Positions 1-56,302 of a stretch of DNA of 56,302 nucleotides are shown piece by piece. The stretch's first letter is position 1; the number at the start of each line of letters is the position of its first letter. Made by a program: the position numbers and the translations under genes. Origin of the DNA: Clostridia bacterium (GTDB lineage Bacteria; Bacillota; Clostridia; Christensenellales; CAG-138); assembly GCA_017438865.1 (NCBI GenBank), contig JAFRUN010000055.1:1-56302 (forward strand), written 5' to 3'. The notes below the pieces were generated by a model that worked only from the letters and a program-made list of their open reading frames with translations, was not told the DNA's origin and made no database searches.

Positions 1-1
1 C

Positions 2-34
2 GTAAAAGGCGCCGGATCATTTGCGGCGATGTAA
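2..34 (+). CDS. 3' end of an unknown gene (partial)
   Basis: The first bases keep one frame open to a TAA at 32-34, encoding a short tail that ends in GAGSFAAM. A strong terminator follows 20 bases later, so a transcribed plus-strand gene very probably ends here. Too little is present to name it. Confidence 0.4.
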   Translation, partial: VKGAGSFAAM

Positions 35-54
35 AGAGCAAAAGAAACGAAAAG

Positions 55-85
55 AAGAAAGGGCAGCAATGCCCTTTCTTTTTAT
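55..85 (+). terminator. Rho-independent terminator
   Basis: An 11-base stem (55-65 with 70-80) closes on a GCAA tetraloop and runs into a T-rich tract. It ends transcription of the gene cut by the window start. The stretch from 86 to 250 shows no convincing gene. Confidence 0.8.
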
Positions 86-243
86 TTGTTCGCCGCAAAT
101 TATCCGCGTTTTCGCTCCGTCGCATACGTTCCACTTCGCTGACGCTTCGTTACAAAGGAAGATCGCGCGCTTCCCGCGCGTACCATGTATAGCTCCGTCG
201 CGAAGAACGCGGTTTCCGGCATCCTTTCCGACTGCCTGAACGT

Positions 244-285
244 AAAAAAACAGAGGTCAAACGACCTCTGCTTTTTCTTTTTCCC
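244..285 (-). terminator. Terminator of the TetR-HAD operon
   Basis: Eight-base perfect stem 251-258/263-270 with an AAAC loop. There are A residues on the left and T residues on the right, so it can act in both directions. It lies just past the stop of the minus-strand HAD gene. Confidence 0.75.
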
Positions 286-1002
286 TTAAAGCAGCAGCGC
301 AGACAGGTCGGGGATCTCCAGACAGTCGTCCGGCAGTGCCGCGGGATGCGGACCGGACTGCCATGTGTGATAATACCGGCTGCAAAGCCCTGCGGCATGC
401 GCGCCGCCGATATCGGCGACGGCGTCGTTTCCGACCATGACCGCCGCGGTCCGGTCGATTTCGTATCGGGAAAGCAGCAGGTTAAAGAGTCCGCGGTACG
501 GTTTCTTCATGCCCGCGTCCGAGGACAAAAGGATCCCGTCGAATCTGTCGGAAAGCCCGAGTGCATCGAGCTCGTCGTTGGTGAAGCACGCCTGCGCGTT
601 GGACAGCAGAAACACCCGCGCGCCGCGCTGTTTCAGCGCGATCAGCGTTTCGGACGCATACGGCATCGGTCGCAGCCAACGCGTGGAACGGCGGCGGAAT
701 GCTTTTGCAAACGCGGCGGCGTTTCCGGCGTCCGCGCCGCATTCGGAAAGAAGGCGGCAAAATACGTTCAAAAGCTCCGGTTCGATATATTCCTCCGGCA
801 CGCCGGAAAGCTCTGCGGCGCGCAGCCGGACTTCGTCCGCGCAGAGCGCAAGATACCGCGCGCGGAGCGTTTCGCCCGTGTAACGCGCGCCGAACGCTTT
901 CGCATCCGTTGCCGCGCTTTCCCAGAACGCGGCAGGCGATTCGTCCGTGCAGACGTCGGCAAGCGTGCCGTAGAGATCGAAGATGTAATCCGTAAACCGC
1001 AT
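286..1002 (-). CDS. HAD-superfamily hydrolase, subfamily IA
   Basis: Predicted small-molecule phosphatase or dehalogenase-type hydrolase of 238 residues, cytosolic. The nucleophile motif DLYGTL is at residues 9-14; Tyr rather than Asp sits at the third position, as is common in some IA members. A cap domain follows, then a motif III lysine in GMKKPYRG and motif IV as GNDAVADIGGA. The substrate cannot be read from the sequence. It begins 6 bases after the stop of the TetR gene, so the two are probably co-transcribed and the regulator may respond to its substrate or product. Family assignment is firm; function is open. Confidence 0.88.
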   Translation of the reverse strand: MRFTDYIFDLYGTLADVCTDESPAAFWESAATDAKAFGARYTGETLRARYLALCADEVRLRAAELSGVPEEYIEPELLNVFCRLLSECGADAGNAAAFAKAFRRRSTRWLRPMPYASETLIALKQRGARVFLLSNAQACFTNDELDALGLSDRFDGILLSSDAGMKKPYRGLFNLLLSRYEIDRTAAVMVGNDAVADIGGAHAAGLCSRYYHTWQSGPHPAALPDDCLEIPDLSALLL

Positions 1003-1008
1003 GATCCT

Positions 1009-1578
1009 TTACTGCAGGAAGCCGAGCCCCTTTTCCATGATCTGCTCCGCGGCGGCGGCGAGCATTTCGGAGCTCTCCTTCATGCCGTCTTTGAGCCAGC
1101 GTTCCATCAGCGCGATGCAGCCGCCGGTGATGAACGTGAAGTACGTTTCGATCTGCAGCTTGTCCGCGTTCGGGAAAAAACGCACGCAGCTTTCCTCACA
1201 CCGCTTTTTTGCGGTTTCGATCACGCGCGTCGCGAATTCACGGTCGCCGTGCGGACCGAGCGTCGCACGGCACAGGTCGGCGTTCATTTCCAGGCATTGG
1301 AAAACCTTCGCGGTCGCCGTCGGCGGCGTCAGATCGTACGCCGAGGACAGCACCGGCTCCAGCGCGGCGTAAAAGTCCGCCTCCATATCCGCTTCGATCT
1401 GATCCAGCATATCGTATACGTCCGCGTAGTGCGCATAGAACGTGCCGCGGTTGATCTGCGCCCGCTCGCAAAGCTCCTTCACGGTGATGCTTCTGAGCGG
1501 CTTTTCCGCAAGCAGCGAGGTCAGCGCTTCGCGGAGCAGACGTTTCGTCGCCTGCACACGGTGTCCCGGGTTCTTCAT
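1009..1578 (-). CDS. TetR/AcrR-family transcriptional regulator
   Basis: DNA-binding regulator of 189 residues. The N-terminal TetR helix-turn-helix spans roughly residues 10-57 (key stretch ITVKELCERAQINRGTFY), followed by an all-helical ligand/dimer domain of the type often seen in Clostridia. The ATG at 1578 was chosen over a longer frame because an AAGGAGG sits five bases upstream. It heads a two-gene unit with the HAD hydrolase and probably autoregulates from the promoter at 1683-1711. The ligand is unknown. Confidence 0.88.
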   Translation of the reverse strand: MKNPGHRVQATKRLLREALTSLLAEKPLRSITVKELCERAQINRGTFYAHYADVYDMLDQIEADMEADFYAALEPVLSSAYDLTPPTATAKVFQCLEMNADLCRATLGPHGDREFATRVIETAKKRCEESCVRFFPNADKLQIETYFTFITGGCIALMERWLKDGMKESSEMLAAAAEQIMEKGLGFLQ

Positions 1579-1682
1579 GAGGTCCTCCTTCTTCCGATTT
1601 GCGGAAAAAAATCGCGGGATTCTCCGCATAATCGAACAGGAATCGCTGAAATTGTCGGTTGAAACGCGATTTCTTATATACT

Positions 1683-1711
1683 ATAATAATACATACAAAT
1701 CAATAAATCAA
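1683..1711 (-). promoter_or_regulatory. Sigma-A promoter for the TetR-HAD operon
   Basis: On the minus strand TTGATT (1706-1711), a 17-base spacer and TATTAT (1683-1688) lie in an AT-rich block. The leader to the regulator start is about 100 bases. The remaining 1579-1912 intergenic stretch holds this promoter, a terminator, and no gene I can support. Confidence 0.6.
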
Positions 1712-1858
1712 CACGGTGTTCAATCTTTTTGACGCCGGATATGCTTGCCGGCGGTTCTGCTTGATGATTCTCAAACCGTTCGGCACAGAGGCCGGTCGAA
1801 CCCCGACCGCAACGGCGCGATTATCCCCTCATTCTCCAGATGCGCGCCGCGCCTCAGA

Positions 1859-1891
1859 AAAACCCCTCCGCGTGATGAACGGAGGGGTTTT
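1859..1891 (-). terminator. Terminator of the minus-strand hypothetical gene
   Basis: Twelve-base perfect stem (1859-1870 with 1880-1891), nine-base loop; T-tract on the minus strand. It sits 21 bases past the stop of the gene ending at 1913. Confidence 0.8.
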
Positions 1892-1912
1892 CCGTATCGG
1901 GCAGATCCGGCT

Positions 1913-2722
1913 TTACGGCAGCGGCGTCAGGCGCAGCCAATAGCCCGTGCCGTCGCGGTCGCGAAGGAACCGTGTGAAGCCGTACAGCGCGCGCGGCGGC
2001 CGGGGCGCAGCGTGCCCGCGCACCGCAAGAATGTGCAGCATCTGTCCGTTCGGCTGCCGCCACGTTCCCTCGTAATGGGCCAGCACGTCCGTTCCGTCCA
2101 CATACCGCCAGCGCGCGCCGGGATACTCCTCCCGGAAGAGATCGATCCCGCCGTCCTCGGACTTATCCGCTTTTTGCACCAAGTTATCCACGCGTTCCGC
2201 AGACGGACCTGCCTCGTATGCGGCGTAAAATGCATCTGCATGCTGCAGCATCACCGAAAATGCCTGCGCCTCGCGCGCGGTCTCGGAGATGCTGTCCGGT
2301 TCAGTGGTGCTATTTTGGGATATATTGTCCGCCATTTCCGGATCGATTTCCGGCATTGTCACATTCATGGTATTATTTCGGGACATATCGGACGCATCAT
2401 CCACGCGCGTTTCCGTCGACGCCGACGCCTTCTCCTTCTTGGTGCGAATTCGGGACAGGATTTTATGATAGTATGCGGACGGCCTGGCGTCCGGCGCGGC
2501 GGCGAAGCAGGTCGTTTCGCCGTTTTCCGTTCCGAGCAGTGCGGCTGCGCCGGGCATGACGGTCTCGCTTTCGGGGAGGACCGGTACGGCTTCGGTATCG
2601 GAAAACAGCGTAAACGTCCCCGCGACCGGCGCGGTCAGACGGAAGAATACGCGGTCGTTCTGTACGCGCACAAGTCCGGCGGGCGTGCCGTCCGGACGCT
2701 TCAGGATCCAGTAACGCAGCAT
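1913..2722 (-). CDS. Hypothetical protein
   Basis: Unrecognised protein of 269 residues. It starts MLRYWILKRPDGTPAGLVRV; a GAGGTG ribosome binding site six bases upstream favours the ATG at 2722. The N-terminal ~90 residues look beta-rich, followed by a charged, Ser/Thr-rich low-complexity linker (about 95-185). The C-terminal domain is Trp-rich (GARWRYVDGTDVL, HYEGTWRQPNGQML, GYWLRL). No signal peptide or membrane helix is visible. It is divergent from uppP and a single-gene unit with its own terminator. Base use matches the neighbours. Confidence 0.7.
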   Translation of the reverse strand: MLRYWILKRPDGTPAGLVRVQNDRVFFRLTAPVAGTFTLFSDTEAVPVLPESETVMPGAAALLGTENGETTCFAAAPDARPSAYYHKILSRIRTKKEKASASTETRVDDASDMSRNNTMNVTMPEIDPEMADNISQNSTTEPDSISETAREAQAFSVMLQHADAFYAAYEAGPSAERVDNLVQKADKSEDGGIDLFREEYPGARWRYVDGTDVLAHYEGTWRQPNGQMLHILAVRGHAAPRPPRALYGFTRFLRDRDGTGYWLRLTPLP

Positions 2723-2740
2723 GAAATCACCTCGCATCTA

Positions 2741-2769
2741 TTGTATTTTTGCGATTTTCATAGTATGAT
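2741..2769 (+). promoter_or_regulatory. Sigma-A promoter for uppP operon
   Basis: TTGTAT (2741-2746), 17-base spacer, TATGAT (2764-2769), about 28 bases before the uppP start. It would drive uppP-rqcP-ispDF-uvrA. Confidence 0.7.
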
Positions 2770-2797
2770 ACAATTAGAGTATTATCGGAGGTCATCT

Positions 2798-3637
2798 ATG
2801 TATTTCCTGGTTGCAGCTTTTCTCGGACTGGTGCAGGGGCTCTGCGAGTTCCTGCCGGTATCCAGTTCGGGACATCTGGCTCTGTTTTCTGCGCTGACGA
2901 ACAACGTCGGCGCGGAGTTCGGCACGCCGTTTTTCACGGTCATGCTGCATGTGGCGACGCTGATCGCGGTGCTGATCGTGTATCGCGAGCAGGTGCTTGC
3001 GATCCTCAGGCATCCGATCCAGCCGCTGACGCTGTATCTGATCATCGCGACGCTGCCGACGGTCGCCGTCGCGCTTATTCTGAAGAAATGGGACGCGCTC
3101 GACGCGTGGATCGACGAAAACAACCTGCTCGGCGTCTGCTTCCTGCTGACGGCGATCATCCTGACGGTCAGCGAGCTGATGAGCCGCAGAAGAAAGGCGA
3201 CGAAGTCGATGAAAACCATGCGCTGGACCGATGCGCTTGTCATCGGCGGCATGCAGGCGATCGGCGTGCTGCCGGGCGTTTCGCGTTCCGGCGCAACGAT
3301 CGCGGGCGCGCTGGGCATGCGGCTCGATCGCAGAAGCGCGGCGGACTTCTCGTTTTTGATGTCGATCCCGGCGATCCTCGGCGGGCTGGTGCTGGAGCTG
3401 TATAAGTTTGTGAAGGAACCGGCGTTCGATCTGACGTTCTCGTTCGGCGCGGCGATGATCCTCGCGATGCTGGTCGCGGCGATCTCCGGCTTTTTCGCGG
3501 TGCGCTTTATGATCCGGCTGATCACGAAGAAGGGACTTCTCGGCTTTGCGGTCTACACGGCGATCCTCGGCGTCGTCGTTCTGATCCTGCAGTTCACGAA
3601 AACATGGGGATTCGGCTTTACGCCGTTCGGAGGTTGA
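2798..3637 (+). CDS. uppP: Undecaprenyl-diphosphatase UppP (BacA)
   Basis: Integral membrane phosphatase of 279 residues. It dephosphorylates undecaprenyl diphosphate outside the membrane, returning the C55-P carrier for peptidoglycan and other envelope polymers; high expression gives bacitracin tolerance. Both family signatures are present: the N-terminal QGLCEFLPVSSSGH (Glu17, Ser residues) and the internal PGVSRSGATIAG with its essential Arg/Ser. Several hydrophobic helices fill the rest. ATG 2798 follows GGAGGT. The stop is one base from rqcP, so translation is likely coupled. Confidence 0.96.
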   Translation: MYFLVAAFLGLVQGLCEFLPVSSSGHLALFSALTNNVGAEFGTPFFTVMLHVATLIAVLIVYREQVLAILRHPIQPLTLYLIIATLPTVAVALILKKWDALDAWIDENNLLGVCFLLTAIILTVSELMSRRRKATKSMKTMRWTDALVIGGMQAIGVLPGVSRSGATIAGALGMRLDRRSAADFSFLMSIPAILGGLVLELYKFVKEPAFDLTFSFGAAMILAMLVAAISGFFAVRFMIRLITKKGLLGFAVYTAILGVVVLILQFTKTWGFGFTPFGG

Positions 3638-3638
3638 T

Positions 3639-3890
3639 ATGCGGCTGGATAAATGGTTAAAGGTTTCGCGCATCATAAAGAGACGCACCGTCGCGAACGA
3701 AGCAGCGGGCGCAGGGCGCGTTTCGATTAACGGCAAGGTGGCGAAGCCCGCAAGCGAAGTCAAGCCGGGCGACACGATCGACATTCTGCTCGGCGGCAGG
3801 CATATGCTGTGCCGCGTCGAAAAGACGCCGGAGGTCGTGCGCAAGGAGGACGCAGACTCGCTCTACACCGTGCTTTCGGGGGACGCATGA
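3639..3890 (+). CDS. rqcP: S4-domain RNA-binding protein RqcP
   Basis: Protein of 83 residues that is essentially a single S4 RNA-binding domain (MRLDKWLKVSRIIKRRT, GRVSINGKVAKPASEVKPGD). Length and sequence match RqcP (formerly YabO), which works with RqcH to add alanine tails to nascent chains on obstructed 50S subunits in Bacillota. HslR-type S4 proteins are the alternative, but the motif pattern fits RqcP better. It lies one base after uppP and overlaps the ispDF start by four bases (ATGA). Confidence 0.88.
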   Translation: MRLDKWLKVSRIIKRRTVANEAAGAGRVSINGKVAKPASEVKPGDTIDILLGGRHMLCRVEKTPEVVRKEDADSLYTVLSGDA

Positions 3891-4993
3891 GCGCCGTCGG
3901 GATCCTGCTCTGTGCGGGCGCTTCGCACCGGATGGGCTTTGACAAACTGAATACGCCGATCGCCGGAAAGACCGCGATCGAGCGATCGACGGACGCGCTG
4001 ATCGCGGGCGGCTGCGATTCGCTGGTGTTCGCGGTGAACGGCGAGAGCGAAAAAACGGTCGCGGCGCTTTCCGTGCCCGTGCCGTTTGCCGTCGTGCGCG
4101 GCGGCGAACAGCGCACCGATTCGGTGAGGAACGCGCTTGCGCGGGCACAGGGCGATATCGCGGTCATTCACGACGCGGCGCGCTGCTTCGTTTCGCCGGA
4201 GATCGTGCGCGCCTGCATCGAAGCGGCGGCCGAGACCGGCTCCGGCGCGGCGGCGATCCCCGTGACCGACACGGTCGTGCACAGGGAGAACGGCGCGGTC
4301 GAAACGCTCGACCGGAATACGCTGTTCCGTATGCAGACGCCGCAGGCGTTCCGGCTGGACCGGATCAGGGCGGCGTATGAGCAAGACGCATATGCGACCG
4401 ACGACGCCACGCTGTACGCAAAGCGGTTCGGCGCGCCGACGCTCGTCGCGGGCAGCGAGGAAAACCGCAAGCTGACGACCGAAGCGGACTGGGCGTGGGC
4501 GAAAAACCGCCTCGAACCGCCCGCTTACGGGATCGGATTCGATACGCACCGGCTTGTCGAGGGGCGCAAGCTGTTCCTCGGCGGCGTCGGGATCCCGTTC
4601 GAGAAGGGACTTTTGGGACACTCCGACGCGGACGTGCTGCTCCACGCGATCATGGACGCCGTCCTCGGCGCGATGAAGCTCGGCGACATCGGCAAGCTCT
4701 TTCCCGACACCGACGCGCGGTATGCCGGTATTTCGAGCCGCGTTCTGCTCCGCGAGGTCAACGAGATGGTGCAAAAACGGGACATGGTTGTTGCACACGT
4801 CGACGCGACGATCATCTGCCAGCGACCGAAGCTGGCGCCGTACCGGGAAACGATCGAGCGCACGATCGCGGCGGACCTCGGCATCTCGCCGGACGCGGTT
4901 TCGGTGAAGGCGACGACGACGGAAGGAATGAACGACGAAGGACGGGGGCTGTGCATTTCCGCACAGGCGATCGCCTCGGTCCGTTATAAATGA
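3887..4993 (+). CDS. ispDF: Bifunctional MEP-pathway enzyme IspD-IspF
   Basis: Fusion of 368 residues. Residues ~1-208 are 2-C-methyl-D-erythritol 4-phosphate cytidylyltransferase ([12 protein letters not shown] nucleotide-binding loop, [22 protein letters not shown]). Residues ~212-368 are 2-C-methyl-D-erythritol 2,4-cyclodiphosphate synthase (metal ligands in GFDTHRL and [17 protein letters not shown]). Together they catalyse steps 3 and 5 of the non-mevalonate route to IPP/DMAPP. The start overlaps the rqcP stop (ATGA). Placement beside uppP links isoprenoid precursor supply with the C55 carrier. The stop is one base before uvrA. Confidence 0.94.
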
Positions 4994-4994
4994 T

Positions 4995-7829
4995 ATGGAA
5001 CGAAAAGATCAGGATCTCTGCATCTACGGCGCAAGAGAACACAACTTGAAAAACATCGACCTCGTCATCCCGCGCAACAAGCTCGTGGTGATGACGGGCG
5101 TTTCCGGCTCGGGCAAGTCCTCGTTGGCGTTCGACACGATCTACGCGGAGGGGCAGCGGCGCTATGTCGAGAGCTTATCCTCGTATGCGCGCATGTTCAT
5201 CGGGCAGATGGACAAGCCCGACGTCGACCGTATCGACGGTCTTTCGCCCGCGATCTCGATCGACCAGAAGAGCACGGGACACAACCCGCGTTCCACGGTC
5301 GGCACGGTCACGGAGATCTACGACTACCTGCGTCTTCTCTATGCCCGCTGCGGCATTCCGCACTGCCCGAACTGCGGCAGGGTGGTCGAACGTCAGTCCA
5401 TCGACACGATCGTGGATCAGGTCATGGAGCTGCCCGCGGGCACGCGGCTTTCGATCATCGCGCCCTGCATCCGCGGACGCAAGGGCGAGCACACCAAGGT
5501 CATCGAGCGGCTGCAGCGCGAGGGATATGTGCGCGTGCGCATCGACGGCGAGGTCTATCCGATCGAGGAGGCGCCCGCGCTCGACAAGCAGAAAAAGCAT
5601 ACGATCGAGGCGGTCATCGACCGCATCGTTCTGAAGGAAGGCGTCGAAAGCCGCCTGACCGAATCCCTGGAGCACGCGTTCGTGCTCGGGCAGAATCTGG
5701 CGATCGTCGCGGTGCAGGACGGGGAGGAGCTGCTGTTTTCGCAGAACTACGCCTGTCCGGACTGCGGCATTGCGCTTGAGGAACTTGCGCCGCGCGCGTT
5801 CTCGTTCAACAATCCGTTCGGCGCGTGTCCGACGTGTCTGGGCCTCGGCGAGCAGATGAAGATCGATCCGACGCTGATCGTGCCGGACGAATCGCTGTCC
5901 TTAAACGAGGTCGCGATCAAGGCGCCCGGCTGGAAGAGCGGCTCGAACAACGTGTTTTCCGATATGTATTACGAGGCGATCGCGCGGCATTTCGGCTTCA
6001 CGATGGACACGCCGTTCTGCGATATCCCGAAGGCGGGACGCGACGCGCTGATGTACGGCACAAAGGAAAAGATGGAGGTGCAGTACGAGCGCAGCTTCGG
6101 CGGCGGACACTTTCTGGCGTCGTTTGAGGGCATCGTGCCGAATATGGAGCGGCGGTACCGCGAATCGCAGAGCGATTATGCGAAGGCGGAGATCGAGACG
6201 TATATGGCGCATATTCCATGCCCGGACTGCAAGGGCAAGCGCTTAAAGCCGACCTCGCTTGCCGTCACCGTCGGCGGGATCAACATTGCCGACCTATGCG
6301 ACATGAACGTCAGGCGTTCGCGCGCATTTTTACAGAACCTTACGCTCACGCCCACGCAGCGGACGATCGCCGCGGCGATCCTCAAGGAACTGGACGCGCG
6401 GCTCGGCTTCCTCGTGAACGTCGGATTGAACTACCTTACCCTGTCGCGCGCGGCGACGACGCTGTCCGGCGGCGAAAGCCAGCGCATCCGCCTTGCCACG
6501 CAGATCGGCAGCGGACTGGTCGGCGTGCTCTATATCCTTGACGAGCCCAGCATCGGGCTCCATCAGCGCGACAACGCGAAGCTGCTGGAAACGCTGAAGG
6601 GACTCCGGGATCTCGGCAACACGCTGATCGTCGTCGAGCATGACGAGGAGACCATGCGCGCCGCCGATTTCATCGTGGACATCGGTCCGCGCGCCGGCGT
6701 GCACGGCGGCGAGATCATGGCGGCGGGCACGCCCGAACAGGTCATGGCGTGCGAAAACTCACTGACCGGACAATACCTGAGTCATAAACGCACCATCCCC
6801 GTGCCGGAGACGCGCAGACCGGGCAATGGAAAAATGCTTACCGTGCGCGGGGCGCGGGCGAACAACCTCAAAAACATCACCGTGGATTTCCCGCTCGGCA
6901 AGCTGATCTGCGTGACCGGCGTATCGGGCTCCGGCAAGTCCTCGCTCGTCAACGAGGTGCTGAAAAAGCGGCTGCTGCACGACCTGAACCGCGCGAAGGT
7001 CCGCGCGAAAGACCACGACGGCGTCGACGGGATCGAAAACCTGAACAAGATCATCGACATCGACCAGAGCCCGATCGGCAGGACGCCGCGCAGTAACCCC
7101 GCGACTTATACGGGGCTGTTCGATCTCATCCGCGCGCTGTACGCGACCACGCCGGACGCAAAACTCCGCGGCTACACAAGCGGGCGGTTCTCGTTCAACG
7201 TCAAGGGCGGGCGCTGCGAAGCGTGCAAGGGCGACGGCATCGTAAAGATCGAGATGCACTTTCTGCCCGACGTGTATGTGCCGTGCGAGGTCTGCCACGG
7301 CAAGCGCTACAACCGCGAAACGCTCGAGGTGCGCTACAAGGGCAGGAACATCTACGACGTGCTCGACATGACGGTGGAGGAGGCGCTGCCGTTCTTCGCG
7401 CAGCACGCGAACATCAGAAAGATCCTGAAAACGCTCGACGACGTGGGCCTGGGCTACATCAAACTCGGACAGCCCAGCACGACGCTGTCCGGCGGCGAGG
7501 CGCAGCGCATCAAGCTCGCGACGGAGCTTGCGCGCCGCGACACGGGACGCACGCTCTATGTGCTCGACGAGCCGACGACCGGTCTTCACACGCACGACGT
7601 GAAGCGGCTTTTGGACATTCTGAACCGTCTTGCGGACAACGGCAGCACGGTCATCGTCATCGAGCATAACCTCGACGTCATCAAGACCGCCGACTACATC
7701 ATCGATCTCGGGCCCGAGGGCGGCGACGACGGCGGCACGGTGATCGCGACCGGCACGCCCGAGGAGGTCGCCGCCTGCGAACGGAGCTATACCGGACAGT
7801 TTTTGAAACGGGCGCTCGGATTATCGTAA
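4995..7829 (+). CDS. uvrA: Excinuclease ABC subunit A
   Basis: Damage-recognition ATPase of nucleotide excision repair, 944 residues, normal full length. Two ABC modules each carry a Walker A ([10 protein letters not shown] near residue 35 and [14 protein letters not shown] near 640) and a signature LSGGE. Zinc-binding CPNCG/CPDCG pairs and the C-terminal CEACKGDG ... CEVCHGKR module are intact. It starts one base after ispDF and is probably the last gene of the uppP operon; I see no clear terminator after it. Confidence 0.98.
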
Positions 7830-7898
7830 GTTTACGGTTTTATCGCATTTCGGTTACATACGCGTGATATGCTGATCCTGTCAGAAAGAGAGGAACAA

Positions 7899-8651
7899 AT
7901 GAAATTGCTTCGCGTGATTTGCATCGTACTTGGTGCATTTTTGGTGCTGGATACGCTGATCGTGTCGATGCTGTCGAATTTCAACCTCGGTGTGATCCTT
8001 CCCGCGATCCTCGGTCTGCCGCTTCTGCTGCTTGGTGTGTTTATGCACCATATGGAAAGCGGATTCCCTGCGGTTCTGAAATGGATCCTGCTCGTCTGCT
8101 ACGCGCTCGGCGCGGCGTTCCTGATCCTTCTGGGGATCCTGATGGGCACGGCGGCAAAGCGCGCAGACAAAGTGAACGCGGACGCGCTGATCGTTCTGGG
8201 CGCCGCGGTGCACGGCGACCGTGTGACGTGGGTGCTTTCTAACCGCCTTGACACCGCGGCGGAGTACCTTGAGACGCATCCGGACACGGTCTGCGTGGTT
8301 TCCGGCGGGCAGGGCGACGGCGAAACCGTCACCGAGGCGTCGGCGATGCGGAAGTACCTTGTCGAGCGCAAGGGGATCGACGCGGGACGGATCCTCGTTG
8401 AGGACCGGGCGACCAGCACGCTCGAAAACTTTGCGTTTTCCAAAAAGATCATCGACGGACAGCTCGGTGAAAATGCTTCGATCGCGTTCGTTACGACCGA
8501 TTTCCACGTCTTCCGCGCGGGACGCGTGGCGAAAAAAGCGGGCATCGACGCCGCAGGGATCGCCGCGCCGGACGTCTGGTACATCCGCATCAACAACTTT
8601 TTGCGCGAGTGCGTCGGCATCACGGTCTACGCGCTGCGCGGCGATATTTGA
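7899..8651 (+). CDS. YdcF/SanA-type DUF218 membrane protein
   Basis: Protein of 250 residues. Three hydrophobic segments occupy about residues 4-25, 28-48 and 58-82, followed by a DUF218 domain (ALIVLGAAVHGDRVTWVLSNR; VVSGGQGDGETVTEA; TTDFHVFRA). DUF218 proteins are linked to envelope functions but have no settled reaction. ATG 7899 is preceded by AGAGAGGAA. The next small gene begins 17 bases later, suggesting a pair. Confidence 0.85.
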   Translation: MKLLRVICIVLGAFLVLDTLIVSMLSNFNLGVILPAILGLPLLLLGVFMHHMESGFPAVLKWILLVCYALGAAFLILLGILMGTAAKRADKVNADALIVLGAAVHGDRVTWVLSNRLDTAAEYLETHPDTVCVVSGGQGDGETVTEASAMRKYLVERKGIDAGRILVEDRATSTLENFAFSKKIIDGQLGENASIAFVTTDFHVFRAGRVAKKAGIDAAGIAAPDVWYIRINNFLRECVGITVYALRGDI

Positions 8652-8668
8652 GAAAGGAATCAGAGAGA

Positions 8669-8926
8669 ATGGAACAACTTGAATTCAAGTATGACACGCA
8701 GCTTCTGATCGACGGAACCGATCTCGACGAGGACGCGATCCGCGACTATTTCCTCGAAAACCTCGAGGGCGACTGCCTGCTCGCCGTCGGCGGACCGGAA
8801 ACGATCAAGATCCACTTCCACACCAACGAACCGTGGAAGGTGCTGGCATACTGCGCGACGCTCGGCGAGATCTATGACATTGTCGTCGAGGACATGGACC
8901 GCCAGTCCCGCGGGCTGCAGGGATAA
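8669..8926 (+). CDS. Stand-alone FakA C-terminal-like domain protein
   Basis: Protein of 85 residues resembling only the C-terminal segment of the FakA/DAK2-type fatty-acid kinase (GDCLLAVGGPETIKIHFHTN then VLAYCATLGEIYDIVVEDM). The kinase domain is absent. A start with GAGAGA upstream and a terminator directly after show it is a complete small gene, not a fragment with a lost upstream part. It might act as a partner or carrier subunit for a DegV/Fak-type system elsewhere; that is inference. Confidence 0.75.
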   Translation: MEQLEFKYDTQLLIDGTDLDEDAIRDYFLENLEGDCLLAVGGPETIKIHFHTNEPWKVLAYCATLGEIYDIVVEDMDRQSRGLQG

Positions 8927-8932
8927 CGTAAA

Positions 8933-8966
8933 AAACCTATCCCAAATTCGGGACAGGTTTGTTTTA
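8933..8966. terminator. Bidirectional terminator between convergent genes
   Basis: Eleven-base stem 8933-8943/8950-8960 with one A-C mismatch, AAATTC loop, A-tract left and T-tract right. It separates the plus-strand FakA-like gene from the minus-strand GNAT gene. Confidence 0.8.
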
Positions 8967-8997
8967 TACAGCGTGATGTACCAAAAAGAGGATAAGG

Positions 8998-9792
8998 TCA
9001 CATCGTAAAGTCAAAGCCGATCAGCCGTCCCGCTTCATTGAAGCCGATCGCGCGGTACAGCGCGTTGCTGGGCGCGTAGCTCGTGTCGGCATAGAGCATG
9101 GTGCGTTCGCCGCGTTCGTGCGCGTCGGCGCAGACGGAGCTGACCAGCGCCTTCGCGTAGCCGCGTCCGCGATGATCCGCGTCGGTCACCACGGAGTTGA
9201 TGTAGGAAAGTCCGTCCGATCGCATCGTGACCTTTGTCAGCGCCACGATTGTACCGTTTATGCACCAGGCATATGCTTCCGGGCCGATGCAGAAATCGGT
9301 TCCGGCTGCGAGCCGCGCGCTTTCGGGGATCGGCTCTCTCGCCTGCTCGCCGAGCTGGGCAAGGAGCGTTCCGCACACGGCGGGATCGAGGTCCTTTGCG
9401 GGGACGCGCTCGCCCTCGGCGGAAAAGCGGTTCGGTTTTTCACAAAGATATGCGGTCAGCGGGAGCCGGCGCGCCGAGGGGAAGGGCAGGGCAAGCTCAA
9501 GATAGCGGACGAGCGACGCCCGTCCGATCACGCCCGCGAGGTTGTGCGCCTCTTTCAATACGCAGAGCGACGCGGCAAGCTCCGAAAGCGTTTCGCCGGA
9601 AACGCCCTTTCGCGTATAGATCCACGCGGGGAAGCCCTGTCCGGCGCGCACGAACAGCAGATCGGCTCCGTCGGACAGGCAAAGCGCGTCGGGCGCGCCC
9701 AGAAGCTGCCGCATTTTGCGGAACGTGATCTCTTCGGCGTCGTTCGAGAACGGAAACGCAAGGGCGTCCTCGCGGGTGATCATGCAGATCAT
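8998..9792 (-). CDS. GNAT-family N-acetyltransferase
   Basis: Protein of 264 residues. The C-terminal half is a GNAT fold with the acetyl-CoA loop in VVTDADHRGRGYAKALV (about residues 207-223) and the following YADTSYAPSNALYRAIGF. The N-terminal half lacks recognisable motifs and may be a second, degenerate GNAT or substrate domain. Substrate unknown. The ATG at 9792 has GGAGGG upstream; that binding site overlaps the end of the TrkA-C gene, so translation is likely coupled. Confidence 0.88.
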   Translation of the reverse strand: MICMITREDALAFPFSNDAEEITFRKMRQLLGAPDALCLSDGADLLFVRAGQGFPAWIYTRKGVSGETLSELAASLCVLKEAHNLAGVIGRASLVRYLELALPFPSARRLPLTAYLCEKPNRFSAEGERVPAKDLDPAVCGTLLAQLGEQAREPIPESARLAAGTDFCIGPEAYAWCINGTIVALTKVTMRSDGLSYINSVVTDADHRGRGYAKALVSSVCADAHERGERTMLYADTSYAPSNALYRAIGFNEAGRLIGFDFTM

Positions 9793-9795
9793 GCG

Positions 9796-10509
9796 TTATC
9801 CCTCCTCGGCGAAACGCTCCTTCGCCTCGAATACGGCGGAGATCGTTTTGTAGTCGCCGAACACGGTCAGCTTGTCGCCGGTCTCCATGATCGTCTTTGC
9901 ACCTGCGGGCACGGCTTTTTTGCCGGGTTTTTCGATCAGCATGACCATCAGATTCTGGTCCTGCCGGATTCCGGTCCTGGCAAGCGGCTTGTCGCGGAAC
10001 GCTTTCGGCACCTCGGCAAGCGTGACCTGCGCCACGGAATCCTCGCCGATATTATCCAGAAGAAGCAGGGTGTTGATGCCTTTGGTATTTGTAAACCGTC
10101 CGGCAAGGCGCTCAATGATGCGGTCGCCCCATGCGCGGATCTTCGGTACACGCATGAATACGATGATCACGACGGCGGCGATGACGGGGATCAGAATACT
10201 GAACAGGTTGGAGGGCCGTTCGAGGTCGATCGAAACGAGGACGTTGATCATGGTCGATACGATCGTGATGTTGAACACGTATCCGAACAGCATCGTGATG
10301 CGCGCGAGCCGCCGGCGGGACTTGCTTGTGAGCAGAAGCTCGCTTTCGCGCGTGGTGAAGCCGCAGCCGGTGAGCAGCGATACGACCTGGAACCGCGCTT
10401 TTTCGGCGGGCAGTCCCGTAAAGCGGAACAGCATGGTGAACAGATCCGATATCACCCAGTATACGAGAATGACCAGCGAAAACAGCGTTAGCGCAAGGTA
10501 AATATTCAT
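9796..10509 (-). CDS. Membrane protein with TrkA-C (RCK_C) domain
   Basis: Protein of 237 residues. Hydrophobic helices lie at about 2-24, 70-92 and 100-122, then a TrkA-C-like ligand domain at about 155-232 (TLAEVPKAF..KPLARTGIRQ, GAKTIMETGDKLTVFGDYKTI). RCK_C domains bind ions or nucleotides such as c-di-AMP in K+ and other transporters. No pore helix or TrkH selectivity sequence is present, so it may be a sensor or regulatory membrane subunit. First gene of a two-gene unit with the GNAT. Confidence 0.82.
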   Translation of the reverse strand: MNIYLALTLFSLVILVYWVISDLFTMLFRFTGLPAEKARFQVVSLLTGCGFTTRESELLLTSKSRRRLARITMLFGYVFNITIVSTMINVLVSIDLERPSNLFSILIPVIAAVVIIVFMRVPKIRAWGDRIIERLAGRFTNTKGINTLLLLDNIGEDSVAQVTLAEVPKAFRDKPLARTGIRQDQNLMVMLIEKPGKKAVPAGAKTIMETGDKLTVFGDYKTISAVFEAKERFAEEG

Positions 10510-10550
10510 GATCCTCTGTCCCTTCGACGCGTCTCTGCACGTTTTTCTTT

Positions 10551-10579
10551 ATTCTATCACGGATCGGACGCGTTCGCAA
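10551..10579 (-). promoter_or_regulatory. Sigma-A promoter for the TrkA-C/GNAT pair
   Basis: Minus strand TTGCGA (10574-10579), 17-base spacer, TAGAAT (10551-10556), about 40 bases before the start at 10509. Confidence 0.6.
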
Positions 10580-10614
10580 TCGGATCGGGACATCGTTTAC
10601 GCTTTTTTCATGCG

Positions 10615-10643
10615 TTGCGAAACATACGATAACGTGCTATACT
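10615..10643 (+). promoter_or_regulatory. Sigma-A promoter for the phosphoesterase lipoprotein
   Basis: TTGCGA (10615-10620), 17-base spacer, TATACT (10638-10643), 26 bases before the start at 10670. Confidence 0.7.
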
Positions 10644-10669
10644 GTTATGAATGATTTGGAGGAACGGTT

Positions 10670-11743
10670 ATGCGAAAGAACCTGCGTCTCATCTGCCTGC
10701 TTCTTGTCATGCTGCTGCTGTTCGGCTGCGGCGGCGCGGCAAAGCCGGAAGAAACGGCCGAAGCGCCGGCAGCGCCGACAGCCCCGCCGGAAACGCCCGC
10801 CGAGGAAACGGTTGTGGATGTGAAGGCGCCGGAAACGGAGCTTCCCACGCTGCCGCCGACGCCGAGTCCCACGCCGACGCCCACGCCCACGCCGACGCCG
10901 ACGCCGAGTCCCACGCCCGTTCCGACGCCGTTCGGGATCCTGTGGCTGCCCGACACGCAGGGACTTGCGTTCTCGTATCCGGAAAAGCTCAAGGCGCTCG
11001 GCAAGGAGATCGCGGACCGGCGCGAGCCGGAGCATCTTGTCGCCGTCGTGCATACCGGCGATATCGTCGACAACGGATTCAAGGACTGGGAGTGGGACAA
11101 TTTCGATCTGTGCCTCTCCGCGTTTGCAGACGATCTGCCGTTCTATCCGGTCGCGGGCAACCATGATCTCGGCGTGAAGCTGCAGAAATACACCGCCTAT
11201 CTCAAGCGCCCGTTTCTGAAGCTGCTGCCGCAGGATCAGATGTATGAGGGCGGAAAGATGTTTTATGTCGTGATCCATGCGGGCGGCGTCGATCTGCTGC
11301 TGCTGTGCGTGGGCTGGGACGCCGGGAAATCGAAGGCGGAGCGCGAGTGGATCGACTCGGTCTTCGCGCAGATCCCGGATATGCCCTGCATTCTTGCCAC
11401 ACACGGGTTTTTGAAGCCGGACGGCACGGTGTTCCCGAACTCGCGGTATCTTGAAAACAACATCGTCGCAAAATACCCGAGCGTCCGGCTGGTGATCTGC
11501 GGACATTCGCGCCAGTCCTCGATGGCGGCGCATACCTTCGACGACGACGGCGACGGCACGCCGGAGCGCACGGTCAACATGCTGATGCTGAACCGGCAGA
11601 CGAGCTCGTATGCGTACCGCGTACTGCTGTTCGATCCGGTTTCGCGGTCGATCGAGGTCCGCACCTACGGGCTCGGCAAGAGCGAGATGATGCAAAAAGA
11701 CGACGCGTATCCGTTGAGCTTCACGCTGGACAACGCATTCTGA
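10670..11743 (+). CDS. Metallophosphoesterase lipoprotein
   Basis: Surface lipoprotein of 357 residues. The signal peptide has a lipobox LLFGC (Cys20). An Ala/Pro/Glu-rich stretch and a run of PT repeats (about 60-87) form a wall-spanning linker. A calcineurin-like phosphoesterase domain follows, with metal-binding motifs DTQG, HTGDIVDNG, AGNHD and CGH. The Gln in place of His in the first motif is typical of one subgroup of these enzymes. Substrate unknown. GGAGG precedes ATG 10670. It converges with the phage module, separated by a bidirectional terminator. Confidence 0.9.
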   Translation: MRKNLRLICLLLVMLLLFGCGGAAKPEETAEAPAAPTAPPETPAEETVVDVKAPETELPTLPPTPSPTPTPTPTPTPTPSPTPVPTPFGILWLPDTQGLAFSYPEKLKALGKEIADRREPEHLVAVVHTGDIVDNGFKDWEWDNFDLCLSAFADDLPFYPVAGNHDLGVKLQKYTAYLKRPFLKLLPQDQMYEGGKMFYVVIHAGGVDLLLLCVGWDAGKSKAEREWIDSVFAQIPDMPCILATHGFLKPDGTVFPNSRYLENNIVAKYPSVRLVICGHSRQSSMAAHTFDDDGDGTPERTVNMLMLNRQTSSYAYRVLLFDPVSRSIEVRTYGLGKSEMMQKDDAYPLSFTLDNAF

Positions 11744-11749
11744 ACAAAC

Positions 11750-11788
11750 GCAAACAAAAAAAGCCGCTTACGCGGCTTTTTTGTTTGC
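11750..11788. terminator. Strong bidirectional terminator at the phage-module end
   Basis: Extended inverted repeat running from 11750 to 11788 with GCCGC/GCGGC core, TTAC loop and flanking A and T tracts. It closes both the lipoprotein gene (plus) and the phage operon (minus). Confidence 0.9.
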
Positions 11789-11790
11789 GC

Positions 11791-12630
11791 TCAGGCGGGG
11801 AAGCTCCGCTTCAGCTTTGCAAACGCTTCGGGACCGAGACTGTAAAGGATCTCGCTGCGCAGCTTGAGGTAGCCGGGATCGCTGCGGTTATAGAGCCGCG
11901 CGCGCTCGGACGGGTTCATCCGCGCAAGCGCGTTCGCGACGGCGTTGTAACTCGTTTTCGGGGCGTTCTCCTGCGCGCTCAGGAGCTTTTCCGCCATCGA
12001 GCCGTTCGCCGCGGCCGTCGTGCCGCCTGCTCTGCCGCCGCTGCGTCCGCCGCCCGCAAGATACGACCGGTACAGCGCCTGCGCGGAACTCATCGCCTTT
12101 TCGCGGGCGCGGTTGATCTGTTCGGCGTTGAACTGATCGACTTCGAGCTTCGTCTTCTGCTGCTCCTTCATCGCGTCGTACAGGTGTCCGGCGAGCGTCG
12201 AGGAATAATCGCTCTCGATCGTGTCCACGTCGCGCGCTTCGTCGCGCAGCTGACGGCTCTTCACGTCCGAGAGATAGGTGCTTTGTCCCATGCCGCGCGA
12301 CCACGCGTCGGCGTCGAGCTCGGCGTTGATCCTGCCCGTCTGCTCCCGACGGCTCTGGATCGCCTGCTCATAGGCGGGGCGGAGCCAGTTGCGGATCGTT
12401 TCGGACAGGACCTCCTCGGAGAGCGGCTCGAATTCGACGGTTTCGGGCATATAGTGCTGCAGCATCTGCTGAAAGACGGATTCAAACGAGGGGATCTTCG
12501 CCTGCGATCCGCCCCCGTATCCGGATCCGCCCGCGCCGCCGGCGGTCGTCTGCCGTTCGTTCTCCTTTTTTGCGGAGAGGCGGTCGAGACGGATCGGCGG
12601 CGTCCAGGGTTTGATAGGTAGTCTGATCAT
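11791..12630 (-). CDS. Phage-module protein of unknown function, helical
   Basis: Last gene of the capsid module, 279 residues. The start at 12630 has AAGGAG upstream. The N-terminal tail (about 1-45) is disordered and Gly-rich; residues 50-215 look strongly helical and charged (YEQAIQSRREQTGRINAELD; AMKEQQKTKLEVDQ); a second Gly/Ala-rich linker follows; the C-terminal helix carries NPSERARLYNRSDPGYLKL. No known family is recognised. Position and helical, linker-rich composition would fit an internal or ejection protein of a short-tailed virion, but this is inference. Confidence 0.72.
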   Translation of the reverse strand: MIRLPIKPWTPPIRLDRLSAKKENERQTTAGGAGGSGYGGGSQAKIPSFESVFQQMLQHYMPETVEFEPLSEEVLSETIRNWLRPAYEQAIQSRREQTGRINAELDADAWSRGMGQSTYLSDVKSRQLRDEARDVDTIESDYSSTLAGHLYDAMKEQQKTKLEVDQFNAEQINRAREKAMSSAQALYRSYLAGGGRSGGRAGGTTAAANGSMAEKLLSAQENAPKTSYNAVANALARMNPSERARLYNRSDPGYLKLRSEILYSLGPEAFAKLKRSFPA

Positions 12631-12634
12631 GTGG

Positions 12635-12832
12635 TTATTCTCCTTCCGTATGTTCGGCAAAAGCCGATTCGAGTTCCAGGAGCTTGTTGTAAAGAAGCTC
12701 CAGATTCTGGTTCAGATTGTTTTCGTTCTGCGAGACGCCGGAATCGTAGGTGTCGCGGTCGATCGCCGCGGACGGCATCCGTCCGAGATAGACCGGAAAC
12801 AGCGCCTGCATGCCGGTTGCTTTGTACGCCAT
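12635..12832 (-). CDS. Small phage-module protein
   Basis: Protein of 65 residues, start with GGAGGCGA upstream. The sequence begins MAYKATGMQALFPVYLGRMP and ends in an acidic amphipathic helix (NLNQNLELLYNKLLELESAF) that could form a coiled coil. It sits four bases before the 279-residue gene and eleven bases after the propeller gene, inside the same transcript. Not recognised; probably a structural or assembly accessory. Confidence 0.65.
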   Translation of the reverse strand: MAYKATGMQALFPVYLGRMPSAAIDRDTYDSGVSQNENNLNQNLELLYNKLLELESAFAEHTEGE

Positions 12833-12843
12833 CGTTCGCCTCC

Positions 12844-14274
12844 TTATCCGGGCCGCTTCTGCTGATCGCAGAGCAGCGTCACCGGCGCGTCGAGCGTAAA
12901 CGGCTGACCGTTGACGGAGCTGAACCGGAGCCGGAACACGCGTCCGACGCCGCGCAGCGGGATCTCCGTGACGGAGAACGGCGTAGAGGACAGGCGGATG
13001 CTCGTTTCATACACGCCGCCGTCCGCATCGACGCGCACGGCAAGGTTGCCTTCGCCGCTTGCGGTCAGCCGCAGAAGCGTCTTGTTCACGTCCTTTCGGC
13101 CGAGATCCATCGCGGGCGTCGTCCACCACGCATCGATCGGCGCGCCGTCGTATCGGCTGCTGTTGTCGAACGCGACGAGCTTTCCGGCGTCCGTCAGCAT
13201 ATACAGCACGCCGTGGACGGTACACAGATCGACGGGGCAGAAGCCCTTTCGGAGCATGAACCGGTCGCGCGGGATGTCGTATTCGACCAGCGTGTCGTTA
13301 TACGGCGCGTCGTAGCGCGAACGGATCGCGAAATACAGCGTGTCGTCGCAGGCGGCGGCGCGCGCATACCCGAGGTTCGCAAATTTCAGAAGCGGCTCGA
13401 GCGCGCGGAACGCCGGGCTTTTGCGCACGGTCTGTCCGTCGTAAAAGCACAGCCCGCCGTCGGTCAGAAAGAACAGCCGGTCGGTATAGCGCACGCAGGC
13501 GGTGTGCAGCGGCTGGCGGAACGACGCGTCGACGACGATGATCCGGTAGTTTCCCGGACGGTCGCCCAGAAGCCGGTACAGCGAGTCGCGCTTGAAGATC
13601 AGAAGCTGGTTCGACAGCGCGAACAGTCCCGTGATCGGATCGTCGTCCACGCCGACGTCGACAAAGCCGCCGGAGACGTTTTCGCTCGCCTCGTCGCTGC
13701 GCCAGTCGTCGATCGTTCTGCCGCCGCCGGGCGCCTTGCTCCAGTAGAGACGGCTCGGCGATGCGGGATCGCCGGCGGTGAACAGCCGTCCGAAGTACAG
13801 CTCCGCAAAGCTCACATACTTATCCGACAGCTTTTCCGCGGAGCCGAACGGTTCGATCCGGTCGGTCGCGGCGTCGAATGTGATCATCGGCTCGGTCCCG
13901 CAGGCGATCAGAAGGCGGTCTGCCGTCCCGATGCGCACCCTGAGAAAATCCATGCTTTCGCCCATGACGCCGTTTGTGAACTGATACAGCGTGCGCCACA
14001 GGTGCGCGTTTTCGTCGTAGAGATACAGCACGTCCTGCGCCGCGGCGAGATACCGGTTCCCGAGCTCGGTCGTGTAGACGTACATCCGTTCGAGCGACCG
14101 TTCCGCCTCCACCGGCTCCGGCATCACGCGGGAAAAGCCCGAAGCGGTGCGGAGCGCGCCGGAGCGCGTGTCGAGATTGCAGGCGTCCGGACTCATATCG
14201 GGCTTCAGAAGTCCTTCGCACAGATCCATGCGTATGCCGCCGAACGACGGCAGCGATACGGTCTGATATGCCAT
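12844..14274 (-). CDS. Beta-propeller-like phage neck/plug protein
   Basis: Protein of 476 residues. Repeated short strands with the pattern YL..A....LYLYDE, RLLIACGTEPMITFD, LLIFKRDSLYRLLG, RLFFLTDGGLCFYDG and LYFAIRSRY suggest a beta-propeller. Such proteins act as packaged-DNA stabilisation or plug factors at the portal of short-tailed phages (P22 gp10-like role). Homology is inferred from architecture and gene order, not proven. It follows the adaptor gene by 13 bases. RBS AAGGAGG. Confidence 0.7.
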   Translation of the reverse strand: MAYQTVSLPSFGGIRMDLCEGLLKPDMSPDACNLDTRSGALRTASGFSRVMPEPVEAERSLERMYVYTTELGNRYLAAAQDVLYLYDENAHLWRTLYQFTNGVMGESMDFLRVRIGTADRLLIACGTEPMITFDAATDRIEPFGSAEKLSDKYVSFAELYFGRLFTAGDPASPSRLYWSKAPGGGRTIDDWRSDEASENVSGGFVDVGVDDDPITGLFALSNQLLIFKRDSLYRLLGDRPGNYRIIVVDASFRQPLHTACVRYTDRLFFLTDGGLCFYDGQTVRKSPAFRALEPLLKFANLGYARAAACDDTLYFAIRSRYDAPYNDTLVEYDIPRDRFMLRKGFCPVDLCTVHGVLYMLTDAGKLVAFDNSSRYDGAPIDAWWTTPAMDLGRKDVNKTLLRLTASGEGNLAVRVDADGGVYETSIRLSSTPFSVTEIPLRGVGRVFRLRFSSVNGQPFTLDAPVTLLCDQQKRPG

Positions 14275-14287
14275 AGACGCCTCCTTT

Positions 14288-14842
14288 CTACCGGCGGTTG
14301 ATGATCTGATAATCGGTCGGCTCGTCGAAGTCGAGCTTCAGACGGCGCTTGCGCGTTTCGTACAGCGACATCGCCGAGGACGCGTGATTCAGTCCCTGCG
14401 CGTCGTTCAGCATACAGAAACGGCCGACCATATACAGCACGATCAGCGGATGACAGGCGGCGGGCAGCTCCGGCTCGTCGTCGTCTTCGGCCAGCGTTTT
14501 CGGAAGGATGCGGTACACGACGGTCATCGGTCCGTCCGGCACGCCGGGCACGCGAAGCGTGTTCGTATCCGCGCCGTAATAAAACGGGATGCGCATGCCG
14601 CCGCGTTCCGTGCCGAGCACCTTTCCGACGGCATACGGCAGCGCGGTCAGATCGAGCGCGCCGTTCATAAGCGGCAGCGGATCGCGCCGCCAGGGACGAA
14701 AGGTCTCGTAAAGGTCGATCACCGCTTCGTTCGCAAACCGCAGCAGTTTCTCCTGCCAGAGCGGCAGTTCCGCGCAATCGTCCGGATGATCCAGCTCGCC
14801 GAGCGCGCTTTCGATAAGTTCACGGACGGTCACGGCGATCAC
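14288..14842 (-). CDS. Phage neck/tail adaptor-like protein
   Basis: Protein of 184 residues with a helical start (VRELIESALGELD...WQEKLLRFANEAVIDLYETF), a central beta region and a helical end (HPLIVLYMVGRFCMLNDAQGLNHA). This is the layout of phage adaptor proteins that sit under the portal. The start is a GTG at 14842 overlapping the previous stop (GTGA), an unusual start for this module that implies coupled translation. Confidence 0.7.
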   Translation of the reverse strand: MIAVTVRELIESALGELDHPDDCAELPLWQEKLLRFANEAVIDLYETFRPWRRDPLPLMNGALDLTALPYAVGKVLGTERGGMRIPFYYGADTNTLRVPGVPDGPMTVVYRILPKTLAEDDDEPELPAACHPLIVLYMVGRFCMLNDAQGLNHASSAMSLYETRKRRLKLDFDEPTDYQIINRR

Positions 14843-15084
14843 CCGAGCTTTCTGCCGCCGACCGCGGAATACGCGTCCGTTGCGCGGCTGCCCGCAAGAA
14901 GGTCCCTGCGGCTTTCGGCAATGATGCGCGCGATGCGGCGGGGGACGGACACAAGCTGATCGGTCGGGATCCGGAAGTTCACGCCGTTCAGCGCGCCCTC
15001 GAGATACGCGCCCGTGCCGTCGGAGGGAAGATAGACGGAGACGTGCTCCTCGTTTTCGGTTCTGGTTTTTTGCTTTGTATTCAT
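14839..15084 (-). CDS. Small phage-module protein after the capsid gene
   Basis: Protein of 81 residues with AAAGGAG upstream. A charged N-terminal tail is followed by a small basic domain (YLEGALNGVNFRIPTDQLVSV; RRIARIIAESRRDLLAG). Proteins of this size and place after the capsid gene are often capsid decoration or neck accessories; no family is recognised. It overlaps the adaptor gene by four bases. Confidence 0.65.
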   Translation of the reverse strand: MNTKQKTRTENEEHVSVYLPSDGTGAYLEGALNGVNFRIPTDQLVSVPRRIARIIAESRRDLLAGSRATDAYSAVGGRKLG

Positions 15085-15105
15085 CGGGTTAGCTCCTTTC
15101 TTTTG

Positions 15106-15132
15106 CCCGGGGAAGGGCGTTCCTTCCCCGGG
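15106..15132 (-). promoter_or_regulatory. Strong stem-loop after the capsid gene
   Basis: Perfect 11-base GC-rich stem (15106-15116 with 15122-15132), five-base loop, directly past the capsid stop on the minus strand and without a T-tract. It looks like an mRNA-stabilising or attenuating element rather than a full terminator. Confidence 0.6.
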
Positions 15133-15138
15133 ACCGGT

Positions 15139-16347
15139 TTACTTCGAGACCGTGTGCTCGATGCGCACGATCCAGAGCGGGTTCAGGACCTTCGCGGCGT
15201 ACGCGGCGACCTTTGCGCCGACGGTCGCGCGCTGGTTCAGCGGATCGCCGCTGCCTTCGCTGCCGTGGGGCTTGATGATCGTTTCCATCGTGCCGGAGCC
15301 GTCGACGTCGATGACGCCGTATGCGTCCGCGCCGAAGACCAGCGTCGCATGGACGTCGTACTGATGCTTTCCGTCGATGAACGCGCCGGCGTCGTTCGTC
15401 CAGACGGTTGCGCCGACCGAATAGGTGACCGATTCATCGACGGTCAGCGTGCACGTTTCGCGGTCGAAGGAACGGATCGTCAGCTCCTGCTCGTTGAGGA
15501 AGATCGGGTTGTCCGGGGTGGACAGATAGCGGATCTGATCCTCGGTCAGGAACGTGCGCAGCGGGATCGCGTGCGTCGACGTCGCCGACGCCTGCCGCAC
15601 GAGCTGACAAACGCTCTGACGGTAGACCTTCGCTTCGGTCGATTCGACGAACACGACGCCGAACAGACGGCCGATCTCGCCGGAATAGATCTGCTCCGCG
15701 TTGCTGTACTTGCTGACGTCCTGCCACAGCGGATCGTTCTGTAGATCATAGGTCGCGTCCGGCGAGCAGATGCACACAAAGTGCGGACGGCGCACGGAGC
15801 CGTCTTCGGCGGAGGTGAACATGCGCGCCTTGTTCTTCTTCAGCGTGCGGACCGCCTTGCGGATCTCGTCCACGGTGAGCACGGCGCTGCCGTCCAGCTC
15901 GTCGCGGTAGTCGTGTCCGTTCGCGTACTGCACGTTGGTCGTCGCGCACATCGCGTCGCGGGTGACCCATTCGATCACGGTGCCGAGCTGTTCGCCCAGA
16001 AGCTCCGCGGAGTCCGCGAGCACTTCGTCGTAGGCGGTGAGGTCCAGAAGGTCGCTGACCTCGACGTATGCGCCGTACTGACTGACCTCCGCTTCCACGT
16101 TGGACTGCGTCAGCGACTGTCCGTTCGGAGTCACGCCCTCCTCGAGCGTCAGCGATTCGACGTCGGGCGTGAAGAGCTCGTATTTGCGGAACTCCACGCG
16201 CTTGCCGCCGTGCCGCGGGATGCTGCGCTTCTGACCGAAGCTCGCGTGGACGAGACGCGTCTTTGCGGTCTCCAGGAGCTTCTTGTCATAGAACTGTTTG
16301 TTGAAATAGGTGTTTTCCAGGGTGTTCAGAGTGGTATTGATTGCCAT
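15139..16347 (-). CDS. N4-gp56-family major capsid protein
   Basis: Protein of 402 residues. The N-terminus MAINTTLNTLENTYFNKQFYD, the segment KRSIPRHGGKRVEFRKYELF...SLTLEEGVTPNGQSLT and the following QYGAYVEVSDLLDLTAYDEVL are characteristic of the N4-gp56 family of HK97-fold major capsid proteins. The C-terminal part carries TVGAKVAAYAAKVLNPLWIVRIEH, also typical. It has a very strong ribosome binding site (AAAGGAGGAAG) and a stem-loop after the stop, as expected for the most abundant virion protein. No truncation. Confidence 0.92.
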   Translation of the reverse strand: MAINTTLNTLENTYFNKQFYDKKLLETAKTRLVHASFGQKRSIPRHGGKRVEFRKYELFTPDVESLTLEEGVTPNGQSLTQSNVEAEVSQYGAYVEVSDLLDLTAYDEVLADSAELLGEQLGTVIEWVTRDAMCATTNVQYANGHDYRDELDGSAVLTVDEIRKAVRTLKKNKARMFTSAEDGSVRRPHFVCICSPDATYDLQNDPLWQDVSKYSNAEQIYSGEIGRLFGVVFVESTEAKVYRQSVCQLVRQASATSTHAIPLRTFLTEDQIRYLSTPDNPIFLNEQELTIRSFDRETCTLTVDESVTYSVGATVWTNDAGAFIDGKHQYDVHATLVFGADAYGVIDVDGSGTMETIIKPHGSEGSGDPLNQRATVGAKVAAYAAKVLNPLWIVRIEHTVSK

Positions 16348-16359
16348 AGCTTCCTCCTT

Positions 16360-16782
16360 TTAAATATGGACTCGTTTGCCGTTGTGCGCGGCGTTTCTGT
16401 ACTGTCTCTCAAGCGCCGAAAACGCTTCCTTCGACATGGACATATAGTCCGGCGCGGGCGCGACCGCACGGTCGCCGCGCTGGGATTTCGGCAGCGCGCT
16501 GCGGCTTCTCGCCTGCTCGCTCATACGCGTTTTTACGCTGTTCTCGGCTTCATCGGCGCGCTTTTCCGCGACGTAAATACGCACGGCGGCCTTCGGCTCG
16601 AATTCGCTGAGAAGCTCCGCGAACGCGCGGTCCTGCGTCGCTTCAACGAGATCGAACGCTTCGGGCAGCTCGCCGTTCTGTTCCATCTCGACGAGCACCT
16701 CGGCGGCCTCGATGAACGGATTTTCCGCTTCGGTTCCGACCGGCTCGTTTTCGACGGGCGTCTCTTTCTTTTTGAAGATCAT
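16360..16782 (-). CDS. Phage scaffold protein
   Basis: Acidic, helical protein of 140 residues between portal and capsid genes, the classic place of a scaffold. Glu/Ala-rich helices (FIEAAEVLVEMEQNGELPEAF; AVRIYVAEKRADEAEN) and a basic, likely disordered C-terminal end (SRSALPKSQRGDRAV ... AHNGKRVHI) match capsid-binding tails of scaffolds. GGAGGT ribosome binding site. Confidence 0.75.
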   Translation of the reverse strand: MIFKKKETPVENEPVGTEAENPFIEAAEVLVEMEQNGELPEAFDLVEATQDRAFAELLSEFEPKAAVRIYVAEKRADEAENSVKTRMSEQARSRSALPKSQRGDRAVAPAPDYMSMSKEAFSALERQYRNAAHNGKRVHI

Positions 16783-16785
16783 AGT

Positions 16786-18393
16786 TTACCTCCGGTTTTT
16801 CTTTTTCGTTCGTTCGGGGAACAGCGGTTCAGCTTCCGCCGCCGCTTCCCGCATCTGTTTCAGTACCTGTTCCTTTCCCTCAAAGACCATGAGGGAGATC
16901 GCCTGCTCTTTGGTGAGCGCGCCGAGCGACAGCAGATTCATGATCAGCTCGTTCTGCGCGGCGCCGGCGAAGCGGCTGCGGCGGACCGCCTTGATCGAGA
17001 TCAGAAACTCGACCGGCAGGCGTGCGCCGCCCGGCGCGTTTTTGCTCAGCACGTCGCTGTCGAAGAACACCTCTCTGGGCTCTCCGTCGACGGTGATCGT
17101 CACGGGGCGCAGGTAGCAGTTGAACTCGCGCTCCGTTTCGATCTCGAGCCGCACCGCCTCGCGGAACGCCTCGTGCAGCTGATCGGTCGCCATCCGCGCG
17201 CGCTTGGTGCTCATTTCCTGCAGCGCCTCGATCGCGCGCGCCGCGGTCACGCCGCCGGGCGCCGCGCCGCGCGAGGAGTCGTTCGCGCCGCTCTCTTCCT
17301 TGATGCTTTCGCGGATCGACTGGATATAGGAGAGCAGGTAGTTCGGCAGCGGCGCGGTGGTCATCCACGTTACGCCGTTCAGGTTTTCGCCGGTGTGCAC
17401 GTCCTTCGACCAGTCACGAAGGTCGTCCGGATCAAAGCCGGACGCGTCGGTGACCAGCAGCTTGTTGCGCGAGGCGAGGAACGCGTTTTTCAGCACGAGC
17501 TGGTCGAGCTTGTCCGCATACAGCTGCTGCGTGCCGAACAGATCGACGACGCCGAAGCCGAGGGCGCTTCCCTTCCGCGGGTAGAGCGTTGTCAGTACGA
17601 ACGGGTACCGACCGTGTGCAAAATAGCCCTCCGGCTTGACGTCGCGGCTGTCCTCAAGCACAACGCCGCCGCAGATGAGCGCCATGTGCACGCGATACAG
17701 ATCTTCCGCCGCATCGTATTCGCGCCGCCAGTATTCGATCAGCAGACAGGCGTTTTTCGGATCCGGCGCGAGGATCTCGTCGGTGATCAGCTCCGCCGCA
17801 TCAAGGGGACGGGATCCGATGAGCGGGGACAGGTCGGGATAGTGTGTTTCGATCCACGTCCTCGGACGCATCGCCAGCTTGAATACGGCGCGTCCGTCCT
17901 GAAGATCGGTGACGAGCGGATCGATGAGAATGCTGCGAATGTCGACGCGGCGAATGAACGCGCCGCCGAGGCCGCCGTTTTCGGTGCTGTCGTAGCCGAC
18001 CTCCTGCACGCAGTAGCCGCCGACCAGCAGATCGTGGATCATGCGGCGATACTCCACGGGATATGCGGCGGCGTCGTGGTTCCGGCGGATGACCGCGTCG
18101 ATGACCTGCGCGGCGTAGGCGTCGGCGGCGCTTTCGGGCGTGATGACCGCTTCCGGCGTCTGATCCGAGAGGTCTGAGGACACGTTTTCGATCGTGGACT
18201 GCAGAATCGGCGTCACCGGACGCGGCTCGTTCGGATCGGTCACGGGCACATTGTACCAGTGCTCCCCGCGATACATCCGCTCGTTGTGCTCCTGCCGCCG
18301 CCACTCGTTCACATATGCGCTGCGAAACTCGCGGAACAGCGTCATGGCTTCTTCGGCAAGCCGGCGTTTGGTTTCGGTTTGTCTTGGTTTCAT
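16786..18393 (-). CDS. Phage portal protein
   Basis: Protein of 535 residues forming the DNA-entry ring of the capsid. Start MKPRQTETKRRL at 18393 has AAAGGA upstream; the longer open frame to 18633 reads through the terminase end and is rejected. Seen: an N-terminal helical clip/wing (NERMYRGEHWYNVPVTDPNEPRPVTP, split here), a long central region with LGFGVVDLFGTQQLYADKLDQL, and a helix-rich stem (GGVTAARAIEALQEMSTKRARMA, split here). Length, order after the terminase and motif pattern support a short-tail-type portal. Confidence 0.9.
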   Translation of the reverse strand: MKPRQTETKRRLAEEAMTLFREFRSAYVNEWRRQEHNERMYRGEHWYNVPVTDPNEPRPVTPILQSTIENVSSDLSDQTPEAVITPESAADAYAAQVIDAVIRRNHDAAAYPVEYRRMIHDLLVGGYCVQEVGYDSTENGGLGGAFIRRVDIRSILIDPLVTDLQDGRAVFKLAMRPRTWIETHYPDLSPLIGSRPLDAAELITDEILAPDPKNACLLIEYWRREYDAAEDLYRVHMALICGGVVLEDSRDVKPEGYFAHGRYPFVLTTLYPRKGSALGFGVVDLFGTQQLYADKLDQLVLKNAFLASRNKLLVTDASGFDPDDLRDWSKDVHTGENLNGVTWMTTAPLPNYLLSYIQSIRESIKEESGANDSSRGAAPGGVTAARAIEALQEMSTKRARMATDQLHEAFREAVRLEIETEREFNCYLRPVTITVDGEPREVFFDSDVLSKNAPGGARLPVEFLISIKAVRRSRFAGAAQNELIMNLLSLGALTKEQAISLMVFEGKEQVLKQMREAAAEAEPLFPERTKKKNRR

Positions 18394-18416
18394 AATAGAT
18401 CCTTTCTTTGTGTTTT

Positions 18417-19748
18417 TCAGAGTCCGCAGAAGCCGGGGGAGAGCAGCGGCGTGCCCGCAAGCGGATCGTAGCGGTACGGGCGCTTCCGCTTCTCCTCCGG
18501 CGCGGGACGCGGGCGGCTCATCAGCCCGTAGCGCAGCGCCTCCGGCGCATGGTCCTCGCAGGCGTCCGACACGTCCTCGGCGTCGTGCGCATCGAACGTC
18601 AGCGTCGGCAGCGTGCGGATCAGATTCCTGCACGTCTCGAAGATGAAGAGCTCCGGCGTGCCGTCGGGCTGCTCTGCCAGCGCTTCGCGAACGCGCTGCC
18701 AGCCCGGGACGCGGGCGTTGTCCGCGGGGAGCAGGGGCACGCCGTTGTGCGAGAAGACCTCCGCGATGCTTTCACCTTCGACGCCTTTCAGACCGCGCTG
18801 CTGCCACGCGTCCGGCGACGCCACCGTATAGGCGATCCGCTCGCCCTCCGAAAGCTGCTTCACCCGCCTTGCGATCTCGCTCGACAGCGTCTTGCGGAGA
18901 TACAGCTCGCGGTATACCCAGAGCTTCCCCTCCGGCGCAACGGCAAACCACAGCACACAGCACGGATCGTTATAGCCCCAATCCATTGCGCGAAAGCGCT
19001 TCCACTCCATCGGGAGCCGCGTCGGGCGCACGACGTGCCGGCTGCGGTCGAATTCCTGAAAGAACTGTCCCTCGAGAATATCCCAGTTGCCGTCCAGGTA
19101 CGCTTTTCTGAGATGTTCCGGCAGATTTTCGAGCGTTTCGAGGTACTGCGGATTCGTTTGAAGCAGCACCGGGTTGTCGGTGACGCGCGCCGGAATGAAC
19201 ACATAGTCCTCCGCGCGCTCGCTGTTGCGGTAATCGCGGTCGATGAACAGCCGCTTCACCCATGTGTGCCCAACGCCGCCGGGGTTGCAGGTATAGTACA
19301 TACGCGGCGAGAAGTCGGTCCGCACCGAACGGTTGCAGGTCGTCAGAAACTGCATCTGCGTCTCGGTAAAGTGCGTCGCCTCCTCAAGCCCGATCACGTC
19401 GTATTCCTGCCCCTGATACTGGAACACGTCGGCTTCGCGGTCGCAGTAGCCGAGCTTGATGCGGCTGCCGTTCGGAAATACGAACGCGCGCTGCGTCGCC
19501 TGATAGACCGCCGCGCCCGCCAGCTCCTTCTGCAGCGGCAGCACATGGTTTTCGTTGAGCTCCGGCAGCGTCCGGCGCAGCAGCAAAAGCCGGAGTCCCG
19601 CATAACGAAAGGCAAGGAGCACGAACTTCCGGCGCATCGCCCACGACTTGCCGCCGCCGCGCGCGCCGCCGTAGGCGATATGCCGTGCGGCTGCGAGGAA
19701 GAACCGTTCCTGCTTCGGGTTCGGCGTACCGGGAAGATGCAGGATCAT
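18417..19748 (-). CDS. terL: Terminase large subunit
   Basis: DNA-packaging motor of 443 residues. The ATPase domain has Walker A GGARGGGKS (27-35) and Walker B around VIGLEEA (118-124). The coupling motif lies near TCNPGG, and the nuclease domain begins with FRAMDWGYNDP (Asp256), with further acidic residues near the C-terminus (DAHDAEDVSDAC). All catalytic motifs appear intact, so the motor is probably functional. It overlaps the small subunit gene by four bases (ATGA). Confidence 0.95.
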   Translation of the reverse strand: MILHLPGTPNPKQERFFLAAARHIAYGGARGGGKSWAMRRKFVLLAFRYAGLRLLLLRRTLPELNENHVLPLQKELAGAAVYQATQRAFVFPNGSRIKLGYCDREADVFQYQGQEYDVIGLEEATHFTETQMQFLTTCNRSVRTDFSPRMYYTCNPGGVGHTWVKRLFIDRDYRNSERAEDYVFIPARVTDNPVLLQTNPQYLETLENLPEHLRKAYLDGNWDILEGQFFQEFDRSRHVVRPTRLPMEWKRFRAMDWGYNDPCCVLWFAVAPEGKLWVYRELYLRKTLSSEIARRVKQLSEGERIAYTVASPDAWQQRGLKGVEGESIAEVFSHNGVPLLPADNARVPGWQRVREALAEQPDGTPELFIFETCRNLIRTLPTLTFDAHDAEDVSDACEDHAPEALRYGLMSRPRPAPEEKRKRPYRYDPLAGTPLLSPGFCGL

Positions 19749-20137
19749 TTCGAATACCTCTCCGCAGCGTCGTCCAGAACGATCTCCAGAACGCCGTCCG
19801 CCTGTTCCGCCGCCTGATTGAGCCCCATCGCCCGCAGCGCTTCCAGCGCGGATTGATAGTTCAGCTCGCCGAGCAGCGTCCGCTCGAGCGTGTAGGCGGC
19901 AACCTTCAGAACCGCGTCGCGAAGGATCGCGTTCTCTTCGGAACGCCGCTCCGTGCGAAACGCCGCAAGGACTTCCTCCGGCGTCAGGCGCACGGCCCTC
20001 GCGAGACCGAACAGGGTGTAGGGGATCTGTCTCTCTTCGATGCCCCCGTTCTTCAGCTCGCGACGCTCGCGCGTTGCGTCGCAGGCCGCAAAATACGCCC
20101 CGATCGCGCTGTTCAGTTGTTCTGTTCTTCGGCTCAT
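19745..20137 (-). CDS. terS: Terminase small subunit
   Basis: Protein of 130 residues, first gene of the phage operon; start at 20137 with GGGAGG five bases upstream. Helical with a helix-turn-helix-like stretch (YTLFGLARAVRLTPEEVLAAF) and a C-terminal oligomerisation region. Position immediately before terL and size support a DNA-recognition subunit. Sequence alone gives only moderate support. Confidence 0.75.
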   Translation of the reverse strand: MSRRTEQLNSAIGAYFAACDATRERRELKNGGIEERQIPYTLFGLARAVRLTPEEVLAAFRTERRSEENAILRDAVLKVAAYTLERTLLGELNYQSALEALRAMGLNQAAEQADGVLEIVLDDAAERYSK

Positions 20138-20165
20138 GTCTGCCTCCCTGCCTTTCGTTGCAAAC

Positions 20166-20176
20166 AGCATAGCATA
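20166..20176 (-). promoter_or_regulatory. Putative -10 region of the phage operon
   Basis: Two overlapping TATGCT hexamers on the minus strand (20171-20176 and 20166-20171) lie 29-34 bases before terS. The matching -35 position falls inside the palindrome at 20184-20210. Confidence 0.45.
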
Positions 20177-20183
20177 GAAACTT

Positions 20184-20210
20184 CGGACAAAATTCCCGGA
20201 ATTTTGTCCG
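20184..20210. promoter_or_regulatory. 27-base perfect palindrome, probable operator of the phage operon
   Basis: Perfect 13-base arms around a single central base; arms run from CGGACAAAATTCC to its complement. It covers the expected -35 region of the phage operon and is not followed by a T-tract, so a protein-binding operator is more likely than a terminator. No regulator gene lies in the module. Confidence 0.65.
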
Positions 20211-20221
20211 ATTTCAAGCAC

Positions 20222-20254
20222 AAAAAAAGAGGCGAAGCATTCTGCTTCGCCTCT
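20222..20254 (-). terminator. Terminator of the amylase gene
   Basis: Twelve-base perfect stem 20228-20239/20243-20254 with TTC loop and a run of seven T on the minus strand, just past the amylase stop. It insulates the phage operon from upstream transcription. Confidence 0.85.
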
Positions 20255-20268
20255 GCAGCGGGTTGCGG

Positions 20269-23124
20269 TTAATCGATCGTCGTGGTATAGACCGTGGTTT
20301 CAAGCGCTTCCGTCTGCTTCCAGAAGAAGATCTCCGGGTTCGCGGTGCGGCTGACCATGAAGTAATTGTTCGCGGAGAATCCGAGATACGGGATCGTCCT
20401 CGAAGCGCCGTTCGTCGCTTCCGCGGCGGTATCGTTCACGGCAAGCGTCCAGCGGTCGTAGCTTGCGGCGTCGGTCTTATAGCTCATCAGATATCCGCCG
20501 CGGCTTGCAAGGTATGTGCCGGTCTCCGCGCTGCGGATCGTGAATCTGCCGTCCGCCGCGGCGACCGTAAAGACGTATGCATCGGTTACGCCGGTCAGCA
20601 GCCCGCCGTCCAGCGTCATGCCGGTTTCGGCAAATGCGACTGCGCCGCCCGCCGATACGGACTCGTATTTTCCGGTTCCGGCAAGTCCCTTGAGCGCGTA
20701 CAGCGCATCGGTCTTTCCGCAGGTGATGACGTAATTTCCGCTCCAGTCGTCCGGCGCGGCGGTCACAAGCCGGTAGCGGTCTGTCACGCTCACCGTATGG
20801 GAATACAGCGCGTTCAGCGTGACGTTCGCGGTCGGCGTATAGCTGTCGGTGAAGACCGCGGGCAGTTCGCCGACATTGTCGTATTCTTCCGTCACCCAGC
20901 CGAGGAAGGTATATCCGTCGGGCGCGTCCGCATCGGGCAGCGTGATCGATTCGCCAGTCGGACAGGTCGCGGTTTCGGGCGCCGTTACGCCCGCGGGCAC
21001 GGAGAAGCGCACCGTATATGCCGCGTTTACAAGGATGCAGTTATAGAACCAGTCGTCGCCGCCGTCCAGATTCGGACGGAACCGCACCAGATATGTGCCG
21101 TCCGCGGTGATCTCGCCGTTCTCGCCGTAGTTGTTGCCCATGCCGGTGGGGAACCAGTCTGCGTCGTTGATCGAAGTGCCGTTTTCGGAATACGCGATCT
21201 TGAACTGGTTCGACGTCGTCAGGTCGACGGTGATCCGGTACTCGACCGGCGACGAACCTTCGACCTTTGCAAGCTGATACACGGCGGCGGGCGCCCAGCC
21301 CGTCATATTGCCGACGAGGTAATACCCTGCCGCGTCGTGCCGGCTCCATATGCCGTTGTCCGGATTGCCTTCGCCGCCGTAGCCCGTGATCGTATAGGTG
21401 TCGGAGCCGGGAGGCGGGATCAGATCCGCCGTCTGGTCCCACACATTGCCGCTGTCCCAGCCGGGCTGCGACGCGCCGCTGCTCATGCGGCAGAAGATCA
21501 CGTTGTTCCATGTGCCATCGGGAAGCTCTGCGGCATACGATCCGTCGCCGACCGCCGTCATGCGCACCCAGGCCGTCTGTCCTTCGCGGTTGAAGAGATA
21601 CATTGCAAACCATGCGCCGTCCTTGTCCCAGAGCGAGGTCGGCACAAGGTACAGCGGCGAAACGTCGATGCCGTCTGTCGCGGCTTCGTTCGCATTGTAG
21701 AGCACCGCGACGCCGCTGTCTGCCACCGTACCGGACAGTCTGCCGTTCAAAACCGTAAAGGTGCTGCCCGTGACCTGATCCGTATATGTGCCGTCCTTCA
21801 TGCGGTACACCGGCAGGTTCACGCTGCGCGTGTCGCCGAGACAGCTGATGACCGCGCCGTTCGTGCCGCGCTCGATATAGGTGATCTTCGCGCCTTGATC
21901 AAAGGAGAGATATTCGGTCGTGCCGTCGAAATGATTCTTGAACTTATTGACCTCGGCGATCTCCGTGGACTTCCAGGTCGTGTCCGAGCTTGCCAAACCC
22001 ATCGTTTCGTTCGGGCGCGCGAGGAACAGCGAGGTGGAATCGGCCCTCGCGCCGACGATCGCCCATGTCTTCACGATGACCGAATCGGAGAGCTCATTCG
22101 TATGGTCGTTCATGTAATTGTCGTGCGATTCCGCCCAAAGGACGTAGTCGCTCGGGGTATCGCCCTTTGCGTAGGCGCCGACCGCAAGCGCGCCCGCATT
22201 CTGGTCGCGGACCGCTTCGCGCGCGTTGTTGCCGGTATCGCTGTCGGTCAGCCCCATATACTGTGTATAGTTGTGAACGTCCGTGCCGACGGCGCCGAGG
22301 ACCTCGCCGTAGATGAACAGCTCGTGGTCCGCGTATTCACGCACGCCGTTCAGCACGACGGGCCAGTAATCGCTCGCGCAGTTCCATGCAGTGTCGGTCG
22401 GCAGCTCGATGTGCTTTGCCGCGTCAAAGCGGAAGCCATCCACGCCGCAGTCGACGCATTCCTTGAGCAAACGCAGGACCTTTGCCTGCACGTCCGCATG
22501 CCCGGTGTTCAGATCCGGCTGCCCCATGTGTCTCTGGGTGATATTGTAGCGGTTGTCGTTATATTCATAAACGATGCCTTCCGGATCGCTGTGATAGTAT
22601 GCTTCGACTTTCATCTCCTCATCAACGTCGGTGCTCAGATTTGCGTATGTACCGCCGCTCTGGCCGTTGTTCGCCAGGTGGTTGGAAACGATGTCGACAA
22701 TGATCTTGATGCCGTAGTTGTCCGCTTCCGCGCAAAGCGCCGTCAGCTCCGCCTTTGTGCCGAGCCACGAGGTCGCTTCGCCGTTGTCGTCCGTCGGCGC
22801 GATCCGCAGTCCCAGCGGCTGATACAGCTTCCACCATTCGCCGTTCGTTGACGTGTAAACGACGCCCTCGTACCGGTAATCCTTCGGCTCCTGCACCGGC
22901 GAGGTCTGCACCGCGGTATAGCCCGCCGCGGCGATTTCCGGCAGAGCGGCTTTGATCGCGTTGTACGACCAGTCGAAGCAGTGCAGGATCGCGCCGCCCT
23001 GCACGGAATCGAGCGCATAGGTCTCGACCGTCTCCGCTTCGGCGGTTCTCGGAGCGAATACGGCGGGCACGAGGCAAAGCACCATCAACAGCGCCAGCAG
23101 AGCCGCAACCAGTTTCCGTTTCAT
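20269..23124 (-). CDS. Secreted multidomain GH13 alpha-amylase
   Basis: Extracellular glycoside hydrolase of 951 residues. Signal peptide 1-30 with an AEA cleavage site. The GH13 barrel lies at about 40-440, with conserved VDIVSNH, nucleophile Asp234 in GFRFDAAKH, acid Glu274 in IYGEVLG, and Asp335 in ESHDN, all present. Downstream is a probable carbohydrate-binding module (WDKDGAWFAMYLF ... WNNVIFCRM), a second module with GYYLVGNMTGW, an InlB-type B-repeat-like domain (PDADAPDGYTFLGWVTE) and a C-terminal module. No LPXTG or membrane anchor, so probably released or held by binding modules. Strong AGGAGG site. Confidence 0.93.
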   Translation of the reverse strand: MKRKLVAALLALLMVLCLVPAVFAPRTAEAETVETYALDSVQGGAILHCFDWSYNAIKAALPEIAAAGYTAVQTSPVQEPKDYRYEGVVYTSTNGEWWKLYQPLGLRIAPTDDNGEATSWLGTKAELTALCAEADNYGIKIIVDIVSNHLANNGQSGGTYANLSTDVDEEMKVEAYYHSDPEGIVYEYNDNRYNITQRHMGQPDLNTGHADVQAKVLRLLKECVDCGVDGFRFDAAKHIELPTDTAWNCASDYWPVVLNGVREYADHELFIYGEVLGAVGTDVHNYTQYMGLTDSDTGNNAREAVRDQNAGALAVGAYAKGDTPSDYVLWAESHDNYMNDHTNELSDSVIVKTWAIVGARADSTSLFLARPNETMGLASSDTTWKSTEIAEVNKFKNHFDGTTEYLSFDQGAKITYIERGTNGAVISCLGDTRSVNLPVYRMKDGTYTDQVTGSTFTVLNGRLSGTVADSGVAVLYNANEAATDGIDVSPLYLVPTSLWDKDGAWFAMYLFNREGQTAWVRMTAVGDGSYAAELPDGTWNNVIFCRMSSGASQPGWDSGNVWDQTADLIPPPGSDTYTITGYGGEGNPDNGIWSRHDAAGYYLVGNMTGWAPAAVYQLAKVEGSSPVEYRITVDLTTSNQFKIAYSENGTSINDADWFPTGMGNNYGENGEITADGTYLVRFRPNLDGGDDWFYNCILVNAAYTVRFSVPAGVTAPETATCPTGESITLPDADAPDGYTFLGWVTEEYDNVGELPAVFTDSYTPTANVTLNALYSHTVSVTDRYRLVTAAPDDWSGNYVITCGKTDALYALKGLAGTGKYESVSAGGAVAFAETGMTLDGGLLTGVTDAYVFTVAAADGRFTIRSAETGTYLASRGGYLMSYKTDAASYDRWTLAVNDTAAEATNGASRTIPYLGFSANNYFMVSRTANPEIFFWKQTEALETTVYTTTID

Positions 23125-23174
23125 GAGAATTCCTCCTATTGTTTCGGACCGATTTGTCCGGACTTTTATGCAAT

Positions 23175-23203
23175 TATATATTTTATCACCAAGAGAGGTT
23201 CAA
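23175..23203 (-). promoter_or_regulatory. Promoter of the amylase gene
   Basis: Minus strand TTGAAC (23198-23203), 17-base spacer, TATATA (23175-23180; an overlapping TATAAT gives a 19-base spacer). Downstream at 23145-23160 is CGGAC-6-GTCCG, an inverted repeat in the leader that may be regulatory. Confidence 0.55.
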
Positions 23204-23220
23204 TGCAAGCGCCGATCAAC

Positions 23221-23247
23221 AAAAAAAGGAGCCGTCAGCTCCTTTTT
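23221..23247 (-). terminator. Terminator of the HtrA gene
   Basis: Stem 23223-23232/23238-23247 with CGTCA loop and a T-run on the minus strand, past the protease stop at 23261. Confidence 0.8.
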
Positions 23248-23260
23248 CGACAGAAAATTC

Positions 23261-24484
23261 TTACGGTTCGGTCGGCACATACTCCGCAAACGTGACGCGG
23301 ATCGTGATCCGCTCGCTGTCGCGGCGGATCAGAAACTCCGCAGACTCGCCGGCGTTATAGCCCGCGATGATGTCGGAAAGATCCGCGTTCGAGCTCACCT
23401 CTTTGCCGTCGACCTCCAGGATCAGATCGCCCGCTTTGAGTCCCGCCTGTTCCGCGGCGCTGCCCTTTACGACGTCCGTGATCTGCACGCAGCGCGTACC
23501 GCCGTAGGAAAAGAAGCCGTAGCCGTTCGTCAGCGTCACGTTCTGCGTATACACGCCGAGCGACGCGCGTCCGGTCACATAGCCGTAGTTCAGAAGATCG
23601 TTGATCTCCTTGACCACGCTGTTGACGGGGATCGCGAAGCCGAGCCCCTCGGCGTCCGAGTCGGAGACCTTGGCGTTCACGATGCCGATGAGCCGTCCCG
23701 ACGCGTTAAAGAGCCCGCCGCCCGAATTGCCCGGGCTGATGGCGGCGTCCGTCTGCACAAGCTCCATTTCCGTGCCTTCGACCGTGATGTTGCGCTTGAC
23801 CGCCGAGATCATGCCGCCGGTCGCCGTGCCGCACAGCTCGCCCAGCGGATTGCCGATCGCGATCACGTCCTCGCCGACGGTCAGCATATCGCTGTCGCCG
23901 AGGGCGGCGGGAGTGAGACCGGTCGCGTCGATCTTGATGATCGCAAGGTCGTTGCGCTTATCCGTGCCGATCAGCGTCGCCTCATAGGAGGTGTCGTCGT
24001 TCAGCGTGACGGTCAGCTTCTTTGCGCCGTCCACGACGTGCGCGCAGGTGGCGATATAGCCGTCCGCGGTGATGATCACGCCGCTGCCGCTGCCCGGCTG
24101 TTCATAGGTCTGCGTCCGTCCCCAGTAGGAAACGGTCGTCTCGAAGATGCCGTCGATGCCGACGACGCTCGGCGCGCAAAGCTCCACGACCTGCGCGCGG
24201 GTGTACGGTCCTTCGTTGACGAAGCTCGTCGAGGGGGAGACCGTAAGCGTCTGTTCCGGGACCGCCGTCGAGACGGGCGCTTCGGTCTGCTGCACTTCGA
24301 CCGCCTGCGGAACCGCCGTCGCCGCGGGAAGCTCCGCCGCCTGCGAAAGGTTCTTGTTCTGCATCGTGCTGTTCATCAGGATCACGCCCGCGAACAGTCC
24401 GATCACCACAGCCATCGCCGTGCAGGCGATCAGCACCGACACGCCGACGCCGCGTTTTGCGCGATTCGGCTGATTGTATTCCAT
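23261..24484 (-). CDS. HtrA/DegP-type membrane-anchored serine protease
   Basis: S1C protease of 407 residues for envelope protein quality control. One N-terminal membrane helix (about 14-36), a Pro/Ala/Thr linker, then a trypsin-like domain with triad His149 (ATCAHVV), Asp179 (RNDLAIIK) and Ser254 (GNSGGG). One PDZ domain follows at about 305-395 (GLKAGDLILEVDGKEV). ATG 24484 has GGAGGT upstream; a longer open frame to 24679 lacks a site. Divergent from the DUF368 gene. All catalytic residues are intact. Confidence 0.95.
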   Translation of the reverse strand: MEYNQPNRAKRGVGVSVLIACTAMAVVIGLFAGVILMNSTMQNKNLSQAAELPAATAVPQAVEVQQTEAPVSTAVPEQTLTVSPSTSFVNEGPYTRAQVVELCAPSVVGIDGIFETTVSYWGRTQTYEQPGSGSGVIITADGYIATCAHVVDGAKKLTVTLNDDTSYEATLIGTDKRNDLAIIKIDATGLTPAALGDSDMLTVGEDVIAIGNPLGELCGTATGGMISAVKRNITVEGTEMELVQTDAAISPGNSGGGLFNASGRLIGIVNAKVSDSDAEGLGFAIPVNSVVKEINDLLNYGYVTGRASLGVYTQNVTLTNGYGFFSYGGTRCVQITDVVKGSAAEQAGLKAGDLILEVDGKEVSSNADLSDIIAGYNAGESAEFLIRRDSERITIRVTFAEYVPTEP

Positions 24485-24631
24485 AAAAATACCTCCGGTT
24501 TTTCTTTTCACCGCAGAGTATACCCTTTGATTGTGAAACCGGTTTGTCAAAAATACGGCAATTTCAAAAACAAATCGTGACGGATGCGTGCCGCCGTTTG
24601 TGAAAAAGCTGTAAGAAATCGCGGTGCGCGG

Positions 24632-24660
24632 TTGACGAAACGCGCGTCCCGCCGTACAAT
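24632..24660 (+). promoter_or_regulatory. Near-consensus promoter; predicted leaderless start
   Basis: TTGACG (24632-24637), 17-base spacer, TACAAT (24655-24660). The ATG of the next gene is at 24667, the expected transcription start, and no ribosome binding site fits between. Confidence 0.75.
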
Positions 24661-24666
24661 GGGAAC

Positions 24667-25878
24667 ATGAATACGACAAAGAAAATCATCAATTGGATCG
24701 TCGCCGTGCTGAAGGGCACGCTGGTCGGTCTCGCCATCGTCATCCCCGGCGTGTCCGGCGGCTCGATGCTTCTCACCATCGGCGTTTACGAGGACGCCGT
24801 TTCCATCACCTCAAAGGACAAAGCGCGCCGCCGCGCCGCGATCAAAAAGCTGATCCCGTATGCGCTCGGCATCGTGCTGGGCGTCGTCGCGCTGTCGTTC
24901 GTCGTCACATGGCTGCTTTCAAACTTTGAGTTCTTTACGATCCTGCTGTTCTCGGGACTGATCCTGGGATCGCTGCCGATGCTGTTCAAAAAGATCAGGG
25001 GGCAGAAGGTCAGGTTCGGCTATATCGTCGTCGCGCTCGTCATGATCGCGCTGATGGTGCTGCTGCCGTACCTGAACGACAACACGAGCGAAACGTTCCG
25101 CATCCTGAACGAGACAGACACCCTGTCCGTCGGCGAACGCATCGTTCTGCAGGACGAACAGCAGTCCGAGCTCGTCGTGCAGAACGGCGATCCGGATTAC
25201 AGCGTCTGGGAGATCAAAAGCGCGGGCGGTACGTTCGGCAAGCCGGAGGACGGCTATAAGCTCCGCAGCAGTCTCGACAAGAAGGTCTTTTACACGCTCG
25301 GCACGGAGGACGTCTTTGATCTTGCGATCGAACAGGACGGTCTTCTGACGCTGACGGCAAGAAACAGCGGCGAAACGCTGCATACGTCCGTCTACCGCGC
25401 CGTCGACGCGCTGAACAACGGCTTCTGGAGCGCGATGCTCGCCCTGCTGCTCGGTTTTATCGCGGCGGGCACGATGATCGTGCCGGGCATCTCCGGCTCG
25501 ATGGTCATGCTCGTGCTCGGCTACTATTACAGCGTCATGACGCATCTGAAGAGCTTCGTGGTCTGTCTTCTGACGCTGAACTTCGCGCAGATGGGCAAGC
25601 ATATCCTGGTGCTGCTGCCGTTCGGCATCGGCATCATCCTCGGACTGCTGCTGGTGTCGAAGGCGATCCGCTGGCTCCTGGACAAACATCCGACGCCCAC
25701 CTATTACGGCATCCTTGCGCTGATGCTCGCGTCGCCCTACGCGATCTTTTTGAAAGCCAAGTGCTTCGGTCCGGCGTTCGGCGCAAGCGTCGCGCAGTGG
25801 TGGTTCATCCCCGTCGCCGTCCTGTGCCTTGCCGCGGGCTTCGTCGTCTCCTTCTTCATGTCGAAAAAAGAAGGATAA
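24667..25878 (+). CDS. DUF368 (PopT-type) polyprenyl-phosphate transporter with inserted domain
   Basis: Membrane protein of 403 residues. Two inverted-repeat-like halves each carry the family signature: IPGVSGGSM (26-34) and VPGISGSM (272-279). The DUF368 family includes PopT, which returns undecaprenyl phosphate across the membrane. Unusually, residues ~137-252 form a soluble, beta-rich, charged insertion between the halves; ordinary members are near 270-300 residues. Its mRNA is predicted leaderless. Functionally it would pair with uppP at 2798. Confidence 0.88.
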   Translation: MNTTKKIINWIVAVLKGTLVGLAIVIPGVSGGSMLLTIGVYEDAVSITSKDKARRRAAIKKLIPYALGIVLGVVALSFVVTWLLSNFEFFTILLFSGLILGSLPMLFKKIRGQKVRFGYIVVALVMIALMVLLPYLNDNTSETFRILNETDTLSVGERIVLQDEQQSELVVQNGDPDYSVWEIKSAGGTFGKPEDGYKLRSSLDKKVFYTLGTEDVFDLAIEQDGLLTLTARNSGETLHTSVYRAVDALNNGFWSAMLALLLGFIAAGTMIVPGISGSMVMLVLGYYYSVMTHLKSFVVCLLTLNFAQMGKHILVLLPFGIGIILGLLLVSKAIRWLLDKHPTPTYYGILALMLASPYAIFLKAKCFGPAFGASVAQWWFIPVAVLCLAAGFVVSFFMSKKEG

Positions 25879-25888
25879 GGTCAGCATC

Positions 25889-25919
25889 AAAAAGGACTGC
25901 CCGCGGGCAGTCCTTTTTT
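25889..25919. terminator. Bidirectional terminator
   Basis: Palindromic GGACTGCCCG/CGGGCAGTCC core (25894-25913) flanked by A and T tracts; ends the DUF368 gene and, in the other direction, the zinc-ribbon gene. Confidence 0.85.
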
Positions 25920-25930
25920 CGTGTCTTGTT

Positions 25931-27286
25931 TTACCTTGAAGCCGGAGCAAAAATGTATTTAACTATAAAATGCGCGTTCTTTCCGCTGTTTTTTCCTCCG
26001 TTTTCTCTTACATACACTTCCAAAGATATTGTAAATCCATTTTTGATATCTTCTTCCTTAACAATATATGTTGTACTTGCTTCGCCAATATCCGGATTGT
26101 CGTCCGATTCGGTGTATTTCACATGTATTAAGAGTTTATCCCCCTGCGAAAGCGCATACGAACTGACGGTCTTTTCACCGTTTATCTCATGGAGATAACT
26201 CCATTCATCACCTATATTATAATCATCCTGCCGTACACGCTGGATACGAAGATTCATCAGACGCTTATTCCCATCTACAGTAATCTCGAAAGACGCTGCA
26301 ACATTGTTCTTCGATTTTGCCGTTATTGTTGCTGTTCCTTCGCCTATTGCAAAGACCATGCCCTTATCATCTACGACAGCAACCGATTCGTCGCTGGAAA
26401 TCCAAGAAACCGTTTTATCCTCCGCATTATTTGGGAAGATTTCCAAAACTGTTTTCGTTTTCTCATTCAGACATAACTCTGTTTTTTCCGGCGTCAAGAC
26501 AATCGTCTCAATTCCAATGGGATTAGGGACTATTACTTTAATGTGCTCAGATTCTACACGGCCATCCCATGATTTGGCATATACCTCCGCTTCTCCGCCG
26601 GATATACCCTCAATTTCAAAATAAAGGAGATTATTCAACCCTTTTTTTGAAAATGATATGATTGCTACATCCGGGTTTGTACTACACCAAACAATATCCT
26701 CAATATTTAATGTTTTTCTCGAGTTTGTGGTGACCGAGAGATAATTATAGCCAGTATACTTCTGCCCAACTTTCACAGTAACAGTATCATCGTTTGAAAA
26801 GGAGAGTTCTTTTATGTCTGTTTTAGATTGATCTGCTTCGATCGCTATGCTTTTATCCCCTTGCTTACCTGTGTCGACGGCAGCTGATTCTCTGTTTCCG
26901 GTCAAAACGATGAGCAAATACAAACCCCAGGCAGCAGCAATGATGAGGATCTTTGCCCACAGTTTTAGCTTTTTGTTCTTTACCATAAGTATTGTTAAGG
27001 GTAACGGGAAAATAAAAATCCAACCGAGCACCCACAGCCATGTTTTGCGTTTTTTAGGCGGCGTGTCTTCCTCAAACCATGTATACCCGCAGTCATTACA
27101 AACGCCGACGGTTCGACGTACGATTTGCTTAGATTTCTTTCCATTTATCTCGCCTTGATTCTCACGCCTAAAAGACAGATTCGGACTTCCGCATCTTTTG
27201 CAGCATCCCTGCGGATTGTTGATTTGCGTACCGCAGTATTCACACACAGCTGCGTTCGTTTCCGCTCCGCAATTCGGACATTTCAT
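25931..27286 (-). CDS. Zinc-ribbon membrane protein with Big2 domain
   Basis: Protein of 451 residues. The start MKCPNCGAE at 27286 follows GAGGAG. N-terminal zinc ribbons (CPNCG...CEYCG; CKRCG; CNDCG) precede a basic stretch and two hydrophobic helices (about 88-110 and 117-135). An extracellular-type region follows, containing a bacterial Ig-like Big2 domain (LTPEKTELCLNEKTK; WISSDESVAVVDDKG; GTATITAKS) and a C-terminal beta domain. Function unknown. Base composition is clearly AT-richer than both flanks, suggesting recent transfer. Confidence 0.8.
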   Translation of the reverse strand: MKCPNCGAETNAAVCEYCGTQINNPQGCCKRCGSPNLSFRRENQGEINGKKSKQIVRRTVGVCNDCGYTWFEEDTPPKKRKTWLWVLGWIFIFPLPLTILMVKNKKLKLWAKILIIAAAWGLYLLIVLTGNRESAAVDTGKQGDKSIAIEADQSKTDIKELSFSNDDTVTVKVGQKYTGYNYLSVTTNSRKTLNIEDIVWCSTNPDVAIISFSKKGLNNLLYFEIEGISGGEAEVYAKSWDGRVESEHIKVIVPNPIGIETIVLTPEKTELCLNEKTKTVLEIFPNNAEDKTVSWISSDESVAVVDDKGMVFAIGEGTATITAKSKNNVAASFEITVDGNKRLMNLRIQRVRQDDYNIGDEWSYLHEINGEKTVSSYALSQGDKLLIHVKYTESDDNPDIGEASTTYIVKEEDIKNGFTISLEVYVRENGGKNSGKNAHFIVKYIFAPASR

Positions 27287-27390
27287 AATGTTTTCTCCTC
27301 TCGTTTTATTGAACAACGGCAAGATGTTTTTCGTATATCCGTTTATGACATCGTAACCCATAAATATACTTGCGTCAATATCGTTACGCT

Positions 27391-27399
27391 ATTATAACA
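27391..27399 (-). promoter_or_regulatory. Extended -10 promoter for the zinc-ribbon gene
   Basis: Minus strand TG-T-TATAAT, about 105 bases before the start at 27286; no clear -35. Weak support. Confidence 0.4.
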
Positions 27400-27447
27400 A
27401 GGTTTATTGCCGGAGAAAAACACCTAAAATAGTAGTAAGGTGAAGAT

Positions 27448-27674
27448 ATGAAAACGAGATAAAAAAACAATATGAACAATATGGATTGAATGTGGTATAC
27501 TATCGCAAGCGAAAGCGTCTGACACAATTGCAATTAGCGGAACTTGTCGATGTAGACAGGAGTCATATTAGCGCAATTGAGCTCGGCAATGTCGGTGTTT
27601 CGTTTGATGTCTTATTTAAGCTCTGTGAAGTTTTGGGAGTGACACCGAAAGAAATCTTTGACTTTAGAAATTGA
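27448..27674 (+). pseudogene. XRE-family regulator with probable frameshift at the start
   Basis: Helix-turn-helix protein of the Cro/C1 family (RLTQLQLAELVDVDRSHISA, ending in VTPKEIFDF). A good ribosome binding site (AAGGTG) and ATG at 27448 lead into a frame that stops after four codons. The frame that encodes the HTH runs through ENEIKKQYEQYGLNVVYYRK just downstream, as if one base had been lost after the ATG. The alternative is a complete 62-residue protein from TTG at 27486, which lacks its own site. AT-rich like its neighbour. Confidence 0.6.
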
Positions 27675-27782
27675 TTTCCATTGGCTGTCTATCTTGAAAT
27701 CTTTCGCCAAATGGCATCTCATGGAGCAACGAGAGCAAGTTCTTTGTGCAACGAGCTGGTTGCCGGAATAAGTTTTTAGAAA

Positions 27783-27814
27783 ACAACCGTCACGGGTATA
27801 ACCGTGACGGTTGT
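27783..27814. repeat. Perfect 13-base inverted repeat (hairpin)
   Basis: ACAACCGTCACGG and its complement around a six-base loop, 108 bases past the XRE stop. It could terminate that transcript, although the T-tract is weak on both sides. Confidence 0.5.
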
Positions 27815-27824
27815 ATCTTTCATA

Positions 27825-27879
27825 TTGCCTCACTTGTGTAAAGAGAGGTGGATCGGTGCCGCCGAGACGGAGGGATTGT
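27825..27879 (+). repeat. Probable interspersed hairpin repeat of gut Clostridia
   Basis: The block from TTGCCTCACTTGTGTAAAG to ACGGAGGGATTGT resembles a short non-coding repeat that I recall being scattered in many gut Clostridia genomes, with a variable central hairpin (here TCGG-CCGA). No second copy is visible in this window, so the call rests on memory of the pattern. Confidence 0.4.
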
Positions 27880-27899
27880 GCAAAAAAGGCGCCTGCCGT

Positions 27900-28472
27900 C
27901 TACATCAGCGGGCGGACGTTCAAAAGCGCGAACGCGCCGTCTTTTTCGACGCAGTCCGCTTCATATCCGCCGAGGTTCGGCGCGATCCAGTCGTAGAAGT
28001 CCCGCTTCGGCTCGGCGAACTGCCAGAGGATCGACATGATGACGCCGCCGTGGACGAGGAACGTCGCATCGCCCGCGGTTTTTCGCATCACGTCCGAAAA
28101 CGCGGCGGCGGTGCGGCGGTGAAAATCCGCCTGCGATTCGCCGCCGGGACACGTTCCGCGGCAAAAGTCGTCCACCCACGCGCGATAGACGGGATCGTCC
28201 GCCATCTCGTCGGCGGTGCGTCCCTCGAACACGCCGAAATCCATTTCCCGGAGATCGAAGACCGGGATCTGCTCCGCGTTCGGGAACAGGATCGCCGCAG
28301 TCTCCCGCGCGCGCTTCAGCGGCGAAACATAGACGCGTTCGAGCGAAGGATCCTTTTCCTTCTGCTCCGCCTGCGCGCGTCCCTCAGGGCACAGCGGTTC
28401 GTCGGTGACGCCGACGTAGCGGCGCGCGGCGTTTCCCGCCGTCGTGCCGTGACGGATCAATCTCACATGCAT
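27900..28472 (-). CDS. cobC: Histidine phosphatase, probable alpha-ribazole phosphatase CobC
   Basis: Phosphoglycerate-mutase-like phosphatase of 190 residues: catalytic LIRHGTT (His8), SPLKRARETA, Glu in LREMDFGVFEG and LVHGGV near the C-terminus. In this place, as the last gene of a B12 nucleotide-loop operon, it most likely removes the phosphate from alpha-ribazole-5'-phosphate or adenosylcobalamin-5'-phosphate. It overlaps the short cobU-like gene by ten bases. Confidence 0.88.
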   Translation of the reverse strand: MHVRLIRHGTTAGNAARRYVGVTDEPLCPEGRAQAEQKEKDPSLERVYVSPLKRARETAAILFPNAEQIPVFDLREMDFGVFEGRTADEMADDPVYRAWVDDFCRGTCPGGESQADFHRRTAAAFSDVMRKTAGDATFLVHGGVIMSILWQFAEPKRDFYDWIAPNLGGYEADCVEKDGAFALLNVRPLM

Positions 28473-28822
28473 GGCAGTTCTCCTTTGATCGCAGCGGGGA
28501 TCCCCGCAACGACGCGCACGACCGCCGTCGCTTCCTTCGCAAGCGCGCAGCAGAGCCGTCCTGTCGCCTCGCGGTACGCGCGATCCGCCGCGTCGATCGG
28601 GATCACGCCGCTGCCGACCTCGCAGCAGAGTACGAATTTCTTTTCGAGCAGACGGGGGAGCAGCGCTTTCGCGTTTTCGGGATCGTTCCGCACGGTCTCT
28701 TCAAGGCCGACGAGCACCGGCGCGTCCGAGCGGACGTCCTCGCTCATATCCGCATCCGAGTAACCGAGCGATTGCACATAGGCACGCTTGCCCGCGCCGA
28801 AGCCGCCGAGGATCAGAACCAT
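28463..28822 (-). CDS. Short CobU-like protein
   Basis: Protein of 119 residues resembling CobU at both ends: a P-loop-like GGFGAGKRA (the Ser/Thr after Lys is replaced by Arg) and the C-terminal VVAGIPAAIKGELP, shared with the full CobU in the same operon. The middle CobU segment with the guanylylated His is missing. It overlaps the end of cobS by ten bases and cobC by ten. Possibly a degenerate paralogue or a partner subunit of CobU. Intact frame and overlaps argue that it is maintained. Confidence 0.72.
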   Translation of the reverse strand: MVLILGGFGAGKRAYVQSLGYSDADMSEDVRSDAPVLVGLEETVRNDPENAKALLPRLLEKKFVLCCEVGSGVIPIDAADRAYREATGRLCCALAKEATAVVRVVAGIPAAIKGELPCM

Positions 28823-29589
28823 AACGACACCGCCCTTTCCGATAGTACAAGCATCAGAAGCATCGCGATCGCGGAAAGCGTGATTCCCGCGCCCGCAAGA
28901 TCGCCCGACATACCGCCGAACTGCTTGTTCGCCGTATGCCGAATCCAAAGGAACACGCCGGCGTCCGCAAGCAGCATACCGCCCGCCGCAAGCGGCGAAA
29001 GTACCGCCGCGCCGCCGAGCGCAAGCACGGTCCATGCGATCAGGATCCACACCGAGCCCTTCGACGCGGAATCGCGGAACGCGCGCTGCATGCCCGTTTC
29101 GGAACCGGAAGGCAGCAAGCTCAGAAGCGCGCCGACCGCGCGGGAGAGCACGTGCGTGATGCAAAGAAGCCCGACCGTTTTCCAGCCGAACGGCAGCGCC
29201 GCGCAGAGCCCGAAGTACGAAAGCAGATAACAGCCGACGCCGATCACGGCGAACGCGCCGCAGTGCGGATCTTTGAGGATCGCGCGCTTCTTTTCGGATT
29301 CGGCATGGCTTGAAAGCGCGTCGACCGTGTCCGCAAAGCCGTCCATATGGATGCCGCCGGACAGCGCGACCGGCAGGATCGTGAACACGACCGCGGACAG
29401 GATCGCAGGAAGCTCCAAAAGCCCGGAAAGACAATAATACAGGCACAGGAATCCGCCGACGGCAGCGCCGACCGACGGCAGCGCGGCAAGCACGTTCTTG
29501 AGAGAGAATTCGTTCCATTCGATCCGCGGCGTCGGGAACACCGAGAACGTGGAAAACGCGGCGACGACCGCCGTCCAAAGCGATTTCAT
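28813..29589 (-). CDS. cobS: Adenosylcobinamide-GDP ribazoletransferase
   Basis: Membrane enzyme of 258 residues joining adenosylcobinamide-GDP with alpha-ribazole (phosphate) in the last assembly step of cobalamin. Signatures FSVFPTPRIEW, the metal-binding GGIHMDGFADTVDALSSHAE (split here) and KDPHCGAFAVIG are present, with many hydrophobic helices. The start overlaps the cobU stop (ATGA). Confidence 0.95.
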   Translation of the reverse strand: MKSLWTAVVAAFSTFSVFPTPRIEWNEFSLKNVLAALPSVGAAVGGFLCLYYCLSGLLELPAILSAVVFTILPVALSGGIHMDGFADTVDALSSHAESEKKRAILKDPHCGAFAVIGVGCYLLSYFGLCAALPFGWKTVGLLCITHVLSRAVGALLSLLPSGSETGMQRAFRDSASKGSVWILIAWTVLALGGAAVLSPLAAGGMLLADAGVFLWIRHTANKQFGGMSGDLAGAGITLSAIAMLLMLVLSERAVSLWF

Positions 29590-30110
29590 GCAGGCAGCTC
29601 TCCTTTCAAAAGAACGGGTATCCCCGCGACCAGCTCCAGCACCGTGTCCGCGCGCGCCGCAAGCGCCGCGTTGATGCGTCCGAGCGCTTCGATATACGCC
29701 GCGGTGGACGCTTCGTAGGAAACGCCGTCGCTGCCCACGTCGTTGGTGACGACGACCAGAAGCCCGCATTGCCGGTTCAGCGCGTCGACGCCGTTCAGCA
29801 CGCGGTCGACCGGATCGGACACGGCGCCGTCGGCTGCAAACATCTCGTTTGCCGTAAGATTCGCAATGCATTCCAAAAGCGCCGTGCCGCGCGCGGGAAG
29901 AACGAGCGAGGCGTAATCCGTATACCGTTCGATCGTGGCAAACCCCTTGTTTTGCCGCAGCGCACGGTGACGTTTGATCCGCGCGTCCGCCTCCGGACCG
30001 TACGGCTGCATGGCGGCAAGATACCAGCGCGGCAGCGGGCTCTTTTCGCACAGCGATTCCGCATATGTGCTTTTTCCGCAGCCGGAACCGCCGATCAGAA
30101 GGATCATCAT
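29586..30110 (-). CDS. cobU: Adenosylcobinamide kinase / guanylyltransferase
   Basis: Protein of 174 residues, full length. P-loop GGSGCGKST (7-15), conserved RIKRHRALR with the guanylylated His48, and a C-terminal VTNDVGSDGVSYEASTAAY. It phosphorylates adenosylcobinamide and transfers GMP to it. The ATG at 30110 overlaps the cobT stop by four bases. Divergent spacing in the centre is minor. Confidence 0.92.
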   Translation of the reverse strand: MMILLIGGSGCGKSTYAESLCEKSPLPRWYLAAMQPYGPEADARIKRHRALRQNKGFATIERYTDYASLVLPARGTALLECIANLTANEMFAADGAVSDPVDRVLNGVDALNRQCGLLVVVTNDVGSDGVSYEASTAAYIEALGRINAALAARADTVLELVAGIPVLLKGELPA

Positions 30111-31177
30111 CGGCTGTTCCCTCCCTGCGGCACATACGGCTCGATGCCGGTTTCCGCGAACGAGACCGAACCGTGATACACCGAAAGCGCCATATCCAGA
30201 AGCGGCAGCATGCACACCGCCCCGGTGCCCTCGCCGAGCTTCATGCCGGCGTACAGGATCGCGTCGAGCCCGAGCGCATCAAGGATCGCCTGCGCGACCG
30301 GCTCCTTCGAGCAATGGCTTGCGAGCATCGCGGTCTTTGCGTTCGGCACGAGCCGCGCCGCGACCAGCGCCGCCGCGGAACTCGGCAGGCCGTCGATCAG
30401 GACCGGGATCCGATGCATCGCCGCGCCGATATACACCCCGACAAGCCCCGCAAGATCGAACCCGCCGAGCTTACAAAGTACGTCGAACGCGTCGTTCGGA
30501 TCGGGGCGGTTTATTTCGATCGCGCGGCGGATCGTCTCGCGCTTGCGTAAAAGTCCCGCGTCCGAAAGTCCCGCGCCGCGCCCGGCGGCGGTCTCGACGG
30601 GCAGGTCGAGAAGCACCGAAGCAATCGCGGCGGACGTCGTCGTGTTGCCGATGCCCATCTCGCCGGTGACGAGGATGTCGTCGCCCGCTTCCCTGCGTTC
30701 CTTTGCGAGCAGGATGCCGTTTTCGATCGCCTGCATTGCCTGCGCCGCGATCATGGCGGGACCTTCCGCGATGTTCGCCGTGCCGTTTCCGACGTGCAGG
30801 TCGCGCACGCCCTCGACGCGCGTCAGCATGCCGAGATCGACCGGGATCACGTCCGCGCGCGCGGTTTTCGCCATCAGGCAGACGGAGGAGCGGTGCTCGA
30901 AAATGCGCCGCGCCATCACGGCGGTCACGGACGCGCCGGTCTGCGTGACGCCCTCTTTGACAACGCCGTTGTCCGCGCACAGCACCAGCACGGTGCGGCG
31001 ATCGAGCCGGATCGCTTCGCTGCCCGTAAGCCCCGCGATGCGAACGAGCGCGGTTTCCAGTTTTCCGAGCCCGTCCAGGGGCTTTGCGATCCCGTCCCAA
31101 TGCGCCTTTGCGCGGGACATTGCCGCCCTATCCTGCGGCGCGATCGCCGCGTTTTGCAAGGCAAACGGTTCTTTCAT
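30107..31177 (-). CDS. cobT: Nicotinate-nucleotide--dimethylbenzimidazole phosphoribosyltransferase
   Basis: Cytosolic enzyme of 356 residues making alpha-ribazole-5'-phosphate from the lower-ligand base. Seen: PLDGLGKLE, VLVLCADNGVVKEGVTQT, GEMGIGNTTTSAAI, GRGAGLSDAGLLRK and the catalytic Glu in KLGEGTGA. First gene of the cobTUS-cobC operon, starting at 31177; the open frame extends upstream but the promoter at 31211-31239 makes that impossible. Confidence 0.95.
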   Translation of the reverse strand: MKEPFALQNAAIAPQDRAAMSRAKAHWDGIAKPLDGLGKLETALVRIAGLTGSEAIRLDRRTVLVLCADNGVVKEGVTQTGASVTAVMARRIFEHRSSVCLMAKTARADVIPVDLGMLTRVEGVRDLHVGNGTANIAEGPAMIAAQAMQAIENGILLAKERREAGDDILVTGEMGIGNTTTSAAIASVLLDLPVETAAGRGAGLSDAGLLRKRETIRRAIEINRPDPNDAFDVLCKLGGFDLAGLVGVYIGAAMHRIPVLIDGLPSSAAALVAARLVPNAKTAMLASHCSKEPVAQAILDALGLDAILYAGMKLGEGTGAVCMLPLLDMALSVYHGSVSFAETGIEPYVPQGGNSR

Positions 31178-31210
31178 CTGTCGGGTTCCTGTTCGTGTTT
31201 CGATATTCCG

Positions 31211-31239
31211 ATTATACCATCCGCCGGCGAAGCCGTCAA
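31211..31239 (-). promoter_or_regulatory. Sigma-A promoter of the cob operon
   Basis: Minus strand TTGACG (31234-31239), 17-base spacer, TATAAT (31211-31216). The leader is only about 27 bases, too short for a cobalamin riboswitch. Confidence 0.8.
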
Positions 31240-31262
31240 CGCGCGCGGCGGCAAAAAACCGG

Positions 31263-31291
31263 TGGACGCGAAACGCGATCGGTAGTATAAT
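31263..31291 (+). promoter_or_regulatory. Promoter of the Nudix gene
   Basis: TGGACG (31263-31268), 17-base spacer, TATAAT (31286-31291), divergent from the cob promoter; GGGAGG precedes the start. Confidence 0.65.
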
Positions 31292-31321
31292 AAATCGATC
31301 GGGACTTACGGGAGGAACGGT

Positions 31322-31837
31322 ATGGAACTGCGCGATCGAAACGGATTGACGGAATCGGAATATCTTGCACAATACCGGAAAAAGCAATACCCCGCGCCGT
31401 CTCTGGCGGCGGACATCGTGCTGCTGTCGGAGGGGAAGGACGTGCTGCTCGTCCGGCGCGGCGGGCATCCGTTTCTGGGCTTTTTCGCGCTGCCGGGCGG
31501 GTTTGTGAATCCGGACGAAAGCGCGGCGGACGCGGCGGTCCGCGAGCTTCGGGAGGAAACGAATGTCTGGGCGTCGCCGGAGGACCTGACGGAGATCGGT
31601 CTTTTCTCGAAACCGGGCCGCGATCCGCGCGGATGGGTGGTTTCGGACGCGTTTCTGCTGTCGGTCGACCGCAGTATGGTTCGCGTCAAAGCCGGCGACG
31701 ACGCGGCGGACGCGGCGTGGGTTTCCGTCGAGCGGACGGCGGACGGGATCCGGCTTCCGGAGGGCGTTTCGCTTGCGTTCGACCATGCGGAGATCCTCCG
31801 GAAAGCGTTCCGCATCTTCGACGCGCACCGAAGATAA
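31322..31837 (+). CDS. Nudix hydrolase
   Basis: Protein of 171 residues with a complete Nudix box (GGFVNPDESAADAAVRELRE followed by ET) near residues 59-81. Strand pattern VLLVRRGGHPFLGFFALPGG is typical of the ADP-ribose/ADP-sugar or NrtR-like branch, but there is no C-terminal winged helix, so an enzyme is more likely. Substrate not readable. Single gene between its own promoter and that of glyA. Confidence 0.9.
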   Translation: MELRDRNGLTESEYLAQYRKKQYPAPSLAADIVLLSEGKDVLLVRRGGHPFLGFFALPGGFVNPDESAADAAVRELREETNVWASPEDLTEIGLFSKPGRDPRGWVVSDAFLLSVDRSMVRVKAGDDAADAAWVSVERTADGIRLPEGVSLAFDHAEILRKAFRIFDAHRR

Positions 31838-31854
31838 TATACCCCCGGAAAGAC

Positions 31855-31883
31855 TTGACACAACGGCGCGTTCGCGCTACATT
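31855..31883 (+). promoter_or_regulatory. Sigma-A promoter of glyA-folD
   Basis: TTGACA (31855-31860), 17-base spacer, TACATT (31878-31883). The leader carries an 8-base hairpin at 31897-31915 (GGCGCG/CGCGCC) of unknown role. Confidence 0.75.
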
Positions 31884-31953
31884 TAACATAGTGGAAAAGG
31901 CGCGTTTCGCGCCTTAAAAGCATCATAAACAAACCATTACAGGAGGAAGACAC

Positions 31954-33204
31954 ATGGTAAACGAGGCATTGAAGGAGCTTCTCAAGTACGATCCCGAGAT
32001 CGGCGCGGCAATGCAGGACGAGCTCAACCGCCAGCGCGGCAATCTGGAGCTGATCGCATCCGAAAACATCGTCAGCGAAGCGGTGCTGATGGCGATGGGC
32101 AGCGTGCTGACCAACAAGTACGCGGAGGGCTATCCCGGCAAGCGCTACTACGGCGGTTGCCAGTTCGTGGACGTCGTGGAGAATCTCGCGATCGAACGTG
32201 CGAAGAAGCTGTTCGGCTGCGATTACGCAAACGTGCAGCCGCATTCCGGCGCACAGGCGAACATGGCGGTGTTCTTTGCGGTGCTGAACCCGGGCGACAC
32301 GTTCATGGGCATGGACCTTTCTAACGGCGGTCATCTTACCCACGGCAGCCCGGTCAATATGTCCGGCAAATACTTCAACTGCGTTTCCTACGGCGTGGAC
32401 GCAAACGGCGTCATCGACTATGAAGACGTGCATAAAAAGGCGCTGGAGTTCCGTCCGAAACTGATCGTCGCGGGCGCAAGCGCGTACTGCCGCACGATCG
32501 ACTTCCCGAAGTTCCGCGAGATCTGCGACGAGGTCGGCGCGGTCCTGATGGTCGACATGGCGCACATCGCGGGCCTCGTGGCGGCGGGCGAGCATCCGTC
32601 TCCCTTCCCGTATGCGGACGTGGTCACCACCACCACGCACAAAACGCTGCGCGGACCGCGCGGCGGTCTGATCCTCGCGAATCAGGAAGCGGCGGATAAG
32701 TTCAACTTCAACAAGGCGATCTTCCCGGGCATCCAGGGCGGTCCGCTGATGCACGTCATCGCAGGCAAGGCGGTCGCGCTGCAGGAGGCGCTGAAGCCCG
32801 AGTTCAAGGCGTATCAGCATCAGGTCGTTCTGAACGCGAAGGCGCTCGCAAAGGCGCTCATGGACGAAGGTCTCAAGATCGTTTCCGGCGGCACGGACAA
32901 CCACCTCATGCTGCTCGACCTCATCGGTCTCGACGTATCCGGCAAGGCGCTGCAGAACCGTCTGGACGAGGTCCACATCACGGTCAACAAGAACACCGTC
33001 CCCGGCGAGCCGAGGAGCCCGTTCGTGACCTCCGGCGTCCGCATCGGCACCCCTGCCGTGACGACGCGCGGATTGAAGGAAGAGGACATGAAGACGATCG
33101 CGCACTGCATCGCGCTGGCGATCAACGACTTCGAGAATTCCAGGGAATACATCGACGCCGAAGTCAAGAAGCTCTGCGACAAGTACCCGATCTATCAGGA
33201 CTGA
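31954..33204 (+). CDS. glyA: Serine hydroxymethyltransferase
   Basis: PLP enzyme of 416 residues interconverting serine and glycine with 5,10-methylene-THF. Motifs [38 protein letters not shown] and the PLP lysine in [14 protein letters not shown] are intact. AGGAGG before ATG 31954. folD follows after three bases, giving a one-carbon operon. Confidence 0.98.
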
Positions 33205-33207
33205 GTC

Positions 33208-34053
33208 ATGGCGGAGATCCTCAAGGGCAAACCGGTCGCAGACACGCTGATCGCGCGCATGCGTGAAACGGCGGACGCGCTGAAAAACCGCGGCGTCGAG
33301 CCGACGCTGTGCGTGGTGCGCGTGGGCGAGCGCGCCGACGACCTGTCCTATGAAAAGGGCGTCAGGAAGCGCTGCGCGGAAGTCGGCGTCACGCTCCGTC
33401 AGGCGATCCTGCCGGAAACCGTTTCGCAGGACGCGTTCGAAGCGGCGTTTGAAGCGGTCAACCGCGATCCCGCGGTCCACGGCATTCTGCTGTTCCGGCC
33501 GCTGCCGAAAACGCTGGACAGTGAGCGCATCCGCAAGCTGTTCGATCCGGGCAAGGACGTCGACGGCTGGACGGACGGCTCGCTTGCAGGCGTGTACGCA
33601 AACACCGACCTCGGTTTTGCGCCCTGCACCGCGCAGGCGGTACTCGAGCTTCTGCGCTTCTACGGAATCGACCTGAAGGGCAAACGCGCCGTCGTCATCG
33701 GACGGTCGCTGGTCATCGGTCGTCCGGTCTCCATGCTTCTGATGCACGCAAACGCCACGGTCACGACCTGTCACACCCGCACGGTCGATGTGCCGTCGAT
33801 CGCAAGGGAGGCGGACATTCTCGTGTGCGCCGCAGGCGTGATGAAAAGCGTGACGGAGGAGTTCACAAACCCGGACCAGGTCGTCGTCGACGTGGGCATC
33901 CACTTTGACGAGGAAACGGGAAAGCTGTGCGGCGACGTCGATTTCGACCGCGTCGCGCCGTGCGTTTCGGCGATCACGCCGGTTCCCGGCGGCGTCGGCG
34001 GCATCACGACCTGCGTGCTCCTCGATCATGTATTGAAAGCCGCGGGCAAATAA
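33208..34053 (+). CDS. folD: Methylenetetrahydrofolate dehydrogenase / cyclohydrolase
   Basis: Protein of 281 residues, bifunctional folate enzyme downstream of glyA. Catalytic Lys in SYEKGVRKRC, the NADP-binding GRSLVIGRPVSMLL, and the C-terminal TPVPGGVGGITTCVLLDH are present. The usual QLPLP motif reads FRPLPKTLD here. It converts the methylene-THF made by GlyA towards 10-formyl-THF. Confidence 0.95.
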   Translation: MAEILKGKPVADTLIARMRETADALKNRGVEPTLCVVRVGERADDLSYEKGVRKRCAEVGVTLRQAILPETVSQDAFEAAFEAVNRDPAVHGILLFRPLPKTLDSERIRKLFDPGKDVDGWTDGSLAGVYANTDLGFAPCTAQAVLELLRFYGIDLKGKRAVVIGRSLVIGRPVSMLLMHANATVTTCHTRTVDVPSIAREADILVCAAGVMKSVTEEFTNPDQVVVDVGIHFDEETGKLCGDVDFDRVAPCVSAITPVPGGVGGITTCVLLDHVLKAAGK

Positions 34054-34062
34054 GAACAACAC

Positions 34063-34097
34063 AAAAAAGACTGCCGAAGGTCCGGCAGTCTTTTTTT
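34063..34097. terminator. Bidirectional terminator between folD and radA
   Basis: Thirteen-base stem 34064-34076/34083-34095 with A and T tracts; serves the convergent folD and radA genes. Confidence 0.88.
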
Positions 34098-34109
34098 GCT
34101 GCAAGAAAC

Positions 34110-35438
34110 TCACTCCATAAACAGCGCGAGGATCGCTTCGGAGATATCGCCGACGCGAACGAGGCGGCAGGGATGATCGCTCACCTTTCCGCGGGCGGGC
34201 AAAAGCACGGTCGTATAGCCGAGGCGGACCGCCTCTTTGATGCGCGTATCGAGTTGCGACGCGGCGCGGATCTCGCCGGTCAGCCCCACTTCGCCGATCA
34301 GGACCGTCTTTTCGGGCAGCGGCTTTTCGAGCACCGAGGACGCGATGCACATCGCCGTCGCAAGGTCTGCGCCGCGGTCGACGACGCGCAGGTTTCCGGC
34401 GAGCGCGCAGTAGACGTCCTTGTCGGAAACTCTGAGCCGCGCCTTGCGTTCGAGCACGGCAAGGAGCACGTTCAGCCGGTTCACGTCGAGTCCGACGGCG
34501 GTGCGCCGCGGGCTTTGGAACGCGGACGGGCACAGAAGCGACTGGATCTCGCAGAGCAGCGGACGCGAGCCCTCCAGGACGCAGGTGATCGCCGTGCCCT
34601 GCTCGTTGCGTCCGGAGACGAACAGCGACGCGGGATCGCGCACCTCGCGCATGCCGGTCTCGCACATCTCGAACACGCCGAGCTCGTCGGTCGAGCCGAA
34701 GCGGTTCTTGACCGCGCGCAGAAGCCGCAGTCCCTCGTGCCGGTCGCCCTCGAAATACAGCACGGTGTCCACGATGTGTTCGAGCACGCGCGGTCCGGCG
34801 ATCGCGCCGTCCTTGGTGACGTGCCCGACGATCCATACGATCGTGCCGGTGTCCTTCGCAAACCGCGTAAACAGCGCCGTCGCCGCGCGCACCTGCGAAA
34901 TACTACCCGCCGCGCTTTCGGCGGCTTCGGTCTCCATCGTCTGGATCGAATCGACGATCAGCATCCGCGCCCCGACTTCCTTCGCGCGTTCGATCGCCTC
35001 CTCCGCGGAGGTCTCGGTGTATAAAAAGAGATGTTCGCCTTTGACGTTCAGCCGGTCGGCGCGCAGCTTGATCTGCGAATTGCTTTCCTCGCCGGATACA
35101 TACAGCACCGGACCGGATGCGGCAAGATGATCCGCGGCTTCGAGAAGCAGCGTCGATTTGCCGATGCCGGGATCGCCGCCCAGAAGCACGACCATGCCTT
35201 TCACGAGCCCGCCGCCGAGCACGCGGTCGAGTTCGCCGATGCCGGTGGAAAGACGCGTCTGCGCCTCGGCGCGGACGTTCGGAAGCGGCGTTGCTTTCAT
35301 GCCGGGATGCACGGGCTTCGAGAGCACGCGCTCCTCCTCGACGAGCGTGTTCCAGCTTCCGCACTGCGGGCATCTGCCCATCCAGCGCGGCGTTTCATAG
35401 CCGCATTCACCGCAGACGTACAGCGTTTTCTCCTTCAT
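34110..35438 (-). CDS. radA: DNA repair protein RadA (Sms)
   Basis: ATPase of 442 residues involved in branch migration during recombination. N-terminal zinc finger CGECGYETPRWMGRCPQCG, RecA-like core with GGDPGIGKSTLLL, the RadA-specific KNRFGS motif, and a Lon-like C-terminal domain (GEVGLTGEIRAAS). The ATG at 35438 is set by GGAGAA; it overlaps the stop of the propeller gene by four bases. Confidence 0.97.
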   Translation of the reverse strand: MKEKTLYVCGECGYETPRWMGRCPQCGSWNTLVEEERVLSKPVHPGMKATPLPNVRAEAQTRLSTGIGELDRVLGGGLVKGMVVLLGGDPGIGKSTLLLEAADHLAASGPVLYVSGEESNSQIKLRADRLNVKGEHLFLYTETSAEEAIERAKEVGARMLIVDSIQTMETEAAESAAGSISQVRAATALFTRFAKDTGTIVWIVGHVTKDGAIAGPRVLEHIVDTVLYFEGDRHEGLRLLRAVKNRFGSTDELGVFEMCETGMREVRDPASLFVSGRNEQGTAITCVLEGSRPLLCEIQSLLCPSAFQSPRRTAVGLDVNRLNVLLAVLERKARLRVSDKDVYCALAGNLRVVDRGADLATAMCIASSVLEKPLPEKTVLIGEVGLTGEIRAASQLDTRIKEAVRLGYTTVLLPARGKVSDHPCRLVRVGDISEAILALFME

Positions 35439-36622
35439 TGCTTTTCTCCGAGCGTCATATATTCCATGATGTCCTTGCTGCGCCACGTCACGTCCATCCA
35501 CACGATCACGTCGCCGCCCGCGCCGAGGAGCATTGCCGTCTCGTCGCTTCTGGTCGTGCAGAAAGTCGTGCCGTCGCCGTAGAAATACACATAGTTTTTC
35601 TCGAACCGCGAATAGGCGATAAATCCGTCGCCGAGCGCGAAATCGACCGCGCCGGTCGCGACCTCGACCGTCTTCGTTCCGTCGTACCAGAGGATGTGCC
35701 CGTCCCGCGCGTGGTCGGAATCGAGAAACGCGACGCCGTCCGCGTTCATCTGCGGATCGTGCACATAGTTCGCGTCGACGGGAACGGTCTCGCTTTTGCC
35801 GGTTTCGAGATCGAGCGCGGTCAGCGCGCCGTCCGGCGCGACGTACAGAAGCGTGCCGCCGAAAGCGAACGGCTTTGACAGCGCATAGGGCGAGTTCTCA
35901 AAGAGCACGAGGGTGACGCCTTCGCCGGTGTTGAGATCGACGGCAAACAGCTTGTCGCGGTTCTGTCCGGTACGCTCGATCCAGAACGCCGTGTCGGCAT
36001 ACAGCACGGGCTTCGGCAGCCCCGTATAGACCGTTTTCAGCGTTTTCGATTCGTTCGTCAGCCGGTTGTACGCCGCGATGCGTCCGCCGCCGTTCGCCGC
36101 CGCGTCGAGATAGACGATCCATTTGTCGCCGATCGCGGGGAAGCGGATGCTCTTGTAGCTGAGGGGCAGGGAAAGCAGACGCTGCGTTTTCGTCTTCGTA
36201 TCGTACAGCAGCAGCCGCACGAACGCCGCCGTGCCGTCGGGCGTATAGTTGCCGACCGGCGCGCAGATCGTGCCGTTTATAACGGTCACGTCCGTCGCGT
36301 ACTGGAATTCGGGGACGACGATCTCGGTCTGCATCGACTTGAGATCGGCGGAATAGAGCGGATGATCGGGATAGGGATCGTGCGTCGGTTCCGGCGTCGG
36401 CACCGGCGTCGCGGGCGCGGGGGTGCTCGGCGGCTCCTTCTGACACGAATAGGCGTGGTTGCCGAGGTTCTCGAAAAACGGGATCGCAAATTTCCAGAAT
36501 GCCCAGCCGAGCGCGGCGACAAAGCCCAGCGCGAGCAGAAGCTCGAGCCAGGGCACGATGCGGAATCTTGTCAGGCGCTTTCCGATCTTTCCGGTGGAGC
36601 GATATCGTTTTTCATGCTTCAT
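35435..36622 (-). CDS. Membrane-anchored beta-propeller-like protein
   Basis: Protein of 395 residues. A basic N-terminus, one transmembrane helix (about 24-50) and a Pro/Thr linker (PSTPAPATPVPTPEPTHDP) precede an extracellular domain of repeated strands (RIAAYNRLTNESKTL, KLFAVDLNTGEGVTL, GALTALDLETGKSETV, GHILWYDGTKTVEVA) that looks like a propeller with DUF5050-type repeats. Function unknown. No ribosome binding site; the start coincides with the predicted transcription start. Translationally coupled to radA. Confidence 0.8.
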   Translation of the reverse strand: MKHEKRYRSTGKIGKRLTRFRIVPWLELLLALGFVAALGWAFWKFAIPFFENLGNHAYSCQKEPPSTPAPATPVPTPEPTHDPYPDHPLYSADLKSMQTEIVVPEFQYATDVTVINGTICAPVGNYTPDGTAAFVRLLLYDTKTKTQRLLSLPLSYKSIRFPAIGDKWIVYLDAAANGGGRIAAYNRLTNESKTLKTVYTGLPKPVLYADTAFWIERTGQNRDKLFAVDLNTGEGVTLVLFENSPYALSKPFAFGGTLLYVAPDGALTALDLETGKSETVPVDANYVHDPQMNADGVAFLDSDHARDGHILWYDGTKTVEVATGAVDFALGDGFIAYSRFEKNYVYFYGDGTTFCTTRSDETAMLLGAGGDVIVWMDVTWRSKDIMEYMTLGEKQ

Positions 36623-36628
36623 GCCGTT

Positions 36629-36657
36629 ATTTTACACTGAATTCAAACCGAGGTCAA
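36629..36657 (-). promoter_or_regulatory. Promoter of the propeller-radA unit; predicted leaderless
   Basis: Minus strand TTGACC (36652-36657), 17-base spacer, TAAAAT (36629-36634). The ATG at 36622 lies seven bases past the -10 box. Confidence 0.75.
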
Positions 36658-36674
36658 CTGCCGGAATTCTTTTA

Positions 36675-36703
36675 TTGTGAAATGTGAAACCATGTGCTAT
36701 AAT
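36675..36703 (+). promoter_or_regulatory. Promoter of the dnaX operon
   Basis: TTGTGA (36675-36680), 17-base spacer, TATAAT (36698-36703), about 55 bases before the dnaX start. Confidence 0.75.
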
Positions 36704-36757
36704 ACATCATGAAAGAGTATGCGGCCGCGTGCCGCTTCGGAAAGGAACGGACAAACC

Positions 36758-38368
36758 TTGGCACGGCGTGCATTGTACCGCGAATACCGCCCGGAGACGT
36801 TCTCGGAGGTTATCGGACAGGATCACATCACCACCATACTGAAGAATCAGGTGCGGGAGGGAAAGCTCTCCCACGCCTATCTGTTCTGCGGCTCGCGCGG
36901 CACGGGCAAAACGACCTCGGCGAAGATCCTTTCGCGCGCGGTCAACTGCCTCGATCCGAAGGACGGCGAGCCCTGCGGACAGTGCGCCGCCTGCAAGCTC
37001 GTCAAGGCGGGCAGCGCGGACGTGATCGAGATCGACGCCGCGTCGAACAACAGCGTGGACAACGTCCGCTCGCTCATCGAGCAGGCGCAGTTTGCGCCGC
37101 TGGAGCTTCGTTACCGCGTGTTCATCATCGACGAGGTGCACATGCTCTCGAACGCCGCGTTCAATGCGCTTTTGAAAACGCTCGAGGAGCCGCCGAAGCA
37201 CGTTCTCTTTATTCTTGCGACGACCGAGCCGCAAAAACTGCCCGCGACCATCGTTTCGCGCTGTCAGCGGTTCGATTTCCGCAGATTGACGGTCGCGCAC
37301 ATCGTGGCGAATCTTACGGCGGTGCTCGAAAAAGCCGGCGCGTTCATCGAGCCGAACGGGCTCCGGCTGATCGCCCGCGCGGCGGACGGCGGCATGCGCG
37401 ACGCGCTGTCGCTCGCCGACCAGTGCCTTTCCTATGCGGGCAGCCGCGTGACCGAACAGGACGTTCTGGACGCGCTCGGCTCGGTTTCCTCCGCCATGCT
37501 TGAGGACGCCGCAAAGGCGCTTCTGACCGGCAGTGCGGCGGACGCGGTGCGCGCGCTCGACGAGGTCGTGAGAAACGGACGCGATCTCGGCGTGTTCCTC
37601 TCCGATCTTGCGAAGCATTTCCGCGCGCTGCTGCTTGCAAAGACCTGCGGAAGCTGCGCGGACCTTTTGGACTGCACCGACGATCAGATGCAGCGGTATC
37701 TGAAGGTTGCGAAGGACGCGGACGAAGCGCGCATCCTCTATGCAGCGGAGCAGATCCTTGCGGTACAGAGCAAGCTGAAGCTGTTTCCCGCGCCGCGCAT
37801 CCCGATCGAAACGGCGTTCGTCCGCATCTGCCGTCCGGTCGACGACCTGAGCGTTGCCGCGCTGGAAGCGCGCGTCGCGCTTTTGGAAACGCGTCCCGCG
37901 GCCGCGGCGCCGGTCGAAGCGTCCGCGCCGAAGGCAAAGGATCCGGAACCCCTTCCGCCGCGGGACGATGCGCCCGCAAAGCCGGAGCCGGAAAAACCGG
38001 TCGAAACGCCCGCAAAGCCAGAGCCGGAAAAACCGGTCGAAACGCCCGCGCCGAAAGCCGGCGGCGAGGCGGAAGCGCTTTGGGCGAAGGTGAAGCAGAA
38101 GATCATGGAAATGAACCCGATGGTGTATTTCTATGTGCGGGAAACGCGCGGGGCGGCGCTGAACGGCGACGTGCTTACCGTGGAGTTTCCGGCGGCGCAG
38201 GAGAGCAACCTGAACGGCATGCGCGCCGCGCGCAACCTGAAGGTCGCAACGGACGCGATCGGCGCGATCCGCCCCGACACGGAGCTGACGTTCCGGACGG
38301 AAGCGCTCCTGGACGAAAACGAAGAAAAACTCAAAGAGCTTTTCGGAAGCAACCTGACGATACAATAA
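36758..38368 (+). CDS. dnaX: DNA polymerase III subunits gamma/tau
   Basis: Clamp-loader ATPase of 536 residues. Starts with TTG at 36758, giving the family-typical MARRALYREYRPETF; a site GGAAAGGAACG lies upstream, and the in-frame ATG at 36719 lacks one. Walker A GSRGTGKTTSA, zinc ligands CGQCAAC, Walker B IIDEVHML and sensor LATTEPQKLP are present. A Pro/Glu/Lys linker with two tandem 12-residue repeats (37976-38047) leads to the tau C-terminal domain. No obvious frameshift site for gamma. Confidence 0.96.
   Translation: MARRALYREYRPETFSEVIGQDHITTILKNQVREGKLSHAYLFCGSRGTGKTTSAKILSRAVNCLDPKDGEPCGQCAACKLVKAGSADVIEIDAASNNSVDNVRSLIEQAQFAPLELRYRVFIIDEVHMLSNAAFNALLKTLEEPPKHVLFILATTEPQKLPATIVSRCQRFDFRRLTVAHIVANLTAVLEKAGAFIEPNGLRLIARAADGGMRDALSLADQCLSYAGSRVTEQDVLDALGSVSSAMLEDAAKALLTGSAADAVRALDEVVRNGRDLGVFLSDLAKHFRALLLAKTCGSCADLLDCTDDQMQRYLKVAKDADEARILYAAEQILAVQSKLKLFPAPRIPIETAFVRICRPVDDLSVAALEARVALLETRPAAAAPVEASAPKAKDPEPLPPRDDAPAKPEPEKPVETPAKPEPEKPVETPAPKAGGEAEALWAKVKQKIMEMNPMVYFYVRETRGAALNGDVLTVEFPAAQESNLNGMRAARNLKVATDAIGAIRPDTELTFRTEALLDENEEKLKELFGSNLTIQ
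37976..38047 (+). repeat. Two tandem 36-base repeats inside dnaX
   Basis: Two copies of AKPEPEKPVETP, identical except one third-position base (G to A). They lie in the linker between the clamp-loader core and the tau C-terminal domain, and may vary in copy number between strains. Confidence 0.9.
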
Positions 38369-38381
38369 CGGAGGTAACAAC

Positions 38382-38717
38382 ATGGCAAGAGGCGGATTCC
38401 CGATGGGCGGCGGCATGAACATGCAGCAGATGATGATGAAAGCCCAGAAAATGCAGCAGGAGATCCAGAAAAAGCAGCAGGAGCTGAACGAAACCGAATT
38501 TTCGGCAACGGCGGGCGGCGGCATGGTCACGGTGACCGTGCTGGGCGACCGGACCGTGCAGTCGGTCAAGCTCGATCCCGCGTGCGTGGATCCGGACGAC
38601 GTCGAAATGCTCGAGGACCTGATCGTCGCGGGCGTGAACGCCGCTTTGAAGGAAGCGGGCGACACGGTCGAACGCGAAATGGGCAGGATCACCGGAGGCA
38701 TGGGCCTCGGTTTCTGA
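38382..38717 (+). CDS. ebfC: YbaB/EbfC nucleoid-associated protein
   Basis: DNA-binding protein of 111 residues, always found between dnaX and recR. Met/Gln-rich helix at the N-terminus (MNMQQMMMKAQKMQQEIQKK) then GGGMVTVTVLGDRTVQSVKLDP and a C-terminal helix. 13 bases after dnaX, one base before recR. Confidence 0.95.
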   Translation: MARGGFPMGGGMNMQQMMMKAQKMQQEIQKKQQELNETEFSATAGGGMVTVTVLGDRTVQSVKLDPACVDPDDVEMLEDLIVAGVNAALKEAGDTVEREMGRITGGMGLGF

Positions 38718-38718
38718 T

Positions 38719-39312
38719 ATGGCGATCGAATCCATTGAAAAACTGACGACGCAGCTTTCCCGTCTTCCGGGGATCGGGCGCAAAACGGCGCAGCGGCTGG
38801 CATACCATCTTCTCAGCGTGCAGAAGGAGCAGGCGATCGAGCTTGCCGACGCGATCGTCGACGCGCGCGCAAAGGTGCATCCCTGTCCGGTCTGCGGCGC
38901 GTTCACCGATCTCGAGACCTGCGAGCTGTGCGCCGATCCGAAGCGGACGGACGAGGTCCTGTGCGTCGTGAGCGACGCGCGCGACGTGCTCTCCATGGAA
39001 AAAACGCGCGAGTTCCACGGGCGCTATCATGTGCTGAACGGCTCGCTCTCGCCCATGAACGGCATCGGTCCGGGCGCGCTGCGCATCAACGCGCTTCTGG
39101 AGCGCTGCAGGACCGGTACGGTCAGGGAGGTCATCCTTGCCACCAACCCGGACGTGGAGGGCGAAGCGACCGCTTCGTATATCGCAAAGCTCTTAAAGCC
39201 GCTCGGCGTGACGACGTCGCGCATTGCGCACGGCATTCCGATCGGCGGCAATCTCGAATACACCGACGAGGTCACGCTTGCAAAAGCGCTCGAAGGACGA
39301 AGGATCCTCTGA
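38719..39312 (+). CDS. recR: Recombination protein RecR
   Basis: Protein of 197 residues working with RecO/RecF in gap repair. Helix-hairpin-helix LPGIGRKTAQRLAYHLL, zinc finger CPVCGAFTDLETCELC and Toprim domain (LATNPDVEGEATASYI) are intact. The stop overlaps the amidase start by one base. Confidence 0.97.
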   Translation: MAIESIEKLTTQLSRLPGIGRKTAQRLAYHLLSVQKEQAIELADAIVDARAKVHPCPVCGAFTDLETCELCADPKRTDEVLCVVSDARDVLSMEKTREFHGRYHVLNGSLSPMNGIGPGALRINALLERCRTGTVREVILATNPDVEGEATASYIAKLLKPLGVTTSRIAHGIPIGGNLEYTDEVTLAKALEGRRIL

Positions 39313-40214
39313 TGAAAAAACGGCTCGGTCTCGCGGCATTGCTGATCCTGACGCTTGCACTTGCCTGCACGCACCCGCAGGAGGCGGAAGCGCCGGATAC
39401 GCCTGCGCCCGCGGAGCCGGTCGAAGAGGTCGACGTCGTCGAAACGCCGCAGTCCGAGACGGTTTCATACGACGCGCCGACGCCGCCTCCCGTGCCCACG
39501 CCGACGCCGGAACCGACGCCCACCCCGACGCCGACGCCTTCGCCCACGCCCGCGCCGCTCGAGGGAGCGAAGATCGGGATCGATCCGGGACACCAGCAGC
39601 GCGCGAACTTCAACACCGAGCCGATCGCGCCGGGCGAGGACGCGCGAAAGGCGAAGTGCTCCTCCGGCACGCGCGGCATCGTGACGGGCGCCTATGAATA
39701 CGAGGTCAATCTGAAGGTCGCGCTGAAGCTCAAACAGCTTCTGGAACAGAACGGCGCGACGGTGGTGATCACGCGCACGACGAACAATGTAAACTTTTCG
39801 AACCGTTCGCGCGCGGAGTTCTTCAACGAGCAGCAGGTCGATCTTGCGATCCTTCTGTACTGCAACGGCACGGACGACACGAGCATTCGCGGCGCGTTCA
39901 TGCTGCTGCCGACCAGGGAGCGCACGTCGTTTTTCAGCGAAAACGCGCGCGCGGCGACGACGATCCTCGAACACTACTGCGCGTCGACCGGGCTGCCGAC
40001 GCGAAAAGGCAACGGCATCGTGTATACCGCCACGCAAACGGCGTTCAACTGGTGTACGCGACCGATCATTTGCATCGAAATGGGACATCTGAGTAATGAA
40101 ACGGACGACTTGCTCTTGACGAACAACGCTTTTCAGGATAAGATGGCTGTTGGGATCTACGAGGGTATCTTCGCATACCTGCATCCCGATTCGGCCTCAG
40201 AAGGAGGAAACTGA
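39312..40214 (+). CDS. Amidase_3-family cell-wall lipoprotein with altered active site
   Basis: Protein of 300 residues. Signal sequence with Cys19 (LALAC, a slightly unusual lipobox), Pro/Thr linker with PTPTP repeats (about 56-82), then an N-acetylmuramoyl-L-alanine amidase fold: IGIDPGHQ (His94 zinc ligand), EYEVNLKVALKL (Glu129), and catalytic Glu256 in IEMGHLSN. The third zinc ligand, normally His in SIHAN, appears as Tyr183 in AILLYCNG, so activity may be lost or altered. Overlaps recR and arcA by one base each. Confidence 0.85.
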   Translation: MKKRLGLAALLILTLALACTHPQEAEAPDTPAPAEPVEEVDVVETPQSETVSYDAPTPPPVPTPTPEPTPTPTPTPSPTPAPLEGAKIGIDPGHQQRANFNTEPIAPGEDARKAKCSSGTRGIVTGAYEYEVNLKVALKLKQLLEQNGATVVITRTTNNVNFSNRSRAEFFNEQQVDLAILLYCNGTDDTSIRGAFMLLPTRERTSFFSENARAATTILEHYCASTGLPTRKGNGIVYTATQTAFNWCTRPIICIEMGHLSNETDDLLLTNNAFQDKMAVGIYEGIFAYLHPDSASEGGN

Positions 40215-41434
40215 TGAACAAACCGATCTGCGTGCGGTCCGAGGTAGGAAAACTGAAGACGGTCATGCTGCACTGCCCGGGCGCGGAGCTGGAAAACCTG
40301 ATGCCCGATTACCTTGCGCGGCAGCTCTTCGACGACATTCCGTATCTCGTTCACGCAAAGGTGGAGCACGATCAGTTCGCGCAGACGCTGCGCGACTGCG
40401 GCGTCGAGGTCCTGTATCTCACGACGCTGCTCAAGGAGGCGGTCGAAGCGGCGAACGCCAAGGACGAGCTGATCTGGGAGTACATCCGCGAAGCGAACAT
40501 CGCGACGGAGGGCGCCGAACAGGCGGTCAACGAATACCTTTCTTCGCTGCCGCTGGACCGGCTGATCCAGGTGCTGGCGGGCGGCGTCCGCAAGAGCGAC
40601 ATCCCGAAGGTCGAAAAGCGGCATCTGGTCGACTACACGGACGACAAGTATCCGTTCTACGTCGATCCCATGCCGAACCTCTATTTCACGCGCGATCCGT
40701 TCATGAACGTCGGCGACGGCGTGCTGATCTCGCGCATGGCGAACGAGGTCCGGCGCCGCGAAACGCTGTTCGCGAAGTACATCTTCAAATATCATCCGGT
40801 CTATAAATGGGTGCCGAAGTATCACGACCGCACCGACGTCCATTCGCTCGAGGGCGGCGACTGTCTCGTGCTTTCGGACAGGACCGTGGCGTTCGGCATG
40901 TCGCAGCGCACCAGCGCGCAGGCGGTGGAGCTGGCGGCGAACCGCCTGATCGGCGAGCGCACCGGCATCCGCGCGGTCCTCGCGGTCGACATCCCCAAGG
41001 TGCGCGCGTTCATGCATCTCGACACCGTCATGACGATGGTCGACGTCGATTCGTTCGTCGTGCATCCGAACATTCTGCGCACGATGCGCGCGTTCCGGCT
41101 TACGAAGCCCGACGGACAGCGGCTGAAGATCGAGGAGGAGACGCGTCCGCTCGTCGAGGTCTTCTCCGACGCGCTGGAGCGGAAGGTCCGCTTCATCGAA
41201 TGCGGCGGCGCAAGCGAGATCGACGCGGCGCGCGAGCAGTGGAACGACGGCGCGAACACGCTTTGCGTCGCGCCCGGCGAGGTCGTCACCTATTCGCGCA
41301 ACTATGTGACGAACCGCATCCTCAAAGAAAACGGCATCACGGTCCACGAGATCCCGTCCGCGGAGCTTTCCCGCGGCCGCGGCGGTCCGCGCTGCATGAG
41401 CATGCCGTTCGTGCGCGAACCCGTCACCAGATAA
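40214..41434 (+). CDS. arcA: Arginine deiminase
   Basis: Enzyme of 406 residues hydrolysing arginine to citrulline and ammonia, first step of the ADI energy pathway. Seen: [11 protein letters not shown], the Asp/Glu/His centre in HSLEGGDCL and [10 protein letters not shown], and nucleophile Cys in [10 protein letters not shown]. Starts one base into the amidase stop with AGAAGGAGG upstream. arcB follows after 37 bases. Confidence 0.97.
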
Positions 41435-41471
41435 GAAATCCAAAATATCACATACAGAAAGGAAACCAATT

Positions 41472-42464
41472 ATGTTCCAGGGAAGAAACTTTCTCACGCT
41501 GCTCGACTACACACCCGACGAGATCCGCGCGCTTTTGAAGCTGGCGCATCAGGTCAAGGCCGAAAAGAAACAGGGCATTTTCCCGAAGCGCATGGCGAAC
41601 AAGAACGTCGTGCTGCTGTTCGAGAAGACCAGCACCCGCACCCGCTGCGCGTTTGAGACCGCGGCTTACGACGAGGGCGCGAACGTCACGTTTTTGAGCA
41701 ACAGCCAGATGGGCAAGAAGGAATCGCTTGAGGACACCGCAAAGGTGCTCGGCAGATTCTATGACGGCATCGAATTCCGCGGCTTCAAGCAGGAGACCGT
41801 CGAGCTGCTCGCCAAATACAGCGGCGTTCCGGTGTGGAACGGCCTCACGGACCTCTATCATCCCACGCAGGTCCTTGCGGACTGGATGACGATCGAAGAG
41901 CACGTCAAAAAGCCGCTCAACAAGGTCAAGTTCGTGTACGTCGGCGACGCGCGCAACAACATGGGCAACTCCCTGATGATCGGCTGCGCCAAGATGGGCA
42001 TGCACTTCGTGGGCATCGCGCCGAAGGCGCTGTTCCCGTCCGAGGAGCTTGTGAACAAGATGCGTGAGCTCTGCAAGGAGACCGGAGGCCAAATCGAGCT
42101 TTCCGATTCGATCGACGCGGTCGAGGGCGCGGACGTCATCTACACCGACGTCTGGGTATCCATGGGCGAGGAAGCGCAGTTCGAAGAGCGCATCCGTCTT
42201 CTGGAGCCGTATCGCGTGACGATGGACATGCTGAAGAAGACCGGCAATCCGGACGTCATCTTCGAGCACTGCCTGCCGTCGTTCCACGACCTCGAGACAA
42301 GCGTCGGCAAGGATATCTACGATCGCTTCGGGCTCAAAGAGATGGAAGTTTCCGACGAGGTCTTCCGTTCGAAGCACAGCGTCGTGTTCGACGAGGCGGA
42401 GAACCGCATGCACACGATCAAGGCGGTCATGGTCGCCACCATGTCCGATACGCTGGACAAATAA
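41472..42464 (+). CDS. arcB: Ornithine carbamoyltransferase (catabolic)
   Basis: Protein of 330 residues. Carbamoyl-phosphate site STRTRCAFE, ornithine loop, and HCLPSFHD are intact. Placement after arcA and the C-terminal [20 protein letters not shown] pattern suggest the catabolic direction: citrulline to ornithine and carbamoyl phosphate for ArcC (48246). GAAAGG site. Confidence 0.95.
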
Positions 42465-42517
42465 CCGGTCCTTTTCAGACAGACAAGCCGTGATCATCTG
42501 TCCGGTAAACGCAAACG

Positions 42518-42549
42518 GCGCGCTGTCGATCCCGGCAGCGCGCTTTTTT
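42518..42549 (+). terminator. Terminator after arcB
   Basis: Eight-base GC stem 42518-42525/42536-42543 followed by six T. It ends the dnaX-to-arcB transcript just before the glycerate kinase gene, whose ribosome binding site follows at once. Confidence 0.75.
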
Positions 42550-42563
42550 AACGGGAGGAACCC

Positions 42564-43799
42564 ATGAATCAATACCTTCGTGCCCATGCGGATCGGATCG
42601 TAAAAGACGCGATCGCCGCCGTGCAGCCGGACGCCGCGGTGCAGCGTGCGCTGGAAAAGATGCATTTCCCGGGACGCATTCTGCTGGTCGCCGCGGGCAA
42701 GGCCGCGTGGCAGATGGCAAAAGCCGCGTCCGACGTGCTGAAAAGCCGGATCGAAAAGGGCGTTGTCGTCACCAAGTACGGACACGTGATGGGACCGATC
42801 GCCAATTTCGACTGCTTCGAAGCGGGGCACCCCGTGCCGGATGAAAACTCGTTCAGGGGCACACAGGCGGCGCTTGACCTCGTTGCGGACCTCTCCGAGC
42901 AGGACACCGTTCTGTTCCTGCTTTCCGGCGGCGGCAGCGCACTGTTTGAAAAGCCGCTGGTACCCGCAGCGGAACTGCAGGACATCACCGGGCAGCTTTT
43001 GGCGTGCGGCGCGGACATCACCGAAATCAACACCATCCGCAAGCGCCTTTCACAGGTCAAGGGCGGACGGTTCGCGCAGATCTGCTGGCCGGCAAGGGTC
43101 GAAGCGGTCATCCTTTCGGACATCCTCGGCGACCCGCTCGACATGATCGCGTCCGGTCCCGCCTGTCCCGACTCCTCCACGGCGGAGGATGCGCAGCGCA
43201 TCGCAAAGAAATACGGTCTTAAAATGTCGGATGCGGCGCGCGCGCTTCTGGATGTGGAAACGCCGAAGGTGCTCAATAACGTGCGATCGCAGATCAACGG
43301 CAGCGTGCGCGAACTGTGCGCCGCTGCGGCAAAGACGTGCATGCAGCTCGGCTACACGCCGGTGCTGCTCACGGATCAGCTCTGCTGTCAGGCAAAGGAG
43401 GCGGGCAGCTTCCTTGCGACGATTCTGAAAACGCATGCCTTCGACGGCGAGTCGCTTGCGTTCATCGCGGGCGGCGAAACGGTGGTCAAGCTCATCGGCA
43501 AGGGACTGGGCGGACGCAATCAGGAACTGGCGCTTGCCGCCGCAGCCGGGATCGCGGGCATGAAAAACGCAGCCGTCTTCTCGGTGGGCAGCGACGGCAC
43601 CGACGGACCGACCGACGCCGCGGGCGGCTACACCGACGGCGATACCGTTGCAGAGCTCAAAGAACAAGGGCTCACCGTGGACGACGTGCTGAACAACAAC
43701 GACGCGTACCATGCGCTCGAAAAGACCGGCGGGCTGATCATGACGGGCCCCACCGGCACGAACGTCAACGACGTTGCGGTCGCGCTGCTTCGCGCGTAA
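42564..43799 (+). CDS. Glycerate 2-kinase, MOFRL family
   Basis: Kinase of 411 residues (GckA/TtuD type) phosphorylating glycerate to 2-phosphoglycerate. GRILLVAAGKAAWQMAKAA, LLSGGGSALFEKP, INTIRKRLSQVKGGR and the MOFRL-domain GLGGRNQELAL and SDGTDGPTDAAGG are present. GGGAGGAA site. It lies after the arcB terminator; no own promoter is obvious, so read-through may matter. Confidence 0.93.
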   Translation: MNQYLRAHADRIVKDAIAAVQPDAAVQRALEKMHFPGRILLVAAGKAAWQMAKAASDVLKSRIEKGVVVTKYGHVMGPIANFDCFEAGHPVPDENSFRGTQAALDLVADLSEQDTVLFLLSGGGSALFEKPLVPAAELQDITGQLLACGADITEINTIRKRLSQVKGGRFAQICWPARVEAVILSDILGDPLDMIASGPACPDSSTAEDAQRIAKKYGLKMSDAARALLDVETPKVLNNVRSQINGSVRELCAAAAKTCMQLGYTPVLLTDQLCCQAKEAGSFLATILKTHAFDGESLAFIAGGETVVKLIGKGLGGRNQELALAAAAGIAGMKNAAVFSVGSDGTDGPTDAAGGYTDGDTVAELKEQGLTVDDVLNNNDAYHALEKTGGLIMTGPTGTNVNDVAVALLRA

Positions 43800-43811
43800 G
43801 ATTCAAAAGAA

Positions 43812-43845
43812 AAAGAGCCCTGCTTCTGCAGGGCTCTTTGATTGT
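43812..43845. terminator. Bidirectional terminator
   Basis: Twelve-base stem 43812-43823/43828-43839 with TTCT loop, between the glycerate kinase (plus) and the small protein gene (minus). Confidence 0.85.
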
Positions 43846-43851
43846 TGATGA

Positions 43852-44040
43852 TTATTCTTTCTTTTCCGGTTCGATCACAACGTCCGCTTTCTCTTCTTCT
43901 TTTTTCTGATCTTCCTTATCCGCCCAGTCCGAAACCGCCTTTGCGCCGGTCTTGACGGACTTCACGATGCTGCTGCCGAGGTCCTTGCCGAGCTCGCCGA
44001 AATCCTGTCCGACCTTCTTCCAGCTTTCCTTCAACGACAT
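43852..44040 (-). CDS. Small amphipathic conserved-type protein
   Basis: Protein of 62 residues, highly charged: MSLKESWKKVGQDFGELGKD, then a mildly hydrophobic stretch (LGSSIVKSVKTGAKAVSDW) and a Lys/Glu tail. GGAGAT site before the ATG. Looks like the short helical proteins common in Clostridia; no function is known to me. Own terminator. Confidence 0.7.
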   Translation of the reverse strand: MSLKESWKKVGQDFGELGKDLGSSIVKSVKTGAKAVSDWADKEDQKKEEEKADVVIEPEKKE

Positions 44041-44100
44041 ATGTGTATCTCCTTTTCCCGTTTTTCTTCAGTATATCACACTTTTCCGGTTTGGCAAGTA

Positions 44101-45816
44101 TCAACTCCAGATACGGTATGCCATCAGGAAGTGTTCCTTCCAGTATTTGCTGGAAAGGATGCTGCTCGTGATGCGGACCTTTCCCTTCGAGGAGGACGCG
44201 TCGATCATCTTGCCGTTTCCGAGGTAGATCCCGACGTGACCGGTCGCCATCGACGAGCCCTTGAACACCATCACGTCGCCGCGCTTGATCTGGCTCATCG
44301 ACGTGATGCGCATATATTTCGTACAGCTTCGCCAGGCGATGCTCGTCATGTAGCTCTGCTTGACGCCCGCCTGATTCAGGCACCAGTAAACGAAGCCGGA
44401 GCAGTCGAACTGGTTCGGGCCCTTCGCGCCGCGCACATACTTGCAGCCGAGCTTGCTTTCCGCGATCGCGATGAACGCTTCCTTGCCCTGCCCGTAATTG
44501 ATCGTGCTGCCGCCGGGCTTCGGCGTTGCGGTCGGCTTCGGCGTGGAGCCGGGCTTCTTGGTCGTCTTTGCCGTGGAGCCGGGCTTCTTGGTCGTCGTCG
44601 GCTTTTTCGTGGGCTTCGGCGTCGCGGGCTTCGGCGTTGCCGGCGCGTGCTTCGCGTCCTCGTTCAGAAGCCGCTCCATCGTCTCCGGGTTCACGGTCCC
44701 GTCGTTTTCCAGATCGTTGCGAAGCTGGAAGGACTTGACCGCGTCTTTGGTCTTGTCGCCGTAGTACCCGGTGATCTGTCCCTTGGTAAGATATCCGAAA
44801 TGCGCAAGCCGCCGCTGGATCTGCAGCACGTCCGTGCCCTCGGCGCCGACGTTGAACACGAACGATTCGCCGCCGGTCTTTAAAAGCGCAACGGTCGACA
44901 ATCCGAGGCAGCCGTCCACGACGAGACCGTTCTGCTCCTGATAGCGGCGTACCGCGCACTGCGTCTGCCTGTCGAACTCGCCGCTCGGCAGCACGGTGAG
45001 ATATCCGAGCGCGAACAGCTGCTCCTGGCAGACCTTGATGACGTCGTCCTTTTCGCCGAGCGCATAGAAATTGGGGACGGTATTCTCGCCGAGCAGCACC
45101 TCGAACGCTTCGTTGTCGATGATGACGTCCGCCTTCAGCTTGTTCTTTTGACGGAAGCGCTTTACCGCCGCCTCGGTCTCTTCGTCGTATTCGCCGAACG
45201 GCGTGCCCTCGAGATAGCCGAGCTCGATCAGGCGTTCCTTCGCAAGCTCCACGTCGTCGCCGGTCGAGCCGCGCACCATGGCGTAGGTCAGCGCGTTCTT
45301 GTCGAACAGCTTTTCAAAGGTCTCCGCGTCGCAGATGCCGTTTGCGTGCAGACCGTTCCGCACCTGGAACGCGCGCACGGCGTCCGCGGTGCCCTCGGAA
45401 TACTCGTCGTCCGGCTGCTCGAAGTCCAGATAGTCCAGCTCCATCAGACGGATCTGAATATCCAGAACGATCGGCTCCTCGTCGCCGGCAAGAAGCGTAT
45501 CGCCGTTTAAGGGATGTCGCGACGGCGTGGGCGTCGGGGAAGGCGTCGGCGTGGGAGAGGGGGTGGGCGTGGGCGCAAAGGACGGCTCCGGCGTGACGAG
45601 CGAGGGATCGGACGTCACAAGCGCCTGCACGGGCGTCGCGGGAATCTGATAGGCAACGTCGTCCACGATGTTTTCGGGAAGCTCCAGAAGAACGTTGTCG
45701 ATCCCCGATCCGTGCGAGCCCGCCGTCGCCGCACAGCCGATCAGCAGCGCGGCAAAAACGCCGGCCGCAAAATATGCGACGCGCGCTTTGATGCGTTTGG
45801 TTCCGTTCGGTTTCAT
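44101..45816 (-). CDS. NlpC/P60 cell-wall endopeptidase lipoprotein with four PG-binding domains
   Basis: Protein of 571 residues. Signal peptide with lipobox LIGC (Cys28), PTPSP-repeat linker (about 77-100), four PG_binding_1 domains in a row (about 115-390, e.g. LQIQRRLAHFGYLTKGQITG), a Lys/Thr/Pro linker, and a C-terminal NlpC/P60 domain with Cys472 (FDCSGF) and His527 (GHVGIY). Cleaves peptide stems of peptidoglycan; the repeats target it to the wall. GGAGAG site. Confidence 0.95.
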   Translation of the reverse strand: MKPNGTKRIKARVAYFAAGVFAALLIGCAATAGSHGSGIDNVLLELPENIVDDVAYQIPATPVQALVTSDPSLVTPEPSFAPTPTPSPTPTPSPTPTPSRHPLNGDTLLAGDEEPIVLDIQIRLMELDYLDFEQPDDEYSEGTADAVRAFQVRNGLHANGICDAETFEKLFDKNALTYAMVRGSTGDDVELAKERLIELGYLEGTPFGEYDEETEAAVKRFRQKNKLKADVIIDNEAFEVLLGENTVPNFYALGEKDDVIKVCQEQLFALGYLTVLPSGEFDRQTQCAVRRYQEQNGLVVDGCLGLSTVALLKTGGESFVFNVGAEGTDVLQIQRRLAHFGYLTKGQITGYYGDKTKDAVKSFQLRNDLENDGTVNPETMERLLNEDAKHAPATPKPATPKPTKKPTTTKKPGSTAKTTKKPGSTPKPTATPKPGGSTINYGQGKEAFIAIAESKLGCKYVRGAKGPNQFDCSGFVYWCLNQAGVKQSYMTSIAWRSCTKYMRITSMSQIKRGDVMVFKGSSMATGHVGIYLGNGKMIDASSSKGKVRITSSILSSKYWKEHFLMAYRIWS

Positions 45817-45854
45817 CGCGGGCTCTCCTTTGCCGTATAACTTCGGATACTATC

Positions 45855-45860
45855 AGTATA
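45855..45860 (-). promoter_or_regulatory. Putative -10 box of the NlpC/P60 gene
   Basis: TATACT on the minus strand 38 bases before the start; no good -35 hexamer at 17 bases. Weak support. Confidence 0.4.
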
Positions 45861-45929
45861 GCGTGCGAATGCAAGCAAAGTGTGCCTATTTTATGAACAA
45901 TCCGCAACAGATATGTTAAAAGAAGTCGG

Positions 45930-45958
45930 AAAAAGAAAAAGAAACGGGAAATCTCCCG
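45930..45958 (-). terminator. Terminator of the AEC-AlaX unit
   Basis: Five-base stem CGGGA/TCCCG (45945-45949/45954-45958) followed on the minus strand by a long T-rich tract. Confidence 0.6.
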
Positions 45959-45980
45959 CTTCCGTTTGCAAAAGTGCGAT

Positions 45981-47186
45981 TCAGCCGTGCAGAAGCACGT
46001 TTCGGAAATACGTCCGGAGAACTTCGACCGTTTCCGCCGCGCCCGCGGTTTTTTTCGCGCTGCCCTGCGCCAGCGTGCCGCGTCCGCCGCCGTTTCCGGC
46101 AAACGCCGCGTTGACCGCCGCGATCAATACGCCCGTGTCCGCCTTGATCCCGTTCGAGGCGAGCAGATAGGACACGCGATCGCCTGTGTCGGAAAACAGC
46201 ACGGAGAGCGCCCGGTCGGTCATCGTCGCGCCCGCGATCGCGCGGAGCCGTTTTGCGTCCACGCTTTCGAGCATCTTCACGATCAGCTTCACGCCGTTTA
46301 CGTCCTCGGCTTCGGCTTTGAGCGATTTCGCAAGGTATTCGTCCAGCGCGGCGTATGCCTGCCGGAGCGCTTTTTTGGTTTCGGAAAGCTCGTCCGCCTG
46401 CTTCTGTACCGCCGCCTCCGCCTGATCGCGCGACGTGGAGAACCGCAAAGCGATCGCCGTCACCGCATCCTGCATGGTCTGCGCGTGGGAAAGCGCGCGC
46501 ATGCCGCACAGGAACGTGCAGCGCGTGCCGCCCTTATAGGGGATCGCCTCGACGATCTTGAGCTGCCCGATCTCGCCGGTGCGCTTCACATGCGGCGCGC
46601 AGCAGGTGCAGGCGTCGCTGCCCTCGATCGTGACGATGCGGATCGGCACGGTCAGCCCCTCCGCGTGCTTGCGGAGCGGAATGCCCTTCAGGGCCTCTTC
46701 GGTTTCGTAGATCGTCGCCGTGACCGCCGCGTTTTCGGCGGCGAGCCGGTTTGCAAGGTTCTCGATCTCCGTGATCCCGTCGTGCCCGACCGGCTTGTCG
46801 AGGTCGAGCGTCGCGTAGGTCAAAGCGCAATGGAAGCCCACGTTCTGCGCGCCGTAAAGATGCCACGCGCAGTAGGACAGAAGATGCTCGCCGGTATGCT
46901 GCTGCATGATGTCGAACCGCCGCGCAAAGTCGATCGCGCCGCGCACCTTTGTTCCGACGGGGATCGCGCGGTCCGCAAAATGCAGAAGCCGTTCGCCGTC
47001 CTCGTTCACGTCCGAAACGGCGGCGCCGCCGATCGTGCCCGTGTCGCAGGGCTGCCCGCCCTTGTTCGGGAAGAAGGCGCTCCGGTCGAGCTCGATGAGG
47101 TATCCGTTCCCGTGCGGTTCGCAGGAAACGACGGTCGCGTCGAACGCGGCAAGCATACTGTCGGAAAGGTAAAGCCGTTCGGTCAT
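45981..47186 (-). CDS. Alanyl-tRNA editing protein (AlaX-L type)
   Basis: Protein of 401 residues. AlaRS-like editing domain with zinc motifs HTGEHLL and CTCCAPH, followed by a coiled segment (about 250-300) and a DHHA1 domain ending in GGGRGTLAQGSAKK. It hydrolyses mischarged Ser- or Gly-tRNA(Ala). ATG 47186 overlaps the stop of the AEC transporter (ATGA); a much longer open frame is rejected for that reason. Confidence 0.92.
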   Translation of the reverse strand: MTERLYLSDSMLAAFDATVVSCEPHGNGYLIELDRSAFFPNKGGQPCDTGTIGGAAVSDVNEDGERLLHFADRAIPVGTKVRGAIDFARRFDIMQQHTGEHLLSYCAWHLYGAQNVGFHCALTYATLDLDKPVGHDGITEIENLANRLAAENAAVTATIYETEEALKGIPLRKHAEGLTVPIRIVTIEGSDACTCCAPHVKRTGEIGQLKIVEAIPYKGGTRCTFLCGMRALSHAQTMQDAVTAIALRFSTSRDQAEAAVQKQADELSETKKALRQAYAALDEYLAKSLKAEAEDVNGVKLIVKMLESVDAKRLRAIAGATMTDRALSVLFSDTGDRVSYLLASNGIKADTGVLIAAVNAAFAGNGGGRGTLAQGSAKKTAGAAETVEVLRTYFRNVLLHG

Positions 47187-48115
47187 ACGAGAATGCCTCC
47201 GAAGAATGTGAGATACAGGAAGAAGGTCAGAAGCGACAGCACGGTCGTCACGGCGATCAGCTCGCCCGCGAGCTTCACGTCGCCGCCGAGCTCCGAAGCC
47301 ATCGGCAGGCACGACATTGCGACCGGCGAAGCGAACACGATGAACAGCGAGCCGAGCTCCGCACCGCGGATCCCGCCGAGAAAGTACGCGATCGAGCAGA
47401 ACAGCACGGGCATCGCGACGAGCTTTACGACGCTGATCACGGTCACGGTCTTCCAGTCCGCCCTCAGCGATCTGAACGACAGCAGCCCGCCGAGCACCAG
47501 AAAGCCCAAAGGCGTGCACATATGCTTGAAATACTCGATCGGCTTCAGGATCACGGAGGGCAGCGCAAGCCCCGTAAACCGCACGACGAATGCGAGCAGC
47601 GCGGAGATGAGGATCGGATTTTTCAGCGTGTTCAGCAGCAGTCTGCCGACGCGGATGGTTCCGCCGCGGTTCAGCTCATAGGCAAGCACGCCGAAGATCC
47701 CGAACATCGACGCCGAAACGACCAGCGTGAACGCCATCGTGCCGGTGTTGTTTTCGCCGAACAGCGCCGCCGCAACGGCAAGTCCGAAGACGCCGTCGTT
47801 GCTGCGGAACGCGCCCTGCGTGACCGTACCGCGCCGCGCGGGATCCCTGGTGAGCAGGCGGGCAAGCAGTACGGAAAGGACAAAGGCGACAAGGATCGTG
47901 CCCGCCACCCAGAGCGCGTACTGCCAGCGCGCGGGCGTGCGGTCGGTGACGACGCTGTAGAACACCAGCGTCGGAATGCCGACGTAATACACGATGCGGT
48001 TCACGACGCGCAGCGCGTCCTCGGTGACGACGCCGACGCGGCGCAGAAGGAACCCGGTCGCCATCATCAGCACCAGCGGCATGACGATCTGAAAAGAAGT
48101 ATTGAAGTATTCCAT
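47183..48115 (-). CDS. AEC-family transporter
   Basis: Membrane protein of 310 residues with about ten hydrophobic helices; opens with FQIVMPLVLMMATGFLLRRVG and contains the family-typical RSNDGVFGLAVA and FASPVAMSCLPMASELG. AEC proteins move organic anions or small metabolites; substrate unknown. Predicted leaderless mRNA. Coupled with AlaX. Confidence 0.9.
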   Translation of the reverse strand: MEYFNTSFQIVMPLVLMMATGFLLRRVGVVTEDALRVVNRIVYYVGIPTLVFYSVVTDRTPARWQYALWVAGTILVAFVLSVLLARLLTRDPARRGTVTQGAFRSNDGVFGLAVAAALFGENNTGTMAFTLVVSASMFGIFGVLAYELNRGGTIRVGRLLLNTLKNPILISALLAFVVRFTGLALPSVILKPIEYFKHMCTPLGFLVLGGLLSFRSLRADWKTVTVISVVKLVAMPVLFCSIAYFLGGIRGAELGSLFIVFASPVAMSCLPMASELGGDVKLAGELIAVTTVLSLLTFFLYLTFFGGILV

Positions 48116-48122
48116 ACCCGAT

Positions 48123-48151
48123 ATTGTACCGTATCTTCACGCGGAATGCAA
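48123..48151 (-). promoter_or_regulatory. Promoter of AEC-AlaX; predicted leaderless
   Basis: Minus strand TTGCAT (48146-48151), 17-base spacer, TACAAT (48123-48128); seven bases separate the -10 from the ATG at 48115. Confidence 0.7.
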
Positions 48152-48173
48152 CGATATATTCCGCGCGGTTTCG

Positions 48174-48202
48174 TTGACATTCGGCGTCCCGCACCCTATA
48201 AT
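48174..48202 (+). promoter_or_regulatory. Consensus sigma-A promoter of arcC
   Basis: TTGACA (48174-48179), 17-base spacer, TATAAT (48197-48202): a full consensus match, indicating strong constitutive or repressor-controlled expression. Confidence 0.88.
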
Positions 48203-48245
48203 GGTAGCGGTACAGTGCGTGCAAAGCACGATAGGAGGATTACAC

Positions 48246-49172
48246 ATGAAGAAACTCGTCATCGCCCTCGGCGGAAACGCGCTGGGCAACACGCCGTATG
48301 AACAGCTCAAGCTCGTCACCGAGACCGCAAAGCCCATCGTCGACCTCATCGAGGCGGGCAACCAGGTCGTCATCGCGCACGGCAACGGCCCGCAGGTCGG
48401 CATGATCAACCTCGCCATGTCCACCGCGGCGAACGCCGGGGCGATCAAATCCGACATGCCGTTCCCGGAGTGCGGCGCCATGAGCCAGGGCTATATCGGC
48501 TATCATCTGCAGAACAGCATTCAGAACGAGCTTTCGGCGCGCGGCATCAGAAAGTCCGTTGCGACCGTCGTCACGCAGGTGCTCGTCGACGAAAACGATC
48601 CGGCGTTTCAGCATCCCACCAAGCCGATCGGCGCGTTCTATTCCAAAGAGGAAGCGGACAGGATCGCGGCGGAGAAGGGGTACACCATGATCGAGGACGC
48701 GGGACGCGGCTACCGGCAGGTCGTGCCGAGCCCGAAGCCCGTCGACGTCGTGGAAAAGGAAATGGTCAACACGCTGATCGACGCGGGACACGTCGTGATC
48801 ACCGTGGGCGGCGGCGGCATCCCCGTCATTGAAAAGGAAGGGAAGCTCCTCGGCGTTCCCGCCGTCATCGACAAGGACTTTGCGTCCGCGAAGCTCGCCG
48901 AGCTCGTCAAGGCGGATGCGCTCGTCATCCTCACCGCGGTCGACCGCGTTGCGATCAACTGGGGCAAGCCGAACCAGCAGTCGCTGGAGCACATGACCTG
49001 CGCGGAAGCGGAGCAGTACTGCAAGGAGGGGCACTTCGCGCCCGGTTCCATGCTCCCGAAGGTGCAGGCGGCGATGAGCTTTGCCAAAACCGGCGGCGAA
49101 GCGATCATCGCGTCGCTCGAAAACGCGGCGGCGGCGCTGCGCGGCGAAAGCGGCACAAAGGTTACGAAGTAA
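48246..49172 (+). CDS. arcC: Carbamate kinase
   Basis: Enzyme of 308 residues making ATP from carbamoyl phosphate, the last ADI-pathway step. Motifs VIALGGNALG, HGNGPQVG, VTVGGGGIPV, and FAPGSMLPKVQAAMSF are present. TAGGAGG site. It is separated from arcAB by about 5.8 kb and has its own strong promoter and terminator. Confidence 0.97.
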   Translation: MKKLVIALGGNALGNTPYEQLKLVTETAKPIVDLIEAGNQVVIAHGNGPQVGMINLAMSTAANAGAIKSDMPFPECGAMSQGYIGYHLQNSIQNELSARGIRKSVATVVTQVLVDENDPAFQHPTKPIGAFYSKEEADRIAAEKGYTMIEDAGRGYRQVVPSPKPVDVVEKEMVNTLIDAGHVVITVGGGGIPVIEKEGKLLGVPAVIDKDFASAKLAELVKADALVILTAVDRVAINWGKPNQQSLEHMTCAEAEQYCKEGHFAPGSMLPKVQAAMSFAKTGGEAIIASLENAAAALRGESGTKVTK

Positions 49173-49183
49173 GAATCCGACAC

Positions 49184-49206
49184 AAGACCGCTTCGGAGGT
49201 TTTTTT
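49184..49206 (+). terminator. Terminator of arcC
   Basis: Short stem with UUCG tetraloop (ACCGC-TTCG-GAGGT, one G-A mismatch) directly followed by T-run. Confidence 0.6.
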
Positions 49207-49226
49207 GTTTTCAGATCGGGAGATAA

Positions 49227-49255
49227 TTGACAGAATATACAAAAAACGATACAAT
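49227..49255 (+). promoter_or_regulatory. Promoter of the zinc-ribbon membrane protein gene
   Basis: TTGACA (49227-49232), 17-base spacer, TACAAT (49250-49255). Confidence 0.8.
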
Positions 49256-49284
49256 AGGACCGAAAAACAGAAAGGGGAGAGACT

Positions 49285-49755
49285 ATGTTCAGAAACATCG
49301 GCGGCAAGATCAAAGGTCTTGCAAAAGTCATCTTTATCATTTCGGTCATCGTTTGGGCGATCTCCGCGCTGGTTGCGGCGATCGGCGCCGGCGTCGCGAC
49401 GGCGGAAAGCTGCGGTTCGTACCGTCATTCGAGCGGTGCGGCGGGCTTCTTTGCAGGGCTCGGTATCTTCATTCTGGTTGCAGGCGTCGGCTTCCTCGTA
49501 TCCTGGATCGGCTCCTTCTTCATGTACGGTCTCGGACAGCTCATCGAGGACACGGAGATCAACCGCAGGACGAACCAGCAGATCCTTGCAAAGCTGAGCG
49601 CGGCTCCGGCGGCGCCCGCGTGCAAGGCGGAACCGGCGGCGCCCGTCGTTCCCGCAGAACCCGCGAAGCCCAAGACGTGGATCTGCCGGAGCTGCGGCAC
49701 GGAAAACGAGGAAAACTCGCTGTTCTGCTTCAACTGCGGCACGCGCAAGGCATAA
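49285..49755 (+). CDS. Small membrane protein with C-terminal zinc ribbon
   Basis: Protein of 156 residues: two hydrophobic helices (about 14-38 and 52-78), an Ala/Pro linker and a cytosolic zinc ribbon (CRSCGTENEENSLFCFNCG). Such ribbon-tailed membrane proteins are common in Clostridia and have no settled role. Own promoter and terminator. GGGGAG site. Confidence 0.8.
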   Translation: MFRNIGGKIKGLAKVIFIISVIVWAISALVAAIGAGVATAESCGSYRHSSGAAGFFAGLGIFILVAGVGFLVSWIGSFFMYGLGQLIEDTEINRRTNQQILAKLSAAPAAPACKAEPAAPVVPAEPAKPKTWICRSCGTENEENSLFCFNCGTRKA

Positions 49756-49768
49756 TTCAGACGCACGC

Positions 49769-49800
49769 AAAAAGCACCCGGAAAAACCGGGTGCTTTTTC
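49769..49800. terminator. Bidirectional terminator
   Basis: Thirteen-base stem 49769-49781/49787-49799 with A5 loop, between the zinc-ribbon gene and the topoisomerase operon. Confidence 0.9.
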
Positions 49801-49811
49801 ATTCTGCCGTA

Positions 49812-52220
49812 TTATTCGTCGCTGCGGTACGCGCCGACCACGTCGTCGTCGAGCACGACCGCAAGGAGCATTTCGCCCTTCGAGGCCTTCGGTTCGATGT
49901 GGATCTGCTCGGTGTCGATCGGCGTTTTCGTGCCGTGCCGCTGTTCGACGATCAGCGTGAACGGCGCCTGTACCGTGCCGGCATAGGCGATGCGCGTGCC
50001 GTTGCTGCCGTTCTTGCGAAAGTCGAACGTCTTCACGCCCTTGCCGTTTCTGCCCTGCTGTTCGTAGTCGAAGAGGAAGCTGCGTTTGCCGAAGCCGCGG
50101 TCGGAGAGCACGATCAGCTCGCCCTCGTCGCCGACCGGCATACACGCGCAGACGCGGTCCTTCGGCTCCAGCTTGATGCCGATGACGCCCGCCGCGGCGC
50201 GCCCGGTCTCCGGCACGGAATCGGCGGCGAAACGGATGCACATGCCCTGTTCGGTGACGAGCAGGATGTCCATCGTGGGCATCGGGTACGCGCCCAAAAG
50301 CGCGTCCTTTTCACGAAGATTCAGCGCGGCGGTGCGTCTGCCGCGCACACGGTAGTCCGCGGCTTTGCTGCGCTTCACCATGCCGCCGGTCGTGCAGAAC
50401 AGATAGCTGCCCTCGTCGCGGTCCGGGAACGCGCCGACGACCGTTTCGCCCTTTTCGAGCTCGACGATGCTCACGAGGTTCGCCGCCCGCGCCGCGGGAC
50501 GCGTTTCGGGGATATCGCTTACTTTGAGGTTCAGCATCGCGCCGCGGTTCGTGAACAGGCGGATGCTTTCGTTGCTGTTGACTTCAAGGATGCGCTCCGG
50601 CTTGTCGGCGCGGATCTGACTGAGATTAAACTGCTTTTTCGGGCACTTGCGGATCTTCAGGTCGGCGCAGACCGCGACGACCGTTTCCTCGACCGTTTCC
50701 GGCTCGGCGCCCGGGGCTTCGACCTCGGCGTCGGCGGAGATGATCTGCGTTCTGCGCTTGCCGTCGAACAGCTTCTTGACCTCGGTGAGCTCCTTCTTGA
50801 TCAGATGCACCAGCTTGGTGTCGGAAGCGAGGATCGCTTCGAGCTCGGCGATCAGCTTTTTCACGTCGCGGTATTCCTTTTCGATCGCGAGCAGCTCGAG
50901 GTTCGTCAGCTTCTGCAGCCGCAGATCGAGGATCGCCTGCGCCTGGATCTCGGTGAGCGAGAACGTCCGCATCAGTCCCTCGCGCGCTTCCTTCGGCGAT
51001 TTGCTCGCACGGATCAGCTTGATCACGCGGTCGAGGTTGTTGACCGCGACCATGAGCCCTTCCAGGATGTGACAGCGCTTTCTTGCGATCTCCAGCTCGG
51101 TCTTCGTGCGGCGCGTGACGACCGCGCGCTGATGGCGCACATAGTACTCGATGATCTGCTTGAGATTGAGCTGCTGCGGCTTGCCGTCGGCGATCGCCAC
51201 ATAGTTCGCGCCGAACGTGCATTGCAGGTCGGAGTATTTGAACAAAAGCTGCAGGATCCGCTCGGGATCGCCGTCCTTCCTGATCTCGATGACGGCGCGC
51301 GTGCCCATGCGGTCGGACTCGTCGCGGATATCGGAAACGGCGGCGAACATTGCCTTCTTCTCCTGCGTGATCTCGAGGATCTTCGAGAGGCACGCCGCCT
51401 TGTTGATCTGGTACGGGAACTCGTCGACGACGATGCGCGTCTTGCCGTTCTTGACCTCCTCAAAGTGCGTGCGCGCGCGCATGGTCAGCTTGCCGCGGCC
51501 GGTCTCGTAGCTTTGCGCGATCTCGGGGGAGTCGAGCAGGAACCCGCCGGTCGGAAAGTCGGGCGCGGGCATGATCTTCATCAGATCGGCGATCTTGATG
51601 CGCGGGTTGTCGAGCACGGCGATGACCGCGTCGATCGCCTCCGCCGGATTGTGCGGCGGGATCGAGGTCGCCAGACCGACCGCGATGCCGTTCGCGCCGT
51701 TGACCAGCAGATTCGGGAATCTGCCGGGCAGCAGCGTCGGCTCCTTCAGCGTGTCGTCGAAGTTCCATGTGAAGTCGACGGTGTCCTTGTCGATGTCCTT
51801 GAGCAGCAGCAGCGCGGCGTCGGTCATGCGCGCTTCGGTGTAGCGCATCGCCGCCGCCGAGTCGCCGTCGACCGAGCCGAAGTTGCCGTGTCCGTCGACG
51901 AGCGTGACGCCCATGTTGAACGGCTGCGCCATGCGCACCATCGCGTCGTACACGGAAGAATCGCCGTGCGGGTGGTATTTGCCGAGGCAGTCGCCGACGA
52001 TGCGCGCGCTCTTGCGGTGCGGCTTGTCGGGGGAGAGCCCCAGCTCCATCATGGTATAGAGGATGCGGCGCTGCACGGGCTTCAGACCGTCTTCGACGCG
52101 CGGCAGAGCGCGTTCCAGAATGACGTGCTCCGCATAGGGCATCATCGAATCGTGCATGACCTCGTCCATGCTCTTATTCAGTATGGTTTCGGGTAAGGTC
52201 GGGATCGTTGTCTTTGCCAT
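49812..52220 (-). CDS. Type IIA topoisomerase subunit A (GyrA/ParC-like)
   Basis: Protein of 802 residues. DNA breakage domain with [17 protein letters not shown] (quinolone region, Ser88), catalytic Tyr127 in MRYTEARM, tower and coiled coil, then a C-terminal beta-pinwheel of six repeats (e.g. [33 protein letters not shown]). The GyrA box motif (QRGGKG-like) is not evident, so this may be the topoisomerase IV or a second gyrase-like pair rather than housekeeping gyrase. It follows the B subunit after three bases. Confidence 0.9.
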
Positions 52221-52223
52221 GGC

Positions 52224-54176
52224 TTACTCCTTGATCTTTTCAAACACGGCGCTCGAACGGTTGAAGTCCGCGTACTCGAAGATGTACTCCTTGCGCGACT
52301 GCACCTTGTCGCCCATCAGCACGGTCACGAGGTGCTCGACCTCCGCCGCGTCCTCGATGGTGACGCGCGTGAGCCGCCTGCCCTGCGGGTTCATCGTCGT
52401 CTCCCAGAGCTGCTCGGGGTTCATTTCGCCGAGCCCTTTGTAGCGCTGCAGGGTGTAGTTTTTGCCGGAAATATTCCGCATCGCCGCCTTCAGCGCCGGA
52501 TCGTCGTAGCAGTAGACCGGCGGCTGGTTCGCCTTCTGCACGCGGTACAGCGGCGCCATGCCGATGAAAACGTGCCCTTCGGTGATCAGCGGACGCATGT
52601 AGCGGTAGAAGAAGGTCAGAAGGATCGCGCGGATGTGCGCGCCGTCCTGGTCCGCGTCGGCGAGGATGATGATCTTGTTGTATTTCAGCGAGGAGATGTC
52701 GAAATCGTCGCCGATGCCCGTGCCGAGCGCGGTGATGATCGAGCGGAACTCGTCGTTCTGCAGAACCTGTTCGAGCCGCTTCTTTTCCACGTTCAGCGGC
52801 TTGCCGCGCAGCGGCAGGATCGCCTGGAATCTGCGGTCGCGGCCCTGTTTCGCGCTGCCGCCCGCGGAGTCGCCCTCCACGATGAACAGCTCGTTGACGG
52901 AATAATCGCGTCCGGTGCAGCTGGAAAGTTTTCCGACGAGCGGCGCGTTTTCCAGCTTGCTCTTTTCGCGCGCGTTTTCCTTCGCCTTGCGCGCCGCGCT
53001 TCTCGCCTTCGCCGCCTTCACCGCCTTTTCCGCGATCAGGTTCGCCGTGTTCGCGTTCTTGAGGTTTTCGAGCCACGGCACGAGCGTCTGGTTCAGCACC
53101 GCCTCCACCGCGGGACGCGCCTCGGTGTTGCCGAGCTTCGTCTTGGTCTGCCCCTCGAACTGCACGCTGCGCATCTTCAAAGACAGCACCGCCGTCATGC
53201 CCTCGCGGAAATCCTCGCCCGCGAGCGACGGATCCTTGTCCTTCAGGATGCCGTTTTTGCGGCAGTAGTCGTTGAAGATCTTCGTGATCGCCGCCTTGAA
53301 GCCGGTCTCGTGCGTGCCGCCCTCGGTGGTCGGAATGTTGTTGACGTACGATGCGATCGTTTCGGCGTACTCGTCGTTGTGCAGGATCGCGGCTTCGACC
53401 ACGATGCCGTTCGATTCGCCCTTCAAATGGATCGGCGGATCGTACAGCGCGGTCTTGTCCTCCTGAATGTAGCGCACGAAGTCAGAAAGTCCGCCCTCAA
53501 ATCGGAACTCGGCGTGATGCTGCTTTTCGCGCTGATCGTCGAGCACGAGCTTCAATCCCCGGTTCAGGTACGCAAGCTCGCGGAGCCGCTTCATCACCAC
53601 CGAGTACTGCATATCGATCGTCTCGAACACGCGGTCGTCCGGCAAAAACGTCACGACCGTGCCCTGCTTCCGCGTGCGGCCGATCTCGGTCAGCGGATAT
53701 TTCGGCTTGCCGGAAACGATCTTGCCCTCGGCGTTTTCCACGCTCTCGAATTCCATCTTATAGGCGCGGTTTTCGTGATAGACCTCCACCGAGAGCCGGC
53801 GCGACAGCGCGTTGACGACCGAAGCGCCCACGCCGTGCAGACCGCCGGAATAAGAATACGCCGCGTTGCCGAACTTGCCGCCGGCGTGCAGCTGCGTAAA
53901 GACGACCTCGACGCCGGAGACGCCGAGTTTTTCATGGATGCCGGTGGGAATGCCGCGTCCGTTGTCGGTGACGGTCACCGAATGGTCGCGGTGCAGCGTG
54001 ACGGTGATCTCGTCCGCATAGCCGTTCGCCGCCTCGTCGATCGCGTTGTCCACGATCTCCCAGAGAAGGTGGTGCAGCCCCGGCAGACCGGTCGAGCCGA
54101 TATACATGCCGGGACGCATTCTGACCGCGTCCAGCCCTTCCATGACGGTTATATTCTTGACGGAATACTCTTCCAT
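52224..54176 (-). CDS. Type IIA topoisomerase subunit B (GyrB/ParE-like)
   Basis: ATPase subunit of 650 residues. GHKL domain (GLDAVRMRPGMYIGST, EIVDNAIDEA, TDNGRGIP, GGLHGVGASVVNALS), transducer with QTKTKLGN, and Toprim (EGDSAGGSAKQGRDR, LADADQDGAHI) with C-terminal RYKGLGEMNPEQLWETTM. Normal length. GGAGG site. Together with the A subunit it relaxes, supercoils or decatenates DNA; the gyrase versus topo IV identity is unsettled. Confidence 0.92.
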   Translation of the reverse strand: MEEYSVKNITVMEGLDAVRMRPGMYIGSTGLPGLHHLLWEIVDNAIDEAANGYADEITVTLHRDHSVTVTDNGRGIPTGIHEKLGVSGVEVVFTQLHAGGKFGNAAYSYSGGLHGVGASVVNALSRRLSVEVYHENRAYKMEFESVENAEGKIVSGKPKYPLTEIGRTRKQGTVVTFLPDDRVFETIDMQYSVVMKRLRELAYLNRGLKLVLDDQREKQHHAEFRFEGGLSDFVRYIQEDKTALYDPPIHLKGESNGIVVEAAILHNDEYAETIASYVNNIPTTEGGTHETGFKAAITKIFNDYCRKNGILKDKDPSLAGEDFREGMTAVLSLKMRSVQFEGQTKTKLGNTEARPAVEAVLNQTLVPWLENLKNANTANLIAEKAVKAAKARSAARKAKENAREKSKLENAPLVGKLSSCTGRDYSVNELFIVEGDSAGGSAKQGRDRRFQAILPLRGKPLNVEKKRLEQVLQNDEFRSIITALGTGIGDDFDISSLKYNKIIILADADQDGAHIRAILLTFFYRYMRPLITEGHVFIGMAPLYRVQKANQPPVYCYDDPALKAAMRNISGKNYTLQRYKGLGEMNPEQLWETTMNPQGRRLTRVTIEDAAEVEHLVTVLMGDKVQSRKEYIFEYADFNRSSAVFEKIKE

Positions 54177-54204
54177 ATATATCCTCCGAAATCAGGTTCG
54201 TGCA

Positions 54205-54213
54205 ATTATACCA
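54205..54213 (-). promoter_or_regulatory. Extended -10 promoter of the topoisomerase operon
   Basis: Minus strand TGGTATAAT, about 29 bases before the subunit B start; no convincing -35, as allowed for extended -10 promoters. Confidence 0.6.
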
Positions 54214-54303
54214 CAACATCTTGTGCCTTAGGTGGATTTTGGGTTGTTTTTAACGTATTATTCATATTTCATGGAAAATTTGCTTTTCGGACGCAATTAT
54301 GGG

Positions 54304-54332
54304 GTGACAAGGACGGCGGTTTGGTGTATAAT
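54304..54332 (+). promoter_or_regulatory. Promoter of the rsmH-ftsL-pbp cluster
   Basis: GTGACA (54304-54309), 17-base spacer, TATAAT (54327-54332), about 50 bases before rsmH. No mraZ gene precedes rsmH here. Confidence 0.7.
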
Positions 54333-54382
54333 CTACGATGTATATATATGTGGAAGTATACCGTTACGAAGAAAGGAGCCGC

Positions 54383-55345
54383 ATGGAGACCGGATTTCAT
54401 CATGTGCCGATCATGGTTTCGGAAGTGCTGGAGCTTCTCGATCCCTCCCGCGGCGGGATCTTCGTCGACGGCACGCTCGGCGGCGGCGGACACGCGGAAG
54501 CGGTGCTTTCCACCATGCCGGAAACCGGACGGCTCTTCGGCATCGACCGCGACGATGAAGCGCTCGAAGCGGCGGGCGCGCGGCTTGCGCGCTTCGGCGA
54601 CCGGTTTACCGCGATCAAGGGCAACTTCTTCGACATGAAATCGCTGCTTGCCGCGCGCGGCGTTTGCAAGGTCGACGGCATTCTTCTGGATCTCGGCGTC
54701 AGCTCGCACCAGCTCGACGCACGCGAACGCGGCTTCTCCTACAAGGCGGAAGCGCCCTTGGATATGCGCATGGATCAGAGCGCGCCGCTCACGGCGAAAA
54801 CCGTCGTGAACGAATGGCCGGAGGAGAAGCTCCGCGAGATCTTTTACGAGTACGGCGAGGAGAAGTTTTCCGCAAGGATCGCGCGGCGCATCGCCGAACG
54901 GCGGGCGGAACGGCCGATCGAAACGACGACGGAGCTTGCGGAGCTCATCAAAAGCGCGATCCCGGCGAAATTCAAAAGCGAGCCGCAGCATCCGGCACGG
55001 CGGTGCTTCCAGGCAATCCGCATCGCGGTGAACGGCGAGCTCGACGGTCTGGACGAAGCGATCCGCAATGCGCACGATCTGCTGAATCCGGGCGGACGGC
55101 TTGCGGTTCTGACCTTCCATTCGCTGGAGGACCGGATCGTGAAAAACGCGTTCCGCTCGTTCGAGAATCCCTGCACCTGCCCGAAATCGGCGCCGGTGTG
55201 CATCTGCGGCAAAAAACCCACCGCAAAGGTCCTGACGCGCCATCCGCTGGTCGCGTCGGAAACGGAACAGAAGGAAAACCCGCGCGCGACGAGCGCAAAG
55301 CTGCGCGCGATCGTGCGCATGGATCCCGGCGCGGGATCATATTGA
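54383..55345 (+). CDS. rsmH: 16S rRNA (cytosine(1402)-N4)-methyltransferase
   Basis: SAM-dependent methyltransferase of 320 residues. HHVPIMVSEVLELL, VDGTLGGGGHAEAVL, ILLDLGVSSHQLD, RGFSYKAEAPLDMRMD and the C-terminal TFHSLEDRIVKNAFR are all present. The start METGFHH at 54383 has AAAGGAG upstream; an ATG at 54338 is too close to the promoter. First gene of a division/cell-wall cluster. Confidence 0.97.
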   Translation: METGFHHVPIMVSEVLELLDPSRGGIFVDGTLGGGGHAEAVLSTMPETGRLFGIDRDDEALEAAGARLARFGDRFTAIKGNFFDMKSLLAARGVCKVDGILLDLGVSSHQLDARERGFSYKAEAPLDMRMDQSAPLTAKTVVNEWPEEKLREIFYEYGEEKFSARIARRIAERRAERPIETTTELAELIKSAIPAKFKSEPQHPARRCFQAIRIAVNGELDGLDEAIRNAHDLLNPGGRLAVLTFHSLEDRIVKNAFRSFENPCTCPKSAPVCICGKKPTAKVLTRHPLVASETEQKENPRATSAKLRAIVRMDPGAGSY

Positions 55346-55364
55346 TGTAGAAAGGAGGAGCGGT

Positions 55365-55868
55365 ATGGACGTTCAGTTCGATGAAGAACGGCCGAAGGGC
55401 AGAAACGCAAAAACACGGCTCTATTCGCCGAACAAAACGGGCAATCCGACGCCGATCTTAGAGGACTCGACGATGCCGATCCGTCCGCAGCCCACGCGCG
55501 AAGCGCGCGCAAGGCGGCGCGAGACGAGGGAGCTGCGGCTTACCACGACGAGCAAGATCCTGATCCTGCTGTCGGTGTTCGTGATCGCGGCGACGGCGCT
55601 GTTCGGGCTGTTCGGCGCTGCGGAATACGCGCAGATTATCAGCAATACCGCTTCCGTCAACAAAGAGATCGAATCCTACAACGACCAGATCTCGCAGATC
55701 CGAAAGACGCAGAGCTCCATGAACGACTTTGCGACGATCAACGACGTCTGCCGCGGGCTCGGCATGACGATGAACTGGTACAGGGGCGCCGCAGGCGGCG
55801 GAACGGATTCAGCCGTTCCTTCGACGTCTGCGCCGGACACCCCCGCGCCGGACGGAGCGCAGCCATGA
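55365..55868 (+). CDS. ftsL: FtsL-like septum protein
   Basis: Bitopic protein of 167 residues between rsmH and a class B PBP, the usual place of ftsL. A long basic cytosolic tail (1-60), one transmembrane helix (about 64-87) and a short coiled-coil-like stretch (SVNKEIESYNDQISQIRKTQ), then a Thr/Pro/Asp-rich end. Homology is by position and layout; sequence is too divergent for more. AAAGGAGG site; stop overlaps the next start (ATGA). Confidence 0.78.
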   Translation: MDVQFDEERPKGRNAKTRLYSPNKTGNPTPILEDSTMPIRPQPTREARARRRETRELRLTTTSKILILLSVFVIAATALFGLFGAAEYAQIISNTASVNKEIESYNDQISQIRKTQSSMNDFATINDVCRGLGMTMNWYRGAAGGGTDSAVPSTSAPDTPAPDGAQP

Positions 55869-56302
55869 GTATATTTGATTCGCGCCGCAGGCGGGCACGG
55901 CGTCCCGGAACGAGGTCCGGACGCGCCGCCGCGCCGAAAACCCGGATCGGGCCGCACAAAAGAAAACTGCTGTTCGCCATGCTGATCGCCGGCATCGGCT
56001 TTTTGCTGATCATCGGAAAACTGTTCGACGCCTCGATCATCCACGGCAAGGAGTGGACGAAGAAGGCGATGAGCCAGTGGACGCGCGTGACCTCCCTGAA
56101 GGCGGAGCGCGGGCGCATCCTCGACCGCAACGGCACGACGCTCGCGTCGTCCTATACCACATATCAGATCTGTCTGAACCCGCAGAACATCCAGGAATCC
56201 GACCGCGAGCGCATCGCGTCGATCCTGTCGATGTACCTCAATATGAGCTACGACACGGTCTATACGAAGATGACGAAAACGCGTCCGAAGGATCCGAAGA
56301 AC
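55865..56302 (+). CDS. Class B penicillin-binding protein (FtsI/SpoVD type), 5' part
   Basis: First 146 residues of a protein cut by the window end. A basic N-terminus, one membrane helix (about 34-52), and the start of the PBP dimer domain with LKAERGRILDRNGTTLASS. Position after rsmH and ftsL supports FtsI or SpoVD; the transpeptidase domain and any PASTA repeats lie outside the window. Confidence 0.9.
   Translation, partial: MSIFDSRRRRARRPGTRSGRAAAPKTRIGPHKRKLLFAMLIAGIGFLLIIGKLFDASIIHGKEWTKKAMSQWTRVTSLKAERGRILDRNGTTLASSYTTYQICLNPQNIQESDRERIASILSMYLNMSYDTVYTKMTKTRPKDPKN

Follow-up and report, generated by a model that had tools for sequence, protein, structure and literature searches.

The locus at positions 11,791–20,137 of the window, i.e. 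the whole 56,302-nucleotide contig of a Clostridia bacterium that was analysed, is best read as an operon for head formation and DNA packaging that belongs to a domesticated system resembling a gene transfer agent (GTA), passed on vertically and descended from a temperate phage of the short-tailed, P22/SU10-like type. We put the probability of this reading, which relies on genome comparisons, at roughly 0.7. The bacteria probably make virus-like particles carrying their own DNA, given that the genes are inherited normally and that matching switches link them to cell-bursting genes. A domesticated capsid system had been proposed from the sequence of the window, and this original prediction is supported by conserved presence, vertical inheritance and purifying selection, by a neighbourhood that recurs in 13 of the 19 other members of the genus, and by distant lysis genes with a matching promoter. 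Among the three forms envisaged (a gene transfer agent, a helper-dependent capsid island or a short-tailed particle used by the host), the GTA-like one fits best, and a self-mobilising helper-dependent island fits poorly.

An intact head-and-packaging operon

As predicted, the cassette consists of ten contiguous minus-strand ORFs without internal stops, which extend over 8.35 kb, comprise intact head and packaging genes and are flanked by host genes (Table 1). TerS, TerL, portal, scaffold (by position only) and a short-tailed-type capsid are all encoded in one operon; the start positions of the portal (18393) and of the last gene, g10 (12630), were revised, the portal family matches having been obtained with the protein scanned from start 18378. 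The expected four-base overlaps occur twice (terS/terL and g6/adaptor), and the base composition is indeed host-like, with a GC content of 0.54–0.65 in the cassette and 0.57–0.64 in nine host genes of the window. Strong ribosome binding sites had been ascribed to the operon, a description that holds for the seven of ten genes with GGAG(G) upstream. The source genome is a metagenome-assembled genome (MAG), 79.5% complete.

Table 1. Genes and elements of the cassette, in order of transcription (positions in the window).
Feature	Position	Strand	Evidence
Cassette promoter element	20165..20215	-	near-palindrome CGGACAAAATTCC-GGG-AATTTTGTCCG, then extended -10-like TGCTATGCT
terS, small terminase (130 aa)	19745..20137	-	PF16677 GP3_package 2.6e-7
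terL, large terminase (443 aa)	18417..19748	-	PF04466 1.6e-11, PF03237, phrog_979 1e-51
Portal (535 aa)	16786..18393	-	PF16510 P22_portal 4e-22, phrog_156 2e-48
Probable scaffold (140 aa)	16360..16782	-	position between portal and MCP; conserved cluster
Major capsid protein, MCP (402 aa)	15139..16347	-	phrog_1357 1e-70, PF13252 4.5e-9
g6, small conserved protein (81 aa)	14839..15084	-	cluster in 64 loci; no family match
g7, head-tail adaptor (184 aa)	14288..14842	-	PF24175 SU10_adaptor 2.3e-9, phrog_399 3e-6
g8, nozzle-like virion protein (476 aa; role inferred)	12844..14274	-	phrog_3287 8e-16, phrog_511 4e-5
g9, small conserved protein (65 aa)	12635..12832	-	cluster in 53 loci
g10, probable tail-tip or ejection protein (279 aa; role inferred)	11791..12630	-	cluster in 64 loci
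Intrinsic terminator closing the cassette	11745..11790	-	-28.1 kcal/mol, z -5.8

The head genes match P22/SU10-like families, and the structural and packaging genes are of tailed-phage descent. In agreement with the catalytic motifs having been described as intact, the Walker A/B and nuclease acidic residues of terL are preserved and nearly invariant across 41 terLs, a set of sequences not flagged as phage that includes some IMG/VR contigs and in which five are too short for Walker A. The MCP bears an insertion of about 85 extra residues, and a PDB profile search with it retrieved three phage capsids at 2e-6 to 6e-6 and two at 0.06–0.07. The putative scaffold has no convincing match in Pfam or PHROG (tape-measure phrog_2120 at 0.061 only), PDB profile searches with g8 and g10 gave no result, and g10 of the window has no Pfam or PHROG match. 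Homologues of g10 from sister genera carry an N-terminal PG_binding_1 domain in three of three tested.

This cell-wall-binding domain in g10 of three sister-genus loci would also suit a GTA-like particle that packages host DNA and is released by lysis, but kills competitors rather than transferring DNA to them. Such a killer and a transferring GTA explain the genomic results equally well, and the available part of the report on FpGTA of Faecalibacterium prausnitzii (PMC12946183) leaves the same question open for that system. However, contractile or long-tail genes are found neither in the cassette nor in 30 neighbouring ORFs, and killing by means of a short-tailed head with an intact terminase would, arguably, be expensive; we regard this alternative as unlikely.

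Boundaries and surroundings of the cassette

Intrinsic terminators are predicted at both ends of the cassette, as had been claimed (z -5.8 and -4.3), the upstream one terminating the amylase gene. Integrase, phage repressor, endolysin and tail genes had been described as missing beside the cassette, and a Pfam analysis of 30 neighbouring ORFs (one of them, 23123–24580, on the wrong strand) agrees, revealing none of these, no phage replication gene and thus no integration or replication module of its own. A TetR regulator is encoded at 1009–1629. Bounding attachment sites would have spoken against domestication, and no direct repeats pairing both flanks were found among 20 of 24 repeat families. 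Neither the integrase and attachment sites typical of satellites nor the gene set of an intact prophage (integrase, repressor, replication, fibre and lysis in one element) was found at the locus.

In principle, an assembly error, by mis-joining or truncating an active temperate phage, could have produced the cassette as a fragment, and IMG/VR indeed classes such contigs as viral, one of them (L034) equalling a MAG contig (L068) in length and match position. This explanation is barely credible and was rejected: the contig runs through 56 kb without a break and has host genes flanking the cassette on either side, other assemblies show the same neighbourhood, and the 30 neighbouring ORFs hold no phage replication or integration gene.

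Inheritance and selection

The hosts are mostly rumen-dwelling Clostridia, and the cassette genes are retained, normally in one copy, by the genus and by a large part of the family. The capsid gene, normally single-copy, is present in 20 of the 23 genus genomes, including all seven that are at least 90% complete, whereas an ordinary prophage capsid family, taken as a control, occurs in only four of the same 23. Matches to MCP and terL are absent from G026 and G036 (98 and 94% complete), so the system can be lost. Related capsid modules were found in 54 of 391 genomes of the class.

Comparison across genomes had been suggested as a check on position and inheritance, and it turned out favourably. 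The RpoB and MCP trees broadly agree (Mantel r 0.835, p 0.0005, 27 genomes; r 0.821, p 0.0005 for 18 genus members), and a concatenate of five cassette genes follows RpoB with r 0.924 (p 0.0005, 19 genomes). On the other hand, 7 of 17 strong RpoB splits are missing from the MCP tree, and the capsid and some terL sequences seem to have been exchanged with phages. Judging from these trees, the cassette is inherited vertically, with some exchange. Of the 19 other genus members compared, L071, L078, L080 and L086 included, 13 have neighbours in common with the window, and the remaining six loci share none; the uvrA-side flank is shared in L072, L073, L081 and L113.

The dN/dS ratios, likewise proposed as a check, point to purifying selection. 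In the two closest pairs they range from 0.02 to 0.40, except for terS at 0.60 in one pair, the g10 value being available in one of the two; for g9 the ratio is 0.045 against G004. Median values for pairs with dS <1.5 are 0.17–0.45 per cassette gene and 0.11 for RpoB, with single-pair maxima of 0.96 (g6) and 0.89 (terS). In 19 genomes terL, portal, MCP, g7, g8 and g9 have near-constant lengths, and this is the telling evidence, as the zero count of premature stops results partly by construction from the choice of open frames. On these estimates the cassette is maintained by purifying selection.

That the cassette is a defective prophage remnant heading for loss is therefore highly improbable. 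Phage-derived genes that lack integration, replication and regulation genes alongside, and the existence of related temperate phages, are what a remnant would present; however, near-constant lengths in the 19 genomes, dN/dS values that mostly stay far below 1, a phylogeny largely matching that of RpoB and a neighbourhood common to most genus members do not suit one, and a promoter element that drifts together with that of a distant lysis operon (see below) is unexpected in decay. The remnant explanation was rejected on these grounds.

Relation to temperate phages

Temperate podovirus-like phages (L040 and L042–L048 of IMG/VR, and a prophage in G029) encode homologous terL, portal and MCP, and mostly the adaptor and g8 as well, with a BppU-like fibre and a lysin behind these in several. 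Their portals (591–637 aa) and g8 proteins (550–734 aa) are larger than those of the cassette, and some encode in addition a protein of about 1000–2000 aa. An integrase and a repressor-like gene are present in L048, whereas the 30 ORFs around the cassette have neither. The original prediction would have been contradicted by the same module inside a complete prophage of close relatives. Related temperate phages do exist, but they are separate elements, G029 carrying both a prophage relative and a cassette, and 45 cassette portals form their own clade apart from phage portals (support 0.997), so that the contradiction is only superficial.

Lysis and fibre genes at distant loci

A search for the missing functions elsewhere in the genome, as had been advised, located lysis genes at distant loci. 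A trio formed by an NlpC/P60 lysin (e0, 1.2e-12), an XhlA-like holin (e2; phrog_689 holin, 5.9e-7) and a second small membrane protein without a convincing family match (e1) sits on another contig of the same genome (G000:C9), and a second lysin, d2, lies at G000:C55. In 16 of the 20 genus loci fetched, e0, e2 and e1 follow each other in this order without interruption; loci that were fetched for their lysin contain it by construction. The trio went undetected in G021, a cassette carrier.

In several sister-genus loci, fibre-like, lysin and holin genes lie directly behind the genes from MCP to g10. A fibre gene adjoins the lysin in G005 and G020. A BppU_N search of 37 genomes of the genus and order, none from the family's other genera, revealed no fibre in the genus, and a Phage_holin_4_1 search of the same kind of set (37 genomes) found holins in one genus member, G006. 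A fibre alignment (A3, 37 family genomes) matched G012, G019 and nine other family genomes, and the G005 fibre gave five matches in 26 genomes. Our own genome was not among either group of matches, and none of the three fibre searches (BppU_N, A3, G005) detected a tail fibre in it.

Also in the sister genera, terminase/portal genes and capsid genes form separate operons, which lie on different contigs in four genomes, so that no single small unit holds the whole system. This bears on the possibility of a satellite, or helper-dependent capsid island, whose particles would carry the DNA of the cassette itself. The unit is compact and self-packaging is conceivable, but its neighbouring ORFs include no integrase, no flank-pairing repeats appeared among the families analysed, the cassette follows the host tree and mostly keeps to one neighbourhood, and the lysis genes lie at another locus. 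A satellite is thus very unlikely and was discarded.

A shared promoter element

The promoters of the cassette and of the trio carry the same element, which changes in step in the two promoters from species to species (14 genomes, p 5e-5), the match being absent in two of the 14 (G007, G016). In our own genome the match of the cassette and e0 promoters is moderate, with a score of 16.5 against a mean of 9.8 and a maximum of 18.0 in shuffles, and the e0 promoter ranks 7 of 14 as a partner. In genus genomes a related element is also seen at the promoter of e10, a divergent HTH gene, and it changes along with the other two. A position weight matrix (PWM) built from seven sites, the cassette promoter being one of them, has its best window site at this element (86 bits); the next scores are 0.2, for the palindrome read on the opposite strand, and -3.1. 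Its sites precede e0 and e10 in genus genomes; in our own genome the e10 site was found and the e0 site missed.

The concordance is flat for the d2 lysin, which shares no promoter with the cassette, and d2 was therefore left out of the regulon. The terL and capsid operons on different contigs share the element in two of four sister genera, but not in G028 and G035. When the scaffold promoter was set against those of terL or g6 within ten individual contigs from sister genera, no overall match emerged, and only L098 exceeded the shuffles. Neither the HTH gene e10 nor one exact promoter pattern had a match in IMG/VR.

These observations suggest how a GTA-like system could operate. A common regulator would turn on the cassette, the lysis operon and the HTH gene together in some cells; a portal-capsid shell would assemble on the scaffold and be filled with host DNA by TerS/TerL, and the adaptor, g8 and g10 would seal the head as a short tail. 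Lysin and holin would then free the particles, which, less certainly than the other steps, may inject host DNA into relatives.

Comparison with known systems and significance

To our knowledge, few GTAs are known outside Alphaproteobacteria. The genes of RcGTA are dispersed over several loci, as here, and RcGTA is long-tailed, whereas the head genes of the cassette match P22/SU10-like families. PBSX of Bacillus subtilis is Gram-positive, phage-derived and thought to package host DNA, and it has retained a long tail and is reported to kill competitors; in the cassette, the head genes are not accompanied by convincing matches to long or contractile tail genes. Likened by description, the cassette resembles RcGTA/Rhodogtaviriformidae in its phage-derived structural cluster and vertical inheritance, as presented in the part of PMC9662315 available. 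Domesticated prophages of solvent-producing clostridia are conserved and mostly myovirus-like, according to the available part of PMC10538166.

The closest known system, again by description and not by sequence, is FpGTA (I and II) of Faecalibacterium prausnitzii (PMC12946183, Nat Commun 2026), the first GTA with podovirus-like morphology according to its authors. As far as the available part of that report goes, both systems group ten ORFs, among them TerS, TerL, portal, scaffold and capsid, in one operon, are homologous to short-tailed phages, have no replication genes and keep lysis genes at a second, distant locus, and both belong to gut Clostridia. They differ in host group and in operon size (8.35 kb here, 10.5 kb for FpGTA), and the second FpGTA operon encodes baseplate, fibre, RBP, holin and endolysin (PMC12946183), whereas at the second locus here a lysin is accompanied by two small membrane proteins, and our own genome yielded no fibre. 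A promoter element common to the loci is described for the cassette system. The literature covered, preprints apart, held no description of such a cassette in Clostridia besides PMC12946183. The same report attributes 3 of 25 GTA-like packaging events to Christensenellaceae, in its available part without naming genes, and none of the four MAGs searched there for gene clusters came from that family (PMC12946183).

It is conceivable, though we advance it tentatively, that the cassette belongs to an ancient podovirus-type GTA lineage across the Christensenellales-like family and perhaps other Clostridia, and that its genes are those behind the GTA-like packaging in Christensenellaceae. Its scattered units (head/packaging, lysis and HTH gene, plus a separate terminase/portal unit in sister genera) would be tied by one promoter element co-evolving with a regulator, possibly the HTH protein.

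The cassette system can be traced over a family, and the promoter element common to capsid, lysis and HTH genes predicts a regulon and its switch. If confirmed, the system would call for caution with virus databases, which list some such host loci as phages; it may also provide the missing genes behind GTA-like packaging in Christensenellaceae, and would give bacteria of the rumen and gut a further way to exchange genes.

Cassette integrity and genomic surroundings

The window corresponds to contig C50 of a 1.92-Mb MAG (79.5% complete), and the ten contiguous minus-strand genes of the original prediction (11791-20137) are all present and contain no internal stops. The terminators predicted at both ends and the host-like base composition were also recovered. 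On one flank the cassette is accompanied by genes for a metallophosphoesterase lipoprotein, TrkA_C, GNAT and DUF218 proteins and uvrA, and on the other by amylase, trypsin-like/PDZ protease and cobalamin genes: these neighbours, with the lipoprotein and amylase genes already noted, are host genes. A Pfam scan of 30 neighbouring ORFs, including one wrong-strand ORF, likewise recognised no integrase, endolysin, tail gene or phage repressor, and the 20 repeat families listed (of 24) include no direct repeat that pairs the flanks. Elsewhere in the window (25000-28000), the GC content falls to 0.42-0.49 around a Big_2-domain gene, against ~0.60 in the remainder.

Location of the cassette genes (window positions) and of associated features at other loci (L, named locus; G000:C, contig of the window's own genome)
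Feature	Location	Strand	Remark
terS, terL, portal	within 11791-20137	minus	small and large terminase, portal
probable scaffold	within 11791-20137	minus	
MCP	within 11791-20137	minus	major capsid protein, 402 aa
g6	within 11791-20137	minus	
g7	within 11791-20137	minus	SU10-type adaptor
g8	within 11791-20137	minus	virion protein, 476 aa
g9, g10	within 11791-20137	minus	
lysis trio e0-e2-e1	L315 9163-10293 (G000:C9)		
e10	L315:10654-11136		divergent from lysis trio
d2	L168:7843-8600 (G000:C55)		second lysin
orphan promoter-element site	L058:4227-4277		27 bits; between two minus-strand ORFs

Distribution

The MCP search of 61 genomes gave matches in 37, being found in 20 of the 23 genomes of the window's genus (own genome counted), 11/14 from other genera of the family and 6/24 from other families of the order. 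Each of the seven genus members with a listed completeness of 90% or more has one copy; in another, G022 (62% complete), it lies as two pieces on two contigs, and the three genus members without a match are 71, 82 and 59% complete. Genome G025 has no MCP match, yet contains terL, with g10 and g6-g8 at a contig end. Strong terL matches occur in 19/23 genus members, with a further, weak one in G019, and matches in 10/14 other family genomes. PF05065, a common family of prophage capsids that served as the control, was detected in 4/23 genus and 8/37 family genomes.

A scan of named genomes yielded 62 loci. Most carry titles of MAGs of uncultured Clostridia, Clostridiales, Eubacteriales or Christensenella/Christensenellaceae, and many of the titles mention the rumen or the ruminant gut; two loci are labelled otherwise, as Eggerthellaceae (L111) and Bacilli (L090). 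At the class level, MCP relatives were found in 54 of 391 genomes, and in the 20 loci fetched from these MCP and g6 are often accompanied by g8, portal or terL, the gene order varying; some may be prophages. A similar array, whole or in part, is seen in other families of the order (L218/L219 of G037, L221 of G057, L225 of G060), drawn from terL, portal, MCP, g6, g7, g8 and g10, the MCP being shorter where complete. In another family, L274 (G122:C11) has scrambled head genes (g8, portal, g6, MCP, terL) with a gene for a protein of ≥1893 aa behind them, and could be either a prophage or a domesticated module.

Inheritance and selection

Tree distances of RpoB and MCP are correlated across 27 genomes (r 0.835, against at most 0.462 in 2000 permutations), and the MCP tree reproduces 10 of the 17 RpoB splits that have good support. 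The correlation is 0.821 among the 18 genus genomes (highest permutation 0.815), and for RpoB against a five-gene cassette concatenate from 19 genomes it reaches 0.924 (0.810), with 6/10 strong splits shared in both cases; since the remaining splits differ, some exchange or noise is present. The position of the locus is conserved in most of the genus: a named locus is available for 19 other members, and in 13 of them (L053-L064, L086) at least one flanking gene matches one of the 56-kb window at ≥50% identity, whereas six (L065, L066, L068, L071, L078, L080) have none. The uvrA side is also kept outside the genus, in L072, L073, L081 and L113.

In agreement with the proposed domestication, NG86 dN/dS ratios are mostly low, ranging over 0.016-0.397 in two genome pairs apart from the short terS (0.60, G000-G004): the other nine cassette genes give 0.045-0.397 for G000-G004, and the nine comparable genes 0.016-0.246 for G003-G010, with RpoB at 0.05-0.06. 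Over all pairs with dS <1.5, medians per cassette gene are 0.17-0.45 versus 0.11 for RpoB, and individual pairs reach as high as 0.96.

Relation to phages

Matches to the MCP were found at 20 IMG/VR loci, several of which (e.g. L033-L039) look like host cassettes; L034, viral in IMG/VR, and the cassette-bearing MAG contig L068 are equal in length and match position. Virus catalogues may contain more host loci of this kind. Other matches are phages, such as L048, which has a repressor-like gene as well as an integrase (4e-40). In the portal tree the 45 sequences that bear neither a phage nor an order-level flag all fall into one clade (0.997), separate from phages; the terL tree has a single clade of 33 (0.886), and seven sister-genus sequences adjoin the prophage of G029, a genome that carries both a cassette and this prophage relative. 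In the MCP tree phages are interspersed among cassettes, so that exchange of capsid genes appears to have taken place. An MCP insertion of ~85 residues is present in the aligned cassettes and two phage contigs (L040, L042) and missing from L043, L048, the G029 prophage and the G037 module.

Lysis genes and a shared promoter element

A search elsewhere in the genome for the functions missing beside the cassette had been suggested, and lysis genes are found away from it in the window's genus. A lysis trio comprises e0, an NlpC/P60 lysin (1.2e-12), e2, holin/XhlA-like (phrog_689, 5.9e-7), and e1, whose small product has a membrane-like stretch and gave no convincing family match. The three genes adjoin one another in 16 of the 20 loci compared (one per genus genome, leaving out G002, G017 and G021), all 16 genomes having the cassette; L334 retains e0 and e1, and L327, L329 and L332 have other small genes. 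A fibre gene precedes the lysin in G005 and G020 (Gp10_C 8e-18, tested for G005); fibre searches of the window's own genome found none. In several sister-genus loci the genes from MCP to g10 are followed by a fibre-like gene, whose cluster mates in phages L042 and L046 match BppU_N, a lysin, either NlpC/P60 (tested in L097, L104) or another, and a holin (L088: PF05105, 6.6e-41) or other small membrane protein.

The d2 lysin (NlpC/P60 and PG_binding_1 domains) is present in the window's genome and in 18 loci fetched for it. In L168 and most of L169-L183 a terminator-like hairpin lies before its start; the 3' arm includes the ribosome-binding site, with a T-run and the ATG close behind, and by eye the arms covary between species.

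Comparing terS and e0 upstream regions in the 14 genomes with both, the mean local score is 26.9 for regions of one genome and 14.8 for regions of different genomes (permutation p 5e-5), some alignments extending into the ribosome-binding site. Eleven genomes score above the highest of 280 shuffles (18.0) and in seven the own partner ranks first; the window's genome scores 16.5 (rank 7), G016 10.5 and G007 8.0. The cassette promoter and d2 upstream region gave a flat result (10.8 within, 10.4 between). A matrix built from seven terS sites was run on 435 kb, made up of the window plus 28 genus loci, with the three best matches of each locus retained. It found at least 12 further sites above 25 bits, including five 5' of e0, six 5' of the divergent e10 or at its usual position, and an orphan in L058; in the window's genome it finds the e10 site (50 bits) and not that of e0. 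No phage-like gene was recognised 3' of the orphan site.

The element clearly differs among genomes, yet is the same at the terS and e0 sites of one genome, for example in G003, G008, G009, G012 and G018, the e10 sites of G008 and G012 also resembling the others of their genome. Gene conversion between promoters would be an alternative explanation for such matching, the simplest reading being that the shared element denotes a co-regulated, dispersed system. Among four sister genera with terL-portal and scaffold-MCP operons on different contigs, the two promoters share long stretches in G024 and G029 (32.0, 34.5; shuffle maxima 17.0, 15.0) and none in G028 and G035; a comparison within ten sister-genus contigs gave no overall match (11.65 within, 11.5 between), L098 alone exceeding shuffles. 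The e10 product is a winged-HTH protein similar to phage replication-initiation proteins and may be the regulator, although in several genomes e10 was not seen adjoining the trio.

Proposed function

The retention of intact genes, their co-inheritance, the co-varying promoters and the lysis genes are observed, and a domesticated capsid system is well supported. A GTA-like (gene transfer agent) function is the best explanation (probability ≈0.7), and gene transfer itself would be roughly an even bet. The cassette and lysis units would be induced jointly, capsids would assemble, TerS/TerL would package host DNA, a short tail could form from the adaptor, g8 and g10, and lysin and holin would release the particles.

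The Faecalibacterium GTA (FpGTA) is reported to have an operon of ten ORFs, among them homologues of proteins from short-tailed phages, and another operon, ~125 kb off in one strain, that contains the fibre and lysis genes; its particles measure ~40 nm and its packaged fragments 8.4-8.9 kb (PMC12946183). The likeness lies in a ten-gene operon of short-tailed type with lysis genes apart. The paper also places 3/25 GTA-like packaging events in Christensenellaceae, and the gene-cluster searches it describes cover four named MAGs, all from other families. The window's cassette would fit as the missing genes behind the Christensenellaceae packaging events.
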